From Antedon mediterranea (taxonomy: Eukaryota > Echinodermata > Crinoidea > Comatulida > Antedonidae), in assembly GCF_964355755.1 (NCBI RefSeq), contig NC_092679.1, positions 11,088,932 to 11,152,931 on the forward strand: DNA of 64,000 nucleotides. The letters are read 5' to 3'. Under the pieces are notes generated by a model. It searched no databases. It was not told where the DNA came from and saw only the letters and a program-made list of their open reading frames with translations. The position numbers and the translations under genes were made by a program. Positions 1 through 64,000 of the stretch are shown piece after piece. Within the stretch, counting starts at the first letter, position 1. Every line of letters begins with the position of its first letter.

Positions 1-189
1 TGAATTGATAATAAAAATTTTGGTTTATTTCAAGAAATCTGCTCGGTACTCCCAAAAGACCAGAGAGGGTATATGAAGAGATAAAGTATTCCTGATTCTA
101 TTCAATGCAAAATAAGTAAAAAGCAAGTATTTATAGTATGCAAGCGACAAAAAATGTATACCTAATTTTTGGTATGATTTTAGGTTATT

Positions 190-600
190 TTACAAGGAAT
201 TCAGGACACACCATGGAGACACCGATGGAGCAAAAATGATGCTATTCTTTGACAAAAAGGTTCAAGATTTTAATGAGAACCACAATGATGAATGCGTAAA
301 ACTAGAGACAACCGGTGATGGCCAGACCATCATTGTTATTTGCACACCCCTTATGAAGCGAGTGCACTCTATGTGGAAAATCAGTAAAGAGATGGTTTTT
401 GTGGACTCCTCTGGCAACATGGATTGCCAGAACTGCAGAGTCTTTTTATTGCTGAGACATAGCCCTGCTAGTGCTCTTCCACTTGGTGTTTTAATAAGAT
501 AAGTCCACTTTAACTGCCTTCAAGCTGCTTCATTCAATTTTACCACAGAGTGCTTTCTTCAATGCAAGTAATGGTCCAGGTACATTTACTGCTTTAGCTC
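190..600 (+). pseudogene. MULE-like transposase fragment, frameshifted
   Basis: The longest open piece is 236-502 (88 codons). It contains an FVDSSGNMD stretch followed by CRVFLLL and LPLGVLI. This order (acidic residue in a beta strand, then a hydrophobic strand, then PLG) resembles the first catalytic part of MULE/SWIM-type transposases. A frame change near 498-503 moves the reading to another frame, where STLTAFKLLHSILPQSAFF continues the same domain to about 590. No inverted repeats were seen around it. Family assignment is from motif memory and is moderate to weak. It is a dead fragment: no start region, no second or third catalytic acid, and no SWIM finger are present. Confidence 0.45.
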
Positions 601-634
601 TTGAATGCCTTATCTGTAAACAGTCATTCCATAA

Positions 635-1975
635 ATGCTGTATACCTGTTATTACAATGTTGATTTAATATTTTACTGCTCATTTTGTCTTGAAAGTGCA
701 CTCCCTTTTAATCATATAATTAAAGATGATGAATTCCTTTATGAAATTCATCAGCTTAAATATGATCATACCATTGATTGTTTGTATATGAAATCTTTAC
801 ACTTAAACCTGTTTGAAGCCAATGACATTAGTTCTATTGCTGATTATCTTATGTCGATTAATCATGAATTTGACATAACAGATTTCTCTAAAACATGGTT
901 TGATAATAACAACAAACCTCCACCCTTAACACACATTACAGGGTACAGTATTGTTCAAACGGACAGGCGACATAAAGGAGGAGGAGGGGTTGCATTATAT
1001 ATAAAAGATACCCTTAACTATCAAATCAGAGAGGACTTAAATTTACCTTCTACATCATATGAATCAATGTTCGTGGAAATTGAAACTAAACCTAAAAACA
1101 AATTATAGGAATTGTTTATCGAGCAGTCGAACCATTCTTAGATTATATTTCAAAAAATACTGAACTTATTTCTAATGAAAAAAAACTTGCTTATATCTGT
1201 GGCGATTTTAACTATGACTTGATGAAATTATCTGGTCCAACAGCTAAATTCCTTAATTATATGTATTCAAATTCTTTTTCCCCCTTATTGATAAACCGAC
1301 ATGAGTCAATACAAACAATGCATTCCTCATAGATAACATTTTCACCAATATATTAAATAACATATTTTATCTGGCATTTTATTTACTGATGTCACTGATC
1401 ATTTTCCGATATTTACATTAAAAGATGATATTATTTTGAATACTGAACAAAAATACATTTATTGTAGGAAAATTAATAGTAAAACTATTTTTGAATTGGG
1501 TATACAACTTAATGAAACTGACTGGGGCGACGTCTTTAATGTTATAAATTGCTGTAATAAAGCTTATGATATATTTTTTAGTAATTTTTCCAAAGCTTAT
1601 GACAGTCACATTAAAATAACTAAAAAGAAAATAAATAGAAGAAAAGAAAGAAAACCATGGATCACTTCGGCCATAATAAAATCAATAAATACCAGGAATA
1701 GACTGCATAAACAATTCTTAAAAACTAATCATATATCGGCTAAAAATAAATATAACAAATATCGTAATAAATTGACACATTTAATTCGTATATCATGCCA
1801 GAAATATTATGGTAATAAATTTAATTTATATAAAAATTATTTTAAGCAAACATGGAAAAATATAAACAAAATAATGGGTAAAAATAAAGAAAAATCTGCA
1901 GTTTTTTCTTAAAAATAAGATTACAGATGGAAATGAAATTTCCAATTTGTTTAAATGTATATTTTAATAATATAG
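635..1975 (+). pseudogene. Non-LTR retrotransposon 5' half: EN domain and linker, broken
   Basis: Two open pieces (635-1108 and 1436-1912) with a frame-shifted bridge between them give the order expected of a CR1/Jockey-like ORF2. It starts with a Cys-containing leader (FCLESALPFNHI) and continues with EN-like segments: a GGGGVALYIKD strand, then in another frame GIVYRAVE and YICGDFNYDL, then IDNIFTNIL and DHFPIF. After these comes a basic linker with KPWITSAIIKSI and YNKYRNKLTHLI. The EN active-site region is split by at least two frameshifts (about 1108 and 1330), so no nuclease can be made. The RT fingers and palm that should follow are missing and replaced by the insertions at 1980-2965. 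The same element seems to resume at about 2970. Confidence 0.7.
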
Positions 1976-1979
1976 GTAA

Positions 1980-2484
1980 CTAGCAATTATACCCGCCCCA
2001 GAGCGGGTTTTAAAATTAGTTTAAACCTTTCTCAGTATATATAGCACCCGATGCCAGTAACTCATTATACTCAATAACACCCCACACTCTTTTCTGAAAA
2101 CAAATTCTTCCCAGGACAAATTCAACTTCAGCTTTAAATTGAGAGGCGTATACATAGCTACGATAGGCCTATGGTTTCAGTGTATATAAATAGGTGTCAT
2201 ACTGGCTGATAATTAATATATCTAATTTTGATACTGCGTTCCCAAGCCTTCTTTCTTCTCTCACCATCCCAGCCCCTAATTTGGATCCTAGATGGCGGAT
2301 GATGTTCAAATATAGTAGTAGAACACAGTAAACAACGTGTATATGTTCACACAGGAATGGATGTCTATAGAGACAATCCAAGAGACCAGTACATAGCTGG
2401 ATATGGTTAAAGTACTTTGCTAAATGTGTAAATGAATAGGTGTCATATTGGTTACTGATTAAAAAATATGTATATCTATATAGA
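1980..2484 (-). mobile_element. Short non-autonomous canonical Helitron (minus orientation)
   Basis: Read on the minus strand, the 3' end is a 6-bp hairpin (ACCCGC at 1991-1996 pairing with GCGGGT at 2003-2008, loop of 6), then a short AT-rich spacer, then CTAG (1980-1983). The next plus-strand base outward is A1979, which fits the A^T target rule. The minus-strand 5' end should begin with TC after an A. Candidate junctions lie at 2483/2484 or 2487/2488 inside a GATA microsatellite, giving a length near 505 bp. There is no coding capacity. The hairpin plus CTAG end is strong; the 5' end is approximate. Confidence 0.6.
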
Positions 2485-2490
2485 TAGATA

Positions 2491-2965
2491 GAAATCTTTC
2501 TTTATTCTGGATATTCATTCAATATTTGTAAATTGTTCTTCCTTGAAGTCCAGTTAACACAATAAAAATGGAAAATTATGAAAACGACTACAATATCACA
2601 AGAAGCAAGAGAAAAAAACAGTAATAGATCAAATTTTTAAACGATTGCAAAGTTAATGAATTTATAGAGCTGCGAATATCTGGTGAAAGATTATTCCAGA
2701 GTTTGACTGAGCGGTATTGAAATGTTCTTTTACCAGAATCATTATGCCATTTTGGTAAGACTAAAGTGTTTTTCGATTTGCTTCTTGTATTTAAATTATG
2801 ATAATTATCAATAAAATCATAAAAATCAATTAGGTAATCGGGAACATTACCTGTTAAACATTTAAAAGTCATTATCGCTGAGGATAATTCCAATACAGTA
2901 AAACTTTTGTAGTATAATTTTACATTTCGATAGCCTACAACCCCGAGCCCAAGCAAAAATGACAT
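2491..2965 (-). pseudogene. Antisense non-LTR RT C-terminal fragment
   Basis: An open 125-codon minus-strand stretch (2588-2965) contains the C-terminal signature of CR1/L2/Jockey-type ORF2: FKCLTGNVPDYLIDF, then NTRSKSKNTLVLP, then FQYRSVKLWNNLSPDIR and LQSFKNL. The sequence down to about 2491 would be its 3' UTR. It is 5'-truncated just after a short leader. It interrupts a plus-strand element of a different lineage, whose C-terminal residues differ clearly, so it is not an inverted piece of the same copy. Confidence 0.65.
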
Positions 2966-3865
2966 TACAAACCAAACTATATATTATTTGCTGATGATAC
3001 AAATATTTTTTTATCCCATAAAAATATTAATACACTTTTTGAAACACTTAACAGGGAATTACTGTGTGTCTTGGATTGGTTCAAGGCTAATAAACTATCG
3101 CTGAATATTGATCAAACTAATTTTTCATATTTTGAAAGTGACAGAAGACACGTCCGAGGGAATAAAAATAATTTAAAAATAAAAATTGATAATCTCTTAA
3201 TTAAAGAAAAACAACATACAAATTTTCTTGGAATCACAATTGACACCCAATTTAACTGGAAACAGCAATTAACTAAAATTACTAATCAGGTTTCAAGGAA
3301 TATTGGAGTAATGAGAAAACTTCAATATATTTTACCAACAAATATTCTTTTTTCATTATATAATACCATGGTTCTTCCATATTTGTCATATTGTAATTTG
3401 TTATGGGGAACTATTACAAATAAACATTTTCAATGCCCATTACTACTACGGTAACTACAAAGTTGGACCATCTCTTTAAATTACAGAAAAAAGCGCTTCG
3501 TATTTGTTCTAAATCAACTTATCTAGCCCATACCAAACCACTCTTTTTAAAATTTAAAACATTAAATATATTTGATATCAATAGTTTGCAATCTGCTTTC
3601 TTTATGTACAAATACGAAAATAATAAACTCCCAAAATCATTTAATAAATCATTTATGAAACATAGTCAACTACATAGTTATAATACACGCAATGCAAATG
3701 ATTATCTTTTACCTAAATGTACAAACAGTTTGATCAAGAACTCTATTAAATACCAAGAAGCTAAATTATGAAATTCAATCCATGTAGATATTAAAAATGT
3801 ATCTACAACTTCTAAATTTAAATTAGTATACAAGAACTATTTACTTTCAAGATATGATGAACGTT
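2966..3865 (+). pseudogene. Non-LTR RT palm to C-terminus (continuation of the element at 635)
   Basis: Translation from about 2970 gives an intact FADDTNIF catalytic box, then LDWFKANKLSLN, NFLGITIDTQFNW, VLPYLSYCNLLWG and, after a frameshift near 3440, LFKLQKKALRICSKSTY and SYNTRNANDYLLP. A TGA at 3769-3771 sits where the family has the Trp of LWNSI, so this is probably a TGG to TGA nonsense change. The reading then continues to DER and a stop near 3867. The fingers region upstream of FADD is absent. Together with 635-1975 this makes one broken full-length-type element. Confidence 0.7.
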
Positions 3866-4121
3866 AAATATATATATTTTATAAGACCAGTTAAGATTGG
3901 ATAATATGGTTTAAATAGAAATTGTAGCTTTGTTTTCTTTTATTTATTATTAGTTTATGTATATTTTATTTTCTTTTTTGTATTCAATGTTATATCTTAG
4001 GGTGGGTCAAACTTAAAGTCTCCCACATAATCACTTCATTGCATTTATGTATGTATTTTATTTTTGAAATCAAATTTTCGTTTTTCATGAAGGTGAAAAA
4101 TAAACGTTGAAACTTACCAAC

Positions 4122-4152
4122 GTTTCGTGCGTTAGCATCGCACTTTCTCAAG
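4122..4152 (-). ncRNA. Degenerate hammerhead-ribozyme-like motif of a Penelope-like element
   Basis: On the minus strand, CTTGAGA is followed by a 5-bp stem (GTGCG with CGCAC, plus-strand 4139-4143 and 4127-4131) and then GAAAC (4122-4126). This is the order of a type I hammerhead core (CUGANGA, stem II, GAAA), but the first box is altered (CUUGAGA), so activity is doubtful. It lies just 3' of the Penelope endonuclease fragment, where hammerheads are known to occur in these elements. Confidence 0.35.
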
Positions 4153-4231
4153 GTAGTGGTGTCAGCTTGGTTTGCCGACACTGATCATGGCATAGTCACG
4201 TGATGTTGTTGTGACATGCGCCCTCTCTGAG

Positions 4232-4680
4232 TTATTTCTTGAAAACCTCTGGGTGAATCCCAGAGGGGTCCGCCCTGGCCGGCCGTCTCACTTCTAACAG
4301 GTCATCATATATGTGTGGCAGCCACTTTCCTCCTTGGTCTCTGTTCATGTTGTTCTCAGTTTTTCTAATTGAAATTGCTTCTTGCCATCCTCTCTTGTTG
4401 ATGTTTCCCTCTTTCTTTAACACTTTCGCCTCCCAATTAGGTGTATGGTTTTCCTTTATAGCATGGTCTGTGATTGCAGATTTATGTGTAATGTTTGATT
4501 GTGACATTCTGCTTGACCTTGTCATGACTCCTTTCGTGTGATCTTCTACATCTTTTTTATGTTCTTTTATTCTGTTTCCCAGTTTTCTACCAGTTAAGTT
4601 GCAATTCATGCAGGGTACACCATACACTACTCCACTTGTGTCCTCCGGCTTAATCTTATCTTTTGGGTGTACTATATTTT
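4232..4680 (-). pseudogene. Penelope-like element GIY-YIG endonuclease fragment
   Basis: The minus-strand reading from 4680 gives HPKDKIKPEDTSGVVYGVPC, then a shortened NLTGRKLGNRIKEHKKDVE, then SAITDHAIKENHTPNWEAKV, EAISIRKTENNMNRDQGG and LPHIYDDLL, to a stop near 4232. This is the C-terminal end of a Penelope-like protein. It has the conserved PC..C pair, the RIKEH helix, the DHA/NH pair and the W box. The YIGE part of the GIY-YIG motif has been lost by a small deletion between the Cys pair and TGRKL, so the nuclease is inactive. Its 5' side is cut off exactly where the neighbouring non-LTR element ends (4681). Confidence 0.75.
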
Positions 4681-5870
4681 TATTTATTTATTTATTTGGA
4701 ATTACACCTTTAGATCGGTGGCACACTTAGCACAAAGGTGCATCCTTCACAATATAATTAGATATAACAATTAACAGAAAAGTAAAAAAAAGGCAAAAGC
4801 AACTATTATCAACCCCTATCCTACCCCCCCCCCCCCCCCCACCCAATTTACATCGATACATACAGTAGATCATTACTTTACACAATGAATACAAAACAAG
4901 ATATAGTAAAAGTGTATAAAATAAAATAAAATCAACTGATAAACACAGCTTATTACGAAACCCCCCCCCCCCCCCACCCCACTTTTTTTCAATTTACTTA
5001 ATGTAGCAATGTAGATAACATAGTTATTGAGTCATGGAATTCAGTGAATCATTTCGAAATTTCCATGCTTGTTTTAGGTATCTTTTACAAAAACTATCCA
5101 AAATATTTTCACATTCATCAATTAAATTATCTGAGTATCCCAAAATATATTTAAGTTTGTCATTTTCATGAGAAGTATAAAAAGTATCAAACATATCTTT
5201 GCTGCCATTTCTATACATATCCACATATAAATTAAATAATTCCTGATTACGTATATTTTTTAAAGCTGGACAATTAAGGATGAAATGATGGATGTCTTCG
5301 TCCGAATTTGTACCGGGCCATGTATGTATGCTTACCCTGTTGTAAGTGACAAGTTGCTATACTCTTTAAAACAAAGATATGATCTTCGCATCTATACGAA
5401 GGTCGAAAGCCTCCCTGGACTTCCGAAAGAATAGCATTGTCTTCAAGATAGAGAGAGATATTTTTGGCAACTATCCTATTAAAAATGTTGGATATACAAG
5501 AGGTTAACGATATCCCTCGATAATTATTGAGATCATTGCGATCCCCTTTTTTGTAAATAGGAACAATTACACTAATATTCCACTCCCTTGGTATTTGTTC
5601 TAGTTTTAAAATTTGTAAAAATAGGTCTAATATAGATCTGATTAATTTGTCGCCACCATTCTTAATTAATTCATTTGTTATATTATCTAGACCTGGTGAC
5701 TTATTATTCTTTGCCATTAGTATAGCCTCTTTTACAATATCATAATCTATCTTAACATCATACAAACAATTTTCGTCAACATCTTTATCATATGTACAAT
5801 TTGTTTTTGTTTGATTTCTAATATTATTAACAAAACAACTTGTAAGGTTAAGTACCGCAATCATTAAGAT
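4681..5870 (-). pseudogene. Non-LTR retrotransposon, internally deleted, with (ATAA)n 3' tail
   Basis: Minus-strand coding at 5274-5864 shows RT fingers: NNKSPGLDNITNELIK, then IPREWNISVIVPIYKKGD, NNYRGISLTSC, and VQGGFRPSYRCEDHIFVL. At about 5310 it jumps to the far C-terminal part (FILNCPALKNIR, then a helical tail in 5024-5224), so the palm with the catalytic aspartates is deleted. The 3' UTR runs to 4681 and ends in an (ATAA)n tail seen on the plus strand as TTTA repeats. The sharp tail abutting the Penelope fragment suggests this copy inserted into it. Confidence 0.7.
4824..4980. repeat. Two long homopolymer C tracts in the non-LTR 3' UTR
   Basis: There are 17 consecutive C at 4824-4840 and 15 at 4961-4975. 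Both lie in the 3' UTR of the minus-strand non-LTR element (G tracts in its transcript). They are G-quadruplex-capable or may be slippage-prone assembly regions, so exact lengths should be treated with caution. Confidence 0.8.
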
Positions 5871-5934
5871 TCATATTGGCTTTGCCAAGATTTTCCCAGT
5901 ATATATAGATATGCGATCTTAATTTGTTTTGGGG

Positions 5935-7121
5935 TACAAAGGATAAAGGAAGCAACTAAACGTGAATGCCAAACGCTCATGAAAGTCATATTGGAAGGAT
6001 GGCCAAAGCATTTCAGCGACACTCCTGATAGCATAAAACCATTGTATAGTTTAGGAAGTCACTTCTCTACTGATGATGGAATTATAACCTTTGATGATAA
6101 GATATACATCCCCACTGTTATGAGAAGCGAAATCTTACAGAGAATTCATGACGGACACCAAGGTGTTACAAAATGTAGAGAGCGGGCAAAATCATGTGTT
6201 TGGTGGAATGACCTCAGCAAGGACATAGCTAACTTTGTTGAAAAATGTAGTCACTGTCAACTCTACAAGAGAACACAGAAGAAAGAGCCATTAATAACAA
6301 CACCACTACCGGACCGACCCTGGCAACGAATAGCTACCGACCTATGTGAGTTTCAAAACAACCACTACCTTATAATATCCGATTACTTTTCAAGATATAT
6401 TGAAATCACAAACCTTAAAAAAAACACAACAAGCATGAGAGTAGTAGAAGCGATTAAAACTGTTTGCGCTAGATGGGGAATCCCTGAAACGGTCATCTCC
6501 GACAACGGACCCCAGTTCACTTCACGTCAATTGAAACTATTTGCAGTCCAAACAGCGAAAACTATGCTAAGACAAACAGACCCAACGTTGGCACTTATGA
6601 TATATCGATCAACGCCCATTGAAGTAACAGGCTATAGCCCTGCACAACTGATAATGGGACGCCAGCCGAAAACTACACTACCAATACATGTAAAGAAGCT
6701 TCAACCAGAATGGCCTAACATAAACAAATTAAAGGAAAAAGATAGAGAAACAAAGAAACGTTACGAGCACTTTTACAACAAACGATACGGTGCCAAATCA
6801 CTACCAGAATTGAAACCAGGTGACGTTGTACGTGTTAAGACATGCCACGATAAAATTTGGTCGAGTCCAGTAAATGTTGCAAGTGAAACAGATCAGCCAA
6901 GATCCAACATTGTCCAGACCGCAAGCGGACAACTAAGGAAAAATCGTCAAAACTTACAGCAAAACACAGGTCACACTGATTGCCACCTAGAACAATATCA
7001 AAACCGTATTCCAGAAACCAACAACAATACTACAACCGACGTAGCATCACCACAACCAAAAAAGAGCTACACAACTCGCACTGGACGACGAGTGAAGTCA
7101 GTCAATAAACTTGACTTGTGA
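5935..7121 (+). pseudogene. pol: Ty3/Gypsy integrase, in-frame deletion removes the catalytic Glu
   Basis: The open frame 5979-7121 (380 codons, coding upstream to about 5935) is a Gypsy integrase of the K02A2.6-like type. It has an HHCC zinc domain (IHDGHQGVTKC then CSHCQLYKR), then WQRIATDLCEF with the first Asp, and ISDNGPQFTS with the second Asp. The segment that should carry the NGEAER Glu is missing: QLKLFAV joins directly to QTAKTML in frame. The C-terminal part has NKRYG, LKPGDVVRVK and a basic tail. The 5' side is truncated, with no RT present. The frame stays open despite loss of an essential residue, so the deletion is probably young. Confidence 0.8.
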
Positions 7122-7386
7122 ACTTTTACACACAAAATATGTTGTGCAACGTTGTGCACCTTTATTGTTTAAGATGGAACTTGTTATTTTGAACTTTTGG
7201 ACATTGTTTATTTGTTCTGTGGCTCATGATTAATGACAATGCTATCGTTTTGATAAATAATAGTATCAATACTTTAATGCATTTATTACTAATTAGCATA
7301 ATAATATAGCACAACCACTGACTTAATAATATTTAATGATTTATACTATAATTATATTCTGTTCTTTCAACTCAAAGTAAGGAAGA

Positions 7387-7638
7387 TGTCATGATAATAT
7401 ATATTACCGATACACCGCCCTCTATGTCTAATAATGAGACACAAATAAAAGTACACGGACGTAATATGGCCGACTAGAAACGAACCACGTTGTTGTGTTT
7501 GCCTATTGTAAATTGCCTCCTACCCCTCCACCTATATGACATAAATAACACAACTCAGTGGATTCCAAACCTATCCTATCAACCAAACTCCTAAACAATC
7601 TGAACCTAAAACATTCTACAAAATCGGCTGTAAATATT
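7387..7638 (+). mobile_element. 3' LTR of the Gypsy fragment, truncated
   Basis: A purine-rich tract (AAGTAAGGAAGA) ending at 7386 is followed by TGTCATGATAAT, the usual TG start of an LTR after a polypurine tract. The following 250 bp has no coding capacity, and no CA end was identified before the dispersed repeat that begins at about 7640. 7122-7386 is the 3' UTR of the element. No matching 5' LTR is in the window. Confidence 0.5.
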
Positions 7639-7639
7639 T

Positions 7640-8030
7640 GAAGGCTTTCCCTAAGTCAGTGCGAAAATCGGCAAACGTAAAGTGCAATTACATATCTAAT
7701 TTTTCACTGTTTTGATGAATTTTCATAGAAAATTGACTTTATAAATGGGAAGACCGACTAAAATTACATTAGATAAGTATAATTTTACAAAAGTAATTGA
7801 TATGGTTAATGATAACGAGTCGTCGGAAGATTGACAATTTCACGAATTTCCTATTCTGTAACACAGTGTCATATCGCCGTAGCTGCACTTGTAATCTGGC
7901 CCCATTTCACAGCCTTCGTTCTGCTTCACTGGGCGCTTATATAAATTTAAACTTTTACCGTTCCAGAGACAAACAAATATATTTTACATTTTATACTATT
8001 CATTTTAAACCCGGAACCCCCCTTTAAACA
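7640..8030 (+). repeat. Unclassified 390-bp dispersed repeat, copy 1
   Basis: This sequence starts TTGAAGGCTTTCCC and ends in GGAACCCCCCTTT. It recurs at high identity at 42808-43196 in the same orientation. The ends are only weakly inverted (TTGAAGG versus TTAAAGG on the other strand), so it could be a MITE with poor TIRs or part of an LTR element. The ORFs inside are short and not conserved between copies. Confidence 0.7.
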
Positions 8031-8261
8031 AAAGGTCTGAACTGATTTCAAAATGTCGCCATAACAAAAAAATCTACCTACCAACTGACTGAAGCCTTGT
8101 AACATCTCGAGATACGGTATTGTTCAGTCTATCTGAAGATCGTTTAACGTGAAACACCGTTTAATAGACGTGCATGTTCCATCTACTTATAAATAAATAT
8201 ATATTCACTCTTGATTCCAATTGAGCACTTTTGCAGCCTCAATGCATCTATATATAAATAT

Positions 8262-8580
8262 ATATAGATCTCTGATGCGTGTGCGTACTAGAGGACTAGT
8301 GCTGTTCCGCCGTACCACGCCGAGAATGTTAAAGAGTTGCTATCTAATCGAGTTTGAACAATACCATGAGAGCCCTAGTGGTCTAATCGTTAGGACATCT
8401 GCATATCAAGCAGGCGGTCCGAGTTCGAGTCTCGGTTGGGGCGACTTTTTCTCATTCTCACAGATTTTCTAATCTTTATCGTTCCAAATTAATTAATTAA
8501 ATTTCAGTATATCACCAGGTGGTTTAGAATTAATGTTCGTTGCCTGATTTGTTTATATATAAATATATCTAATTCGTGGT
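8262..8580 (+). repeat. tRNA-containing repeat unit, copy 1
   Basis: The 110 bp before the tRNA (block A) and the 110 bp after it (block B, from about 8470) both recur further on: block B at 10138-10240, then block A and the start of a second tRNA at 10295-10421. The order A-tRNA-B...B-A-tRNA suggests a tandem array of tRNA-bearing units, later separated by a retrotransposon insertion. Confidence 0.6.
8372..8443 (+). tRNA. tRNA-like gene, apparent anticodon ATC (Asp-type, unusual)
   Basis: A 72-nt cloverleaf can be drawn by hand. The acceptor stem GCCCTAG pairs with TTGGGGC (with wobbles) and the D stem GTCT with GGAC. The anticodon stem is TCTGC/GCAGG with loop ATATCAA, the variable loop has 4 nt, and the T stem CCGAG/CTCGG is perfect with loop TTCGAGT. 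A run of five T at 8446-8450 is a Pol III terminator. The anticodon ATC would read GAU, whereas animal tRNA-Asp normally has GTC, so this may be a tRNA pseudogene or SINE source. Box A and box B are present in the D and T arms. Confidence 0.6.
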
Positions 8581-8630
8581 AAATTTAACACAGATCATGA
8601 AAGCGAAAGTGCTCGACAATAAGTCCTAGG

Positions 8631-9993
8631 CAGCATGGTTTTGTCTCTGGGAGATCATGTCAAACCAACCTCGCACTGCTTCTTGCTACATCATACGATG
8701 CAATTAACAGCAAGAAGCAGTGCGATGTGATTTACACTGATTTCTCTAAGGCTTTTGATTTCGTTTCCCATGATTTGCTTATTTTTAAACTTTCAAAATT
8801 TGGTTTATCCGGTTCACTGTTAAGTTGGTTTAAAAGCTATTTAACTAATAGACAACAGCGTGTTGTCATTGGGGGAGAGACATCTGATTGGCTCCCTGTG
8901 TTATCGGGCGTTCCGCAGGGCTCGATCCTGGGCCCGCTTTTGTTTAATTTATTTATCAACGATCTTCCTTTAAAATTTAATCCTTCCGAGTCTCTTTTAT
9001 TTGCTGACAATCTGAAATTGTTTAAAGTGATTACCACTCCACAGGATGCTTTTTCACTTCAGGAGGATCTGGATGGTCTCGTGGAATGGACGGAGAAGTG
9101 GGGGATAAAACTTAATGCTAATAAATGCAAATATTTATCTATAACACTTAAAAAAAGGCCTGTGCTCTTCAATTATAATCTGAGTGGACATGATCTTGAG
9201 ATGGTTTATGTATGGAAAGATTTAGGTATTTTTATTGATAGTAAATTAAATTTTTGTTCACATATTAATCATGTGTTGTCAAAAGCTAATAGAATGATGG
9301 GCTTAATATGGAGAAATTGTAGGTTTATGAACGACGGCAGGGCACTTTTATCTTTATACAAATCTATTATACGTCCTCACCTTGAATATTGTTCCGCAAT
9401 TTTCAATTCAATTTCTCCATGTCAGGCCCGTCGAATCGACACTGTTCAACGGAAGTTTGTTCGATTCCTGTCTTATAACTGTGTTAATTTTGCCTTTTCC
9501 ATTGATTCTGTCAGCAATCGTCGAACGATATCTGATATGGTTTTTTTATATAATATTTTAAATTCTAAATATGACTGTTCATTAATTTCACTATTTAGTT
9601 TAAATGTTCCTGGTCGTACACGAAATAGACATTTATTGCATATTCCTTTTAGCCGTGTCGACTGTACTAAGAGGGGACTTTTTCATAGACTACCTTATAC
9701 ATTTAATAATCTAAATAGCAATCATATCGATATTTTTAATGATAGACTTGGTTATTTTAAGAGGACGATGATGTGTTCACTTCTTGAACAGTCTGCATAA
9801 CCTGTTTTAATTGAAATTTTTTATGGCATGCCAATCTATGTTTTATATATATATATATATATTTTATCTGTATTTTATTGTTAACCGTTTTTGATGTTGT
9901 ATTGTTTTATGTTTCAAACCTGTTAGTGGCGGTATTTATCGCTGTTGGTTTTGATTGAATAAAATAAAAAAAAATAAAAAAAAAATAAAAAAT
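8631..9993 (+). pseudogene. 5'-truncated non-LTR retrotransposon with poly(A)-like tail, catalytic Asp lost
   Basis: Coding starts at about 8631 (QHGFVSGRSCQTNL) and runs open to 9800: YTDFSKAFDFVSHDLL, LSGVPQGSILGPLLF, FINDLP, then FADNLKLF, WGIKLNANKCKYLS, LGIFIDSKLNF, PHLEYCSAIF, and a C-terminal LPYTFNNL box. The domain order is RT palm to C-terminal tail of a Jockey/CR1-like ORF2. The catalytic FADD is FADN, so the second Asp is lost and this RT would be inactive. The EN and RT N-terminus are absent. The 3' end has an AATAAAATAAAAAAAA-type A-rich tail to 9993. It sits between the two B blocks of the tRNA-containing repeat. Confidence 0.8.
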
Positions 9994-10066
9994 GTAGAGC
10001 CAAATATAAATAAATGATAAAGACGCTAGTAAATTACCAACTGAACATTTTATTGCACTACAGGCT

Positions 10067-10094
10067 GTTTCATGAGTATGAACTCAATCTTCAG
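10067..10094 (-). ncRNA. Hammerhead-like motif in a Penelope-type remnant
   Basis: Minus strand: CTGAAGA (10088-10094 on plus), then a 4-bp stem TGAG/CTCA around a 6-nt loop, then GAAAC (10067-10071). This fits the CUGANGA - stem II - GAAA core. No Penelope coding sequence is adjacent; this would be a solo 3' remnant lying between the non-LTR tail and the second tRNA-containing repeat block. Confidence 0.4.
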
Positions 10095-10137
10095 GTGCTT
10101 GGCTCTGAATGATAGTCACAAATATATATATATATTT

Positions 10138-10421
10138 GTTATCGTTTCAAATTAATTAATTAAATTTCAGTATATCACCGCGTGGTTTAGAATTAATGTT
10201 CTTTGCCTGATGTGCTTATATTTATATAAGTATATCTCTTCGGAAATCCCACTTCGTGAATAAAAATAGTGAATAGATGAGGGCGTATCAATTTGATCTC
10301 TGGTGCGCGTGCATACAATTGTGGACTAGTGCTGTTCTGCCGTACCACGCCCGCCGAGAATGTTAAATAGTCGCTATCCAATCAAGTTTGAACAATACCA
10401 TGAAAGACCCGGTGGTCTAAT
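10138..10421 (+). repeat. tRNA-containing repeat unit, copy 2 with broken tRNA
   Basis: 10138-10240 matches block B and 10295-10405 matches block A of the first unit with scattered differences. The tRNA begins at about 10406 (GACCCGGTGGTCTAAT) and breaks off after the D arm at about 10421, where unrelated ATTATTATTACTGCC sequence starts. The second tRNA is therefore truncated and non-functional. Confidence 0.65.
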
Positions 10422-10569
10422 TATTATTACTGCCTTTCCGCTGAAAAGTCTGCCGACATTTCCGCTTGGGCTGCTCCGTAAATCTCTTTTACCAGTTTCT
10501 TCCAGTCTGATCTTTCATTGGCTAGTTCTTTAAGTTGTTTCATGTCTTTTCAATATTCTGACTGACAGT

Positions 10570-11215
10570 GTTCTCTATAGAGTAATCAAATCCCCAGTTG
10601 ATTGTGACTTTTTACAGGCTGACCTCAACCCTATCATTAAATGGGGTGAAACAAATTGTATGTCCCTCAATCCTGGTAAATGTAAAGTCATGGAAATAAC
10701 CCGCTCGAAAAACCACAACTCTTTCCAATATTTCATCCTAAATAATCAAATCGAAACAGTGTCCCACTATAAATACCTTGGAGTTACTTTAACGTCGGAT
10801 TTAAAATGGAACCAGCATATATCCCAATCTGTTATCAAATGTAACAGACTTGTGGGTTTTATTAAACGTTGTCTTAAGACCAATGACCACTTTGTGCTTT
10901 TAAAACTTTTCACAACAATAATAGTAAGGCCAATCGTTGAATATTCAGCTCCCGTGTGGTTACCACATCAACAATGTACCATCAACCAAATCGAATCTAT
11001 CCAAAGACGTTTCACTAGATCATGTTTTCCAGGCTATTTCCAAACTATATATTCCCTCCGACCATCTTACGAAGATTTTAGGCATATGGGTTCTCGTACC
11101 AATGCATTTTACCACTCTGCTTTTATTTCTTTTCCAAGGTTGTGAGATACCCTCCCTATTGAAGTGACTGATTTGTGCCTTTTTGGTTCCTCTAAGTTTT
11201 TCCCTGCCTTATTTA
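10570..11215 (+). pseudogene. Non-LTR RT C-terminal fragment
   Basis: Reading from about 10570 gives VLYRVIKSPVDCDFLQADL, then WGETNCMSLNPGKCKVM, HYKYLGVTLTSDLKWNQHI, VRPIVEYSAPVW and IESIQRRFTR, with an open frame 10660-11145. These are the post-palm thumb and tail motifs of a Jockey/CR1-like RT. The catalytic boxes are upstream of the truncation point. A stop at 11143-11145 falls before the expected LW.LP box (LPIEV follows in another frame). The fragment ends at the TA target of the MITE at 11216. The 140 bp before it (10422-10569) holds nothing I can name. Confidence 0.7.
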
Positions 11216-11843
11216 AAGCCCCATTCCCTACGTTTTTTAGATCTAATTTAAGATCACAAACTATATTTAATGTAAAAATAATACTATATGGTCCTATTGC
11301 GATAACTTTTTTCGTCTTTAAACGGTTAAAAATGTGAAAAATAAGTCGATTCTAATAATTATAGCGGCCCGCTATAAATCCCAAAATGCATTGCGCGCGG
11401 ATTGATATTTTTGTTTTTCACCTGTAATTCGCCCACTTTTCGATCGATCGTGAGGCCAAAACAAATGGAAGACTCCTAACTTTTCAGCGAAAATACCGGG
11501 TTTTCCCCAATTTGTATCAACGGAGTCTGGTAAAAATAGAAATACAATTAATGCAGCAACTATACAACGTCAGGCTAGGTATATAGGTAGCGTACGATGT
11601 TCGTACGTTACCGATGTTTACCAGCTAGGCCTACAAAACTAAGCCTAGCTAGGCTAGGCCTAAGACCGTCCACGAGAGGTCGATCGCCGCGAGCTACTTA
11701 GGTAGTGCATTGTTTCTCACTTTTTATCATAATTTACCATAAAACGTACATTTAAGACAAGGAATGACATGGTTTAATGTTTTTAAAGTGATATATATGT
11801 ATTATTTTCCAAAAAACGTCCAAAATTGCAGGGAAGGGGTCTT
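11216..11843 (-). mobile_element. TA-flanked MITE with 18-bp-scale TIRs, copy 1
   Basis: The element begins AAGCCCCATTCCCTACG and ends GCAGGGAAGGGGTCTT, giving imperfect TIRs flanked by TA on both sides (11214-11215 and 11844-11845). It is the reverse complement of 49592-50217 and has the same length within 2 bp. TIRs plus a TA duplication indicate a Tc1/mariner-superfamily MITE. Internal cues include a CTAGGCCTA-rich segment at 11570-11690. Confidence 0.8.
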
Positions 11844-12480
11844 TAATGTCTTTTGCTGTTAACTTGTTATTTTTGTCTGCACCAGAAGGAGAGTACTCAC
11901 ATAGTGACTTCGTCACTTTTCTACAATCCGCCAGACTGGTGGCAGTTTTCTTGTGTTTGTATTTTTTTATTTTTTTATGTTATACTAAATATGATGAAAA
12001 GATTTGTTTATTATGGAGCTGTTTTAGGCGCTCCGATAAAATTTCATTTGTAAACGTTTACGATTGGAATAGTATTTATTTATAGTTATACGCACGATCG
12101 CCGACCGCCGTACCCCCAGCGCAAGCCCTTCTTGGCGGCCACATGTTGTACGGTATTCGACTAGTATATTCTCCAGGTGATTATAGCATGGACCTAGCGT
12201 AAACACTTCTCGGATACATAGATACTAATCGAATACGATTGTCCGTGAAAACGTGCGCCCTCTCGAAATGATCGAGCGAGGTTAGCCCACACACGTACGT
12301 GTTACACACACGGTCGGTCATGCACTCGATGTTGCGGGTGCGAAACTCATGAATAACAAGTTAGGAACAACTTGTTGAGCTGGGCACGGCCGAGCCTAGG
12401 TAAGAAAAAACCTAAATAAAGGACGCCGTTGTAGATATAACAAAATATATTATTACAATAATATTGATTACAATTTAAAA
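11844..12480. other. Unassigned non-coding stretch
   Basis: This stretch holds only short unconserved ORFs. It contains a small hairpin (AGTGAC/GTCACT near 11906-11920) and a GC-richer part with CG dinucleotides (12090-12380). I recognise no gene or element here. Confidence 0.4.
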
Positions 12481-12610
12481 AAAATATTGTTTTGATGAAA
12501 TATAAGGTGCGTCTTATACATCGACGATATAAAAAATACCGATATTTTACTCTCAGTTAGGGGGTGCGTCTTATACACAGGTGCGACTTATACACCGAAA
12601 TGTACGGTAT
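12481..12610 (+). mobile_element. Solo end of a pogo/Tigger-like DNA transposon
   Basis: Three subterminal copies of GTGCG(T/A)CTTATACA occur at about 12506, 12563 and 12581, followed by CACCGAAATGTACGGTA next to TTA. The TACGGTA terminus with repeated GCGNCTTATA motifs resembles ends of pogo/Tigger-type mariner elements seen in many animals (from memory). The opposite end was not found, so this is a fragment. Confidence 0.4.
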
Positions 12611-13176
12611 TATTTACTTTACTATTATGTTATGTTATGTTAAAAAAAATGTTGCAAATTTAGATTTCGTTGCCTTTTTTCATATAGACATATCACTATT
12701 AATCTAGTGTGTAATTAAAACAATATTTAAATCGAGTTATAATAATAAATGTACAATATAAGGTACCGGTGTCGATCATTATGAGTGTAATTATTTAGTT
12801 TATGTGAAAAATATTCTTAAATTATATTATTTTGATCGAAATAATGATTTTGATATAAAATTGATTGTTCAAAATGTTACCCTAAAATACAAATCTGCTG
12901 TTGGTTATTTTGAGTGTTTTTGTTGGTGTTATTTATTATTCCAAAATAAAGATATTTCAATTATAAAATAAAAATCACTCATTATCGTGAATGTGTTTGT
13001 ATTATCGACATTGTTGATCACGAATGGAGCCTCGGCCATTTGAGCTGCTGTGTACCGGATAAAGTGAAAAAAAAACATTCAAAAATGATTACACACTTCA
13101 TGGATAAACCCATTTTGGGCGAGTTCCTAAGAGTTTGATGTTTGATGATTTGGTACAGGAAACAACTGCTCTCTTT
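12611..13176. other. AT-rich spacer
   Basis: There is no coding potential. Near 13025-13130 a segment (TACCGGATAAAGTG, GGATAAACCCATTTTGGGCG) loosely matches the 140-bp tandem unit at 44120-44215. Confidence 0.4.
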
Positions 13177-14394
13177 ATTTGGTTATCCGCACTTGGCGGA
13201 TAACCCCTTGTTATTGTCAGGATCTTTTTTTTTTTTTTTTTTTTTTTTCTATGTTATTCTTCTTTCTTTCCCTGAATTTTGTTGGCAGCGTATCTCTAAT
13301 TCTGGCAAACAGAAGATTGTGTAACTTTTTCATAAGATTGACCTGTAACTGTAGATGTGCAGGACGTTTCGTTTTTTGACTTTAGAGTCCCGCAGCGTGA
13401 GTTACGCGCGATTTTGTGAATTTTGCGTATTTAACATAGATCTAAAACGAAAAAGCAATTTTAATTTAAACTTGGCAAAAGTGTAATTTATATCATGCGC
13501 TAACTTTCTATGGATTTAAAATGGCACTTTTCCAAAAAGTTACGCGCGCACGCGCGTTCAAAATTTCAAAATGCGAAAAATTTATTTCATATCAATTTTC
13601 TACGCGTTTCATGTCATTTTGAGCATTTCAAAAATTCCCACGCGTGCGCAATATTTTTACGCGCGCGTGCGCACGTATAGCAAAAACATCTTTTTTTTGC
13701 TTGATTTTTGATTTTTCAGCCTTCTCTAGTAATTTTACCAACTTTCAAACAATTTCGACTTAAAATCACGTCATACGAGCACGTAAAATTGAACAATTTG
13801 CGCGCGTTTTTGAAAAAAAAATTCAAAAATGTGTCAAAATTATACCTTTTTTTGAACAGTCATAGATTCTAAACTACATGGTGAATTTTATTTTTTTTTA
13901 CAAATTCTGAAAGTAGATGAGTTGTAGATATAGAATCATGCATCGATTAGGCTAATCGGACATTGTGACGTCATTGTATGGCCACTCGAATATCAAATAT
14001 AGGATTTTTTCTCTTTCGTCATAGCTCATCATATTTAATAGAGCGCATCTCCACTTATCCGTATTTCATTTCCTTCCGTTTTTATATATTGTCTAGGTCG
14101 ATCAATTATCTTTTGAATGATTCACCAATTTTAAAATTTTGATGACGTCATCATGTTCAAAAGCGTCAATAACTTTGGTCACTTATTTTCACCTATTCTG
14201 CACTGTATGTAGTACGTATACAGTACATAGTGTTATACCGTATATACTTAGAGGTGACACTAAATAGAGAGCGCACTAACATTTTTTCAACGGCATAATC
14301 GTTTTTCTCTGCGCAATATTCTAACGTATGACGTGCACGTGGCGTTTGCGCTGCGGATAAGCTAACTCGTCCGTAGTGACGTGTTCAAATTTAA
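13177..14394 (+). mobile_element. Non-autonomous Helentron-type (HINE-like) element, complete
   Basis: The 5' end starts ATTT followed by an inverted repeat GGTTATCCGC (13181-13190) and GCGGATAACC (13196-13205). The 3' end has a single GCGGATAAGC (14353-14362), then a hairpin (AACTCGTC 14364-14371 with GACGTGTT 14378-14385), then AAATTTAA, a decayed form of AAATCTAG. Both flanks are T-rich, consistent with T^T insertion. The body has a 25-nt-scale poly(T) run at 13224-13248 and repeated ACGCGCG-rich segments. It matches the architecture of 51176-52647 with different sequence in the inverted repeats. No coding. Confidence 0.65.
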
Positions 14395-16260
14395 TTATTT
14401 TTTTATTTATTTTTTTTTTTTTCTATATTCTTCTTTCTTTCCACGAATTTGTTCGCAGTGTATCTGTGTATAACTTTGTCTTAAGATTGACCTGTAGCTG
14501 TAAATGTGCAAGAAACTTCGTTGATTGATTGATTGATTGATATGATGTTAGAGTAACGCAGAGCAAGTTACGCGCGATTATATGGAATTTTATGATTGCT
14601 CATAAATTTTCAACACAAATATATTTTTGAATAAAACTTTACGAGAGTGTATTTTATAATATTGAGCAAATTTTGACATGATAAAAATTTATAATTAATT
14701 CGCGTACATTTCAGATCATTTTGCGCATTTTAAAATTTTCTAAATTATTTGCGTTTTGCTAACGCATTTGTGCGCACAGCTCGTACAAAGCGTAGAAAAA
14801 ATGTGTTTTGTAATTGATTTTTGTTGGTCATAGTCGTTTTATAGTAGATTTCACTCATTTTCATGAACTTTTATTGTAAATTAATGATGCACATGCACGT
14901 TGAACTTTAGAAATCCTGTGCTAAAGAATGGCTAATATAATGCAAATTTTGTGAAAAAATATACCTATTTTTATTCAGTTATAGCTCCTCAGTATGGCAG
15001 GTTACCCCATTTTTTGTTAATGTATTATAGAAGCTAATGAGTTGTAGATATCAATTCATGTACAATTTGTATCTAAAGGATGTTCTGACGTCACCGTTTG
15101 GCCACTCAAATTTTTAAAATAGATTTTTTTCTCTTTTGTATTATTTGATCCCATTTAATAAAGCGGATTGCGCTAGATTTTAATATGTTCTTGCCAAATC
15201 AATTATCTTTCACATGAGTTAACAAAGTGATCACGTGATTAAAACTTATGGAAATTGTTGAATTGTAGATATGAATTCATATACAAGTTTTGTTTATATG
15301 ATGTCCTCATATGGCAGTTGTTCAAAAAGTCAGATGTTTATCTCTTTCGTAAAAAATCATCGCGTTTAAAATAGAGCGCATCTCAGTTTCACGTTCCGAA
15401 ATTTTTCAAATTTGTATGTGTATATAATGTAATTATTTAGATAATTAAATTATATAACATATATAGTGTATTCTGTAATATGCTGTCAACACTGTAAACA
15501 TATTTATGTCTTACTCATAGGATGGCATAAAAATTGCCGGCGTGCCCAAAATTTTTCAACTTCTAAGAATGTATTTATTTAGATAATTATTCTCTAAAAT
15601 TGTTACCTTCATGTTTTATTTTGATGAAGTCATCATGTTAAATATAAAAATAAAAATATAGGTCTCGTAATTTTTTCTGTGCTTTACTGTATATAAGTAT
15701 ATACTAGACGTACGTACGTAAAATAGGCACAGTTCAATAAATCGCTTTTTAAAGACCGCGGCTTTCACTTTTATCTGCCTGAATTTCCTCAAAATGTCAA
15801 CATTTTGTTGCTCATAAAAATGTTCCTATCGGATGCTGCGAGGTCCTGCTATGGGGTCATGCTATAAGGTGCTATGGCCAGTAATTGGAAAGGTAGGATT
15901 TTTATTTGTTTTTTGTCATAGTTCATCACTTCAAACATATTACGCATCTCAGTTGTACGTGCCAAATTTCCTTTTAAAATAAAACATATTATGTTATCAT
16001 TGAGATGAATTATTTTCCTAAAATGGACATACTTTTATGTTTCATTTTGATGGCATCAAACAATGTTGTTCCCGTAATTTCATTTCTATACACCATAATA
16101 TACTACAGTACAACCAGTTACATGTGTGAATAATAATAATAATAATAATTACAAATTCTTGTCTTCTCTGCTCTCTGATTTGATTTAATGGATTAATGAA
16201 ATTTATCTCAGTTACGTACCAGTGAAACGTGCTCAAATAGATATAATATTTCTGATGAAA
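14395..16260. repeat. Decayed copies of the 13177 element body
   Basis: 14421 onward repeats the region after the poly(T) of the preceding element (TTCTTCTTTCTTTCC, TTACGCGCGATT, then similar ACGTCA-containing blocks) with heavy divergence. A further weak echo occurs at 15880-16080. There is a TTGA microsatellite near 14522-14541 and an AAT run at 16128-16150. No gene is supported. Confidence 0.5.
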
Positions 16261-16283
16261 CTAATATTATCACACCATAACTG

Positions 16284-16583
16284 TTAAAAATAATCTTTTA
16301 TTTTAAACAAATTGAAGAAATCACACAAATCTGTATAAAATGTGTACCGGTATTTATAAAAGCTTTCATTGGTTATTGCAAATGGTACAAAATTGTCAAC
16401 ATATAGTAGGCTGTTCATACTATACAGTAGTTCATCAACATTTTGGTGATCAGTAATTTTACTTAGTACATTATTTAAATGATAATTTGTTAGTTGAGGA
16501 TTCATTAAACGCATATTTATTGTTCTATTTATAGAAGATTCTAATTTTTTAACAGTCATTAATATGATTAATAATTTAATCAT
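16284..16583 (-). CDS. Small hypothetical ORF downstream of the Helentron ORF
   Basis: This 99-codon ORF starts MIKLLIILMTVKKLESS and ends FNLFKIKDYF. No motif is recognisable. It lies about 1 kb 3' of the giant ORF on the same strand and is AT-rich like it. It could be a terminal exon, a decayed accessory ORF or chance. There is no independent support for expression. Confidence 0.25.
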   Translation of the reverse strand: MIKLLIILMTVKKLESSINRTINMRLMNPQLTNYHLNNVLSKITDHQNVDELLYSMNSLLYVDNFVPFAITNESFYKYRYTFYTDLCDFFNLFKIKDYF

Positions 16584-16699
16584 TTGCCGCGTTTAGACAA
16601 TTGTTATGAAAGAATGACTGCATTAGTGGATGCCTAAAACTCCGGATCCCATTATAATTGAAGAGATGAAACCATTCCATTGAACACCTAAAAACCAAA

Positions 16700-17470
16700 A
16701 CAAAATAAATTAATTATTCTTGTAAATGAGTAGATTACTGTATTAGTAAATTCATGTGGACCTGTATTGATAGAAAAAAAAATGAAATTATGTATAGAAT
16801 GAAGTATTGGTAATCGTATAAAATTAAACGTATTTTCTTCTTCTGTAAACTTTTTATTTTTTAAATTACTTGAATACCGGTAGATATTGAAAGATTTTTA
16901 TCTGCACAGATTGCAACATTGCATATTCAAATTCAGAACAATATTTATAATAATATAACTCACATAAAAACAAGATTAAAATGTGTTTACTCACCACATA
17001 TTGTTTCTCCTATACAGGAGAATGACATGGGTTGAAATTACAGATTATTCACTGCCCCTCTTGCATCGATAATAAATTGATTATTTTTCCAAATGAGTAA
17101 ATTACTGTATTAGTAATTTCATGTGGACCTGGATAGATAAAAAAAATAATGTAAAAAAAACAATTATACAACTGAAATTATGTATAGACCTAATGAAGTA
17201 TTGGTAATCGTATAAAACAAAACGTATTTTCTTCTTCTGTGAAATGTAACTTTTTATTTTTAACATTACTTGAATACTGGTAGATAGTGAACGATTATTA
17301 TGTGCAGAGATTGCAACATTGCATATTCAAATTCAGAACAGTATCTATAATAATATAACTCACATAAAAACAAGATTTAAATGTGTTTAGACACCAGATA
17401 TTTTTTTTCCTATACAGGAGAATGACATGGGTTGAAGTTACAGATTACTCACTGCCCCTTGTGCATAGAG
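16700..17470 (-). repeat. Tandem 400-bp duplication 3' of the Helentron ORF, each with a hairpin
   Basis: 16700-17075 and 17080-17470 are two diverged copies with a period of about 394-400 bp. Shared landmarks are TACTGTATTAGTAA, GAAGTATTGGTAATCG, GCATATTCAAATTCAGAACA and the stem TTCTCCT/AGGAGAA around ATAC (17005-17022; in the second copy 17405-17422 with one wobble). The hairpins lie just beyond the stop codon of the giant ORF, where a Helitron 3' terminus would carry a stem-loop, but no CTAG end follows them. Confidence 0.7.
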
Positions 17471-17595
17471 AGTCATAATGATTTTCAGCTTGTTTTTATC
17501 AAATTGTTTTTTTTTATATGTATCCAGTTCTATTTTCAATTCTTAAAAAGTTTTTACAGAAATATAATTCAAATACTTAAAAACCATTGCTGTAA

Positions 17596-20500
17596 TTAAA
17601 ATTTAATTTGAATGGCTTCATGATAGCTATAATAAATTGGAATTACTTCAGCATGTACTGAATCAAGACCTTTGCTATAAACGTGATCAATCAATGTATT
17701 GTTTTCAGTGGTGGAACATGTAACATGTTGTCGGTACTGATTCTCTGACATTAAATTATTCACTCTAGAAGATTGTTTGAAAAGATTTTCATTAAAATCA
17801 CCCATTACAATACATTTTGTACTCACTTTTTGTAACTCTTCCAAATATTTTCTCAAATTTTGACAGAATTGATTAATATCATAGCTTGGGGGTCGATAAA
17901 TTACTGACACGGAAACTGAAATTGGACTTGTTATTAAGAATGAAACTGCTTCTATATCATTATTACGTATGTTTAATCTGCTTGTAAACGTGTTCTTGGT
18001 ATACACTGCAACGCCGCCATGAGCCTGATGTTTTATTTTGGAACTCAGATCATTTGTATTGGAATACGAATCATACCTTGCTTGGTGATACAATTTATAC
18101 GGCTCAATACTTACATCAAAAACATCATCATCCTTATTTAACCACGTTTCAGTTAGACATATAATACTAGAATTCATAAACAAATCATTGCACTGAAGAT
18201 CAGCAAAATGTTGTTTAAGCCCTTGAATGTTATGTAACATTATTGAAAATTTAGAATCCGAATCATGACCTTGTTTTTTACATTGTACATATGATTCCAT
18301 ATTATTTAAGCATTTCTTTATGTTTGGATCACAATAAATCAGATTAGGATTAAGATGTTCAATAGTAAGTCCAGATATTGAAGTAACACGACTGAGGGCT
18401 ACGTATGCTTGTCCAGGTGCAAAGGTATTTTTAAGGCAAACTACTGCTTCATTCATTGTCAATCCTTGGACTTTATGAACTGTGCATGCATATGCTAATT
18501 TCAGAGGAAATTGTTTTCGACTGTATTTATTCCCCATAGATTCTTTAAACATTTCAATTGCCTGAACACCGATTTCATTATTATCAAACTTTACTTTAAT
18601 AGATACTGGTTTGGCGTTACGATTGGGTTTGACTATTTCATGAACATGTCCCATACATCCATTCGTTAAGCCTTTTTTAACATCTACATTTTTAATCAAC
18701 ATCACTCTGGCATTAAGTGCAATCCACAAATAATTTAGTAAACTAGTTTGACGTGAATTCCGAGGTTTGTCACAAATTTTGGTCTGTTTCTTGGCGTTTA
18801 CTACACTATCTTCTGCTTCAATGCATACAATGTCTGTACAGGTTTTGTGCAACATTTTTTTATTCCATTCATCAACTTGTTTGTTGCGTGGGTAAATATG
18901 AACAGCATCTTCACATTCTTCACCTGTTTCACGTGATTTCAGAACTAATAAATCGTTATCAGACAAACAATCATGTTTTTCTTTTGTACGCAATTTGTTT
19001 AACAATAAAGCAAATTCTTTATCTTCTTTTTGCCTCATGATTTGATCTAACTGTACTTGCTTAAAGTTATCTACCCACAGTGAGCTTTCCAATGTGTCTT
19101 TATATAACGAACTGCCCATCACTGGGGGTAACTGATAAAAATCACCAACAGCAATTACTGAAATGTTACCAAATGGACTATCGTTGCGTACTTGTTTTAT
19201 TTGCCTTAATCGTCCGTGGATATACCAAAGTAACCTTTGATTTACCATTGATATTTCATCTATAATAACAATTTGCAACTGACGCAACTGATTACGAAGT
19301 GCACTTATTTTTTCTTCTCCAAGTGGTTGATACGGAAGTGAAATATTAATCGGGATAGACAAAGAGCTATGAATTGTTTGGCCTTTAATATTATATGCTG
19401 CGATTCCTGTAGGAGCTAATTTCAATATTGACAAATCATCGGGATTTTCCATAATTTTTCCCAGAATACGTGTCGCTTCATTATAAATACAATTTACCAA
19501 ATGACTTTTTCCTGTACCAGCGCCTCCAGTTATGAAAGTGTAAAATGCTTCAGGTTTTTTACCATTAACTTTGTCTAAACACCATTGTCTTGTCTTATAA
19601 AATATATGTTGTTGTTTTTCATTTAAAGATCGAATCATTTTGTTCAATTCTGGTCTTGGAATATTAGATGAATTAGACTCTACTTTAGATGTATGATTTT
19701 TTGGAAGTCCAAAATCTGGAATGAAAAATTCATCTTCTTCATCATCAACCTCTACATTTGGCTTTGGGTTGTCTAACCTTTCTTTTTCACTTTCTGGACA
19801 TAATAGGCTCCATGCATCTTCTTGTGGTCCAAATTTTGATAAACATTCCTGTGCTTCTTCAACATCATCAGCACTTTTTTCATACTGTTCCATGTTTCCA
19901 TGAACTATTGACTTTACCGTTTGTAATTGACAGCCACATAATTTCACACATCCTTCCTCATGAAATTGTTCGTACGTTTCAAAATTTGGAGGTTTTAACT
20001 GTTCATCTTTTCGAAATGGTAGAAATAACTGAAGTATACTCAAAAAATATTTCTCAGGTGCTGTATCCATTGGAAATCGAGGGTATCTTACTATAGCATT
20101 ACTAGTTCGTGTTCTTTTTTGGATGAATCCCAACTGTTTTTTTAACTGAAATACATTATTTTTTTGTTTATTTCCTTTCATTTCTGATGAACTCAATATT
20201 CTATATTCTGAACAAAATTTTGCAAGGCACATTTTATTAAATTCAGAACTGTTAGGTCGAGCTTTATATTTGTCGATCTTATTTGGCAACCATGCACTTA
20301 CATCATCATCTTCTTTGTTTTTAATTACACTTAGTGGTAAACTCATTCTGACAGGATTAGGTCCTACTGGGATGAATTCAACTTTCCTTGAACATTCTTT
20401 TAATCTTAAACTACAAACACGATAAATACTTTCTTGTGCAGACACTTCTCGATTATTCATATAAACATTACCAAGTTTTCGCAAACTTTGCCTAGCATCT

Positions 20501-23500
20501 TCATTGCCTTCTTTTATTTCTGATGCTGCATGATTTAACAGTAAACCCATTTCACGTTCAGATTTTGACATATATCCTATAACGTAAATTATACATGCAT
20601 ATACATTTGTAATATATTGAATATCCATATTAGCATTCCATGCTCTCAATAATGAAGGATTATATTGATTTACCCACACATCTTGAGGGTTTCTCTTTAT
20701 AACTATTTTTTCCTCAGTAGCTACACAATTATTTGCTTTCTCAAATGCACTCTGTGTAATACCTAAACTTTGGAAAAGTTCTATTGCATTTTTATATGTT
20801 TCTTCATTAGTCACAGCATCTTTTACTGAGGTTAACAGCTCCATTGCTTGTTTATTGTCATCATTATCATCATTGTCTTTATCCACAATTGTAGGTCTCA
20901 TAACAAATGTATTTCCAGAAGGTTGTCTGGGAAAGTTAAATCTGCAATTTGTTCCCTTTTTTTTACATGATTTAGAATGTCTTTTACTGTGAATTTGCAC
21001 ACTTTTAACAATTTCATTCAGTTCACGATCTACAGTTTCACATGGCACAGCACAAGAAATATATTTATCAACAAAATTAATAACTTCATTATCTTTATCT
21101 GTACCAAAAATAGGAGCATTTTCAACCCATACTAACATATGAACATGTGGACTTCCTCTCATTTGAAATTCAATTCGGTAAAAATAATCTACGACTTTAC
21201 CAATAGGCTGTGCTTCAGACAAAATTACATTTTTCAAAAAAGTATGAAAGCGTTTGTCAAACATTCTTGCAACAGTCACCGGATTTGATTTCAACAAATT
21301 ACATTTATCTGCCCATTCCAATTCTTCAATGTTTCTTTGGTCTCCTGACTGATTTAACAATGTCGTCATTATTTCTTTCCAACGGAAGTCAGCACTTGAG
21401 AATGAAAGAAAGAATGTTGGCTTTCCAATCTGTCTAACCATTGCTATTATATCTTTCTGTGTAGCTTGCCAGTACGGTGGAGTTCCACGAATTTGTTTTA
21501 AAAATTTATAACCCCTATCAGATTTTAAAATTTCCTCAATTTTGGCAACATTTTTCAAATCGGATACAGTAACTTTGCTAAAATCATCTTTTTTACTTGA
21601 CCCTTTTCGCAATGCAATGGAAATACTTGATAAAATTTGTTGAAGTTCATATAAAGATTGAGCATAAAATATGTATTCTGTATTTTGTGCAAACCTGTTA
21701 TCTATATGCATTAATCTATTATGAAAATAACGTCCGAGTGTTATTTTAACATCTCTCGTATCATGGAATGTTGGTTGGCCTGTTGGAAATAACACTGGAA
21801 ATGATTTTGCTTCATTGCTTTTATTACTTAATAATGCAATAGGGCTATTATTTTCACACGGTGCACAACAAATTATGTCATTAAAATATTCATCTACCAA
21901 ATTTTGTCGTCTGTCAACAGGTTGAAGACTTGTATCGAAGGTAACACCTACTTCTTCTTCATTTTCTTCTTCTTCATTGTTTTCATTTTCATTAGTAGTT
22001 TCACTTTCGATGTTATCTTCAGATAAATAATTGTGCCATTCTTCATTAATAGCTATATCAAAGTAGCACTTGTTATGATCTTGTAAATATCTAAGAGCTT
22101 GAATAACATTGGCAGTTTTAACAAATTTATATTTGTAATAACCTTTGTAAGACAACTTTCGCTTCAATTTTACAGATATTAATTGATCATCAACCTCTGG
22201 TCTAGGCAACATTTTTACAGTTTCAATAGTATTTGATGGTACACATACGACTGGTCCATGTATTCCATGCTGTCCACCTTTTGGTAAATTAATTAATTTC
22301 ATAAAAGGAATGTTTAATCCAATCAAATGCTGCTCTAAATTATTTAAACACCTGAGCTCAGGAGGAATATCGTATAGTTGTAAATTGTTTGAATTAGCTT
22401 CTGCAGGAACTTTCCCTTTTAGCATTTTCCTGTGGCATGTGAAACAAATCCATAAACGACATCTTGGTGATTCAACAAATTGACAAGGATTATTACATTC
22501 ATTATTACAAATATGCAAATACTTTTCATTTATACAAGCCTTATTTTTGTATTTAGCTTTGATGCACTTCATAACTTGATCTTTAAATAACAATTTAAGG
22601 CATACACAACAAACATATTCAGGACCACGAGAAACTGTTTTCCTGAAGTTTTCTAAAACAAACGCAAAATTAGTGTTTTCTCTTTTGATTTTTTCCCTAT
22701 TCTTCATGTTTTTCTTCATGATTTTTTTTCGGAACCCTTCATCACCATGATACTTTTCTGTAAATTTTTGCTTACACCTTTGCTTAACACTTTCACGGAA
22801 TTTTAAATTACCTTGATATTTCTCAGCCAATTTTAGTTTACAGTTTTGTCTAAATTTCAAATTACTCCGATACTTTTCTGCCAATTTGTCTTTACATTTT
22901 TGTCTAAATTTCAAATTACTCCGATACTTTTCTGCCAATTTGTCTTTACATTTTTGTCTAAATTTCAAATTACTTCGATACTTTTCTGCCAATTTGTCTT
23001 TGCATTTTTGTCTAAATTTCAAATTACTCCAATACTTCTCAGCCAATTTTTCTTTACAGTTTTGTCTAAATTTCAAATTACTCCGATACTTCTCAGCCAA
23101 TTTTTCTTTACAGTTTTGTCTAAATTTCAAATTACTCCGATACTTCTCTGCCAATTTTTGGGTAACGTTTTGTCGAAATGTTGGATCATTGTGATACTTT
23201 TCTTTATTTCTTTGATTATTGTTTTGCATAGTTTTACGCCTAAAGATTGTGTCATTGTTGTATTTATTCTTCTTTATTTCTTTCAAATTTTGCGCAAATT
23301 TTTCATTAAATTTATAATTTAACAAATTGTTGAATTTTTTGGTTGTTCGGTAATCAAAATCTATATTGTAGTTATGTTTAGCTTTATTTCGTACTTTAAC
23401 ATTATATTCAGGTTCACATCTATACTTTTTGTGTTGTCTTTCTCTGTTTTCTTTCCTTTTTTGGAATTTATAATTATCATCACCATATCTTATTTTTTGT

Positions 23501-26500
23501 GCCTCTTTTACTTTACGTTTCTTTTCTTCTCTGTATACAGAATCACTTTGATATTTGTTTCTGATTTCATTTGTTTCTTCTGAATTATTTTTTTCTTCTT
23601 TTTCCCGTTTATTTCTCTGTCGATTCTTTTCTCTTTCTTTTTTAATTCTATAAGATTGTTTTCGTTTTCCGTTCAATATTTTTACTCTGCTTTCTGAAAA
23701 AGGGTTTTCAACAGTTTTACTCTGTTTGTGTTTTGGTTCTATATCTTCAAATGTGTCACAAGTTTCATATCGCGTTTGCTTTCGTTTCTTTGTTGTAGAA
23801 TTCTTTACAGAAAAATTCGCCTCTGTATTTGACAGTTTATTGTGGGATGTCACATTCATATCAACTTTTCCTGTTGTTTCCTGAACATTATTTTGACTAA
23901 CATTGACAGATTCCACTACATTAAAATGCACATTCATGGTGTACAAAATATATATACCATTGTCAGTTGTAACATCATCTATTCTTCCCGGGTTTTTAGC
24001 AGAAAACAATTGCCACGTCAAAAGTTGATCATTAAATGAATAAATATCTGTATTAAGCAAGTTTGCCATTGCACTTATTTCAGTATTGGATGCCCACGTT
24101 CCATTATCCATTACTCTTTTTTTTAACACATATTCCTTAACTGATCTATACTCGTGACTAAATGTATTAATAAACAAGTCACCAGTCTCCAATAAATGAT
24201 TAGTAATTGCTCTTCTTAAAAGAAAATGATTATCTTCAGTACCAGAAATAATGTATGAAATTGCACGATAAAAACAATTACCATCACCTGTAATATTCGT
24301 AATTTGAAGAGGATGTCCAATCTGACTAGCTCTGTTAATACCACAATTCATATCGGTATGTTCACAATGAATGCCTACTTCATTACACATGTTTTTCTTT
24401 TGTGCTTCTGAGATAGGAATAAATTTAAAATTCTCGTCAGGTCTTCTTTCATACTGAACATTAACAATTTCAATATCACTATCACTTTGCCATCCATTAC
24501 TTGATGAGACATGACCTTCTTTATTATGTTTTTTGCCTTTAACGTTAGAATCAATATTCTTGTCTGGTAATCCTGTACTACATTTATATTGATAAGACGT
24601 ACTAGGTTCATCAACATCGACATTTCCAAAGTTGCTTTGTTCACAATTATCATCTAGCACAGAAGCGGAACATAACATCATAGACTTATTTTCAATATTT
24701 ACACCAGTCAGTTCAAACTCGGTGTCATGTAAATTACAGTTCATTGACCTTGCTAATCTTATACAATAGTCGTACACACCTTGCCAAGATGTACTGTAAA
24801 GTAAAATACTCTTTCCATGCTCACTAACACGACCAAATCGATCTCTTGCATGTGGATCAAATATAAGGAAACCATTTACACGTTTAATAATAGAAAATGT
24901 GCTTCTGTTGAAATTCATAAAAAATGCATCATGTTGGTGTAATTCTTGTTCAAGAGCTTGGTTTAATGACAAGGCTCCATACTCAGCCATAAATTCGAGA
25001 TTCCCATCTATTATGCCAAAAACTGATTCTTTGGGAGATATTACAAATGTGTTATCCAAGATATCCAATTCTTTCGGCAGTTCAGAAATCATTAAAAGGT
25101 CCTCGTGCATAGTGGAATCTTTCTGAATGTAACGGTACAACTCGTTTCCAAGAGTCAATATTGTATCAAGGTCTTTGGTGTAAAAATCATTTCCATTCCT
25201 CTTTGTAGAATAAAGAATAGCTACAAGACTATTTGCAACACACTGTTTACCACTTGCAAAGCCAAATCTATAATTCCCTTGATTAAAATTACCCTGTGCT
25301 ACAGTTATATTTTCATTACTATTATATACTTGTAATTCATTTATTGATTGTGTTTTCTGCCTTTTTCGTGTATTTTTTTGTTTTGGTACATCATCGATTA
25401 TCAATTCTTCCGAAAAATTATTTTTTGTTAAAACTTCAATGTCCACATCGATAGTATGTTGGTCACATTTAGGTTTAGTATGGGACCTAATTTTTTTAGT
25501 CATTGCTTTTTTGCATCCGTCATCAATTATGAATACTTCATTTTCCTCAAATTCACAACTTGCACATGTTTGATTTTTATGATCTGTACCATTACTATCA
25601 ATTATTCTACTTCTGTCATTTATTTTGCTATTATGTTGTGCTTTCGCATCGTCAGTCGCTGTGTTGTCGTTTTCTACAGTACATTCTATTTTAAAATCCT
25701 CGTCAGTTTTCGTTTCAGAATTGTCTTTATTACCCATGTTCTTTATATCTTTCATAGTATCGCAATCATTCTTTAAATTCACATTACCTTGTGCTTTTTT
25801 GTTATCAATCTTCTTAGTTTTGACAAAACGACCTTTGTTATTTCGTAAACGTTTCGAACCACCACCTGATTGTTGTTGTATTCCGTTTGTTACTTTTGTA
25901 TTTTTCAAAACATCACACATAGGCCTACCACTGTCGTCAAATATTGTTTGTGAATTTCCCAATACATTCGTTTTAGAATTTTCTTTGTTGTATTCTCTGT
26001 AAGTATTTGTATTCATATTCCATTCCATTTTGTTATTATTTCGTCTTTCATAGAAATCTTTTACACCTTTGCCAATATATTTTACACCTGGTTCTAAACT
26101 TATACCATTTATAACGGGCTTTCTCCTTTTCTTATTTCCTCTATTTTTACATCTTTTTTTTTTGTTGTCGGTTCTTTTCTTTGATCTTACTCTCATCCAA
26201 TCACTACCAAGTAAATCTTCACTTCCTGTTTGTTGACATTTTAATTTGGCATTATTACAACGTTTTTCTTTATTTTTCGTTAATTCTGGAAAGTCTGCAG
26301 TGACAGATTCATCAGGTTCTAGAATCGTATATCTATTGAAATGACAGGGAATACCTATTTCACCCAACATGTTATTAACAAAATTACTATTCCCACACAT
26401 TGAACAAATCCAAATTACCCTGGAATTACATAGTTTGTCTTCAAAAACATCTCTTACACATTTCACATGAAAATATTGACTACAACAGTCACATGTTATG

Positions 26501-26907
26501 CAATTGTCGTCTACTTTCACTTCAATATTACAGAAATCGCATGTATCATCAAACTCTGAAGTGACCTCTGTACCATAAGATAATATGTTTATGATATCAT
26601 CAATTATTCCTTTAAATTCAGTTGTATCTTTCATAAATTCACAATTGACATTACCTGTATCATCATTTCTGTCGTCTTTGACATTCTCAGTTGAACAGCA
26701 TTCATCAAGTAGGTCCAAGATGTCATTAACAACTATTTTAAATTCTGCTGTCTTATCCATAACTCCATTATTAACATTACCAGTTGTATTGACAAAAATC
26801 TGCTTTTTACTTGTAACTTCTTTATTCACATTCTTACACAAATAAATTATCATTGTAAAGATAATCAACAAAAAGATACCAACTAATGTTATGAATTCCA
26901 TATCCAT
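17596..26907 (-). CDS. Giant Helentron (Helitron2-type) Rep-helicase polyprotein with protease and EEP endonuclease domains
   Basis: This is one open frame of 3103 codons with no stop or frameshift. The first ATG has a purine at -3 and G at +4. Domains in order: hydrophobic segment 5-23; internal repeat 41-68/84-110; PHD-type finger (C123, C126, C136, C139, H147, C150, C168, C171, with W166); basic stretch 249-264; C76/tegument-type cysteine protease-like domain about 540-720 (C556, D684, H686); OTU protease about 868-1000 (GDGNC with C878, H994); basic repeats 1119-1400; Cys-rich DUF6570-like domain 1433-1570; Helitron Rep about 1720-2120 with HUH at 1921-1923 and YVIGY tyrosines 2108 and 2112; PIF1 helicase 2425-2860 (Walker A GGAGTGKS 2461-2468, IIDEIS, VGDFYQLPPV, VHKVQG, AYVALSRVTS); and EEP nuclease 2886-3103 (N2893, E2920, GDFN 3036-3039, D3074, H3096). 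The HUH nuclease nicks and joins ssDNA and the helicase unwinds it. The proteases may cut ubiquitin chains or the polyprotein. A C-terminal EEP domain separates Helentrons from canonical Helitrons. The start is uncertain: M50 is the next in-frame candidate noted and would drop the hydrophobic segment. Confidence 0.93.
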   Translation of the reverse strand: MDMEFITLVGIFLLIIFTMIIYLCKNVNKEVTSKKQIFVNTTGNVNNGVMDKTAEFKIVVNDILDLLDECCSTENVKDDRNDDTGNVNCEFMKDTTEFKGIIDDIINILSYGTEVTSEFDDTCDFCNIEVKVDDNCITCDCCSQYFHVKCVRDVFEDKLCNSRVIWICSMCGNSNFVNNMLGEIGIPCHFNRYTILEPDESVTADFPELTKNKEKRCNNAKLKCQQTGSEDLLGSDWMRVRSKKRTDNKKKRCKNRGNKKRRKPVINGISLEPGVKYIGKGVKDFYERRNNNKMEWNMNTNTYREYNKENSKTNVLGNSQTIFDDSGRPMCDVLKNTKVTNGIQQQSGGGSKRLRNNKGRFVKTKKIDNKKAQGNVNLKNDCDTMKDIKNMGNKDNSETKTDEDFKIECTVENDNTATDDAKAQHNSKINDRSRIIDSNGTDHKNQTCASCEFEENEVFIIDDGCKKAMTKKIRSHTKPKCDQHTIDVDIEVLTKNNFSEELIIDDVPKQKNTRKRQKTQSINELQVYNSNENITVAQGNFNQGNYRFGFASGKQCVANSLVAILYSTKRNGNDFYTKDLDTILTLGNELYRYIQKDSTMHEDLLMISELPKELDILDNTFVISPKESVFGIIDGNLEFMAEYGALSLNQALEQELHQHDAFFMNFNRSTFSIIKRVNGFLIFDPHARDRFGRVSEHGKSILLYSTSWQGVYDYCIRLARSMNCNLHDTEFELTGVNIENKSMMLCSASVLDDNCEQSNFGNVDVDEPSTSYQYKCSTGLPDKNIDSNVKGKKHNKEGHVSSSNGWQSDSDIEIVNVQYERRPDENFKFIPISEAQKKNMCNEVGIHCEHTDMNCGINRASQIGHPLQITNITGDGNCFYRAISYIISGTEDNHFLLRRAITNHLLETGDLFINTFSHEYRSVKEYVLKKRVMDNGTWASNTEISAMANLLNTDIYSFNDQLLTWQLFSAKNPGRIDDVTTDNGIYILYTMNVHFNVVESVNVSQNNVQETTGKVDMNVTSHNKLSNTEANFSVKNSTTKKRKQTRYETCDTFEDIEPKHKQSKTVENPFSESRVKILNGKRKQSYRIKKEREKNRQRNKREKEEKNNSEETNEIRNKYQSDSVYREEKKRKVKEAQKIRYGDDNYKFQKRKENRERQHKKYRCEPEYNVKVRNKAKHNYNIDFDYRTTKKFNNLLNYKFNEKFAQNLKEIKKNKYNNDTIFRRKTMQNNNQRNKEKYHNDPTFRQNVTQKLAEKYRSNLKFRQNCKEKLAEKYRSNLKFRQNCKEKLAEKYWSNLKFRQKCKDKLAEKYRSNLKFRQKCKDKLAEKYRSNLKFRQKCKDKLAEKYRSNLKFRQNCKLKLAEKYQGNLKFRESVKQRCKQKFTEKYHGDEGFRKKIMKKNMKNREKIKRENTNFAFVLENFRKTVSRGPEYVCCVCLKLLFKDQVMKCIKAKYKNKACINEKYLHICNNECNNPCQFVESPRCRLWICFTCHRKMLKGKVPAEANSNNLQLYDIPPELRCLNNLEQHLIGLNIPFMKLINLPKGGQHGIHGPVVCVPSNTIETVKMLPRPEVDDQLISVKLKRKLSYKGYYKYKFVKTANVIQALRYLQDHNKCYFDIAINEEWHNYLSEDNIESETTNENENNEEEENEEEVGVTFDTSLQPVDRRQNLVDEYFNDIICCAPCENNSPIALLSNKSNEAKSFPVLFPTGQPTFHDTRDVKITLGRYFHNRLMHIDNRFAQNTEYIFYAQSLYELQQILSSISIALRKGSSKKDDFSKVTVSDLKNVAKIEEILKSDRGYKFLKQIRGTPPYWQATQKDIIAMVRQIGKPTFFLSFSSADFRWKEIMTTLLNQSGDQRNIEELEWADKCNLLKSNPVTVARMFDKRFHTFLKNVILSEAQPIGKVVDYFYRIEFQMRGSPHVHMLVWVENAPIFGTDKDNEVINFVDKYISCAVPCETVDRELNEIVKSVQIHSKRHSKSCKKKGTNCRFNFPRQPSGNTFVMRPTIVDKDNDDNDDNKQAMELLTSVKDAVTNEETYKNAIELFQSLGITQSAFEKANNCVATEEKIVIKRNPQDVWVNQYNPSLLRAWNANMDIQYITNVYACIIYVIGYMSKSEREMGLLLNHAASEIKEGNEDARQSLRKLGNVYMNNREVSAQESIYRVCSLRLKECSRKVEFIPVGPNPVRMSLPLSVIKNKEDDDVSAWLPNKIDKYKARPNSSEFNKMCLAKFCSEYRILSSSEMKGNKQKNNVFQLKKQLGFIQKRTRTSNAIVRYPRFPMDTAPEKYFLSILQLFLPFRKDEQLKPPNFETYEQFHEEGCVKLCGCQLQTVKSIVHGNMEQYEKSADDVEEAQECLSKFGPQEDAWSLLCPESEKERLDNPKPNVEVDDEEDEFFIPDFGLPKNHTSKVESNSSNIPRPELNKMIRSLNEKQQHIFYKTRQWCLDKVNGKKPEAFYTFITGGAGTGKSHLVNCIYNEATRILGKIMENPDDLSILKLAPTGIAAYNIKGQTIHSSLSIPINISLPYQPLGEEKISALRNQLRQLQIVIIDEISMVNQRLLWYIHGRLRQIKQVRNDSPFGNISVIAVGDFYQLPPVMGSSLYKDTLESSLWVDNFKQVQLDQIMRQKEDKEFALLLNKLRTKEKHDCLSDNDLLVLKSRETGEECEDAVHIYPRNKQVDEWNKKMLHKTCTDIVCIEAEDSVVNAKKQTKICDKPRNSRQTSLLNYLWIALNARVMLIKNVDVKKGLTNGCMGHVHEIVKPNRNAKPVSIKVKFDNNEIGVQAIEMFKESMGNKYSRKQFPLKLAYACTVHKVQGLTMNEAVVCLKNTFAPGQAYVALSRVTSISGLTIEHLNPNLIYCDPNIKKCLNNMESYVQCKKQGHDSDSKFSIMLHNIQGLKQHFADLQCNDLFMNSSIICLTETWLNKDDDVFDVSIEPYKLYHQARYDSYSNTNDLSSKIKHQAHGGVAVYTKNTFTSRLNIRNNDIEAVSFLITSPISVSVSVIYRPPSYDINQFCQNLRKYLEELQKVSTKCIVMGDFNENLFKQSSRVNNLMSENQYRQHVTCSTTENNTLIDHVYSKGLDSVHAEVIPIYYSYHEAIQIKF
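22777..23157 (-). repeat. Coding minisatellite: seven 18-residue (54-bp) repeats inside the Helentron protein
   Basis: Residues 1251-1377 are seven head-to-tail copies of KLAEKYRSNLKFRQNCKE-type units, near-identical at DNA level (54-bp period). Older, diverged copies extend from about 1119 to 1400 (KYxxDxxFRxK pattern). The units are strongly basic and predicted helical, a plausible nucleic-acid-binding or spacer region between the protease part and the Rep part. The near identity of the central copies indicates recent unequal exchange or slippage. Confidence 0.9.
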
Positions 26908-27450
26908 TATTCAAAATTTGTATAAGAAACAAACCTACAAATTTCTTCAAATTAATAAACTTTGTATTCTGCAATTCCAATGAATATTACAATTAAGTTC
27001 TTTTTATCAATTCAAGAAATCCTTGCTAAAACAAAATAAATTATTAAAATTCCAAAAACAATTCAATTATATATTGTCTTTTGTTTCTATGATTTTTAAT
27101 TTTTGTCCTAATTTTTTTTCTTTTAATATATTTTTTTTTTGTCTGCTTTTTTTTCAATAGTTCAATTATACAATTTCACTGAATAAAAAAATTAGCTTCT
27201 GCTTAATATTGGCTTGATGAAATACTCTATATTATTTTTAACTTCTCTTTAATACTTGGTTATGCTAAATAGTTGGTTATGCTAATTTTTATTCTTTTTA
27301 CAATTCTACTTAATAACAGATTCAAATAAAAGTGATCTTTAAATCTTCTTTAATTAATTCTTTTGTAATAAACTCTGTTTAATATTTATTTCTTTATAAT
27401 AAGCTTCTGTTTTATTCTTCAAACTTTTGTTTATATAATCAAACTTTAAC
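26908..27450 (-). other. AT-rich leader upstream of the Helentron ORF
   Basis: There is no ORF of interest. The stretch is pyrimidine-rich on the plus strand with degenerate echoes of the 90-bp minisatellite (AATAAACTTCTGTTTATT-like words). It is probably 5' UTR of the giant ORF. Confidence 0.4.
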
Positions 27451-27725
27451 TTTACACTTTTGCTTTTGCAAAAATGGTTTTGTAATAAACTTTTGTTTAT
27501 TAGTTGTTTCCTTGTGATTAACTTCTGTTATCTTCAAGGTTTGACACTTTTGCTTTTGCAAAAATGGTTTTGTAATAAACTTTTGTTTATTAGTTGTTTC
27601 CTTGTGATTAACTTTTGTTATCTTCAAGGTTTTACACTTTTGCTTTTGCAAAAATGGTTTGTAATAAACTTTTGTTTATTAGTTTTTTCCTTGTGATAAA
27701 CTTCTGTTTACTTCAAGGTTTTACT
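27451..27725 (-). repeat. Three-copy 90-bp minisatellite
   Basis: Copies start at about 27451, 27541 and 27631 with a 90-bp period. Each contains ACACTTTTGCTTTTGCAAAA, GGTTTTGTAATAAAC and GTTTCCTTGTGAT. The last copy is partly degraded. The short ORFs on both strands here are translations of the repeat and are not genes. Confidence 0.85.
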
Positions 27726-27805
27726 GAATGTTTCAAAGATACTTTTAAAAAATGTTTAAAAAGAAATTGTGCATAAATATTAAAATTCGGTAACCCCTCG
27801 TAGAA

Positions 27806-27859
27806 ACTCTCTTTAGAGAGTGGATCTTTTTCTAAAGACCCGGATCTCTTCTGAGATCC
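27806..27859 (-). promoter_or_regulatory. Three consecutive hairpins in the putative Helentron leader
   Basis: Hairpin 1: ACTCTCT/AGAGAGT with a 2-nt loop (27806-27821). Hairpin 2: GGATCTTT/AAAGACC with one bulged A (27822-27840). Hairpin 3: GGATCTC/GAGATCC around TTCT (27842-27859). They abut with almost no spacer. They could be a structured RNA leader, a protein-binding DNA structure or part of the Helentron 5' terminus. A TATATAA sequence lies at 27868-27874 just outside. Confidence 0.6.
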
Positions 27860-27882
27860 AGTGGGTTTATATAAGACAGTCA

Positions 27883-27912
27883 CCTACAATAAAAGAAAAA
27901 AAAAAGAGTTAG
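27883..27912 (-). other. Candidate 3' splice acceptor upstream of the Helentron ORF
   Basis: On the minus strand, a run of about 20 pyrimidines (27891-27912) leads to ATTGTAG followed by GTGACTGTC, with the intron ending at 27884. This is a strong-looking acceptor. Paired with the donor at 34322, or with the GTGAGTA donors repeated in the 28.5-32.6 kb array, it would put a 5' UTR intron before the giant ORF. This comes from sequence patterns only. Confidence 0.45.
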
Positions 27913-28489
27913 TTATTAATTTTAAGATACACTGTACAGTACTAAGAATTTGTAAAAACACTGATTTATCTACTGATTCAATTTATAATATACACATCCC
28001 CCTTGTGGAATGTAACATGATCTATTGGGCCTAGCAAAACAAATTAGGACCAACTCACTACTAAATTCAGGATAGACCCATTTTATAAAATTGCAAGTTT
28101 GTGTCTGGAGAAACTGACCACCACATTTATGTTAAAAAGGATGATTGTCCCAAATTTTGAAGTAAATTATGATAATATATTTGTGACTTTGGTTTATACA
28201 ATATAAATAAATCACTATAGAAGATATTTTGACCTAAAAATATGTCAAAACTTCATTACATGGAATGTGTCGGAAACAAATTCTTTCATAACAAGTTCAC
28301 CTTCACAATTTTTCAACTTCTACGAAATCAACTTGTATTTTTGTTGCTTTTAATCAAACACTTGTATCAAATGATAATTCACATAAATTGTTATATTGTA
28401 ATATTCAATAAAGTCCTAGTATAAACATATAATCTGAAAATAGGTTTAATTATTCAATGTTCTAATAAAACAGAATTTTATACACAAAA
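27913..28489. other. AT-rich unassigned stretch
   Basis: No coding, RNA or repeat feature was recognised between the candidate acceptor and the tandem array. Confidence 0.4.
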
Positions 28490-31400
28490 ATATTTGGTCA
28501 CTCAGTATTGTAAATTTACAGACAACACATGTTTATCAATTAAGGGAGGGCATAAAGTAAGGAAAATATGTTTTTTCCGTTTTACAAATAATTTTCTAAT
28601 ACTCACAGCTGTAACTGATACTGTATATTTTCTCTACAACTACAATCTAAAATATAAAAGGAAAATCATTAATAATTGCAATAAACAACATTAACACTTT
28701 TTCAAAATCAACATGCTTCTTAATCGAAAAAGTAAGAAATTTCCTCAAAATGACTTTAGGTATGGGCCGGTTGATTGGGGTATACATGTTGTCTTAATAC
28801 TAATTTCATTTAATAATTTATTCACAAACAATAAAATCTGAATTATGTAAATGTTTCATAATAGAAAATGCCTACAAAATGACAGGCAACTGTTCACGAA
28901 GTAAGGAAAATATGTTTTCTCCATTTAACAGTTAATCTACTAATACTCACAGCTGTAGCTAACACTGTATATTTTCTACAATCTAAAAAAAACAAGGAAA
29001 ACATTGATAATGGCAATAAACAACATTAACCCTTTTGCTAAATCAACATGCTTCTTAATCAATGTCTGAAAAATTAGGAAATTTCCTCAAAATGACTTTG
29101 GGTATGGGCCGGCTGATTGGGGTCTACATGTTGTCTCAATACTACTTTCATTTAATATCTCATTCACAAACCATAAAATCTGAATTATTTAAATGTTTCA
29201 TAATATAAAATGTCTACAAAATAACCGGCAATAGTTCACAAAGTAAGGAAAATATGTTTTCTCCGTTTAACAGATAATCTACTAATACTCACAGCTGTAG
29301 CTCAAACTGTATATTTTCTACAATCTAAAAAAATACAAGGAAAAACATTGATAATTGTAATAAACAACATTAACACTTTTTCCAAATCAACACGCTTCTT
29401 AATCAATGTCTGAAAAATTAAGAAATTTCCTCAAAATGACTTTGGGTATGAGACGGCTGATTAGGGCAGGCAACAGTTCACAAAGTAAGGAAAATATGTT
29501 TTCTCCGTTTAACAGATAATCTACTGATACTCACAGTTGTAGCTCAAACTGTATATTTTCTACAATCTAAAAAAAAACAAGGAAAAACATTGATAATGGT
29601 AATAAACAACATTAACACTTTTTCCAAATCAATACGCTTCTTAATCAATGTCTGAAAAATTAAGAAATTTCCTCAAAATGACTTTGGGTATGAGACGGCT
29701 GATTAGGGCAGGCAACAGTTCACAAAGTAAGGAAAATATGTTTTCTCCGTTTAACAGATAATCTACGGATACTCACAGCTGTAGCTGAAACTGTATATTT
29801 TCTACAATCTAAAAAAAAAACAAGGAAAAACATCGATAATGGTAATAAACAACATTAACACTTTTTCCAAATCAACAAGCTTCTTAATCAATGTCTGAAA
29901 AATTAAGAAATTTCCTCAAAATAACTTTGGGTATGGGCCGGCTGATTGAGGTCTACATGTTGTCTCAATACTACTTTCATTTAATATCTTATTCACAAAC
30001 CATAAAATCTGAATTATGTAAATGTTTCATAATACAAAATGTCTACAAAATAACAGGCAACAGTTCACAAAGTAAGAAAAATATGTTTTCTCCGTTTAAC
30101 AGATAAACTACTAATACTCACAGCTGTAGCTCAAACTGTATATTTTCTACAATCTAAAAAAAAAACAAGGAAAAACATTGATAATGGTAATAAACAACAT
30201 TAACACTTTTTCCAAATCAACACGCTTCTTAATCAATGTCTGAAAAATTAAGAAATTTCCTCAAAATGACTTTGGGTATGAGACGGCTGATTAGGGCAGG
30301 CAACAGTTCACAAAGTAAGGAAAATATGTTTTCTCCGTTTAACAGATAATCTACTGATACTCACAGCTGTAGCTCAAACTGTATATTTTCTACAATCTAA
30401 AAAAAAACAAGGAAAAACATTGATAATGGTAATAAACAACATTAACACTTTTTCCAAATAACACGCTTCTTAATCAATGTCTGAAAAATTAAGAAATTTC
30501 CTCAAAATGACTTTGGGTATGAGACGGCTGATTAGGGCAGGCAACAGTTCACAAAGTAAGGAAAATATGTTTTCTCCGTTTAACAGATAATCTACTGATA
30601 CTCACAGCTGTAGCTGAAACTGTATATTTTCTACAATCTAAAAAAAAAACAAGGAAAAACATTGATAATGGTAATAAACAACATTAACACTTTTTCCAAA
30701 TCAACAAGCTTCTTAATCAATGTCTGAAAAATTAAGAAATTTCCTCAAAATAACTTTGGGTATGGGCCGGCTGATTGGGGTCTACATGTTGTCTCAATAC
30801 TACTTTCATTTAATATCTCATTCACAAACCATAAAATCTGAATTATGTAAATGTTTCATAATATAAAATGCCTACAAAATAACAGGCAACAGTTCAAAAA
30901 GTAAGGAAAATATGTTTTTTCCGTTTAATAGATAATCTACTAATACTCACAGCTGTAGCTCAAACTGTATATTTTCTACAATCTAAAAAAAAAACAAGGA
31001 AAAACATTGATAATGGTAATAAACAACATTAACACTTTTTCCAAATCAACAAGCTTCCTATTCAATGTCTGAAAAATTAAGAAATTTCCTCAAAATTACT
31101 TTGGGTATGAGACGGCTGATTAGGGCAGGCAACAGTTCACAAAGTAAGGAAAATATGTTTTCTCCTTTTAACAGATAATCTACTGATACTCACAGCTGTA
31201 GCTCAAACTGTATATTTTCTACAATCTAAAAAAAAACAAGGAAAAACATTGATAATGGTAATAAACAACATTAACACTTTTTCCAAATCAACACGCTTCT
31301 TAATCAATGTCTGAAAAATTAAGAAATTTCCTCAAAATGACTTTGGGTATGAGACGGCTAATTAGGGCAGGCAACAGTTCACAAAGTAAGGAAAATATGT

Positions 31401-32600
31401 TTTCTCCGTTTAATAGATAATCTACTGATACTCACAGCTGTAGCTGAAACTGTATATTTTCTACAATCTAAAAAAAAAACAAGGAAAAACATTGATAATG
31501 GTAATAAACAACATTAACACTTTTTCCAAATCAACACGCTTCTTAATCAATGTCTGAAAAATTAAGAAATTTCCTCAAAATGACTTTGGGTATGAGACGG
31601 CTAATTAGGGCAGGCAACAGTTCACAAAGTAAGGAAAATATGTTTTCTCCGTTTAATAGATAATCTACTGATACTCACAGCTGTAGCTCAAACTGTATAT
31701 TTTCTACAATCTAAAAAAAAAACAAGGAAAAACATTGATAATGGTAATAAACAACATTAACACTTTTTCCAAATCAACATGCTTCTTAATCAATGTCTGA
31801 AAAATTAGGAAATTTCCTCAAAATGACTTTGGGTATGGGCCGGCTGATTGCGGCCTACATGTTGTCTCAATGGTAATTTCATTTAATTGTTTGATCACAA
31901 ACAATAAAATCTGAATTATGTAAATGTTTCATAATACAAAATGTCTACAAAATAACAGGCAACAGTTCACAAAGTAAGAAAAATATGTTTTCTCCGTTTA
32001 ACAGATAATCTACTAATACTCACAGCTGTAGCTCAAACTGTATATTTTCTACAATCTAAAAAAAAAACAAGGAAAAACATTGATAATGGTAATAAACAAC
32101 ATTAACACTTTTTCCAAATCAACAAGCTTCCTATTCAATGTCTGAAAAATTAAGAAATTTCCTCAAAATGACTTTGGGTATGAGACGGCTGATTAGGGCA
32201 GGCAACATTTCACAAAGTAAGGAAAATATGTTTTCTCCGTTTAACAGATAATCTACTGATACTCACAGTTTTAGCTGAAACTCTATATTTTCTACAATCT
32301 AAAAAAAACAAAGGAAAAACATTGATAATTGTAATAAACATTAACACTTTTTCCAAATCAACACGCTTCTTAATCAATGTCTGAAAAATTAAGAAATTTC
32401 CTCAAAATGTCTTTGGGTATGAAACGGCTGATTAGGGCAGGCAACAGTTCACAAAGTAAGGAAAATATGTTTTCTCTGTTTAACAGATAATCTACTAATA
32501 CTCACAGCTGTAGCTCAAACTGTATATTTTCTACAATCTAAAAAAAACAAGGAAAAACATTGATAATGGCAATAAACAACATTAACATTTTTTTCATGAG
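28490..32600 (-). repeat. Higher-order tandem array with long (344-bp) and short (242-bp) units
   Basis: The landmark ACTCACAGCTGTAGCT recurs at about 28601, 28945, 29287, 29529, 29771, 30115, 30359, 30601, 30946, 31189, 31431, 31674, 32019, 32262 and 32501. Spacings alternate between about 344 and 242 bp in the order L L S S L S S L S S S L S S. Short units lack a 100-bp segment (CTACATGTTGTCTCAATAC through TTCATAATA). Copies are more than 90% alike by eye. On the minus strand each unit contains CTGTGAGTA, a splice-donor-like sequence. No ORF is conserved. Confidence 0.9.
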
Positions 32601-33150
32601 TATATGTAAAACTATAATTTTTAATAGTTTGGAAAATATTATAATTGTCAAGAAGGTGCATGGTTCTTAAATTTAAAAATAAATGTTGTTTTTCGGTAAC
32701 AATCCGACAAAATCATTAATAAATGTTGGCCCCTCTCTAATATTTCTATGTTGATTAATTCAATTTTTTTAAACTATATACTATATATTTTGATTATTGA
32801 TTTTAAAGCATATTGAAATAAATTTTAATGTAAAAATGCTGGTTTAGCTTACTGTAATAACACTGGTCACAGACTGACATGTCAGTCTGTGACTAACTCG
32901 GTAACAACCAGACACTTTTTAATATCATATAAAAATGTAAAAATAAGGTTTTAAAAAAAAGTAACCTTATGAGTGTATGTAAAGCTATAATTTTTAATAG
33001 TTTGGAAAATATTATAATTGTCTAGAAGGTACATGGTTCTTAAATTAAAAAAATATTTTTTGGTAACAACCCGACAAAATTATTAATAATTATGTTGGCC
33101 CCTCCTTAATATTTCTATGTTGATTAATTCAATTTTTTTAAACAAAATCT
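32591..33150. repeat. Two-copy 180-bp repeat beside the array
   Basis: 32591-32775 and 32967-33145 share AACTATAATTTTTAATAG..., AAGGTRCATGGTTCTTAAAT and TGTTGGCCCCTC blocks about 375 bp apart. Between them lies an inverted pair ACTGACATGTCAGT at about 32874-32888. Confidence 0.6.
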
Positions 33151-33429
33151 CAAACAATATATTTAGTTCTTTAATTCTAAAAAGAAATGACATGTATAAA
33201 TTAGGATTTAGTTGTCTGTTATAGGATTTAAGTAAACCTCATATTGTTTTATTTTTTAAGTTTTCTAAATATCATTATTTTAAATGGAAATATGTCTGTA
33301 TATATCTCATTTTTTTTTTTACCACTTAAATATCCTGAAAGTATATAACATTAGCTTTAGTTTGATATCAAACATGTTAAGACTGCTAAAAGTTGAAAAT
33401 TTTCAAAATCCAAAAAAAAAATTGTGGAA

Positions 33430-33770
33430 TTGCCCTAATACTCACAGCTGTAGCTGAAACTGTAAATCTTCTGTTAATAAAAAACAATTACAATCTAAAA
33501 AATACAAGGAAAAACATTGATAATGGCAATAAACAACATTAACACTTTTTCCAAATCAACAAACTTCTTAATCAATGTCTGAAAAATTAGGAAATTTCCT
33601 TAAAATGACTTTGGCTATGGGCCAGCTAATTGGGGCCGACATGTTGTCTCAATGGTAATTTCATTTAATAGTTTGATCACAAACAATAAAATTTGAATTA
33701 TGTAAATGTTTCATAATAGTATAAATGCCTACAAAATAACAGGCAACACTTCACTCCCAATCATGAGACC
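33430..33770 (-). repeat. Detached diverged unit of the higher-order array
   Basis: CTCACAGCTGTAGCTGAAAC at about 33441 begins one more long-type unit, more diverged than those of the main array and separated from it by about 900 bp. Confidence 0.75.
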
Positions 33771-34559
33771 ATAAATCATCTCTACAAATTATTTATTTTA
33801 TGTTCACTATTTACGATATTCTAGAGATTATGAAGTACTGTAGAAACAATAATGTTATTACTGTACATGTATCTCTTCCAACTCTTTAGGAACTGATACA
33901 ACTAAAAACTAGGCCTAGCCCCTACCTAGGAGGCCTAGGCTAGTAGGCATAGAAGAGAACTTCGCAAAAAGCAGACTCAGCTTGCTAACAATGCTAAGTA
34001 GAGTAGGCTATATTATACCGGTATTTAATTTTAAGGCATGGTATTCAAGATAAAGTTTGTTAACAAATTAGGAATTAATATATAGTTATAAGCCAGATGC
34101 AAAATGGAACTAGGCTAGCGTCACTATGCCTCTACTACAGTACTGTACAACTAAACCTAGGCTAGGTCTAGGCCTTCCTGAAGAGGTAATCTGGGACACG
34201 GCTAGGCCTAACCTAGCTAGGCCTGCCTAGGGCCTAGGCTAGGCCATTTCATTTTGATGGCAAACACAAAAACAATTAAATATTACAAATCAACAATCCA
34301 AATTAATCAAAATATATCTTACCTATTTCTAACTATTATATTTAACACAATTGTGTTTAAACTTTTTTAATATAGGCTATATGTTCGTTTTAACAATATA
34401 AAATTGCAAAGCAATATCGGGAGCAATACTAGGCTATAATATTACAAATCCAACATGGAGGTGTAACCACGTTGTTCTTTACTAATATGGCACGCAATCG
34501 TCGCCAAAAGTAACATAAATGCTGTAGGCCCAGACACAATTCACCACACTTTCACCATA
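33771..34559 (-). other. Non-coding region with AGGCCTA clusters and a candidate first-exon donor
   Basis: There is no ORF. Dense CCTAGG/AGGCCTA words occur at 33908-33950 and 34136-34250. On the minus strand ATAG|GTAAGATATATT (intron starting at 34322) is a good donor match. It could be the 5' donor of a leader intron reaching the acceptor at 27884. The candidate first exon would be about 34323-34500. Confidence 0.35.
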
Positions 34560-34684
34560 AAAGTAGAGAGCGCATAAACATTTTTTCAATGGATGGCATA
34601 ATCGTTTTTCTGTGCGCAATATTCTAACGTATGACGTGCGCTGCGGATAACCTAACTCGTCCGTAGTGACGAGTTCAAATCTAG
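34560..34684 (+). mobile_element. Helentron-type 3' terminus, same family as 13177-14394
   Basis: The sequence parallels 14270-14394 (GAGAGCGCA, CATTTTTTCAA, GCATAATCGTTTTTCT, TATTCTAACGTATGACGTG). It ends in GCGGATAACC (34643-34652), a perfect 8-bp hairpin AACTCGTC/GACGAGTT (34654-34675), CAAAT and CTAG (34681-34684), followed by TT. No matching 5' end lies directly upstream on the same strand. It may be a truncated copy or the far end of a much larger element. Confidence 0.65.
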
Positions 34685-34703
34685 TTATAGTTTTAGCATT
34701 CTA

Positions 34704-35084
34704 AGGAAATTTAAAGTAATAAATTATAGTATATACACAGCACAAGTACTTTATTTTAACTAAGGATGTGGTATATAAATGTGGGTAGATTTCAGAGTAA
34801 TAGAAGTGTTAGGATGAATGGTATATTGTTTTTACAGGTAATTAAAACGGAATGTTAGTCAAGGGAGACACTTTATCAAAGTTCCAACCACAGTAATTGA
34901 CAATGTATTTCTATAGACCAACGGGTATATCTAATAGTGGAACCACAAAAATGTAGGATAGGCTAATTTCTAATTGGCAACCAATGGGAATTCAGTGTGT
35001 TTTCAGTTGTTTACTAAAGATGCATACTAGCCTTCTTCATTGTTAAATTAGCCGTTCGATAGTTGTACAAACTTTTCAATCTTT
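34704..35084 (+). repeat. Terminal repeat A1 of the DIRS/Ngaro-like element
   Basis: It begins AGGAAATTTAAAG and ends CTTTTCAATCTTT. It differs from A2 at only a few positions (for example one A insertion near 35020 and CTT versus CAC near 35033). Confidence 0.85.
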
Positions 35085-35327
35085 GAAATATATTACTTTG
35101 AATCTCAGTACTATTAATTGTCCATATCATTGCCTTTGTTCCATAATAGGAATCGTTCAACCTTCATCAAAACGTTCATCTTACTTGGAGTATTTATACA
35201 ACGGTTTATTGTATCATTTTGTTTACTTGCCGTATTTCAGTACATTTCAAGCGAATATTTATTCGAGACACAATTTCATTTATTATTCTTCAACGGCAGT
35301 TTCATTAATTTTACTGATATTATTAAA

Positions 35328-36483
35328 ATGGCTCCAACAAGAAGCAAACGCTCAGCGCCGTATGATAATTGGTCAGTAGCGAAACTAAAAGGTGAACTTA
35401 AGAAACTTGGAATTGGACACTCATCTAAGGACACAAAAGCACAGTTGTTGCGCTTATTCAATGAAGCCGCAATTGCTCGGCCAGCAATCGAACCTCAAGC
35501 TGCCGAGAGTAGAAATCCTACAAACAGGGTACTGATAGACTTAGTTTCTAAGTTGTCAACAACAGTTCAAAATCTGCAACAAAATGTGGCATCATTGACA
35601 CAAAAAGTGAGTTCGCTGAGCTCTCAACAACAGCCTGCAGTTGGTAGTCCTTCACTAATCAATAATACTGCCACTAGCTGTTGAAGAATCCTCACAAAGA
35701 GGAACACACATACGTACCAGGTTTGGATACGCTGCGGAATCACTGCCCATGGTGGAAACTATATCACCTGCAATCCGCCAACAAATAGTATCAGGTAGGA
35801 ACATTAATCTTGCTTCTCTATTAATAATTCCTTCATTCAATGCTTTGCCCCGAGACAATAAAGATGAACTTAATTTGTTCAAACACGATCCACGATTGGC
35901 AAAATCCCTCAATATTGGAGAATTTATCCAAGCCTTTGGGATTTATAAAAATATCATGTGCACTGCCCACCCCCAGCGGAGAGAGGAGCTCGACAAATAC
36001 GAAAGGGACATTGTAGACATGGCTTCTCGATACCCTGGAAATGGTTTTTATGAATATCACAAACAATTTAGCTTAATTGCGGCTTCACATTTGAGATACA
36101 ACAATGTCCTTGTCGACTGGTCCATACGAAATAACACGCTTTTCTGTAACATTTTTGCCAATAGTCGCCCTAACACATGCAACTATTGCAGCAGCACACT
36201 ACACAGTACAGCCTTCTGCGATATATCCGAAAACTTACCTAAGAAAGCTACTATGAATACGACCATCCCTAACGCAGACAACGACTGGTATGGTCGACGA
36301 CGCGTTTTTCATCAAGGCAGAGAAATCTGCAACAATTATAACGGTGATAGAGGGTGTGTAAAGACAAACTGCAATTTAGCTCACATTTGCTTGTTATGTA
36401 AAGGCGGCCACTCACAGTCAGCATGCAGGTGGTCAAAAAACGGACAGGGGCCTCAAATGATAGGGGCCACTGCACAACGTTAA
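35328..36483 (+). pseudogene. gag: DIRS/Ngaro gag-like protein with SAP-like N-terminus and zinc fingers, frameshifted
   Basis: The ATG at 35328 starts MAPTRSKRSAPYDNWSVAKL, followed by a SAP-like helix-turn-helix (LKGELKKLGIGHSSKDTKAQLL) and a coiled-coil-like Q/S-rich stretch to a stop at 35684. A frameshift there moves the reading to 35749-36483, which has the conserved gag core and a Cys-rich C-terminus (CNYNGDRGCVKTNC-type spacing, then CLLCKGGHSQSAC). An upstream ATG at 35118 is in the same frame, but 35328 has the better context and starts the SAP part. The product would bind and package RNA. Confidence 0.7.
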
Positions 36484-37495
36484 ACGAAACCGCTAACTAC
36501 GATACAACAATAACCACCCCTATAAATATTGAACAGCTACATAAGCATATGGCACTGTGTCCATACACGTATCTAAAGAACTATTTGTTAGACGGGTTGG
36601 TACATGGTTTTTCTACAGGTATCAAATCACTTCCAGAGCAATCGATTGAATGTAAGAACTTAAAATCGGCTACAAGGCAACCCGATACGGTTGCCGAATT
36701 GATAAAAACAGAAGTTACCAAGGGATATTTATTAGGCCCATACAACGTTATTCCATACAATCAATATCGCATAAACCCTATTGGCATCGCAGAAGGCAAA
36801 TATTCAAACAAAAAGAGACTAATCGTTGACTTGTCTTATAGATAAAGAGCAGTATTCACTACAATACGTCAAAATAGACGACGCTAATTATTAAAAATCA
36901 GGGTCGTGGAGCATTATTGATAAAAACAGATATAACCGACGCATTCAAAATAATACCCATCCACCCCGGACTCAGATGCTACCATGGAATTAAATGGAAC
37001 GAACAATATTACTTTTTTAAACAACTTGTTTTTGGCTGTCGTTCAAGTCCAAAAATATTTGACACACTATCCCAAGCAGTTTGTTGGATAGCTTCCAACG
37101 TTTATAACATTCATAATATTCTTCATCTTCTGGACGATTTTCTTGTAATTGAATCTCCGACGGCAAACGCACAGTCAACCAAAATACGTTTTCTGGATAT
37201 GTTTAAAACCCTTGGTATTCCGCTATCAGAAAAGAAAACAGAAGGACCTTCTACGTCGTTAGAATACCTTGGTATATACCTCGACTCGATTAACATGGAA
37301 GCGAGACTACCAACAGAAAAAATAGCTAGAATTCAAAATATTACAACGGAATTCAGTAAGCGTGCCTCCTGTACAAAAAGAGAATTACTGAGTCTCTTGG
37401 GGCATCTAAATTTTGCTTGTAGGTTCATACACCCTGGCCGTTCATTTGTATCGCACTTAATCAGCCTATCAACAAAGATTGTAGGGCTGATTTAG
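36423..37495 (+). pseudogene. DIRS/Ngaro reverse transcriptase, broken
   Basis: 36423-36845 holds the RT N-terminus (GFSTGIKSLPEQ, IPYNQYRINPIGIAEGKYSNKKRLIVDLS). Stops and a frameshift at 36840-36917 cut the next part. 36917-37495 resumes with KTDITDAFKIIPIHP, QLVFGCRSSPKIF, the catalytic LLDDFLV and LEYLGIYLDS, then a CTKRELLSLLGHLNFA thumb. All the residue pairs expected of this RT class are visible, but the frame is interrupted at least once. Confidence 0.8.
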
Positions 37496-37497
37496 CG

Positions 37498-38019
37498 ATG
37501 TGGTCCCTGTTTTTAAAACGCTGGAACGGTGTATCTTTCTTTTTAAATGATAACATAACAATTGCTAATGACATTTCGCTGTACACCGATGCAACACGCT
37601 CATCGTTTGGTGGTATATATCGGAACGAATGGTTTCAGGGAAATTTCCCACAAATATACCTTACGGACAAGACGTCCATGGCGTTCTTTGAACTTTATCC
37701 CATCGTCATGGCATGTGTATTATGGGGTAATAATTGGTCTAGGAAACGAATAATGTTCTTTTGCGATAATATGGCCACGGTTGAAATTGTCTCCAAGGGT
37801 AGGTCCAGAATACCTGATATTATGAAATTGATGAGGAAACTAACATATCATTCTGCTATCCATAATTATCATATATGCGCTACTCATATTGCAGGGAAAC
37901 ATAACGTTATAGCTGATGCTCTTTCTCGCCACCGGATGCAGAAATTTCGACGGCTTGTACCAACAGCCAATGCTCTTCCGACACCATTCGTACACCATTC
38001 AGAGCTTCTAATGAATTGA
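37498..38019 (+). CDS. RNase H domain of the DIRS/Ngaro element
   Basis: It follows directly after the RT stop and has LYTDATRSSFGG (first Asp), FFELYPIVMAC (Glu), FFCDNMATVEIV (Asp) and HNVIADALSRH (Asp), which are the four acidic positions of the DIRS-type RNase H. The end overlaps the recombinase ORF start by four bases (ATGA at 38016-38019). Confidence 0.75.
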   Translation: MWSLFLKRWNGVSFFLNDNITIANDISLYTDATRSSFGGIYRNEWFQGNFPQIYLTDKTSMAFFELYPIVMACVLWGNNWSRKRIMFFCDNMATVEIVSKGRSRIPDIMKLMRKLTYHSAIHNYHICATHIAGKHNVIADALSRHRMQKFRRLVPTANALPTPFVHHSELLMN

Positions 38020-38447
38020 AACTACAAGTTGAACAGTTATGGGACAACTCTATTTCTGATTCTACGAAGAGAGTATATAAATCTGCATTGCGGTGTTTCC
38101 TAACATTCTTGACCATATCAGGCGTACCAGTAAAGAAAGCAAAACTTCCGCTAATTGACGAGGACCAACTTATTATATACTTTGTTACCCACTGCCAAAA
38201 AGCGCTAGATCTGAAATTTGAAACAATCAACTTGTATCTGGCGGGAATACGTTTCCACTATATTAAAGCAGGTTTACGAGATGTTACAGTGGGGGCAAAC
38301 AGACTCCACTATGTGTTACGAGGGATTAAGAAGTCGCAAAACACCTGTAATGCAAAACGCGCCCCGATAACGTCAGCAATCCTGAGCGATATGTGCGCCA
38401 TACTTTCTGCTGGTAAGACAATAATTACACCTTTCATAGATATGTAG
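38016..38447 (+). pseudogene. Tyrosine recombinase N-terminal part, truncated
   Basis: It opens with LWDNSISDSTKRVYKSALRC, LTISGVPV and INLYLAGIRFHYI, the SAM-like DNA-binding N-terminal domain of DIRS/Ngaro recombinases, and stops at 38447 soon after the RGIKK and KRAPIT segments. The catalytic R-H-R-Y part is absent; the sequence changes to unrelated DNA leading to the Gypsy gag. The element can no longer integrate by itself. Confidence 0.75.
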
Positions 38448-38449
38448 CA

Positions 38450-38691
38450 GACCTACCACATAGCTTTTAAACAATTCAACATTTACTTTTAATTTGATTA
38501 TTTATACATCCTCTATATATCTCTTTATTTAACCTCACATTGACAGGTTACCTTCCTGTTACCTTCACTTTTCTAGCTAATGGATTTTAAGAATGTTAAT
38601 GACTCTAACAGAAAACCACATTAATTCTCTTAATCCTAATTGGTCAGATGACCCTCGACCCTCGACTTTCTTATACCGAATTTAACTTAAA
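38450..38691 (+). other. Junction and Gypsy leader
   Basis: No LTR-like TG...CA block repeated after the Gypsy element was found here. It probably includes the untranslated leader of the Gypsy gag. A CCCTCGACCCTCGAC direct repeat is at about 38650. Confidence 0.4.
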
Positions 38692-39624
38692 ATGGAAGGA
38701 CAACAGCAACAACGACAGCTACCGCAACCTCCAGCACAACCCCAGCACCAGGAACAACCTGTGGTGCCCGCTCCTGACGCAGCAACCGTCAACAGGCCAA
38801 TTTCTTCGGTAGCGTTGAAACTGCCTCCATACTGGCCCAATGATCCGATATTGTGGTTCACCCAAGTGGAAGCACAGTTCACAACGCGTGGGATTACAGT
38901 AGATGCTACAAAATACGCTTACTTAGTCGGATCATTGCAACCTGAAATTGCGCAGGAAGTTCGGGATCTACTTCTCAACCCGCCTACTGATAACAGGTAT
39001 GTGAACTTGAAAGATACCTTAATACGTCGAACAACTGACTCCGACCAACAGCGCCTCCGCCAACTCCTGACGGCCGAGGAGTTGGGGGATAGGAAACCGT
39101 CGCAATTATACCGACGGATGTTGCAACTCTTAGGCGACAGGCCACTTGAATCTTCAATTATGAAACAACTATTCTTAAGTCGCCTCCCAACTAATGTACA
39201 GCTTATCCTAGCTTCAACCAAGGATGAGTTGGACCTGGGAAGCTTGACATCATTGGCTGACAAAATTATTGAAGTATCTGTAACTGCAACTGCGCCAACA
39301 AGTGTATCGGCAGTACACACGGACAATACACCCTCCTTGTCTGCGACCCTTGAAAACCTGCAAAAACAGATTCAACAACTGTCAACGCAAGTTAATTCCT
39401 TGCAATCTGACCGACGGCACAACAGATATCAAAGTCGCAGCACAAGTCGACATCGAAATCGATCGAGTGGTAGGCATTCATCTCCTGCTCAACCTAACAG
39501 TACCGATCGCTCAGCTCAACATTCAAACAACACTCCTCAACTCTGTTGGTACCATGAAAAATTTGGAGTAAATGCTCGAAAATGCAATCCGCCGTGTTCG
39601 GAAAACTCCAACGCCGACAACTAA
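38692..39624 (+). CDS. gag: Gypsy-1 gag polyprotein
   Basis: 310 codons. The start [12 protein letters not shown] is Q/P-rich, followed by [22 protein letters not shown] (the gag capsid entry motif of Gypsy elements), a helical capsid to about residue 200, a glutamine-rich helix, an R/S/H-rich basic stretch, and one zinc-knuckle-like [18 protein letters not shown]. It assembles the virus-like particle and binds RNA. pol starts inside its 3' end in the -1 frame (overlap 39582-39624), suggesting frameshift expression. Confidence 0.85.
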
Positions 39625-41500
39625 ATGCGACGAATGTTGCTGGCCGTCAAATCGTAAGTCGCCTTTTCTTTATTGTTAATCAATTATCCAAACAACGTTT
39701 CCTCATAGACACTGGGGCAGAAGTTAGCGTTGTTCCACCTACTCACCATGAGCGTCTACATAGGCGACAAGAGTCTACTTTGACTGCCGCAAATAATACA
39801 TCTATCAACACTTATGGACATCGCTCTGTAACCTTAGACTTAGGTTTGAGACGAACATCTCAATGGTTATTTGTTGTCGCAGACGTCACACACCCCATCA
39901 TAGGGGCTGATTTTTTAAGACATTTTGGACTGTTAGTCGATATGAATAATCGACGACTCATTGACACTACCACCAACCTGAGTATTCAAGGTGTCGCCTC
40001 CAAAACTTCGCCTCTCGGTCTTATATTTACCACCCTTGAGGCTAAGTCCAATTGGGACTACATTCTTACAAAATTCCCAAACATTACACGCCCTTGTTAT
40101 CAGGAAGCGTCGCTAAAACACGATGTGACACATCATATTCAGACCCATGGTCCACCAATTTCGTCACATCCTCGACGGCTCGCACATGACCGCTGCAAAA
40201 CAGCCAGACATGAATTTGAACACATGATGCAGCTTGGAATTATACGCCCCTCTAAAAGTAACTGGGCATCACCTTTACATATGGTGCCTAAGAAAACTCC
40301 TGGGGATTGGCGTCCCTGTGGGGATTATCGAGCATTGAACAATGCTACTGTTGCAGATCGGTATCCTATCCCGTACATGCACGATTTTACAGCATCTCTG
40401 CACGGATCCACTATATTTTCTAAGATTGATCTCGTCCGAGCTTACCATCAGATACCAGTTGAACCTGCTGATGTTCATAAAACAGCAATTACTACACCAT
40501 TTGGACTTTTTGAATTTGTTAGAATGCCATTTGGCCTCCGCAATGCCGCTCAAACTTTTCAACGTTTTATTGATCAGGTAACGCGTGGATTGGATTTTTG
40601 CTACGCTTATATCGACGACCTGCTTGTTGCAAGTTCCAACGCCGAGGAACACGAAACTCATCTTCATCAACTATTCACACGTCTTAATGAGTATGGCGTT
40701 GTTCTCAACCCAGCGAAATGCCAATTTGGAGTTTCGTCACTCGAGTTTCTTGGACATCATGTTGATTCGCAAGGTATCCGACCACTTCAAGTAAAGGTCG
40801 AAGCGATACAAAACTTTCCACAACCAACTTCTTTACGCAAACTACGTGAATTCCTTGGACTTATTAACTTTTATAGGCGATTTATACCGCAGTGTGCCCA
40901 GATTTTACAACCTGTCACAGCTCTACTTGTTGGGGCAGGTAAGAAACAGGATCTGGTATGGACCGACGCAGCTTTATTGGGATTTAATAATATTAAAGTC
41001 GCCCTCGCAAGTGCTACACTTCTCACCCATCCGCAGCCAGATGCACCTTTAAGTATCATGGTTGACGCTTCGGATGTGGCCATAGGGGGTATACTACAAC
41101 AATGCATTGACAACAATTGGCAACCTATTTCATTTTTCTCACAGAAGTTGAAACCAGCGCAGACGCGATACAGCACATTTGGTCGTGAACTTTTGGCGGC
41201 ATACCTTTCAGTTAAACATTTTCGTCATTCACTTGAAGGACGCTCATTTCATATTTTTACTGACCATAAGCCACTTGTATATGCTTTACTCGCCAAACCA
41301 AATCGTCACTCGCCGCGCGAAATCCGTCATCTCGATTTCATATCTCAATTTACAACGGACATACGCCATGTGAGTGGAAAAGCTAATGCAGCAGCTGATG
41401 CATTGTCGCGAATCGAACTTAATACTTTCAGTCACAACACAACTAACATTGTTGATTTTAGTCTTATTGCTGCTGCACAAAAGAATGACGATGAATGCAC
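39582..41500 (+). CDS. pol: Gypsy-1 pol: protease, reverse transcriptase, RNase H
   Basis: Order: protease with [14 protein letters not shown] and IIGADFL; RT with [56 protein letters not shown] and the catalytic [11 protein letters not shown]; thumb [18 protein letters not shown]; RNase H with [28 protein letters not shown] and AAADALSR. All key acidic residues are present, and the frame is open from 39582 until a 1-nt shift at about 41492, just before the integrase. Confidence 0.9.
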
Positions 41501-42655
41501 AAGCTACTTGAATCACCGTTTTCACTACAATTTCAAAACTTTCCAATTCCAACTTCTGACTCTACAATTCTTTGTGATATTTCCAAAGGCAATCCACGTC
41601 CATATATCCCACAAGAATTTAGACGCATAATATTTGACACTCTACATTCGCTATCACATCCTGGTATACGAGCAACACAACGTTTAATTACTGACCGTTT
41701 TGTATGGCCAGCAATCAATCGTGATGTACGACGATGGTCTCAAACATGCATTCAATGTCAACGTTCCAAAGTACACCGGCACACCGTTTCGCCACTCTCT
41801 ACTTTTTCTACACCTGACGCCCGTTTTGACCATGTACATATAGATATTGTTGGACCTCTCCCTCCGTCAAATGGTTTTTCTTATTTACTTACTTTTATCG
41901 ATCGTTTTACTCGATGGCCCGAAGCCGTACCTATTCCGGATATCACAGCCGATACTGTCGCACACGCATTTGTCAATCGATGGATCGCTTCATTCGGAAT
42001 ACCTTCAACCATTACAACAGATCGAGGAAGACAATTTGAATCTGCATTATTTCATTCACTCGCCAACTTACTAGGAACTAAGCACATTCATACAACTGCC
42101 TACCATCCTATTGCGAACGGACTTGTAGAACGTTTTCATCGACATTTGAAGGGTTCTCTCAAAGCACATAATGATCACACTAAATGGACAGAACATTTAC
42201 CTATAGTACTTTTAGGCATTCGTACAGCCCTTAAGGCTGATCTAGGTCATAGTGCAGCTGAACTTGTTTATGGCACTACTTTAAGATTACCTGGACAATT
42301 CTTTAATTCAAACTCTGAACATTGTGATTATTCTAATTATATTGATAGATTGCGTGATAATATGAGTAAACTACGTCCCACACCTACCCGCACCAACTCT
42401 AACCGTAAATCCTATATCAATCAAGAAATATTTAATTGTACCCATGTTTTTGTGCGAAGGGACTCTGTTCGAAAACCCTTACAACGTCCATATGATGGTC
42501 CATTTAAGGTATTAAGTCGAACAGACAAACACTTTGTTCTCGATCTAAATGGTCGACAGGACACAGTCAGTATTGATCGCTTAAAGGTAGCTCATTTGGA
42601 TACCGGTAGGTTGAGTCGACCTTCAATCAAATACTGTACATCGTTCATGTTGTGA
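41495..42655 (+). CDS. pol: Gypsy-1 integrase, separated from pol by one frameshift
   Basis: 386 codons. It contains an HHCC zinc domain ([16 protein letters not shown] then CIQCQRSK), a catalytic core [10 protein letters not shown] (D), [10 protein letters not shown] (D) and [12 protein letters not shown] (E), and a C-terminal GPF/YKVLSR-type beta domain ([20 protein letters not shown]). The D,D-35-E set is intact. Continuity with pol is lost only by the shift near 41492, so this element was recently functional. No LTR pair could be matched around 38450-38690 and 42656-42807. Confidence 0.88.
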
Positions 42656-42807
42656 TTATAGACGGGGTATACTCGACCCGACCAGTTTGGTATTGTATAC
42701 TGTATCTGCTTATCACGTGACGATGCCAGGCATGGGCAGAGAGAGCACGTGTATCGTCGTCTCGCTCTCCTCGCTCAGCAGGAATGTATACGTTACGCTT
42801 CATTGAT
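42656..42807 (+). other. Gypsy-1 3' flank
   Basis: Non-coding. It contains AGACGGGG (possible polypurine tract remnant), GTATAC and CACGTG words. A truncated LTR is possible but unproven. Confidence 0.35.
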
Positions 42808-43196
42808 TTTGAAGGCTTTCCCTAAGTCAGTGCGAAAATCGGCAAACGTAAAGTGCAAACTTATCTAATTTTTCACTGTTTTGATGGATTTTCATAGAAA
42901 ATTGACTTTATAAATGGGAAGACAGACTAAAATTACATCAGATAAGTATAATTTTACAAAAGTAATTGATATGGTTAATGATAACGAGTCGTCGGAAGAT
43001 TGACCATTTCACGAATTTGCTATTCTGTAACCACAGTGTGATTTTGCCGTAGCTGCACTTGTAATCTGGCCTCATTTCACAGCCTTCGTTCTGCTTCACT
43101 GGGCGCTTATATAAATTGAAACTTTTACCGTTCAAGAGACAAACAAATATATTTTACATTTTTTACTATTCATTTTAAACCCGGAACCCCCCTTTA
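42808..43196 (+). repeat. Unclassified 390-bp dispersed repeat, copy 2
   Basis: Same sequence and orientation as 7640-8030, with single-base differences and a few indels. It ends in ACCCCCCTTT directly before the B1 remnant of the DIRS/Ngaro element. Confidence 0.75.
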
Positions 43197-43218
43197 ACCT
43201 ATTTGTGTTGTGTGTAAA

Positions 43219-43598
43219 AGGAAATTTAAAGTAATAAATTATAGTTTATACACAGCACAAGTACTTTCTTTTAACTAAGGATGTGGTATATAAATGTGGG
43301 TAGATTTCAGAGTAATAGAAGTGTTAGGATGAATGGTATATTGTTTTTACAGGTAATTAAAACGGAATGTTAGTCAAGGGAGACACTTTATCAAAGTTCC
43401 AACCACAGTAATTGACAATGTATTTCTATAGACCAACGGGTATATCTAATAGTGGAACCACAAAAATGTAGGATAGGCTAATTTCTAATTGGCAACCAAT
43501 GGGAATTCAGTGTGTTTTCAGTTGTTTACTAAGATGCATACTAGCACACTTCATTGTTAAATTAGCCGTTCGATAGTTGTACAAACTTTTCAATCTTT
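43219..43598 (+). repeat. Repeat A2 of the DIRS/Ngaro-like element
   Basis: Nearly identical to A1 (34704-35084). It is immediately preceded by the 25-bp B1 end. Confidence 0.85.
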
Positions 43599-43959
43599 CC
43601 CACCCAGCCATCCCCCGGCATCATCCAACACCTAACTCAACACAGGTGCTACTCATATGTTACTCATGTTATTCGCTAATTTGGCTGGTATAATTCTGGG
43701 GAATTATTTTGCCCCCAAATTCCACAATTTACCTAACGGATGTCACTTACATCCTTACCGATATACTTAATAACAACCATTTGATTTACTGGCTCCTGTG
43801 ACAACACACTGGACCTTTCATACAGCGATGTCATATGAGTGGTAGCCCCCAAGAGGCCAAAATGTAGTTTATTATTAAGAAATAAATAAATATTATGTAT
43901 TGTTAAATATGTATACTCTGAATAACTTGGAAGCTTAACCTATTTGTGTTGTGTGTAAA
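43599..43959 (+). repeat. Repeat B2 of the DIRS/Ngaro-like element
   Basis: This non-coding segment ends with the same 25 bp (TTAACCTATTTGTG...GTGTAAA) that precedes A2. It marks the right boundary of the element. The rest of B1 is lost, so only the shared end can be verified. Confidence 0.6.
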
Positions 43960-44457
43960 CTGTGTATTTATTGTCAGTCCGAGTCCGAGTTCTAACTCAG
44001 CTAAACGCTATTAGACGACATACGCGCCGAGTATATAGCCGAATAGGGGGAAACTGCGGACCTTTAGGGCTGCTGTCTGAGTTTTTGTCATCCCAAATAT
44101 ATACTGCTGCCATTAAAAAAAGATTCAACCTTGTATCGCTTTACATGAATAAACCCATTTGGGCGTGGCCCTAAAATGTTGCTGTTTGGCGCCCCGTACA
44201 GGATAAAGTTGCTGTCATTGGTGATGTAATCATTAGTAGCCCACTGCGAATGATATCCAAAAAAGTTTATCCTTGTATCGCTTCACATAAATAAATGCAT
44301 TTTTACCACCCTATGTTATGATCCCCACAGGCCCTATGTACAGGCTGTGACCCGGCAGCAATGTCGAATATTGCATCTCGCCCTAATACGCACCTAACTA
44401 CATCATCAAACCTTTTGTATCTTTTCACATGAATAAATCTTCCGGGCGCCCGGTCTA
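43960..44457 (+). repeat. Diverged 140-bp tandem repeats
   Basis: CCTTGTATCGCTTTACATGA-like landmarks occur at about 44130, 44270 and 44409 (140-bp spacing), each followed by AATAAA and a GC-rich tail. The segment replaces the start of the Gypsy-2 5' LTR. No gene. Confidence 0.55.
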
Positions 44458-44515
44458 CTACCGTTAATACACATGTTTATTGATTGTGTATTGTGTCCTA
44501 TCATTAAACATCACA
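44458..44515 (+). mobile_element. Gypsy-2 5' LTR remnant
   Basis: 58 bp (CTACCGTTAATACAC...CATCACA) match the last part of the 3' LTR at 49543-50228. The LTR end is followed by TTGGCGACGAAG, a likely primer-binding region. The rest of the LTR is missing. Confidence 0.7.
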
Positions 44516-44527
44516 TTGGCGACGAAG

Positions 44528-45319
44528 ATGATGGGATTGAAGTTAATTCCACATTTTGAAAGTTTCGATATACATGGAGAAGGTAACATTGACAAAAGAT
44601 GGGAGAAATGGGTAAAACGACTAGAAATTTTTTTTGTTGCTGCCGACATTGGAGAAACGGCTAGGCAAAAGGCGCTACTTCTACACTATGGTGGGCAAGA
44701 TTTGCTCGACGTGTATGAGACGCTTGGTGATAGGGGAACAACATTCAGTAGTGCCAAAGATAAATTGTCAGCATATTTGAAACCCAAAAAGAACATTGAA
44801 TATGAAACATACATATTCAGAAACACGAAGCAAGAGCACGGAGAAAAGATTATAGAATATGTGACAAGGCTGAGACAGCTAGCAGTGAATTGTGAGTTCG
44901 CGAACGTAGACAAAGAAATCAAGTCGCAAATAATTCAGTGTTGCGCGTCCCAACGCTTACAGAGGAAAGCTCTCAAAACGCACGATATGTCGCTCAAGGC
45001 TCTACTCGAAGAAGGACGAGCATTGGAAATTAGCGAGCAACATGCAGCAGGCATTGAAGAAGGCGTGAGTTTTGTAAAACATAAGCTTACTCATCATGCA
45101 AATAATCATAAAGATAGAAATGTTAAATATGCTAGTAGTAGTAAGAAGAATAATGATAGACATACAGTGAAATCTAGTGAGTGTTATAAAGTTGGCCTCA
45201 CACAGATGGGTGTCCTGCACGTGAACGACATTGCAATAAATGCAGTAAAATTGGGCATTATGCCAAAGTATGTCGCGGTGGTACTAGTAGTACATCAGGC
45301 AGTAAACACAAAAATGTGA
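44528..45319 (+). pseudogene. gag: Gypsy-2 gag, frameshifted in the zinc knuckles
   Basis: The ATG at 44528 follows the leader (the in-frame ATG at 44480 lies in the LTR and is less likely). Motifs: LIPHFESFDI, WEKWVKRLEIFF, LLLHYGGQDLLDVYETL, YETYIFRNTKQ, IIEYVTRLRQLA and IKSQIIQCC, typical of K02A2.6-like Gypsy gag. After SSECYK the frame shifts. In the neighbouring frame CNKCSKIGHYAKVC is a perfect CCHC knuckle, so one indel near 45190 disrupts the protein. Confidence 0.75.
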
Positions 45320-45397
45320 AAGGTCAGAATAATGTCAAACAAATTCAAGATAAAGTAGTCAGAGTCAGATTCAGATAATGAATTGTATGTTGACTTA

Positions 45398-46388
45398 GAC
45401 CCCATTTACACTTCAGCTTTTAGCGAGCTCGAGGCCGGCTCCGAGCCAAAAGTGCACAAGTGTAAACACTCTGGGAACAACCGAGCCGGCCTCGAGCCGG
45501 CTCAATTTTGAGCCTAGTCTAGAGTAGGCTTCGGGCCGGCAATTGCGGGCTTCGGGCCGGCACTTCGTATAGTGTAAACACTCGCGGTCATAAAATGAAC
45601 GTTCTGGGTCAACTATAGCTTTAAGTTTACGAAACTTATTGCTGATGAATCGATAGTATACGCCTTTTTCACGAAACGAAGACATCTTCGATCTATGACA
45701 AACAATGCCGTGCAACGAAGCGTAACCAACAGAAATAACATAGCGTTTTCATGGGATTTCAGGACACCATGCGGCGCCAATGCTTATAAACTGTGGTGTT
45801 TTTTTCGATGGACTTAAGAAGTGAAAAAAAAAAATTTTAATTTTTTTCAATCACACAGTTATATAGGCTAATCTTTTTACAGTACAAATTTTGTCCATAC
45901 GACTGTCCGTTGAGGAGTTACGAATTTTTAAGTAACTTGTCCTCCGAAAATAGGCTGAAAACGCTATGTTATTTCTGTTAGTTACGCTTCGTTGAACGGC
46001 ATTGTTTGTGTTTTCATCGATCGAAGATGTCTTCCGTTTCGTAAAAAAGGCGTATTATCTACTACTATTCTTTAGAAAACGAGACGCAAACATTAGTAGT
46101 AAAGCAATAATACAATTGTTTTGATCCATATTAAATACCGTTATTTGATTCTTTTTTGATAAAGTTGATAGGCCTAGGCCCCTAGGCCTAGTGTAGATCG
46201 ACAACTTTTTAACATGAGCGGATATGACGTGAATGTAGCGAAATCGTACCATCGAGCACTCTTCCGCGAGAGCAAGTGTAAACACAATAGTAGGGGTAAG
46301 TGTAAACACATTGCTGGCTAAAAAGAAAGCCGGCGTCGGGCCGACTTCGGGCCGGCTAAGAAATCGTCGATGAAGTGTAAATGGGGTC
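45398..46388. mobile_element. Foldback DNA transposon (991 bp) inside Gypsy-2
   Basis: The perfect 18-bp terminal inverted repeat GACCCCATTTACACTTCA (45398-45415) has its complement at 46371-46388. The internal arms are also inverted: the AAGCGTAACCAACAGAAATA block near 45717 versus its complement near 45955-45990, and the CGAAACGAAGACATCTTCGA block versus its complement near 46020. There is no transposase. It lies between gag and protease. The target duplication is unclear (CTTA flanks both sides if the right end extends a few bases). Confidence 0.75.
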
Positions 46389-46439
46389 ATAGCCTTAGAA
46401 TCAGATAGTGATTCTACTTTTAATATACAAACTAGAAAA

Positions 46440-46738
46440 CCAAGAATGAGACCAGAAATAACTGTTTTAGTTAATGGCCAAAAGCTGAAAATGCTTATTG
46501 ACACAGGTTCAACTGTAAATGTTATAAATGATAATGTGGCACGTTTTTTAAAGGTTAAAATAAAACCATGCACCACACAGTTGTTTGCATTTAATGCTTC
46601 TGAACCACTACCTGTTAACATAAAACACAAAGATAAAATAATGAAATGTGAATTTGTTATTGTAAAAGGTTCAGCTGGTCCTATATTAAGTCATGAAACA
46701 TCATGTAACTTAGGGTTATTTAATGCAAATTGTTTATG
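46440..46738 (+). CDS. pol: Gypsy-2 aspartic protease
   Basis: It has KMLIDTGSTVNVIND as active-site loop and PILSHETSCNLGL as the C-terminal hydrophobic/Gly turn. It cleaves the Gag-Pol polyprotein. The ATG at 46446 is probably not a real start, since translation would run in from gag. The frame ends at 46738, overlapping the next ORF. Confidence 0.75.
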
Positions 46739-48106
46739 ATATGACAACAGATGATGTGTACAGTAAATACCCAAACTTGTTTGTAGGCTTAGGTAAAATG
46801 ATAGATACCCCTGTAAAGTTACACATTGATGAACAGGTTACGCCAATACGGCAAACACATCGAAGGATTCCGTTTCACCAAAGAAAAAATTTAGGTGAAT
46901 GTTTACAATATCTATTTAAGAGAAGACATAATAGAACCAGCAGAGGGTTCAACCCCATGGATAAACCCGATTGTACTAGTTCCTAAACCTAAACAACCAG
47001 GTGGCGTTAGATTGTGTGTAGACATGCGTGAAGCAAATAAAGCTATTTCGCGAGAAAAGCATTTGATGCCGACCATTAATGAAATAATACATGATCTGAA
47101 CGGAGCTGCGATGTTCAGTAAGATTGATTTAAATCATGGATACCATCAGTTAGTACTAGATGAAAAGTCTCGCTATATAACAACATTCACAACCCACAAA
47201 GGTTTGTTTAGATATAAGCGGTTGAGCTTCGGAATCATTGCTGCAGCCGAGAAATTTCAAAGTGTGATAGCGACAGCGATAAGTGGAATACAAGGAGTAA
47301 AAAACATTAGCGACGATATTATTGTTTATGGTGTAGATGCTAAAAGTCACAATACTGCATTACACCAAGTTTTAAAAAGACTACAGAGTCTGAACCTCAC
47401 ATTGAATAAGTCAAAATGTCAATTTCACATGCCCAGCATTGAATTCTTTGGTATGGTTTTCAGCGCGGATGGTATGCGAGCAGATCCTAACAAAGTTAAG
47501 GTGATCAAAAACGCGGAACCGCCAACCAGCGAGAGTGAATGTCGCAGTTTGCTAGGTATAAGCAACTATGTGTCGCGATTCATCCCAGGTTATGCAGAGT
47601 TGATATCGCCTATTTTACAGCTTGTCAAAAAGAATGCAGTATTCGCATGGGAAGCTGCACAACAAAAAGCACTGGATGAGTTAAAAGTTCGCTTAACATC
47701 AAAAGCAGTTATGTCCTATTTTGATCCAAACAAGTCGACAACAGTGCTTGTGGATGCAAGTCCACGTGCATTAGGAGCCATGCTTACGCAGGAAGGCAGA
47801 GTTATCGCATATTGCAGTAAAACATTGACAGATGTAGAGATGCGTTATTCGCAAATTGAACGCGAAGCGTTAGCGATCGCGTGGGCATGTAGTCATTTTC
47901 GAATGTATGTACTTGGAAAACATTTCAGTGTTGTTACAGATCATAAGCCACTGTTGGCAATTTTCAACAACCCGTGGTCTGAAGCCTCAACAAGAATTGA
48001 AAATTGGAGATTGAGACTCCAATGCTTTGACTTCACGGTATATTATGAAAAAGGAAAGAACAATCCTGCAGACTATGTGTCAAGATGTGACGTCACAAGA
48101 TATTGA
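46723..48106 (+). pseudogene. pol: Gypsy-2 reverse transcriptase and RNase H, frameshifted
   Basis: 46723-46905 carries the RT entry (YPNLFVGLGKM, IRQTHRRIPFHQR). One frameshift near 46905 leads to 46895-48106: NPIVLVPKPKQPGGVRLCVDMREAN, FSKIDLNHGYHQL, RLSFGIIAAAEKFQ, the catalytic ISDDIIVYG (a Ser in place of Tyr is normal in this lineage), SIEFFGMVFSADG, RNase H VLVDASPRALGAML, REALAIAWAC, VTDHKPLLAIF and NPADYVSR. A further shift near 48090 leads to 48027-48338. Confidence 0.85.
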
Positions 48107-49107
48107 TGATTTTGTGAGTCGCTCAGGTGAAAAACATGCATTATATGTAGTCAATTCTGCGATGCCACTTGCACTTTCAGTAGAAGAAGTTAGCAAAGCC
48201 ACAAATGATGATATGACTCTTCAAGCTGTTAAAAAAACTATAATGACAAACTCACCTGCAGCATGGAAAAATGACATTGTCAAGAGATTTGCTTTTGTTC
48301 GCGATGAACTAACCTTGTCTTTCAGAAAATACAGTTAAAAAGTGTGTTGAGTGCCAAATTGCCACAACTTCAAAACAAAGAGAACCGTTACGTATGACAC
48401 AGTTGCCAGAAGGACCATGGCAAGAAATTTGTATGGACTTTACACAGGTGGGCACTAAATATGCATTGATCATTGTCGATGAATATTCAAGATATCCGGT
48501 AGTGGAAGTTGTTCACTCTACAGCAGCTAAAGTTGTGATTCCAAAATTAGATAAAGTATTTTCAATGTTTGGTATACCAAAGGTGGTCAAGACAGACAAT
48601 GGTCCACCCTTTAACAGTTTCGAGTTCAAACGTTTTTCTCAGCAGTTTGGTTTCAAGCATCGTAAGGTTACTCCACTTTGGCCTGAAGCCAACGGTGAAG
48701 CCGAGCGATTTGTCAAAACATTCAAGAAATTACTACACACTTCCAACCAATGGCAAAAAGATATGCACGCTTTTCTAAGGAGTTACAGGTCCACTCCTCA
48801 TAGCACTACAAACGTTCCACCTGCTACAGCATTATTTGGCCGTCCAATTAGAACAAAGTTACCAGTGTTAGACCAAAAACATCCAACATTTCAACCACAC
48901 TTAATGCAAACACGAGATGATGGTAAAAGAAAGGTGAAACAGTCTAACATTCAGATCAACGAGAAAGTGCTTGTTAGACAAAAGCAAACACACAAGATGG
49001 CGACACCATATGCTCCAATAATGATGAAAGTTGTTGCGAAAAATCGCAGTATGATAACAGCTCGCGGACCGGATGGTGATATCACAAGAAACTCTTCGTA
49101 CATTTAG
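48107..49107 (+). pseudogene. pol: Gypsy-2 integrase, zinc-domain deletion
   Basis: The linker in 48027-48338 ends abruptly at ELTLSFRK. The sequence then joins KKCVECQIATTSKQREPL, so most of the HH part of the HHCC domain is deleted. The core is intact in 48394-49107: ICMDFTQVG (D), VKTDNGPPFNS (D), PEANGEAERFVKTFKK (E), then RSTPHSTTNVPPATALFGR. The C-terminal basic tail ends at 49107. It cannot be a full integrase. Confidence 0.8.
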
Positions 49108-49467
49108 ATTCAAACGTAGAACAGTTTCAGAGTAAGAAGAAGGAAATAAGAGAACAAAGCGATCAACACAGAAACCAGAACGATTAATTGAACAGTGCAT
49201 GATAGATAAGAAAGAGTGATTTAGAACCATTGTTAGCAAAGAATGATTATGTTTAGTTGATCTACAAACAAATGAATACTGTGACAAACCAATCATGATG
49301 ATTACTATGTTTTATTAGTTTTAGTTTTTGTAGTTTTTATTAGCACTGTAATTAATATGTAACACAATACTTCAATAATAGTGACTCATAACTTCACCTT
49401 TGACCCTAGGACATAAACCATATAATTAAAATTCATGTGATACACTATATTTCTAGAAAGGGGGAGA
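49108..49467 (+). other. Gypsy-2 3' untranslated region and polypurine tract
   Basis: Non-coding. AGAAAGGGGGAGA at about 49454-49467 is a polypurine tract directly before the LTR TG. Confidence 0.65.
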
Positions 49468-50228
49468 TGTAATGTTGTATTCTTACAATACTGCCCTCTG
49501 GAGTATGATTGAATAAAGTACTCAGCAGAGTAGTGATAATGGCTACCGTTGATACACGTGTTTATTGATTGTGTATTGTGTCCTATCATTAAAGACCCCT
49601 TCCCTGCAATTTTGGACGTTTTTTGGAAAATAATACATATATCACTTTAAAAACATTAAACCATGTCGTTCCTTGTCTTAAATGTACGTTTTATGGTAAA
49701 TTATGATAAAAAGTGAGAAACAATGCACTACCTAAGTAGCTCGTGGCAATCGACCTCTCGTGGACGGTCTTGGGCCTAGCCTAGCTAGGCTTAGTTTTGT
49801 AGGCCTAGCTGGTAAACATCGGTAACGTACGAACATCATACGCTAGCTATATACCTAGCCTGACGTTGTATAGTTGCTGCATTAATTGTCTTTCTATTTT
49901 TGCCAGACTCCGTTGATACAAATTAGGGAAAACCCGGTATTTTCGCTGAAAAGTTAGGAGTCTTCCATTTGTTTTGGCCTCACAATCGATCGAAAAGGGG
50001 GCGAATTACAGGTGAAAAACAAAAATATCAATCCGCGCACAATGCATTTTGGGATTTATAGCGGGCTGCTATAATTATTAGAATCGACTTATTTTTCACA
50101 TTTTTAACCGTTTAAAGACGAAAATAGTTATCGCAATAGGACCATATAGTATTATTTTTACATTAAATATAGTTTGTGATCTTAAATTAGATCTAAAAAA
50201 CGTAGGGAAGGGGGCTTTAAACATCACA
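49468..50228 (+). mobile_element. Gypsy-2 3' LTR, split by a MITE
   Basis: The LTR starts TGTAATGTTGTATTC at 49468 and runs to 49591, is interrupted by the MITE 49592-50217, and resumes AAACATCACA to 50228. The 5' LTR copy (TCATTAAACATCACA) shows the uninterrupted order, confirming the MITE insertion point and its TA duplication. Confidence 0.8.
49592..50217 (+). mobile_element. TA-flanked MITE, copy 2
   Basis: Reverse-complement counterpart of 11216-11843, 626 bp. The TIRs AAGACCCCTTCCCTGCA and CGTAGGGAAGGGGGCTT are bounded by TA at 49590-49591 and 50218-50219. The Tc1/mariner assignment rests on the TA duplication. No transposase. Confidence 0.85.
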
Positions 50229-50289
50229 GTTACCAAAACACATTCTCTTATGTACCACCATTCGACACATGTATTGGAATAAACGGTTC

Positions 50290-50440
50290 TAGGACACCTA
50301 CCCCCTAGACAGTTACCCCCCCGGATGTTTACCACCCGGACAACCACCCCCTTAGGACAACCACCCCCTTAGGACAACCACCCCCTTAGGACAACTACCC
50401 CCTTAGGACAACTACGCCCCGGTCAACTACCACCCCCCCC
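50290..50440. repeat. C-rich minisatellite, 17-bp unit
   Basis: About five tandem copies of ACAACCACCCCCTTAGG with variants (ACAACTACCCCC), then a run of C at about 50432-50449. A complementary G-rich relative lies at 57560-57670, outside the other end of the large inverted repeat. Confidence 0.75.
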
Positions 50441-51175
50441 CCCCCCCCCAAATCCAAAAGTAGACAAATATATAGGACCGGTTTCTGTAAAAATGAAATC
50501 ATCTGTTTTTAACGGGTGTTTCGAAACTAGAGACCCGAGACCAGATACCTGACACGAGACCCAATATGAAAAGGGAGACCTATATTTGGGTCTCCTTTTC
50601 GTATATTAGGGTCTCCCTTTTCGTATAGTGTGGTCTCTCTTTTCGTATAGTGGGGTCTCCCTTTTCTTATTAGTCCAGTCAAAAATCACCCTCACCATGG
50701 TATAAGAACGTACCCTAATAAAATTTCACCCGTAGGTTCTATGTATATAGGTAATAACATTTCTTGATGTTGCGTCTTGCAAAACTTGGGATTTTACGAG
50801 AAAATTAGACTTTTACACCTAATTTATAACCACCTCATGTCGTATTATTGTGTACAGCGAATGCGACGAAGCGTGACTGAAATTACGAGACGCCGTTAGC
50901 GCCCGTTGAAAAATGCATTAACAAAGCTAAAAAGCTACAAAACTAATAGTTTATACAATGATTTAAATATAGTTTACAATAAATTGTATAATAAAATACA
51001 TAACATACAGAGAAAACTCAAATGTAAACTAAAATATTTACAGATATGTGTTTAAAAATGTACAAATCAAAATGGCCTTCCATAAAATAAAGTGCGCCCT
51101 CACGAGTCATACTTTTATCGGACTTGTATATGAATGGTTATACAAGGCATAAATATACAAAACCCGATGCGGTTT

Positions 51176-52647
51176 ATTAGGTTATATGCATTATCATGCA
51201 TATAACCTCTTGATTCTGTCAAAATCTTTATTTATTTATTCTTTCCTTAGCACTATTTTGTCCGTGAATTATCTTGATATCAGTTTCATCTATCTAAGTC
51301 AATTTTTCAGAGTATATTCCTTATGGCCAGGAATCGATGTGGTTATATTTTCACGATGCGTAATCAAAAATTACGCGGTCTACGCGCGATTTTACGAAAT
51401 CACGTTTGTAATCATATCTTCACAAGCATGAATCACAATTAAACAAAATTTGGTACTCATAAATTTCAGGTCATATTTCATCATATGGCAATACAATTAC
51501 GTGCGTAGCGCATATAACGCTTGCGTACGCGCGCTTAAAATGTTCAAAATTGTCAAAATTTATTTTCGATGAAATTAGAGTACGTTTCAGGCAATTTTAA
51601 GCGTTTAAAAAATTGCCATGAGTGCACAGATTTTTGCACGCGCACTGCGCGTTATACGTTAATGCGCACTCTTTTTGTCCGATTTCGGTTGTACAACCTT
51701 TCTTTAATAATATCATCATATTTTATTCACTTTTCAACACGTAATTGCCTTATACGAGCACGTCAAAAGTGACAGGCTACGCACGTGTAAGTTAACAAAA
51801 TGGTGAAAATATGCTAAATTTTAAAATTAATATAGATCGTCAGAATGCTCGGGAACACATATTTTTTATTTAATTTTCTTGAAGTGTATGTATCTTATGT
51901 ATGATTTATTATTAAACTAAGGGAACAAAAGTTGATTAAGCCATAATTAATTGCATATTAAATTAAAAAAAATTCATTTCGACAATCAAACAAATTATGA
52001 CATTTTCTTAGGCCAAAATAACAAACTTAACATTAACTTTCTTCCTTCAAAAGTTCATATATTAAAGTTAAAAGTATATAGTTTGACAGTGCATCATTTT
52101 TGTATATTTTTAGAGATGTCATCATAGTAAAAAATTATAATTCATTGCGGTATGTAATAATCTATCTGCACCAAAGTGGTTACTGCATAGTAAATACACG
52201 GAGGAATTTTTCTACAATTTTTAGTCAGTTGTGTATGGCTCGGTGGTGTGTGCTCGTGTCTATGGCACTCAAGGTACCGAGATCGAGTCTCACCTTGGGA
52301 AACGAAATAAATTTTTTTTTTATTATCCCTATTGTTTGTTCAAATTTATTTCTTAGTGTATATATTATACACATGATTTATAATGAAATCTAGATAAAAA
52401 ATAACTTATGTCTTTATTATTATGTAACAGCAAATGTGGTTTATGACATTATACGCAGAGGGATCTTTGATCGGATTGTGATACCGGCTATTGTATTCGC
52501 GTTAGCAAGGTCCTATCATATATTATATATTATTTAAAGAATCTGAGAAAATCAATGAATCAAAATATCTTTTAAAAATAAATTATCTTTATTTTAATTA
52601 TCAATGCATATAACCTATAATTCGTCATAGTGACGAATTAAATCTAG
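51176..52647 (+). mobile_element. Non-autonomous Helentron-type element with empty site preserved
   Basis: It starts ATT, then a 13-bp inverted repeat AGGTTATATGCAT (51179-51191) and ATGCATATAACCT (51196-51208). Near the 3' end ATGCATATAACCT recurs (52604-52616), followed by a 10-bp hairpin TAATTCGTCA/TGACGAATTA (52618-52640) and AATCTAG to 52647. Flanks: GGTTT before and TTAGTTATTG after. The opposite arm of the inverted repeat has the unfilled sequence ATTTGTTAGTTATTG, so insertion was between Ts with no target duplication, as in Helentrons. 1472 bp, no RepHel coding. Confidence 0.75.
52233..52310 (+). repeat. tRNA-derived SINE-like segment inside the Helentron-type element
   Basis: TGGCTCGGTGG resembles a Pol III box A. 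GAGATCGAGTCTC about 45 bp later resembles box B, and a T-rich run follows at 52313. The spacing fits a tRNA-like promoter. No full cloverleaf was folded. Confidence 0.4.
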
Positions 52648-52771
52648 TTAGTTATTGCCTTTTTTTTACGCAAGAGGCAGAATATTTTATTTTCACAAAT
52701 TTATTTATATTTTTTATCATGGAAAAAAGGATTGTATATATTTAAACACATTACAACCTCCAGTATACCAT

Positions 52772-52774
<3 letters not shown>

Positions 52775-52804
<30 letters not shown>

Positions 52805-55017
52805 TTCATCATATAATACATTACAAAGGAAAAACATAATCAAATAAAAAATTAAAATAAAAAGCAACAAACAAAAACAACAAAGATATCCATCTAACAA
52901 ATTAAATAAAGGTTCATAAAAATTATTCTACTCTATAAACCATTTTATATTTGATTTATAAATTCTTCTAATTTTATCCATTTTCTATTAAAAATACTGT
53001 CCTCAAAATTCTGATGATAAATAAATTTTTCTGTTTCATAAAACCTTTTTAACTCGTTCATAACCATTTTGATAGTTGGCTTACATTTAACTAGTTTACA
53101 TTTATAAATAAATGATTTTACAATTAGAATAATTGCATTAATGGCTTTTAAATTAAAAAACTGATGCGCATCTTGGTATCCGAAAATTATGCTCTCTTTA
53201 CTAAAAATAAATTGCACTCCAGTTTTTTCTGAAATTTTTTCCTGGAGGAGGTTCCATATCCTTTTTACTATTGGACAATTACAGAACAAATGCTGAATGG
53301 TTTCAATTTTACCATCTCCAAATGAGCACATTGAAGTTTCTTTTATATTCATTTTAAATAATTGTTCATTTGTTGCAATTATTCTATTTACAATTTTATA
53401 TTGAAAATATATTAAAGCAATATTCATTGTACACGTATGTGGAGCTAGGTAGATTGTTTTCCATTGTTCGTTATTGAATACAAATTTATTTTCTGCCCAT
53501 TTCTTTTGTGCTTTCCATGATTTAAACATTGAGTTATTTAAAACATCATAAAAAATACGAAATCCCTTTCTTTGTTGAAAGAGTACTTTTATGTGAAATG
53601 GAATATCTGGCAAAACTGTTTTTTTAATTTCACATATCATTAAATTGTTAAATTTTTCCCTAAGAAGCCTTTTTAATCCTATTAATTTTATATAATTTAT
53701 CTTAATACCATAGGTATCTTCGACTTCTTTTTTATTCATAAATTGCCCATTGCTGTTAAACAAATCATTAACAAACAAAATACCTGCTTTTTCCCAATTT
53801 CCATATCTTATACATTCGTTGCCTATTCTTATTACTTCATTATTCCAAATTTGCATTCGTAATAGCTCGTCAACAGACTTTGGATAATGAATAGAAATAA
53901 AATTACTCCATGCATCTATTACCTCTTTCCAGAAGAGAATTTTAACATTATCTCTAATGCTGGACAGACGTTTACAATTCGTTTCAAGTTGCATAGAGTT
54001 AGACAAATTTGTTAGGTACTTAAATAGCTTAAATATTGGGTTGTCTTCGGATTTATTGTTGAAAATTCTACGCAACCAAGTTATTTTTAATGACATAAAA
54101 AAAAAGTTCAAATCTACCATTCTTAATCCACCATGTAAGTAATCACTTTTCATCTGATGCCGGTTTATTTTATCAGGTTTGTTTTGCCAAATAAAACGAA
54201 AAAATAAATTATTAAGACGTACTACGTATTCATTTGATGGGTTCGGTAAGGACATGATCATATGAATGAGTTTTGGTAACAAGAGTGATTTAATAATAGT
54301 TATTTTACCAATTACTGTCAAGTTTCTTTTAGACCATTGGTTTATCATACGCTCTATCGTTAAAAACACTCTTTCATAGTTTACATTAATCATTTGAACT
54401 GCATCTAATGAAAAGTCAATACCTAAAATTGAAAATATGGCATTGCCTATCCAGTTTATCTTTTTTCTTGTTTTTAACCTTACATTGCTACCTCTCTTAC
54501 TACCTATCCATACAACTTTTGTTTTTTCTTCATTTATTCTTAAACCGGAAATACTCTCGTATGTATCCAGTGTATCGAGTGTTGCATGCAGTGATGCTTC
54601 AGACCCATCAAGTATAATGGTAGTGTCGTCTGCATATTGAGATATTGTATATTCCTCATCTCTAATTTTAACTCCCTTAATTAGTTTGTTTTGCTTTATT
54701 AAATTATTCAATATTTCTGCACAAATTATAAAAATATATGGAGAAAGAGGGTCTCCTTGTCTACAGCCTCTTTCAATTTTAAAACGATTTGACATAGCAC
54801 CGTTAACATTAACTGAGGAATACATTTCCGAATAAAAAATTGTAATCCACCTTCTAATAGACTCGCCAAAGTTAAACATTTCCATGGCTCTATCAATGAA
54901 TATATGTGAAACAGAGTCGAAGGCTTCGTTTTTCGAAGTCAATTAATAATAGCATACCGGGAATCTTTAACTGTTCACTAAGACATATAATGTCATTCAT
55001 TAGTCTAATATTTTATT
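52775..55017 (-). mobile_element. 5'-truncated L1/Tx1-type non-LTR retrotransposon with perfect TSD
   Basis: A 13-bp target duplication AGTATACCATCAT flanks it at 52762-52774 and 55018-55030. A run of about 29 T at 52774-52802 is the poly(A) tail of the minus-strand element. The empty site (GTCTACCATCATGATGG on the complement) is preserved in the other arm near 56410. The body carries the RT coding sequence described separately. The perfect duplication and long tail point to a recent insertion. Confidence 0.85.
52945..54942 (-). CDS. RT palm and C-terminal domains of the L1/Tx1-type element
   Basis: 665 codons open. It begins NEAFDSVSHIFIDRAM, then GCRQGDPLSPYIFIICAEIL, the catalytic QYADDTTIIL, LRINEEKTKVVWIG, ILGIDFSLD, a long thumb, FIWQNKPDKINR, MVDLNFFFMSLKITWLRR, and C-terminal CSFGDGKIETIQHLFCNCP with a CCHC-like zinc cluster. 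The motifs are those of the Tx1/L1 group. The EN domain and RT fingers are missing through 5' truncation at 55017. A frameshift sits at the DFEK/AFDS junction (about 54930). The ATG is an internal Met and not a true start. Confidence 0.85.
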   Translation of the reverse strand: MTSKNEAFDSVSHIFIDRAMEMFNFGESIRRWITIFYSEMYSSVNVNGAMSNRFKIERGCRQGDPLSPYIFIICAEILNNLIKQNKLIKGVKIRDEEYTISQYADDTTIILDGSEASLHATLDTLDTYESISGLRINEEKTKVVWIGSKRGSNVRLKTRKKINWIGNAIFSILGIDFSLDAVQMINVNYERVFLTIERMINQWSKRNLTVIGKITIIKSLLLPKLIHMIMSLPNPSNEYVVRLNNLFFRFIWQNKPDKINRHQMKSDYLHGGLRMVDLNFFFMSLKITWLRRIFNNKSEDNPIFKLFKYLTNLSNSMQLETNCKRLSSIRDNVKILFWKEVIDAWSNFISIHYPKSVDELLRMQIWNNEVIRIGNECIRYGNWEKAGILFVNDLFNSNGQFMNKKEVEDTYGIKINYIKLIGLKRLLREKFNNLMICEIKKTVLPDIPFHIKVLFQQRKGFRIFYDVLNNSMFKSWKAQKKWAENKFVFNNEQWKTIYLAPHTCTMNIALIYFQYKIVNRIIATNEQLFKMNIKETSMCSFGDGKIETIQHLFCNCPIVKRIWNLLQEKISEKTGVQFIFSKESIIFGYQDAHQFFNLKAINAIILIVKSFIYKCKLVKCKPTIKMVMNELKRFYETEKFIYHQNFEDSIFNRKWIKLEEFINQI

Positions 55018-55230
55018 AGTATACCATCATGATGGATAAAGTGTATATTTGTATATCTGCTGGAGCGTAATGATTTACTAGTTCTGCTGGTTTTATTTTG
55101 GACATTTTTGTTTCCACAGCATTCCTTGCGTGGATATCACAATGCATTGCATATTTTGAACTGCCATTCGCGATTATAATCTTAATTAGAGTAAGAACCA
55201 ATCATTTAAGAATAATCAATTACGCGTAGG

Positions 55231-56229
55231 CCTATACGAAAGATACTACCTCAAGTAGGCCTTTCACTTTCCTACAATTATTTAGAGCGTATCAAAGGGG
55301 CTGGTCGGGATTCTTCTTAATCTACATTTTTCATTTTACCTTTTCACCCGCCGCCACCAACCACTTCCCCCACTGCCAATGAGGAGGAGTTGCCGGTTTG
55401 ATCTCTGAATCCGTCTGGCCTCCACATCGTACCGATGTGTGAAGTTTGAGCCAATAAACGTCATTCATGACGATTCTTTAAGTTCGAAGTCGTCTTCCAG
55501 AATTCAAAGTATTCTAAATTTAACGTATTTTCCCGTTTTTCCACCATTCACATTTCACTAAATAAAAGATAGTGAGATGTGGGAGTGTGATGTAAGATTC
55601 GCGAGAAACGACAACATACTGTATTACCCAATTCTCCTTTTTTTAAGACGTGACGTAATAAATACATTCTAATATAAAGTTTTTTGGTGGAGAGTTATTA
55701 CATTTTATACACAAAAGCATGTTATAAACGATTGGTTCACCTCCACGGCCTGACCTGAAAGTTCTAACTTGGGACGAGAAAGTAAAGTCCACAAAAAACT
55801 TTTTATATGCATTTATTTCAAATATTGTTTTCCGCCGAGTCCGACGCATTTTAATGAATTTGAATAATATTTATAAGCTTGGAAGAACACTGTAGTTTAA
55901 TTTGTTGGCTTATTCAATTGCTTATAAATGACGTTTTAAACTTAAAAGATGTAGGCTATTATCCCGAAAAGTGAAGATGAAGATTAGTTAATTAAACGTA
56001 AAAGAATAACACAGTTATCCGTCAGACGTCTCGAACATAAAGAATATTCGGTGGCAGGATTACATTTTCTAAAAGACGAAATTGTCTCACACACATCATA
56101 CGATATGGATGAATCAATTCAAAGAAACTTAAACAAAACTAACAATCACAAGGATTAACTTTGTTGCGGATAACCAATAAGAAAATATTTCAGACGACTT
56201 TATTCATTTAAATCGTATACGCGAAATGG
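55231..56229. other. Loop of the inverted-repeat element
   Basis: About 1 kb without a supported gene; small ORFs on both strands are not conserved. It may be the original unique centre of the foldback element. Confidence 0.4.
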
Positions 56230-57533
56230 ACTGTCATATAAAAATGATTCTTACTCAAATTAACATTGACTATAATCGCGAATATACAATGCATTGTGAT
56301 ATCCACGCAAGTAATGCTGTGAAAAAAAAAGAATGTCCAGAATAAAACTAGGTAGATAACTAGGAGATCATTACGCTTTAGCAGATACAATACGGCGCAA
56401 TTCACTTAATCCATCATGATGGTAGACTGGAGGTTGTAATGTGTTTAAATATATACAATCCTTTTTTCCATGATAAAAAATAGAAATATATTTGTGAAAA
56501 TATAATATTCTGCCTCTTGCAGAGGCAATAACTAACAAATCGCATCGGGTTTCGTATATTAATGCCTTGTAAAACCATTCCATACAAGTCCGATAAAAGT
56601 ACGACTCGTGAGGGCGCACTTTATTTTATGGAAGGCCATTTTGATTTGTACATTTTTAAACACATATCTGTAAATATTTTAGTTTATATTTGAGTTTTCT
56701 CTATATGTTATGTATTTTATTATACAATTTATTGTAAACTATATTTAAATCATTGTATAAACTATTAGTTTTGTAGGTTTTTAGCTTTGTTAATGCATTT
56801 TTCAACGGGCGCTAACGGCGTCTCGTAATTTCAGTCACGCTTCGTCGCATTCGCTGTACACAATAATACGACATGAGGCGGTTATAAATTGGGTATAAAA
56901 GTCTAATTTTCTCGTAAAATCCCAAGTTTTGCAAGACGCAACATCAAGAAATGTTATTAACTATATACGTAGAACCTACGGATGAAATTTTATTAGGGTA
57001 CGTTCTTATACCATGGTGAGGGTGATTTTTGACTGGACTATATAGTGGATCTCCCTTTTCGTATGTTTGGGTCTCCCATTTTGTATATTTGGGTCTCCCT
57101 TTTCGTATATTTGGGTCTCCCTTTTCGTATATTTAGGTCTCCCTTTTCGTATATTAGGGTCTCCCTTTTCGTATAGTGGGGTCTCCCTTTTCGTATAGTG
57201 GGGTCTCCCTTTTCGTACGTGGGTCTCCCTTTTCGTATATTTAGGTCTCTATTTTCGTATTGGGTCTCGGGTCTCTGGTCTCTGGTCTCGGATCTCTAGT
57301 TTCGAAACACCCGTTTTTAACCGATTATTCTGTTTAACAGCACGCAAGACCCTAGATGTGCTAGATTTAAAGTACCGTATTTATTGAAAAAACGGCCTGG
57401 GCTGTTTATTGTTTAGCTGGTTTTTAGGTGTACATTTATTGGAAGAAAGTTGTTTATTCAATGGAAATAGACGCCGATTATTCCATATGATGTTTCATGG
57501 GAGTGACATGGTCACCGTTTATTTGAGGGGAAT

Positions 57534-57537
<4 letters not shown>

Positions 57538-57564
<27 letters not shown>

Positions 57565-57672
57565 GTTGTCCGGGGGGTATTTGTCCTAAGGGGGTAGTGG
57601 TCCAGGTGGTGGTTGTCCGGGGGGTAGTTTTCCGGGGGATAAATGTCCAGGGGGTGAATATCCGGATACGAA
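57538..57672. repeat. (TTTA)n microsatellite and G-rich minisatellite
   Basis: Six TTTA units near 57533-57563 are followed by GTTGTCCGGGGGGTA-type repeats up to 57672, complementary in style to 50290-50440. Together they form an outer inverted pair around the foldback element. Confidence 0.65.
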
Positions 57673-58033
57673 ATAAACAGCTAACTAACTATACTAAGTA
57701 GGCTTGGCCACTGCGAATGTTATGATTTTGGATTAGAGCTTGAGACAAAAGCTCTTGATGAGATCATTACTGGCGAAGGCAACAGCGTGTTTCATCTTGA
57801 CCTAAATAAGATCATGACAAATTATGGTTCAAATGTGGTAAACAGTGCAGATTGAATTATGATCCAGGAGTTAAAGCCATAATTTGTTGTCCCCAACCAA
57901 GACCTATATCTTGCACAGTAGACATACCTGAAACACTGCCATCGTAAAGTAAATATACGTAAAGTGCATACAAGAATATCATTTCTGGCTGTTTGCACGG
58001 GTGTTACGAAGCAGCGGAGATAAGCAACTTGTT
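57673..58033 (+). other. Unassigned 5' flank of the decayed gene
   Basis: No open frame above 60 codons on the plus strand. It may be earlier, fully decayed coding sequence of the gene that follows. Confidence 0.3.
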
Positions 58034-60642
58034 CCAGTTTTTGGAGATTTTATTTCAGCTACAGGCAAAAAACCCAAAAGAAAGTCAACCATCAACTATT
58101 TTACCCCATAACCCAGCCATTTACTGAGTATACAGTAATGCAAGAGATACTAAAGCGATCAGAAAATGCTACTAATGAAGTTGAAGTCTTCAATACATTT
58201 GACCTTGGGGTTATATGAAGGCATTTCCTCTCATTTGGAAATTTCCCGATGTTTACAAGAAGCATATGGTCACCCCAGGTCCGTTTCACACTGGTATGAA
58301 CCACATGGGCATGGTGACAGGACATAAGTGTAGAGAATCAGGATACGACATTTCCACCAAAAGTACAGTAAAACAGACATATTTGTAGACTCGTTTGTTA
58401 TCCGGAAATGAGACAATATAAGAGAAAAAAAGACAACATAACCAGTAAGAGAAATGATGAAGATGACGAGTATTACTTAAGCGACAAAGTAAAAGATTTA
58501 GGAAACATGGATGATTATGATGATGATAGAGAAAATATAAAAATGGAAAATAATAAAGATGATCAATATACATGGGTCTTCAGTGAAGATAATAGCAGCG
58601 AATCTGATAGTTGTACATCAACAAATAAATTCACGAATGCAAATACGGATGATTTTTATTGATTTAAGAATTGTGATTGACAATGGTGAACTACCAGAAA
58701 ATGACCAAAATACTGATTTACAGACAAGTACCAATGAAGAACATGAAAATGATGATGAAATTGCTTCTGCTGTTGGTAAAATGACACTAACTATTAGCAG
58801 AGGGGATTGGAATTCAATCAAACCACTTTATTATGCTCTAGGTCAAAGGATGCTCGTAGCTCCTTGGATTGATATCCTATACAAAAAAGTAAGTTCTGCA
58901 TTTCCAGAATGTGTTTTGGCGTTTATGTACAACCGTGTAAAATCAGTACGTAGTAGAAAACAGTCATGCAATTTTGTTTACAGCAAAAGTGGTGTGGAAA
59001 GGAGACCAATGCAGTGGAACATTTTTCTTTCAAATAGAAATACAACCCAATTTACGAACCTATTACTATGCAGTGCACAATAAAATGAAGAAATATTCCA
59101 CAGTGGCAGTGACATCAATAAACACCAAGTTAAAGGGAAACGATAAACAGAGCTTGCCGATAGATTGTTGAAGGATGGGACGATTAATTATTATTATTCG
59201 TCTGTGTCGAACATGCCTAAAGAAGCTGTAAAGGCTGGGAATTTCACCGAGTGTCAAAATTTGTCAATACTAAGAAAAGTAGTATCTGATTCAATTCAGC
59301 GGGAACTACTTCACCGTGATAACATCCAAGAGATAATACTTTTGAAAGAAGAATATGCCAAAGATAATACTGATTACATACAATATGTGGCTGCAGATCC
59401 ATTCACCATATTTCTCTATTGTGATAAGCAAATAAATGTAAGACGCAAATTATCTACAAATCATCAACTAGATATCTACTTAGATGCAACTGGATCGGTT
59501 ATAAGTAAAATCCCACATCAAAAGATTCCTTTGTTGTACTCATGTGTAATAAGACAGGTAGATAAAGTTCCAGCTGTTTCTATTGCCGACATGCTCACAA
59601 CCCGGCCATCACACAATAACAAATATCTCTAATTTCTTAGGTCACGTCAAACGTGCTGTAACCCTTACTGGTCGTCTTATTCATTCGTAAAGTTGAAACG
59701 GATTTATTGCACTAATTCAGAATGCACTTTCTGTCTCAATCTTATGAACATTAAGTCATATCTCAGGACCGCATACAATATTTCCACCAAAAGTAAAACA
59801 GACATATTAGTAGACTCGTTTACAACTGTTCATCTCTGTGCGGCACACATGATCAAACCATTTCGAGGAAAATGTAAATTAATACCGGTATCATCTTCCA
59901 TTAATACTTGGCACTGCTATGTTTCGCACTTCTCTAAAACTCTACAAAAACTGATGAGGCATTAAACATATTTCATAATCCTGGAAAAACAGTTTGGTAA
60001 AAACATCATAGAAGATGAAAAAGAGAGTAGCTGCAAACAAGAGGGACTGCAAAACCTGTTAAAAGAAGAAGAAAACGTTGGATTTGATCATCAAACCATT
60101 CGCGAAGTGTCCCCGTTTCCTGTCATTTTCAACGTGCAAAGCACATCATGCTCTCTGCTTCATAATGAAAAGAATACAATTGATCCGAAATGTCCAGGAT
60201 TTATTGGGATTTTAATAAACGATATAATGCCACTATACCCATTGTGGAGTGGACTTCTTCTAAATATTAATGTGAAATCAAACATTATAACAACTTACCT
60301 AGAGATACAAACGCACCTGTCGAGGGATGGTTTAAATCAATAACATTTGAAGTCTTACGAAAGCAATGCTTTAAGCAAACCGGCTCGTTCATTGGGTACT
60401 ATAAAGGGCAGGATCCGTGAAGGAAATTTCCATAATATAAGAAATTTTAAGAAAAAGACACAAGAAAGCATTTCAATAAATCTAAGCAAAGAAGGTTGGC
60501 AAAAAAAGAGACAAAAGGGCCGGACAAAAGTGTTCCACCCAAAACAGTCAACGACAGACTACCAGCAGTACCATGATGGGGTGGAAGAGTACAAGGTGTA
60601 CAACTTAGTAATACATGCACTGTAGACAACTTCCATTACAAT
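58034..60642 (+). pseudogene. Decayed transposon-like gene of unrecognised family, main copy part 1
   Basis: Fragments in different frames can be strung together: FGDFISATGKKPKRKSTI, FTEYTVMQEILKRSEN, KAFPLIWKFPDVYKKH, VTPGPFHTGMNHMGMVTGHK; an acidic D/E/N-rich stretch (58408-58660); MTLTISRGDWNSIKPLYYALGQ; YYYSSVSNMPKEAVKAGN; then 59165-59632 with LDIYLDATGSVISKIPHQK and IADMLTTRPSHNN; then LYPLWSGLLLNINVKS and RDTNAPVEGWFKSITFEVL; then NTCTVDNFHYN. The LDATGSV element looks like the first catalytic Asp strand of a DDE-type transposase and GPFHT... like a conserved core. I recall similar repeat-encoded proteins in other marine invertebrates but cannot name the family. Many stops and frameshifts. 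Confidence 0.5.
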
Positions 60643-61602
60643 CCAGCTTTTGGAGATTTTATTTCAGCTACAGGCAAAAAACCCAACAGAAAGTCAACCA
60701 TCAACTATTTTACCCCATAACCCAGCCATTTACTGAGTATACAGTAATGCAAGAGATACTAAAGCGATCAGAAAATGCTACTAATGAAGTTGAAGTCTTC
60801 AATACATTTGACCTTGGGGTTATATGAAGGCATTTCCTCTCATTTGGAAATTTCCCGATGTTTACAAGAAGCATATGGTCACCCCAGGTCCGTTTCACAC
60901 TGGTATGAACCACATGGGCATGGTGACAGGACATAAGTGTAGAGAATCAGGATACGACATTTCCACCAAAAGTACTGTAAAACAGACATATTTGTAGACT
61001 CGTTTGTTATCCGGAAATGAGACAATATAAGAGAAAAAAAGACAACATAACCAGTAAGAGAAATGATGAAGATGACGAGTATTACTTAAGCGACAAAGTA
61101 AAAGATTTAGGAAACATGGATGATTATGATGATGATAGAGAAAATATAAAAATTGAAAATAATAAAGATGATCAATATACCTGGGTCTTCAGTGAAGAAT
61201 AGCAGCAAATCTGATAGTTGTACATCAACAAATAAATTCACGAATGCAAATATGGATGATTTGTATCGATTTAAGAATTGTGATTGACAACGGTGAACTA
61301 CCAGAAAATGACCAAAATATTGATTTACAGATAAGTACCAATGAAGAACATGAAAATGATGATGAAATTGCTTCTGCTGTTGGTAAAATGACACTAACTA
61401 TTAGCAGAGGGGATTGGAATTCAATCAAACCACTTTATTATGCTCTAGGTCAAAGAATGCTCGTAGCTCCTTGGACTGATATCCTATACAAAAAAGTAAG
61501 TTCTGCATTTCCAGAATGTGTTTTGGCGTTTATGTACAACCGTGTAAAATCAGTACGTAGTAGAAAACAGTCATGCAATTTTGATTACAGCAAAAGTGGT
61601 GT
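60643..61602 (+). repeat. 960-bp re-inserted copy of 58034-58995
   Basis: It is nearly identical to 58034-58995 (962 bp), with the same frameshifts and stops. It is flanked by a perfect 15-bp duplication AACTTCCATTACAAT (60628-60642 and 61603-61617). Without it, the gene reads through as CTVDNFHYN followed by the 61618 sequence. There is no poly(A) tail and there are no inverted repeats. Confidence 0.85.
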
Positions 61603-61617
61603 AACTTCCATTACAAT

Positions 61618-62345
61618 CATATACATGGCCTACATACATAACATCCAGTGCAATGCATTTAAAAATCACTTAAAATGCCAATCGGACACAACTGTTGTAC
61701 AACACATCCTTACCTGCTGCCTCCTAATGTCAGAAAAGCATTCACATGGTTGACATCATTTACTGAAGGTGAACTAAAGAAAGGACTAAACTGCTATGGG
61801 AGTGAATAAAAAATCTTCGACAAACATGTTTCGAAAATGTTGCAGACAACTGTAAAGAGCAAGTGCTCAAACAAAGAGTGTCCGCATCCGTACAGAGAGA
61901 AGAATACTAGAGGAATTGCAATAGGGTATGTAGGGCATGATGTAATATAAATGCAATAATATGGATTTTGCTTAAATTGAGATATTGTTAATTTTCAAAT
62001 GATAATCATGATTTTTGATGATATAAAGAATACTGTATTGCGAAACACTCTGATTGCAACAAACATGAGTAGATGAATTAAAATAAAGTGTAGTTTATGG
62101 AAATAGTGGTTTACCATGCTTATTATTGTTGTAAAAGTTGTTATTTATTTATTTCAATAATCAAACAATAATTTGCAGAGTTCAAACACCTGACAAGGAA
62201 AGAGAAACAGACATTGAGCATATGGTAACCGACTGGCTAAATCCCCAACCAACACGATGCAGTGCTTCATTCAAAGGCAACAGTCAGCCAGAAACCAACT
62301 TCTTTACCGAAGAGAAAACAATATTGGAAACTGGAAAAACTGAGT
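61618..62345 (+). pseudogene. Decayed gene part 2: Cys-containing end and a 3' exon
   Basis: After the insertion the reading continues through KCSNKECPHPYREKNTRGIAIG to a candidate donor GTATGT at 61927. A candidate exon at about 62179-62341 (acceptor ATTTGCAG, donor GTAAGT) encodes VQTPDKERETDIEHMVTDWL and CSASFKGNSQPETNFF. Exon-intron structure in a decayed element suggests it was once a spliced gene or a spliced transposase. Confidence 0.4.
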
Positions 62346-62699
62346 AAGTTTAAACAATTTGCGTGTTACTGTAATAATTGTAATTTGTGTTTGTATAATT
62401 ACTTTATTACATTCCCTATATAAATTAACATGATATTTATAAATAATGTAATTTATAAAAATATATGTTGATTTATCTGTTGGTGTCAAAATGGACGGAA
62501 GCACACATTTGTGTTTTAAGACTACTTTTAATGATGTACAATTACCACCAGCTCGAGTTTGATTCCGATAACATTTTAACATTTCAATTTATATAGCGCC
62601 TTTACAAGGATCAAAGCGCTTTCCCGATAGTCGGGACCTTACAGTATTTATTACACATGATGGGGTTTTTCGTTTTCGTACAGTTTATTTTGGCTTATC
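62346..62699. other. Non-coding stretch with an AGCGC hairpin repeat
   Basis: TATAGCGCCTTT...AAAGCGCTTT at about 62592-62622 is a small imperfect inverted repeat of a kind common in marine animal genomes (memory). Nothing else was recognised. Confidence 0.35.
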
Positions 62700-62945
62700 T
62701 TGGCCCCATCTTGTTTTCAAAAGATGATGTCAACCATCTTGGCTGGTATACCTAACGTACAATGCTTTATAGATGATATTATTATTTCCAGACGCGACAA
62801 AGTAGACCATGACAGGGCGTTAATGGCGGTACTTACCCGCTTAAAAGATAGGGGCATGACCTTAAATGATAAATGTGAGTTTGATGTTAAATCATTGAAA
62901 GTACTTGGTCATGTAATAGATGACAAAGGGATACATCCAAGTAAT
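62700..62945 (+). pseudogene. Gypsy reverse transcriptase fragment
   Basis: It has FQKMMSTILAGIPNVQCFIDDIIISRR, with the catalytic FIDD box, then LTRLKDRGMTLND and KVLGHVIDDKGIHPS. It covers only the palm-to-thumb part of a Ty3/Gypsy RT. Both ends are truncated, and the Penelope-like element abuts it on the 3' side. Confidence 0.75.
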
Positions 62946-62949
62946 GAGT

Positions 62950-64000
62950 TATTTGGAAATGTTTTTTTCAAAACCAATAATTAGTAAACTAACCTTGACA
63001 GTTTCGCTGTCCTGTTCGGACAGCTTCTTCAGAAATAATGACGATCTATCATCAAACAGATTGACCTCTACTAGAGGGCCTATTCTGTTTGATGACAGGG
63101 TCATACATGTGACTGAGTTGGTGGGCGCCCTCATCTCTATTGATGATTTAGTTTCCTCGTCGGCGGATCCAGATGGCTTCCCTGATGCGTCGGTTGTTTA
63201 CATCTGGTTCCTTGTCGATGATTTTAGGTTGTGTCCAGTCTATGATGTGGTTTAACTGGACGGCATGATCTGCTATAGCTGATTTGCTCAGTTCCTTTTC
63301 TGATTCTCGATGTGATTGACGAGTGAAGTTCCTTCTCTGTTGGGGGACCTTTTCTGTTTCTTTTCTATGTTCTTTTAATCTTGTGCCAAAACAACGACTC
63401 GTTTCTCCAATGTAAGTGTGATCACAATTAGCACATGGAATTTCGTAGACGCAATTAGCCACTTTTAATTTGTTAACTTGGTCTTTTGGGTGGACAAGCA
63501 GTTGGCGTAATGAAGTGTGGGGTTTCATAGCTGTGTTGATGCCAAACTCCTTAAACACTTACTAACACGCCACGAAAGTCCTGCTACATAAGGGACGACA
63601 AAAAATCCCTTACTTTCCATGTTTTCTTTCTTCTTGGATGTTACTTTTTTATTTTCTTTCATTTTTTTCCTTACTTGGTTGAATGACCACTTAGGGTAAC
63701 CACATCTAGAAAGGGCTGATGTTATATTAACCTCTTCTGTATTACGATCTGCATCCATTGTGACAATAGAATTCATATGGTCAAATAGTGTTCTAATTAT
63801 TCCCAGTTTTTGATGTACAGAATGGTGGGAATCAAAATGTAGGTACTGGTCCGTATGTGTCGGTTTTCTATACACTAGAAGTTTGACAGATCCATCTGGT
63901 TTTCTAATGATGAGAGAATCGAGGAAAGAAATCTTGTTTTCATATTCTTTCTCGTAGGTGAACTTTATGGGTCCAGCTGGGTCAGATGAATTGAGATGTT
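62950..64000 (-). pseudogene. Penelope-like element: RT C-terminus and GIY-YIG endonuclease, runs off window
   Basis: Minus strand from the window edge: KISFLDSLIIRKPDGSVK, VYRKPTHTDQYLHFDSHHS, HQKLGIIRTLFDHM and LSRCGYPKWSF (RT end), then a frameshift near 63550, then HPKDQVNKLKVANCVYEIPC, CDHTYIGETSRCFGTRLKEH (intact YIGE and R/EH residues), SAIADHAVQLNHIIDW, REAIWIRRRGN and, in another frame, EGAHQLSHMYD. The endonuclease residues are all present, so apart from the shift this copy is better preserved than the one at 4232. Confidence 0.85.
63001..63032 (-). ncRNA. Hammerhead-ribozyme-like core of the Penelope-like element
   Basis: On the minus strand CTGAAGA fits CUGANGA. It is followed by a perfect 7-bp stem II (GCTGTCC with GGACAGC around a 5-nt loop), then GAAAC and TGTC. 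Core boxes and stem II match a type I hammerhead. Stems I and III were not established by hand. Its position 3' of the endonuclease matches the known placement in Penelope-like elements. Confidence 0.6.

Follow-up and report, generated by a model that had tools for sequence, protein, structure and literature searches.

A 21.5-kb Helentron with a long multidomain replication protein, and its arrays, in the genome of the crinoid Antedon mediterranea

A single open frame of 3,103 codons (17596..26907, minus strand), running from ATG to stop, was found in the window, that is, the stretch of 64,000 nucleotides of Antedon mediterranea DNA analysed here. It is the real, intact replication protein of a Helentron, with ~40 uninterrupted, mutually divergent copies in the genome. 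The best overall explanation of the data, to which a probability of roughly 0.9 is assigned, is an intact autonomous Helentron whose protein joins a PHD-like finger, a VTD and an OTU domain in one chain and which would move by the mechanism of its family. The element represents an unusually complete example and, to judge from its sequence, is a recently active one.

An earlier note on this DNA had described 3103 uninterrupted codons. That description is borne out, with the addition that the frame, encoding a RepHel-endonuclease multidomain protein of 3,103 aa, lies on the minus strand, which the note did not state; the plus-strand translation of 17596-26907 contains stops throughout. At ~31% GC, stops are calculated to make up ~8% of random codons, so that 3,103 open codons cannot be ascribed to chance. 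No further long ORF was found in the element (~13179-34686).

The genome assembly (354 Mb in 18 contigs) was searched with domain profiles. The Helitron_like_N model gave 87 matches, 39 of which, the window copy included, have frames of 2,826-3,181 codons; two more divergent lineages (57% identity) have frames of 2,581 and 2,685 codons. Matches to the VTD, DUF6570 and OTU models were observed inside the same 39 frames, at corresponding places. Eleven further copies, read whole, are single ORFs of 2,568-3,180 aa, with 57-95% identity to the window protein. The EEP domain is not recognisable in copy L021, and some copies of the family are broken. The copies are situated on many chromosomes and vary by indels in the repeats and linkers; these differences indicate that they do not represent one sequence assembled many times. 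The earlier note had taken the lack of stops in 9.3 kb as a sign of recent function and had proposed a search for other intact copies and an empty site. The search returned the 39 long frames (2,800 codons or more) and a paralogous empty site, which together with the low dN/dS of the enzymatic domains point to recent function.

Termini, target site and class of the element

The termini were defined by comparing flanks in eight 3′ regions and six 5′ regions. The ends common to other copies, together with the empty site, delimit a mobile unit of ~21.5 kb (13179..34686, minus strand), with its 5′ terminus at the high coordinate and its 3′ hairpin at the low one; two A residues at the edge may belong to either side. 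The 5′ terminus, AACTAGATTTGAACTCGTCACTACGGACGAGTTAGGTTATCCGC (34643..34686, minus strand), includes a palindrome (34654-34675) and the 10-mer GGTTATCCGC (34643-34652). This 10-mer recurs in the 3′ terminal hairpin, GGTTATCCGC-CAAGT-GCGGATAACC (13181..13205, minus strand), which was identified by flank comparison and genome-wide matches. The 5′ terminus matched 906 places in the genome with up to three mismatches and the 3′ hairpin 822 with up to one, and the reversed control gave 0 in both cases.

When the joined flanks were used as a query, many copies of an unrelated repeat were found to cross the junction without the element. Two of these copies read GCTAAAACAATAAATAAAGAG, where the window reads GCTAAAACTATAA, the element and then AAATAAAGAG. 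The target was thus an A-run, and it was not duplicated.

The internal layout was determined as well (all features on the minus strand). The 5′ leader contains a satellite-like array of ~240-bp tandem repeats, ~4 kb long (28551..32596), and, directly upstream of the ORF, 90-bp tandem repeats (27451..27724); two direct copies of a ~400-bp repeat are situated in the 3′ non-coding region (16704..17469). Flank comparison revealed an appended non-autonomous unit (HINE) of 1.2 kb (13179..14397), which has its own degenerate 5′ terminus (14396) and shares the 3′ end of the element. The same block was present downstream of each of the eight copies whose flanks were compared, and the mobile unit looks like a fusion of an autonomous Helentron and its HINE.

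It is apparent from several features that the element is to be classed as a Helentron. Rep motif 2, which in Helentrons is (F/Y)xR near (V/I)ExQxRGSPHxH (PMC4067079), reads YFYRIEFQMRGSPHVH; a PIF1-type helicase is fused to Rep; an AP/EEP endonuclease, with SYH in place of SDH, forms the C-terminus; palindromic subterminal repeats and a 3′ palindrome are present; the target is T-rich (A-rich) and, at the empty site, not duplicated; and 1.2-kb non-autonomous partners (HINEs) have the same ends. The marks of canonical Helitrons (5′-TC ... CTRR-3′ ends, an A^T target and GLPH in Rep) were not found in the window element, which has the ends (A)CTAG...AACC(A), the target A^A and GSPH in Rep. That the element is an autonomous Helentron had been claimed in the earlier note; the 39 long frames, low dN/dS in the enzymatic domains, typical ends and empty site bear this out.

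A further hairpin was noted in the window at ~51180-51207 (plus-strand coordinates), where the minus strand reads GGTTATATGC...GCATATAACC, preceded by GATTTTGACAGAATCAAGA. Its layout is like that of a Helentron 3′ end, and it is possibly the terminus of a related, divergent HINE. Elsewhere in the window (38692-42655, 46895-48106, 52945-54942 and 5979-9800), a Gypsy-like gag-pol set, reverse transcriptase/RNase H fragments and a LINE-type reverse transcriptase were observed.

Arrays and the proposed mechanism

Many of the long copies occur in same-strand groups. In three stretches between neighbouring ORFs, nothing but element sequence was seen within the reach of the alignments: the 3′ region, two to four or more HINE units and the next 5′ leader. 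One array on C1 (~14.151-14.194 Mb) was read from flank to flank. It is 43.5 kb long and comprises one full Helentron, the rest being HINEs, with 18 clear 5′ termini (~20 when degenerate ones are counted) and 13 hairpins. At eight 3′-to-5′ joints, exactly two A residues lie between CC and CTAG. The units are mostly 84-94% identical, and one duplicated pair or block is 98-99% identical. Genome-wide, there are 272 exact head-to-tail (3′-to-5′) joints, and in 171 cases a hairpin is followed by poly-A and then by another 3′ tail; the reversed controls gave 0 for both. Dense family termini were also seen over ~227 kb at C1:22.979-23.206 Mb, where one strand carries four long Helentron frames and numerous 1.2-kb units. 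As traced from terminus positions only, this region is probably one giant array.

By analogy with the family, the HUH tyrosines would nick at the 5′ terminus, PIF1 would peel one strand away, replication would stop at the 3′ hairpin and the EEP domain would nick a poly-A/poly-T target. The VTD, and probably the OTU domain too, would remove ubiquitin, as expected from the tested zebrafish relatives; for the window VTD, we infer this activity from homology with those relatives. Removal of ubiquitin might plausibly stabilise the transposition protein or blunt the host response. New copies would often insert within or next to the 3′ end of an older copy, because that end has its own poly-A run and flanking A residues. 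Such self-targeted entry would yield head-to-tail arrays, stacked 3′ tails and composite units: exact joints would mark entries at the A residues that follow an older hairpin, and stacked tails entries into the poly-A that immediately precedes the hairpin. Composites, such as the Helentron with its appended HINE, could then be mobilised by termination at the first hairpin met. The fullest form of this reading is put forward tentatively, at a little under even odds: a currently active Helentron, with a chromatin-reading PHD finger and two unrelated deubiquitinases, has repeatedly inserted into its own older poly-A/hairpin regions, thereby fusing with its HINE and assembling arrays, tens to hundreds of kb in extent, from coding units of 20 kb and non-coding units of 1.2 kb.

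A possible, though less likely, alternative is that the arrays arose by rolling-circle read-through, with concatemers inserted at once rather than by successive self-targeted insertions. The joints are exact, like that of the circular Helraiser intermediate; a read-through origin has been proposed for tandem Helitron arrays (PMC5876387), and inner tandem copies are often 3′-truncated (PMC7492417), as was also seen here. Adjacent array units are mostly only 84-94% identical, however, and the 171 stacked 3′ tails split by poly-A are those expected from insertion into the poly-A of an older copy. A recent concatemer as the sole origin of the arrays was rejected, given that level of identity and the single clear block at 98-99%. 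A simple bracket model, with one 3′ hairpin for each 5′ terminus, also fails in the 43.5-kb array (~20 termini versus 13 hairpins). The approximately seven surplus 5′ termini are beyond self-targeting alone, and repeated mobilisation of composites or unequal exchange must have played a part as well. The arrays illustrate how a transposon can pass into satellite-like DNA.

The domain chain and its conservation

The protein was compared with domain profiles, as the earlier note had proposed, and six Pfam domains were confirmed, from the VTD to Exo_endo_phos (all coordinates that follow are on the minus strand). The VTD, or herpesvirus tegument-type deubiquitinase domain (Herpes_teg_N/VTD, residues 542-689, E 3e-8; 24841..25284), has its Cys in GKQCVANS and its Asp-x-His in FDPH. 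In a profile comparison with 8ADD, the solved VTD of a zebrafish Helitron (E 4.5e-10), the catalytic Cys and Asp-x-His of this putative papain-like domain were aligned. A viral origin of the tegument-like domain was rejected, as the best profile match was to the zebrafish Helitron VTD and not to a viral protein. No relative was detected in IMG/VR with the Rep-helicase alignment as query. The OTU cysteine protease domain (residues 874-1001; 23905..24288) was detected by Pfam over residues 874-956 (E 3e-10) and matched the OTUD5 structure 3TMO (E 6e-6). It has the Asp-Gly-Asn-Cys motif, in GDGNCFYRA, and a distal catalytic His in NVHF; GDGNCFYR and NVHF/NHF are present in 12 of 12 copies. Two different cysteine protease-like domains are therefore present, as the note had claimed, and so are its coding repeats and DUF6570-like domain. 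The repeats are basic, with 54-bp (18-aa) units in tandem, 6.7 copies in the window (22799..23159) and 1 to 10 units across 12 copies; DUF6570 occupies residues 1497-1624 (E 1e-19; 22036..22419).

The HUH Rep endonuclease follows (Helitron_like_N, residues 1728-1926, E 7e-37; 21130..21726). Its motif 2, with the diagnostic residues of the Helentron type (PMC4067079), is kept in 12 copies, and in the Rep tyrosine motif YACIIYVIGY (20572..20601) the Tyr positions are kept in 12 of 12. The PIF1 helicase (residues 2428-2864; 18316..19626; Pfam match to residues 2428-2630, E 3e-29) has the Walker A motif GGAGTGKS and the Walker B motif IIDEIS. The chain ends with the AP-like EEP endonuclease (residues 2892-3103; 17599..18234), which was recognised by Pfam (Exo_endo_phos, residues 2892-3081, E 1e-10) and by its motifs.

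In two respects the earlier description stood in part. Every catalytic motif had been said to be present; this is so for HUH, PIF1 and the remaining EEP motifs (N, E, GDFN, IDH and the final His), but the SDH of EEP reads SYH. Every window-family copy with an EEP domain, including those at only 57% identity, has this replacement, whereas SDH is retained in a sister Helentron family of this genome (L040-L042, compared with window 17596-18234). What we take to be the catalytic pair of AP endonucleases, the IDH Asp and the final His, is kept in the window family. With the Asp of SDH missing family-wide, activity of this domain may be regarded as less certain. The second case is the PHD finger. 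All C4HC3 ligands of this PHD-like zinc finger (residues 123-173; 26389..26541) are there, but its match to PF00628 lies under the curated Pfam cut-off (E 0.005 for the window copy, 1e-4 and 2e-4 for relatives). The finger is missing from L018, L019 and L020.

Selection was assessed by pairwise Nei-Gojobori estimates of dN/dS among copies of the family. Values were 0.07-0.16 for HUH, 0.11-0.34 for PIF1, 0.12-0.30 for OTU, 0.03-0.17 for DUF6570 and 0.18-0.25 for EEP (pairs in which both copies have the domain); those for the VTD were 0.11-0.30, save for one comparison at 0.49 (L021 versus L022). Linkers gave ~0.4 to >1 in most comparisons. The PHD-like finger gave 0.19-0.39, compared with 0.47-0.74 in its two flanks. 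Across lineages down to 57% identity, the VTD Cys and Asp-x-His, the OTU Asp, Cys and His, the HUH histidines, the tyrosines and the Walker motifs are kept. On these estimates, the core of the chain is held under purifying selection in many copies, and the linkers are relaxed. As the VTD and the OTU domain are both constrained, removal of ubiquitin would seem to be of benefit to a rolling-circle element, a question raised in PMC9741609.

The copies have not evolved wholly apart. The window ORF and L023 share an identical run of 1,181 bases at their 5′ ends, with 296 of 9,246 sites differing overall and a maximum run of 318 after shuffling, whereas L025 is closest to the window ORF over the last 400 codons. 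Family copies have probably exchanged segments, giving mosaic ORFs.

It is improbable that the VTD and OTU domains are mere passengers, captured from the host and without a role in transposition. Rolling-circle elements do capture host sequence, and the sister Helentron family is without a VTD match, but a dN/dS of ~0.1-0.3, the retained catalytic residues and the much faster evolution of the adjacent linkers speak against this. Still less probable is a domesticated host gene of Helentron origin, retained for a host function. A long intact frame under purifying selection would fit, as would the domestication of VTD domains known from insects and other animals (PMC9741609). The dozens of copies dispersed over many chromosomes, the equality of frame lengths between chromosomes, the intact termini and the empty site do not. 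Finally, an assembly artefact fusing a Helentron to an adjacent gene with protease domains, which the length of the chain and the repeat-rich region might suggest and which the earlier note had named as grounds for refutation, was rejected as exceedingly unlikely, because independent copies in the genome (the same core chain, in the same order and in one frame, at 39 loci, and 11 further full copies 57-95% identical) differ by indels.

Comparison with known Helentrons

VTD domains inside Helentrons have been published for vertebrates, insects, cnidarians and molluscs, OTU accompanies the VTD in 121 of these elements, and cleavage of ubiquitin was demonstrated with three purified zebrafish Helentron VTDs (PMC9741609). 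OTU in Helentrons had been noted earlier (PMC4067079). The chain of VTD, OTU, Rep, helicase and endonuclease is thus a described one, and most of the domain chain seen here is already known from other animals. The earlier note had placed the chain at the extreme of the family. Its length of 3,103 aa supports this, RepHel proteins with extra domains being given as '>2,000 aa' in a 2019 review (PMC6431247), but the combination of VTD and OTU had already been published (PMC9741609). Among the extra domains, VTD and OTU are accordingly not new to Helentrons, while for the PHD-like finger no earlier report was found. A literature search for PHD or DUF6570 with Helitron returned no earlier report, which, with the incomplete coverage of such a search, is weak evidence of novelty. 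The additions made here are the constrained PHD-like finger missing from some lineages, the SYH of EEP, an OTU position unlike that of the sister family, the mosaic ORFs and the non-autonomous partner fused at the 3′ end.

The zebrafish DrT1/DrT2 Helentrons (PMC9741609; 8ADD) resemble the window element in Rep, PIF1 helicase, C-terminal AP-type endonuclease and a VTD with Cys and Asp-x-His. Compared with the VTD/OTU Helentrons of PMC9741609, the window element adds the PHD-like finger, the 18-aa coding repeats and an EEP with SYH; element boundaries and arrays, which are not described in the passages of that paper compared here, were established for the window family. The Helentrons and HINEs of mite, mosquito and Drosophila (PMC4067079) share with it Rep motif 2, palindromic subterminal repeats, a 3′ palindrome, a poly-T/poly-A target without duplication and non-autonomous partners that outnumber the autonomous ones. 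In those Helentrons OTU is an additional ORF, whereas in the window element it lies within the main ORF; the window element, in contrast to them, is 21.5 kb long and has a HINE joined to its autonomous unit at the 3′ end.

A tandem arrangement of Helitrons has been described before (PMC5876387, PMC7492417). The oyster Cg_HINE elements, with their satellite-like central repeats (PMC7492417), are like the window family in having Helentron-type ends with tandem-repeat arrays and a T-rich target that is not duplicated; whole elements in tandem, the inner ones truncated at the 3′ end, are mentioned for them too. For these abundant oyster HINEs no autonomous partner could be found (PMC7492417), whereas that of the window family was identified and itself has a ~4-kb array of 240-bp repeats. 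One genome thus holds ~40 long intact frames of several lineages, plus HINEs, so that the link between autonomous and non-autonomous elements, target choice and the role of the deubiquitinases can be studied in one place.

The sister Helentron family of the same genome (C6:11.57M, C8:12.20M and C1:6.99M) shares DUF6570, OTU, HUH and an SDH-type EEP in one locus. It is without a VTD match, and its OTU follows DUF6570 and precedes HUH, while the OTU of the window family comes before DUF6570. This difference in position between Helentron lineages suggests separate acquisition or shuffling of the domain.

Two other groups of sequences were observed in the genome. An OTU-domain protein occurs in ~15 copies with equal scores, mostly with a 716-codon frame (e.g. 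C1:22634815, C5:3622936 and C9:7262804), and apparently belongs to another mobile element with an OTU domain. A second kind of Helitron (C7:8918426, C1:19630172, C5:12374108 and C1:29681497) gave stronger Helitron_like_N scores, and its frames of 1,132-1,452 codons look intact.
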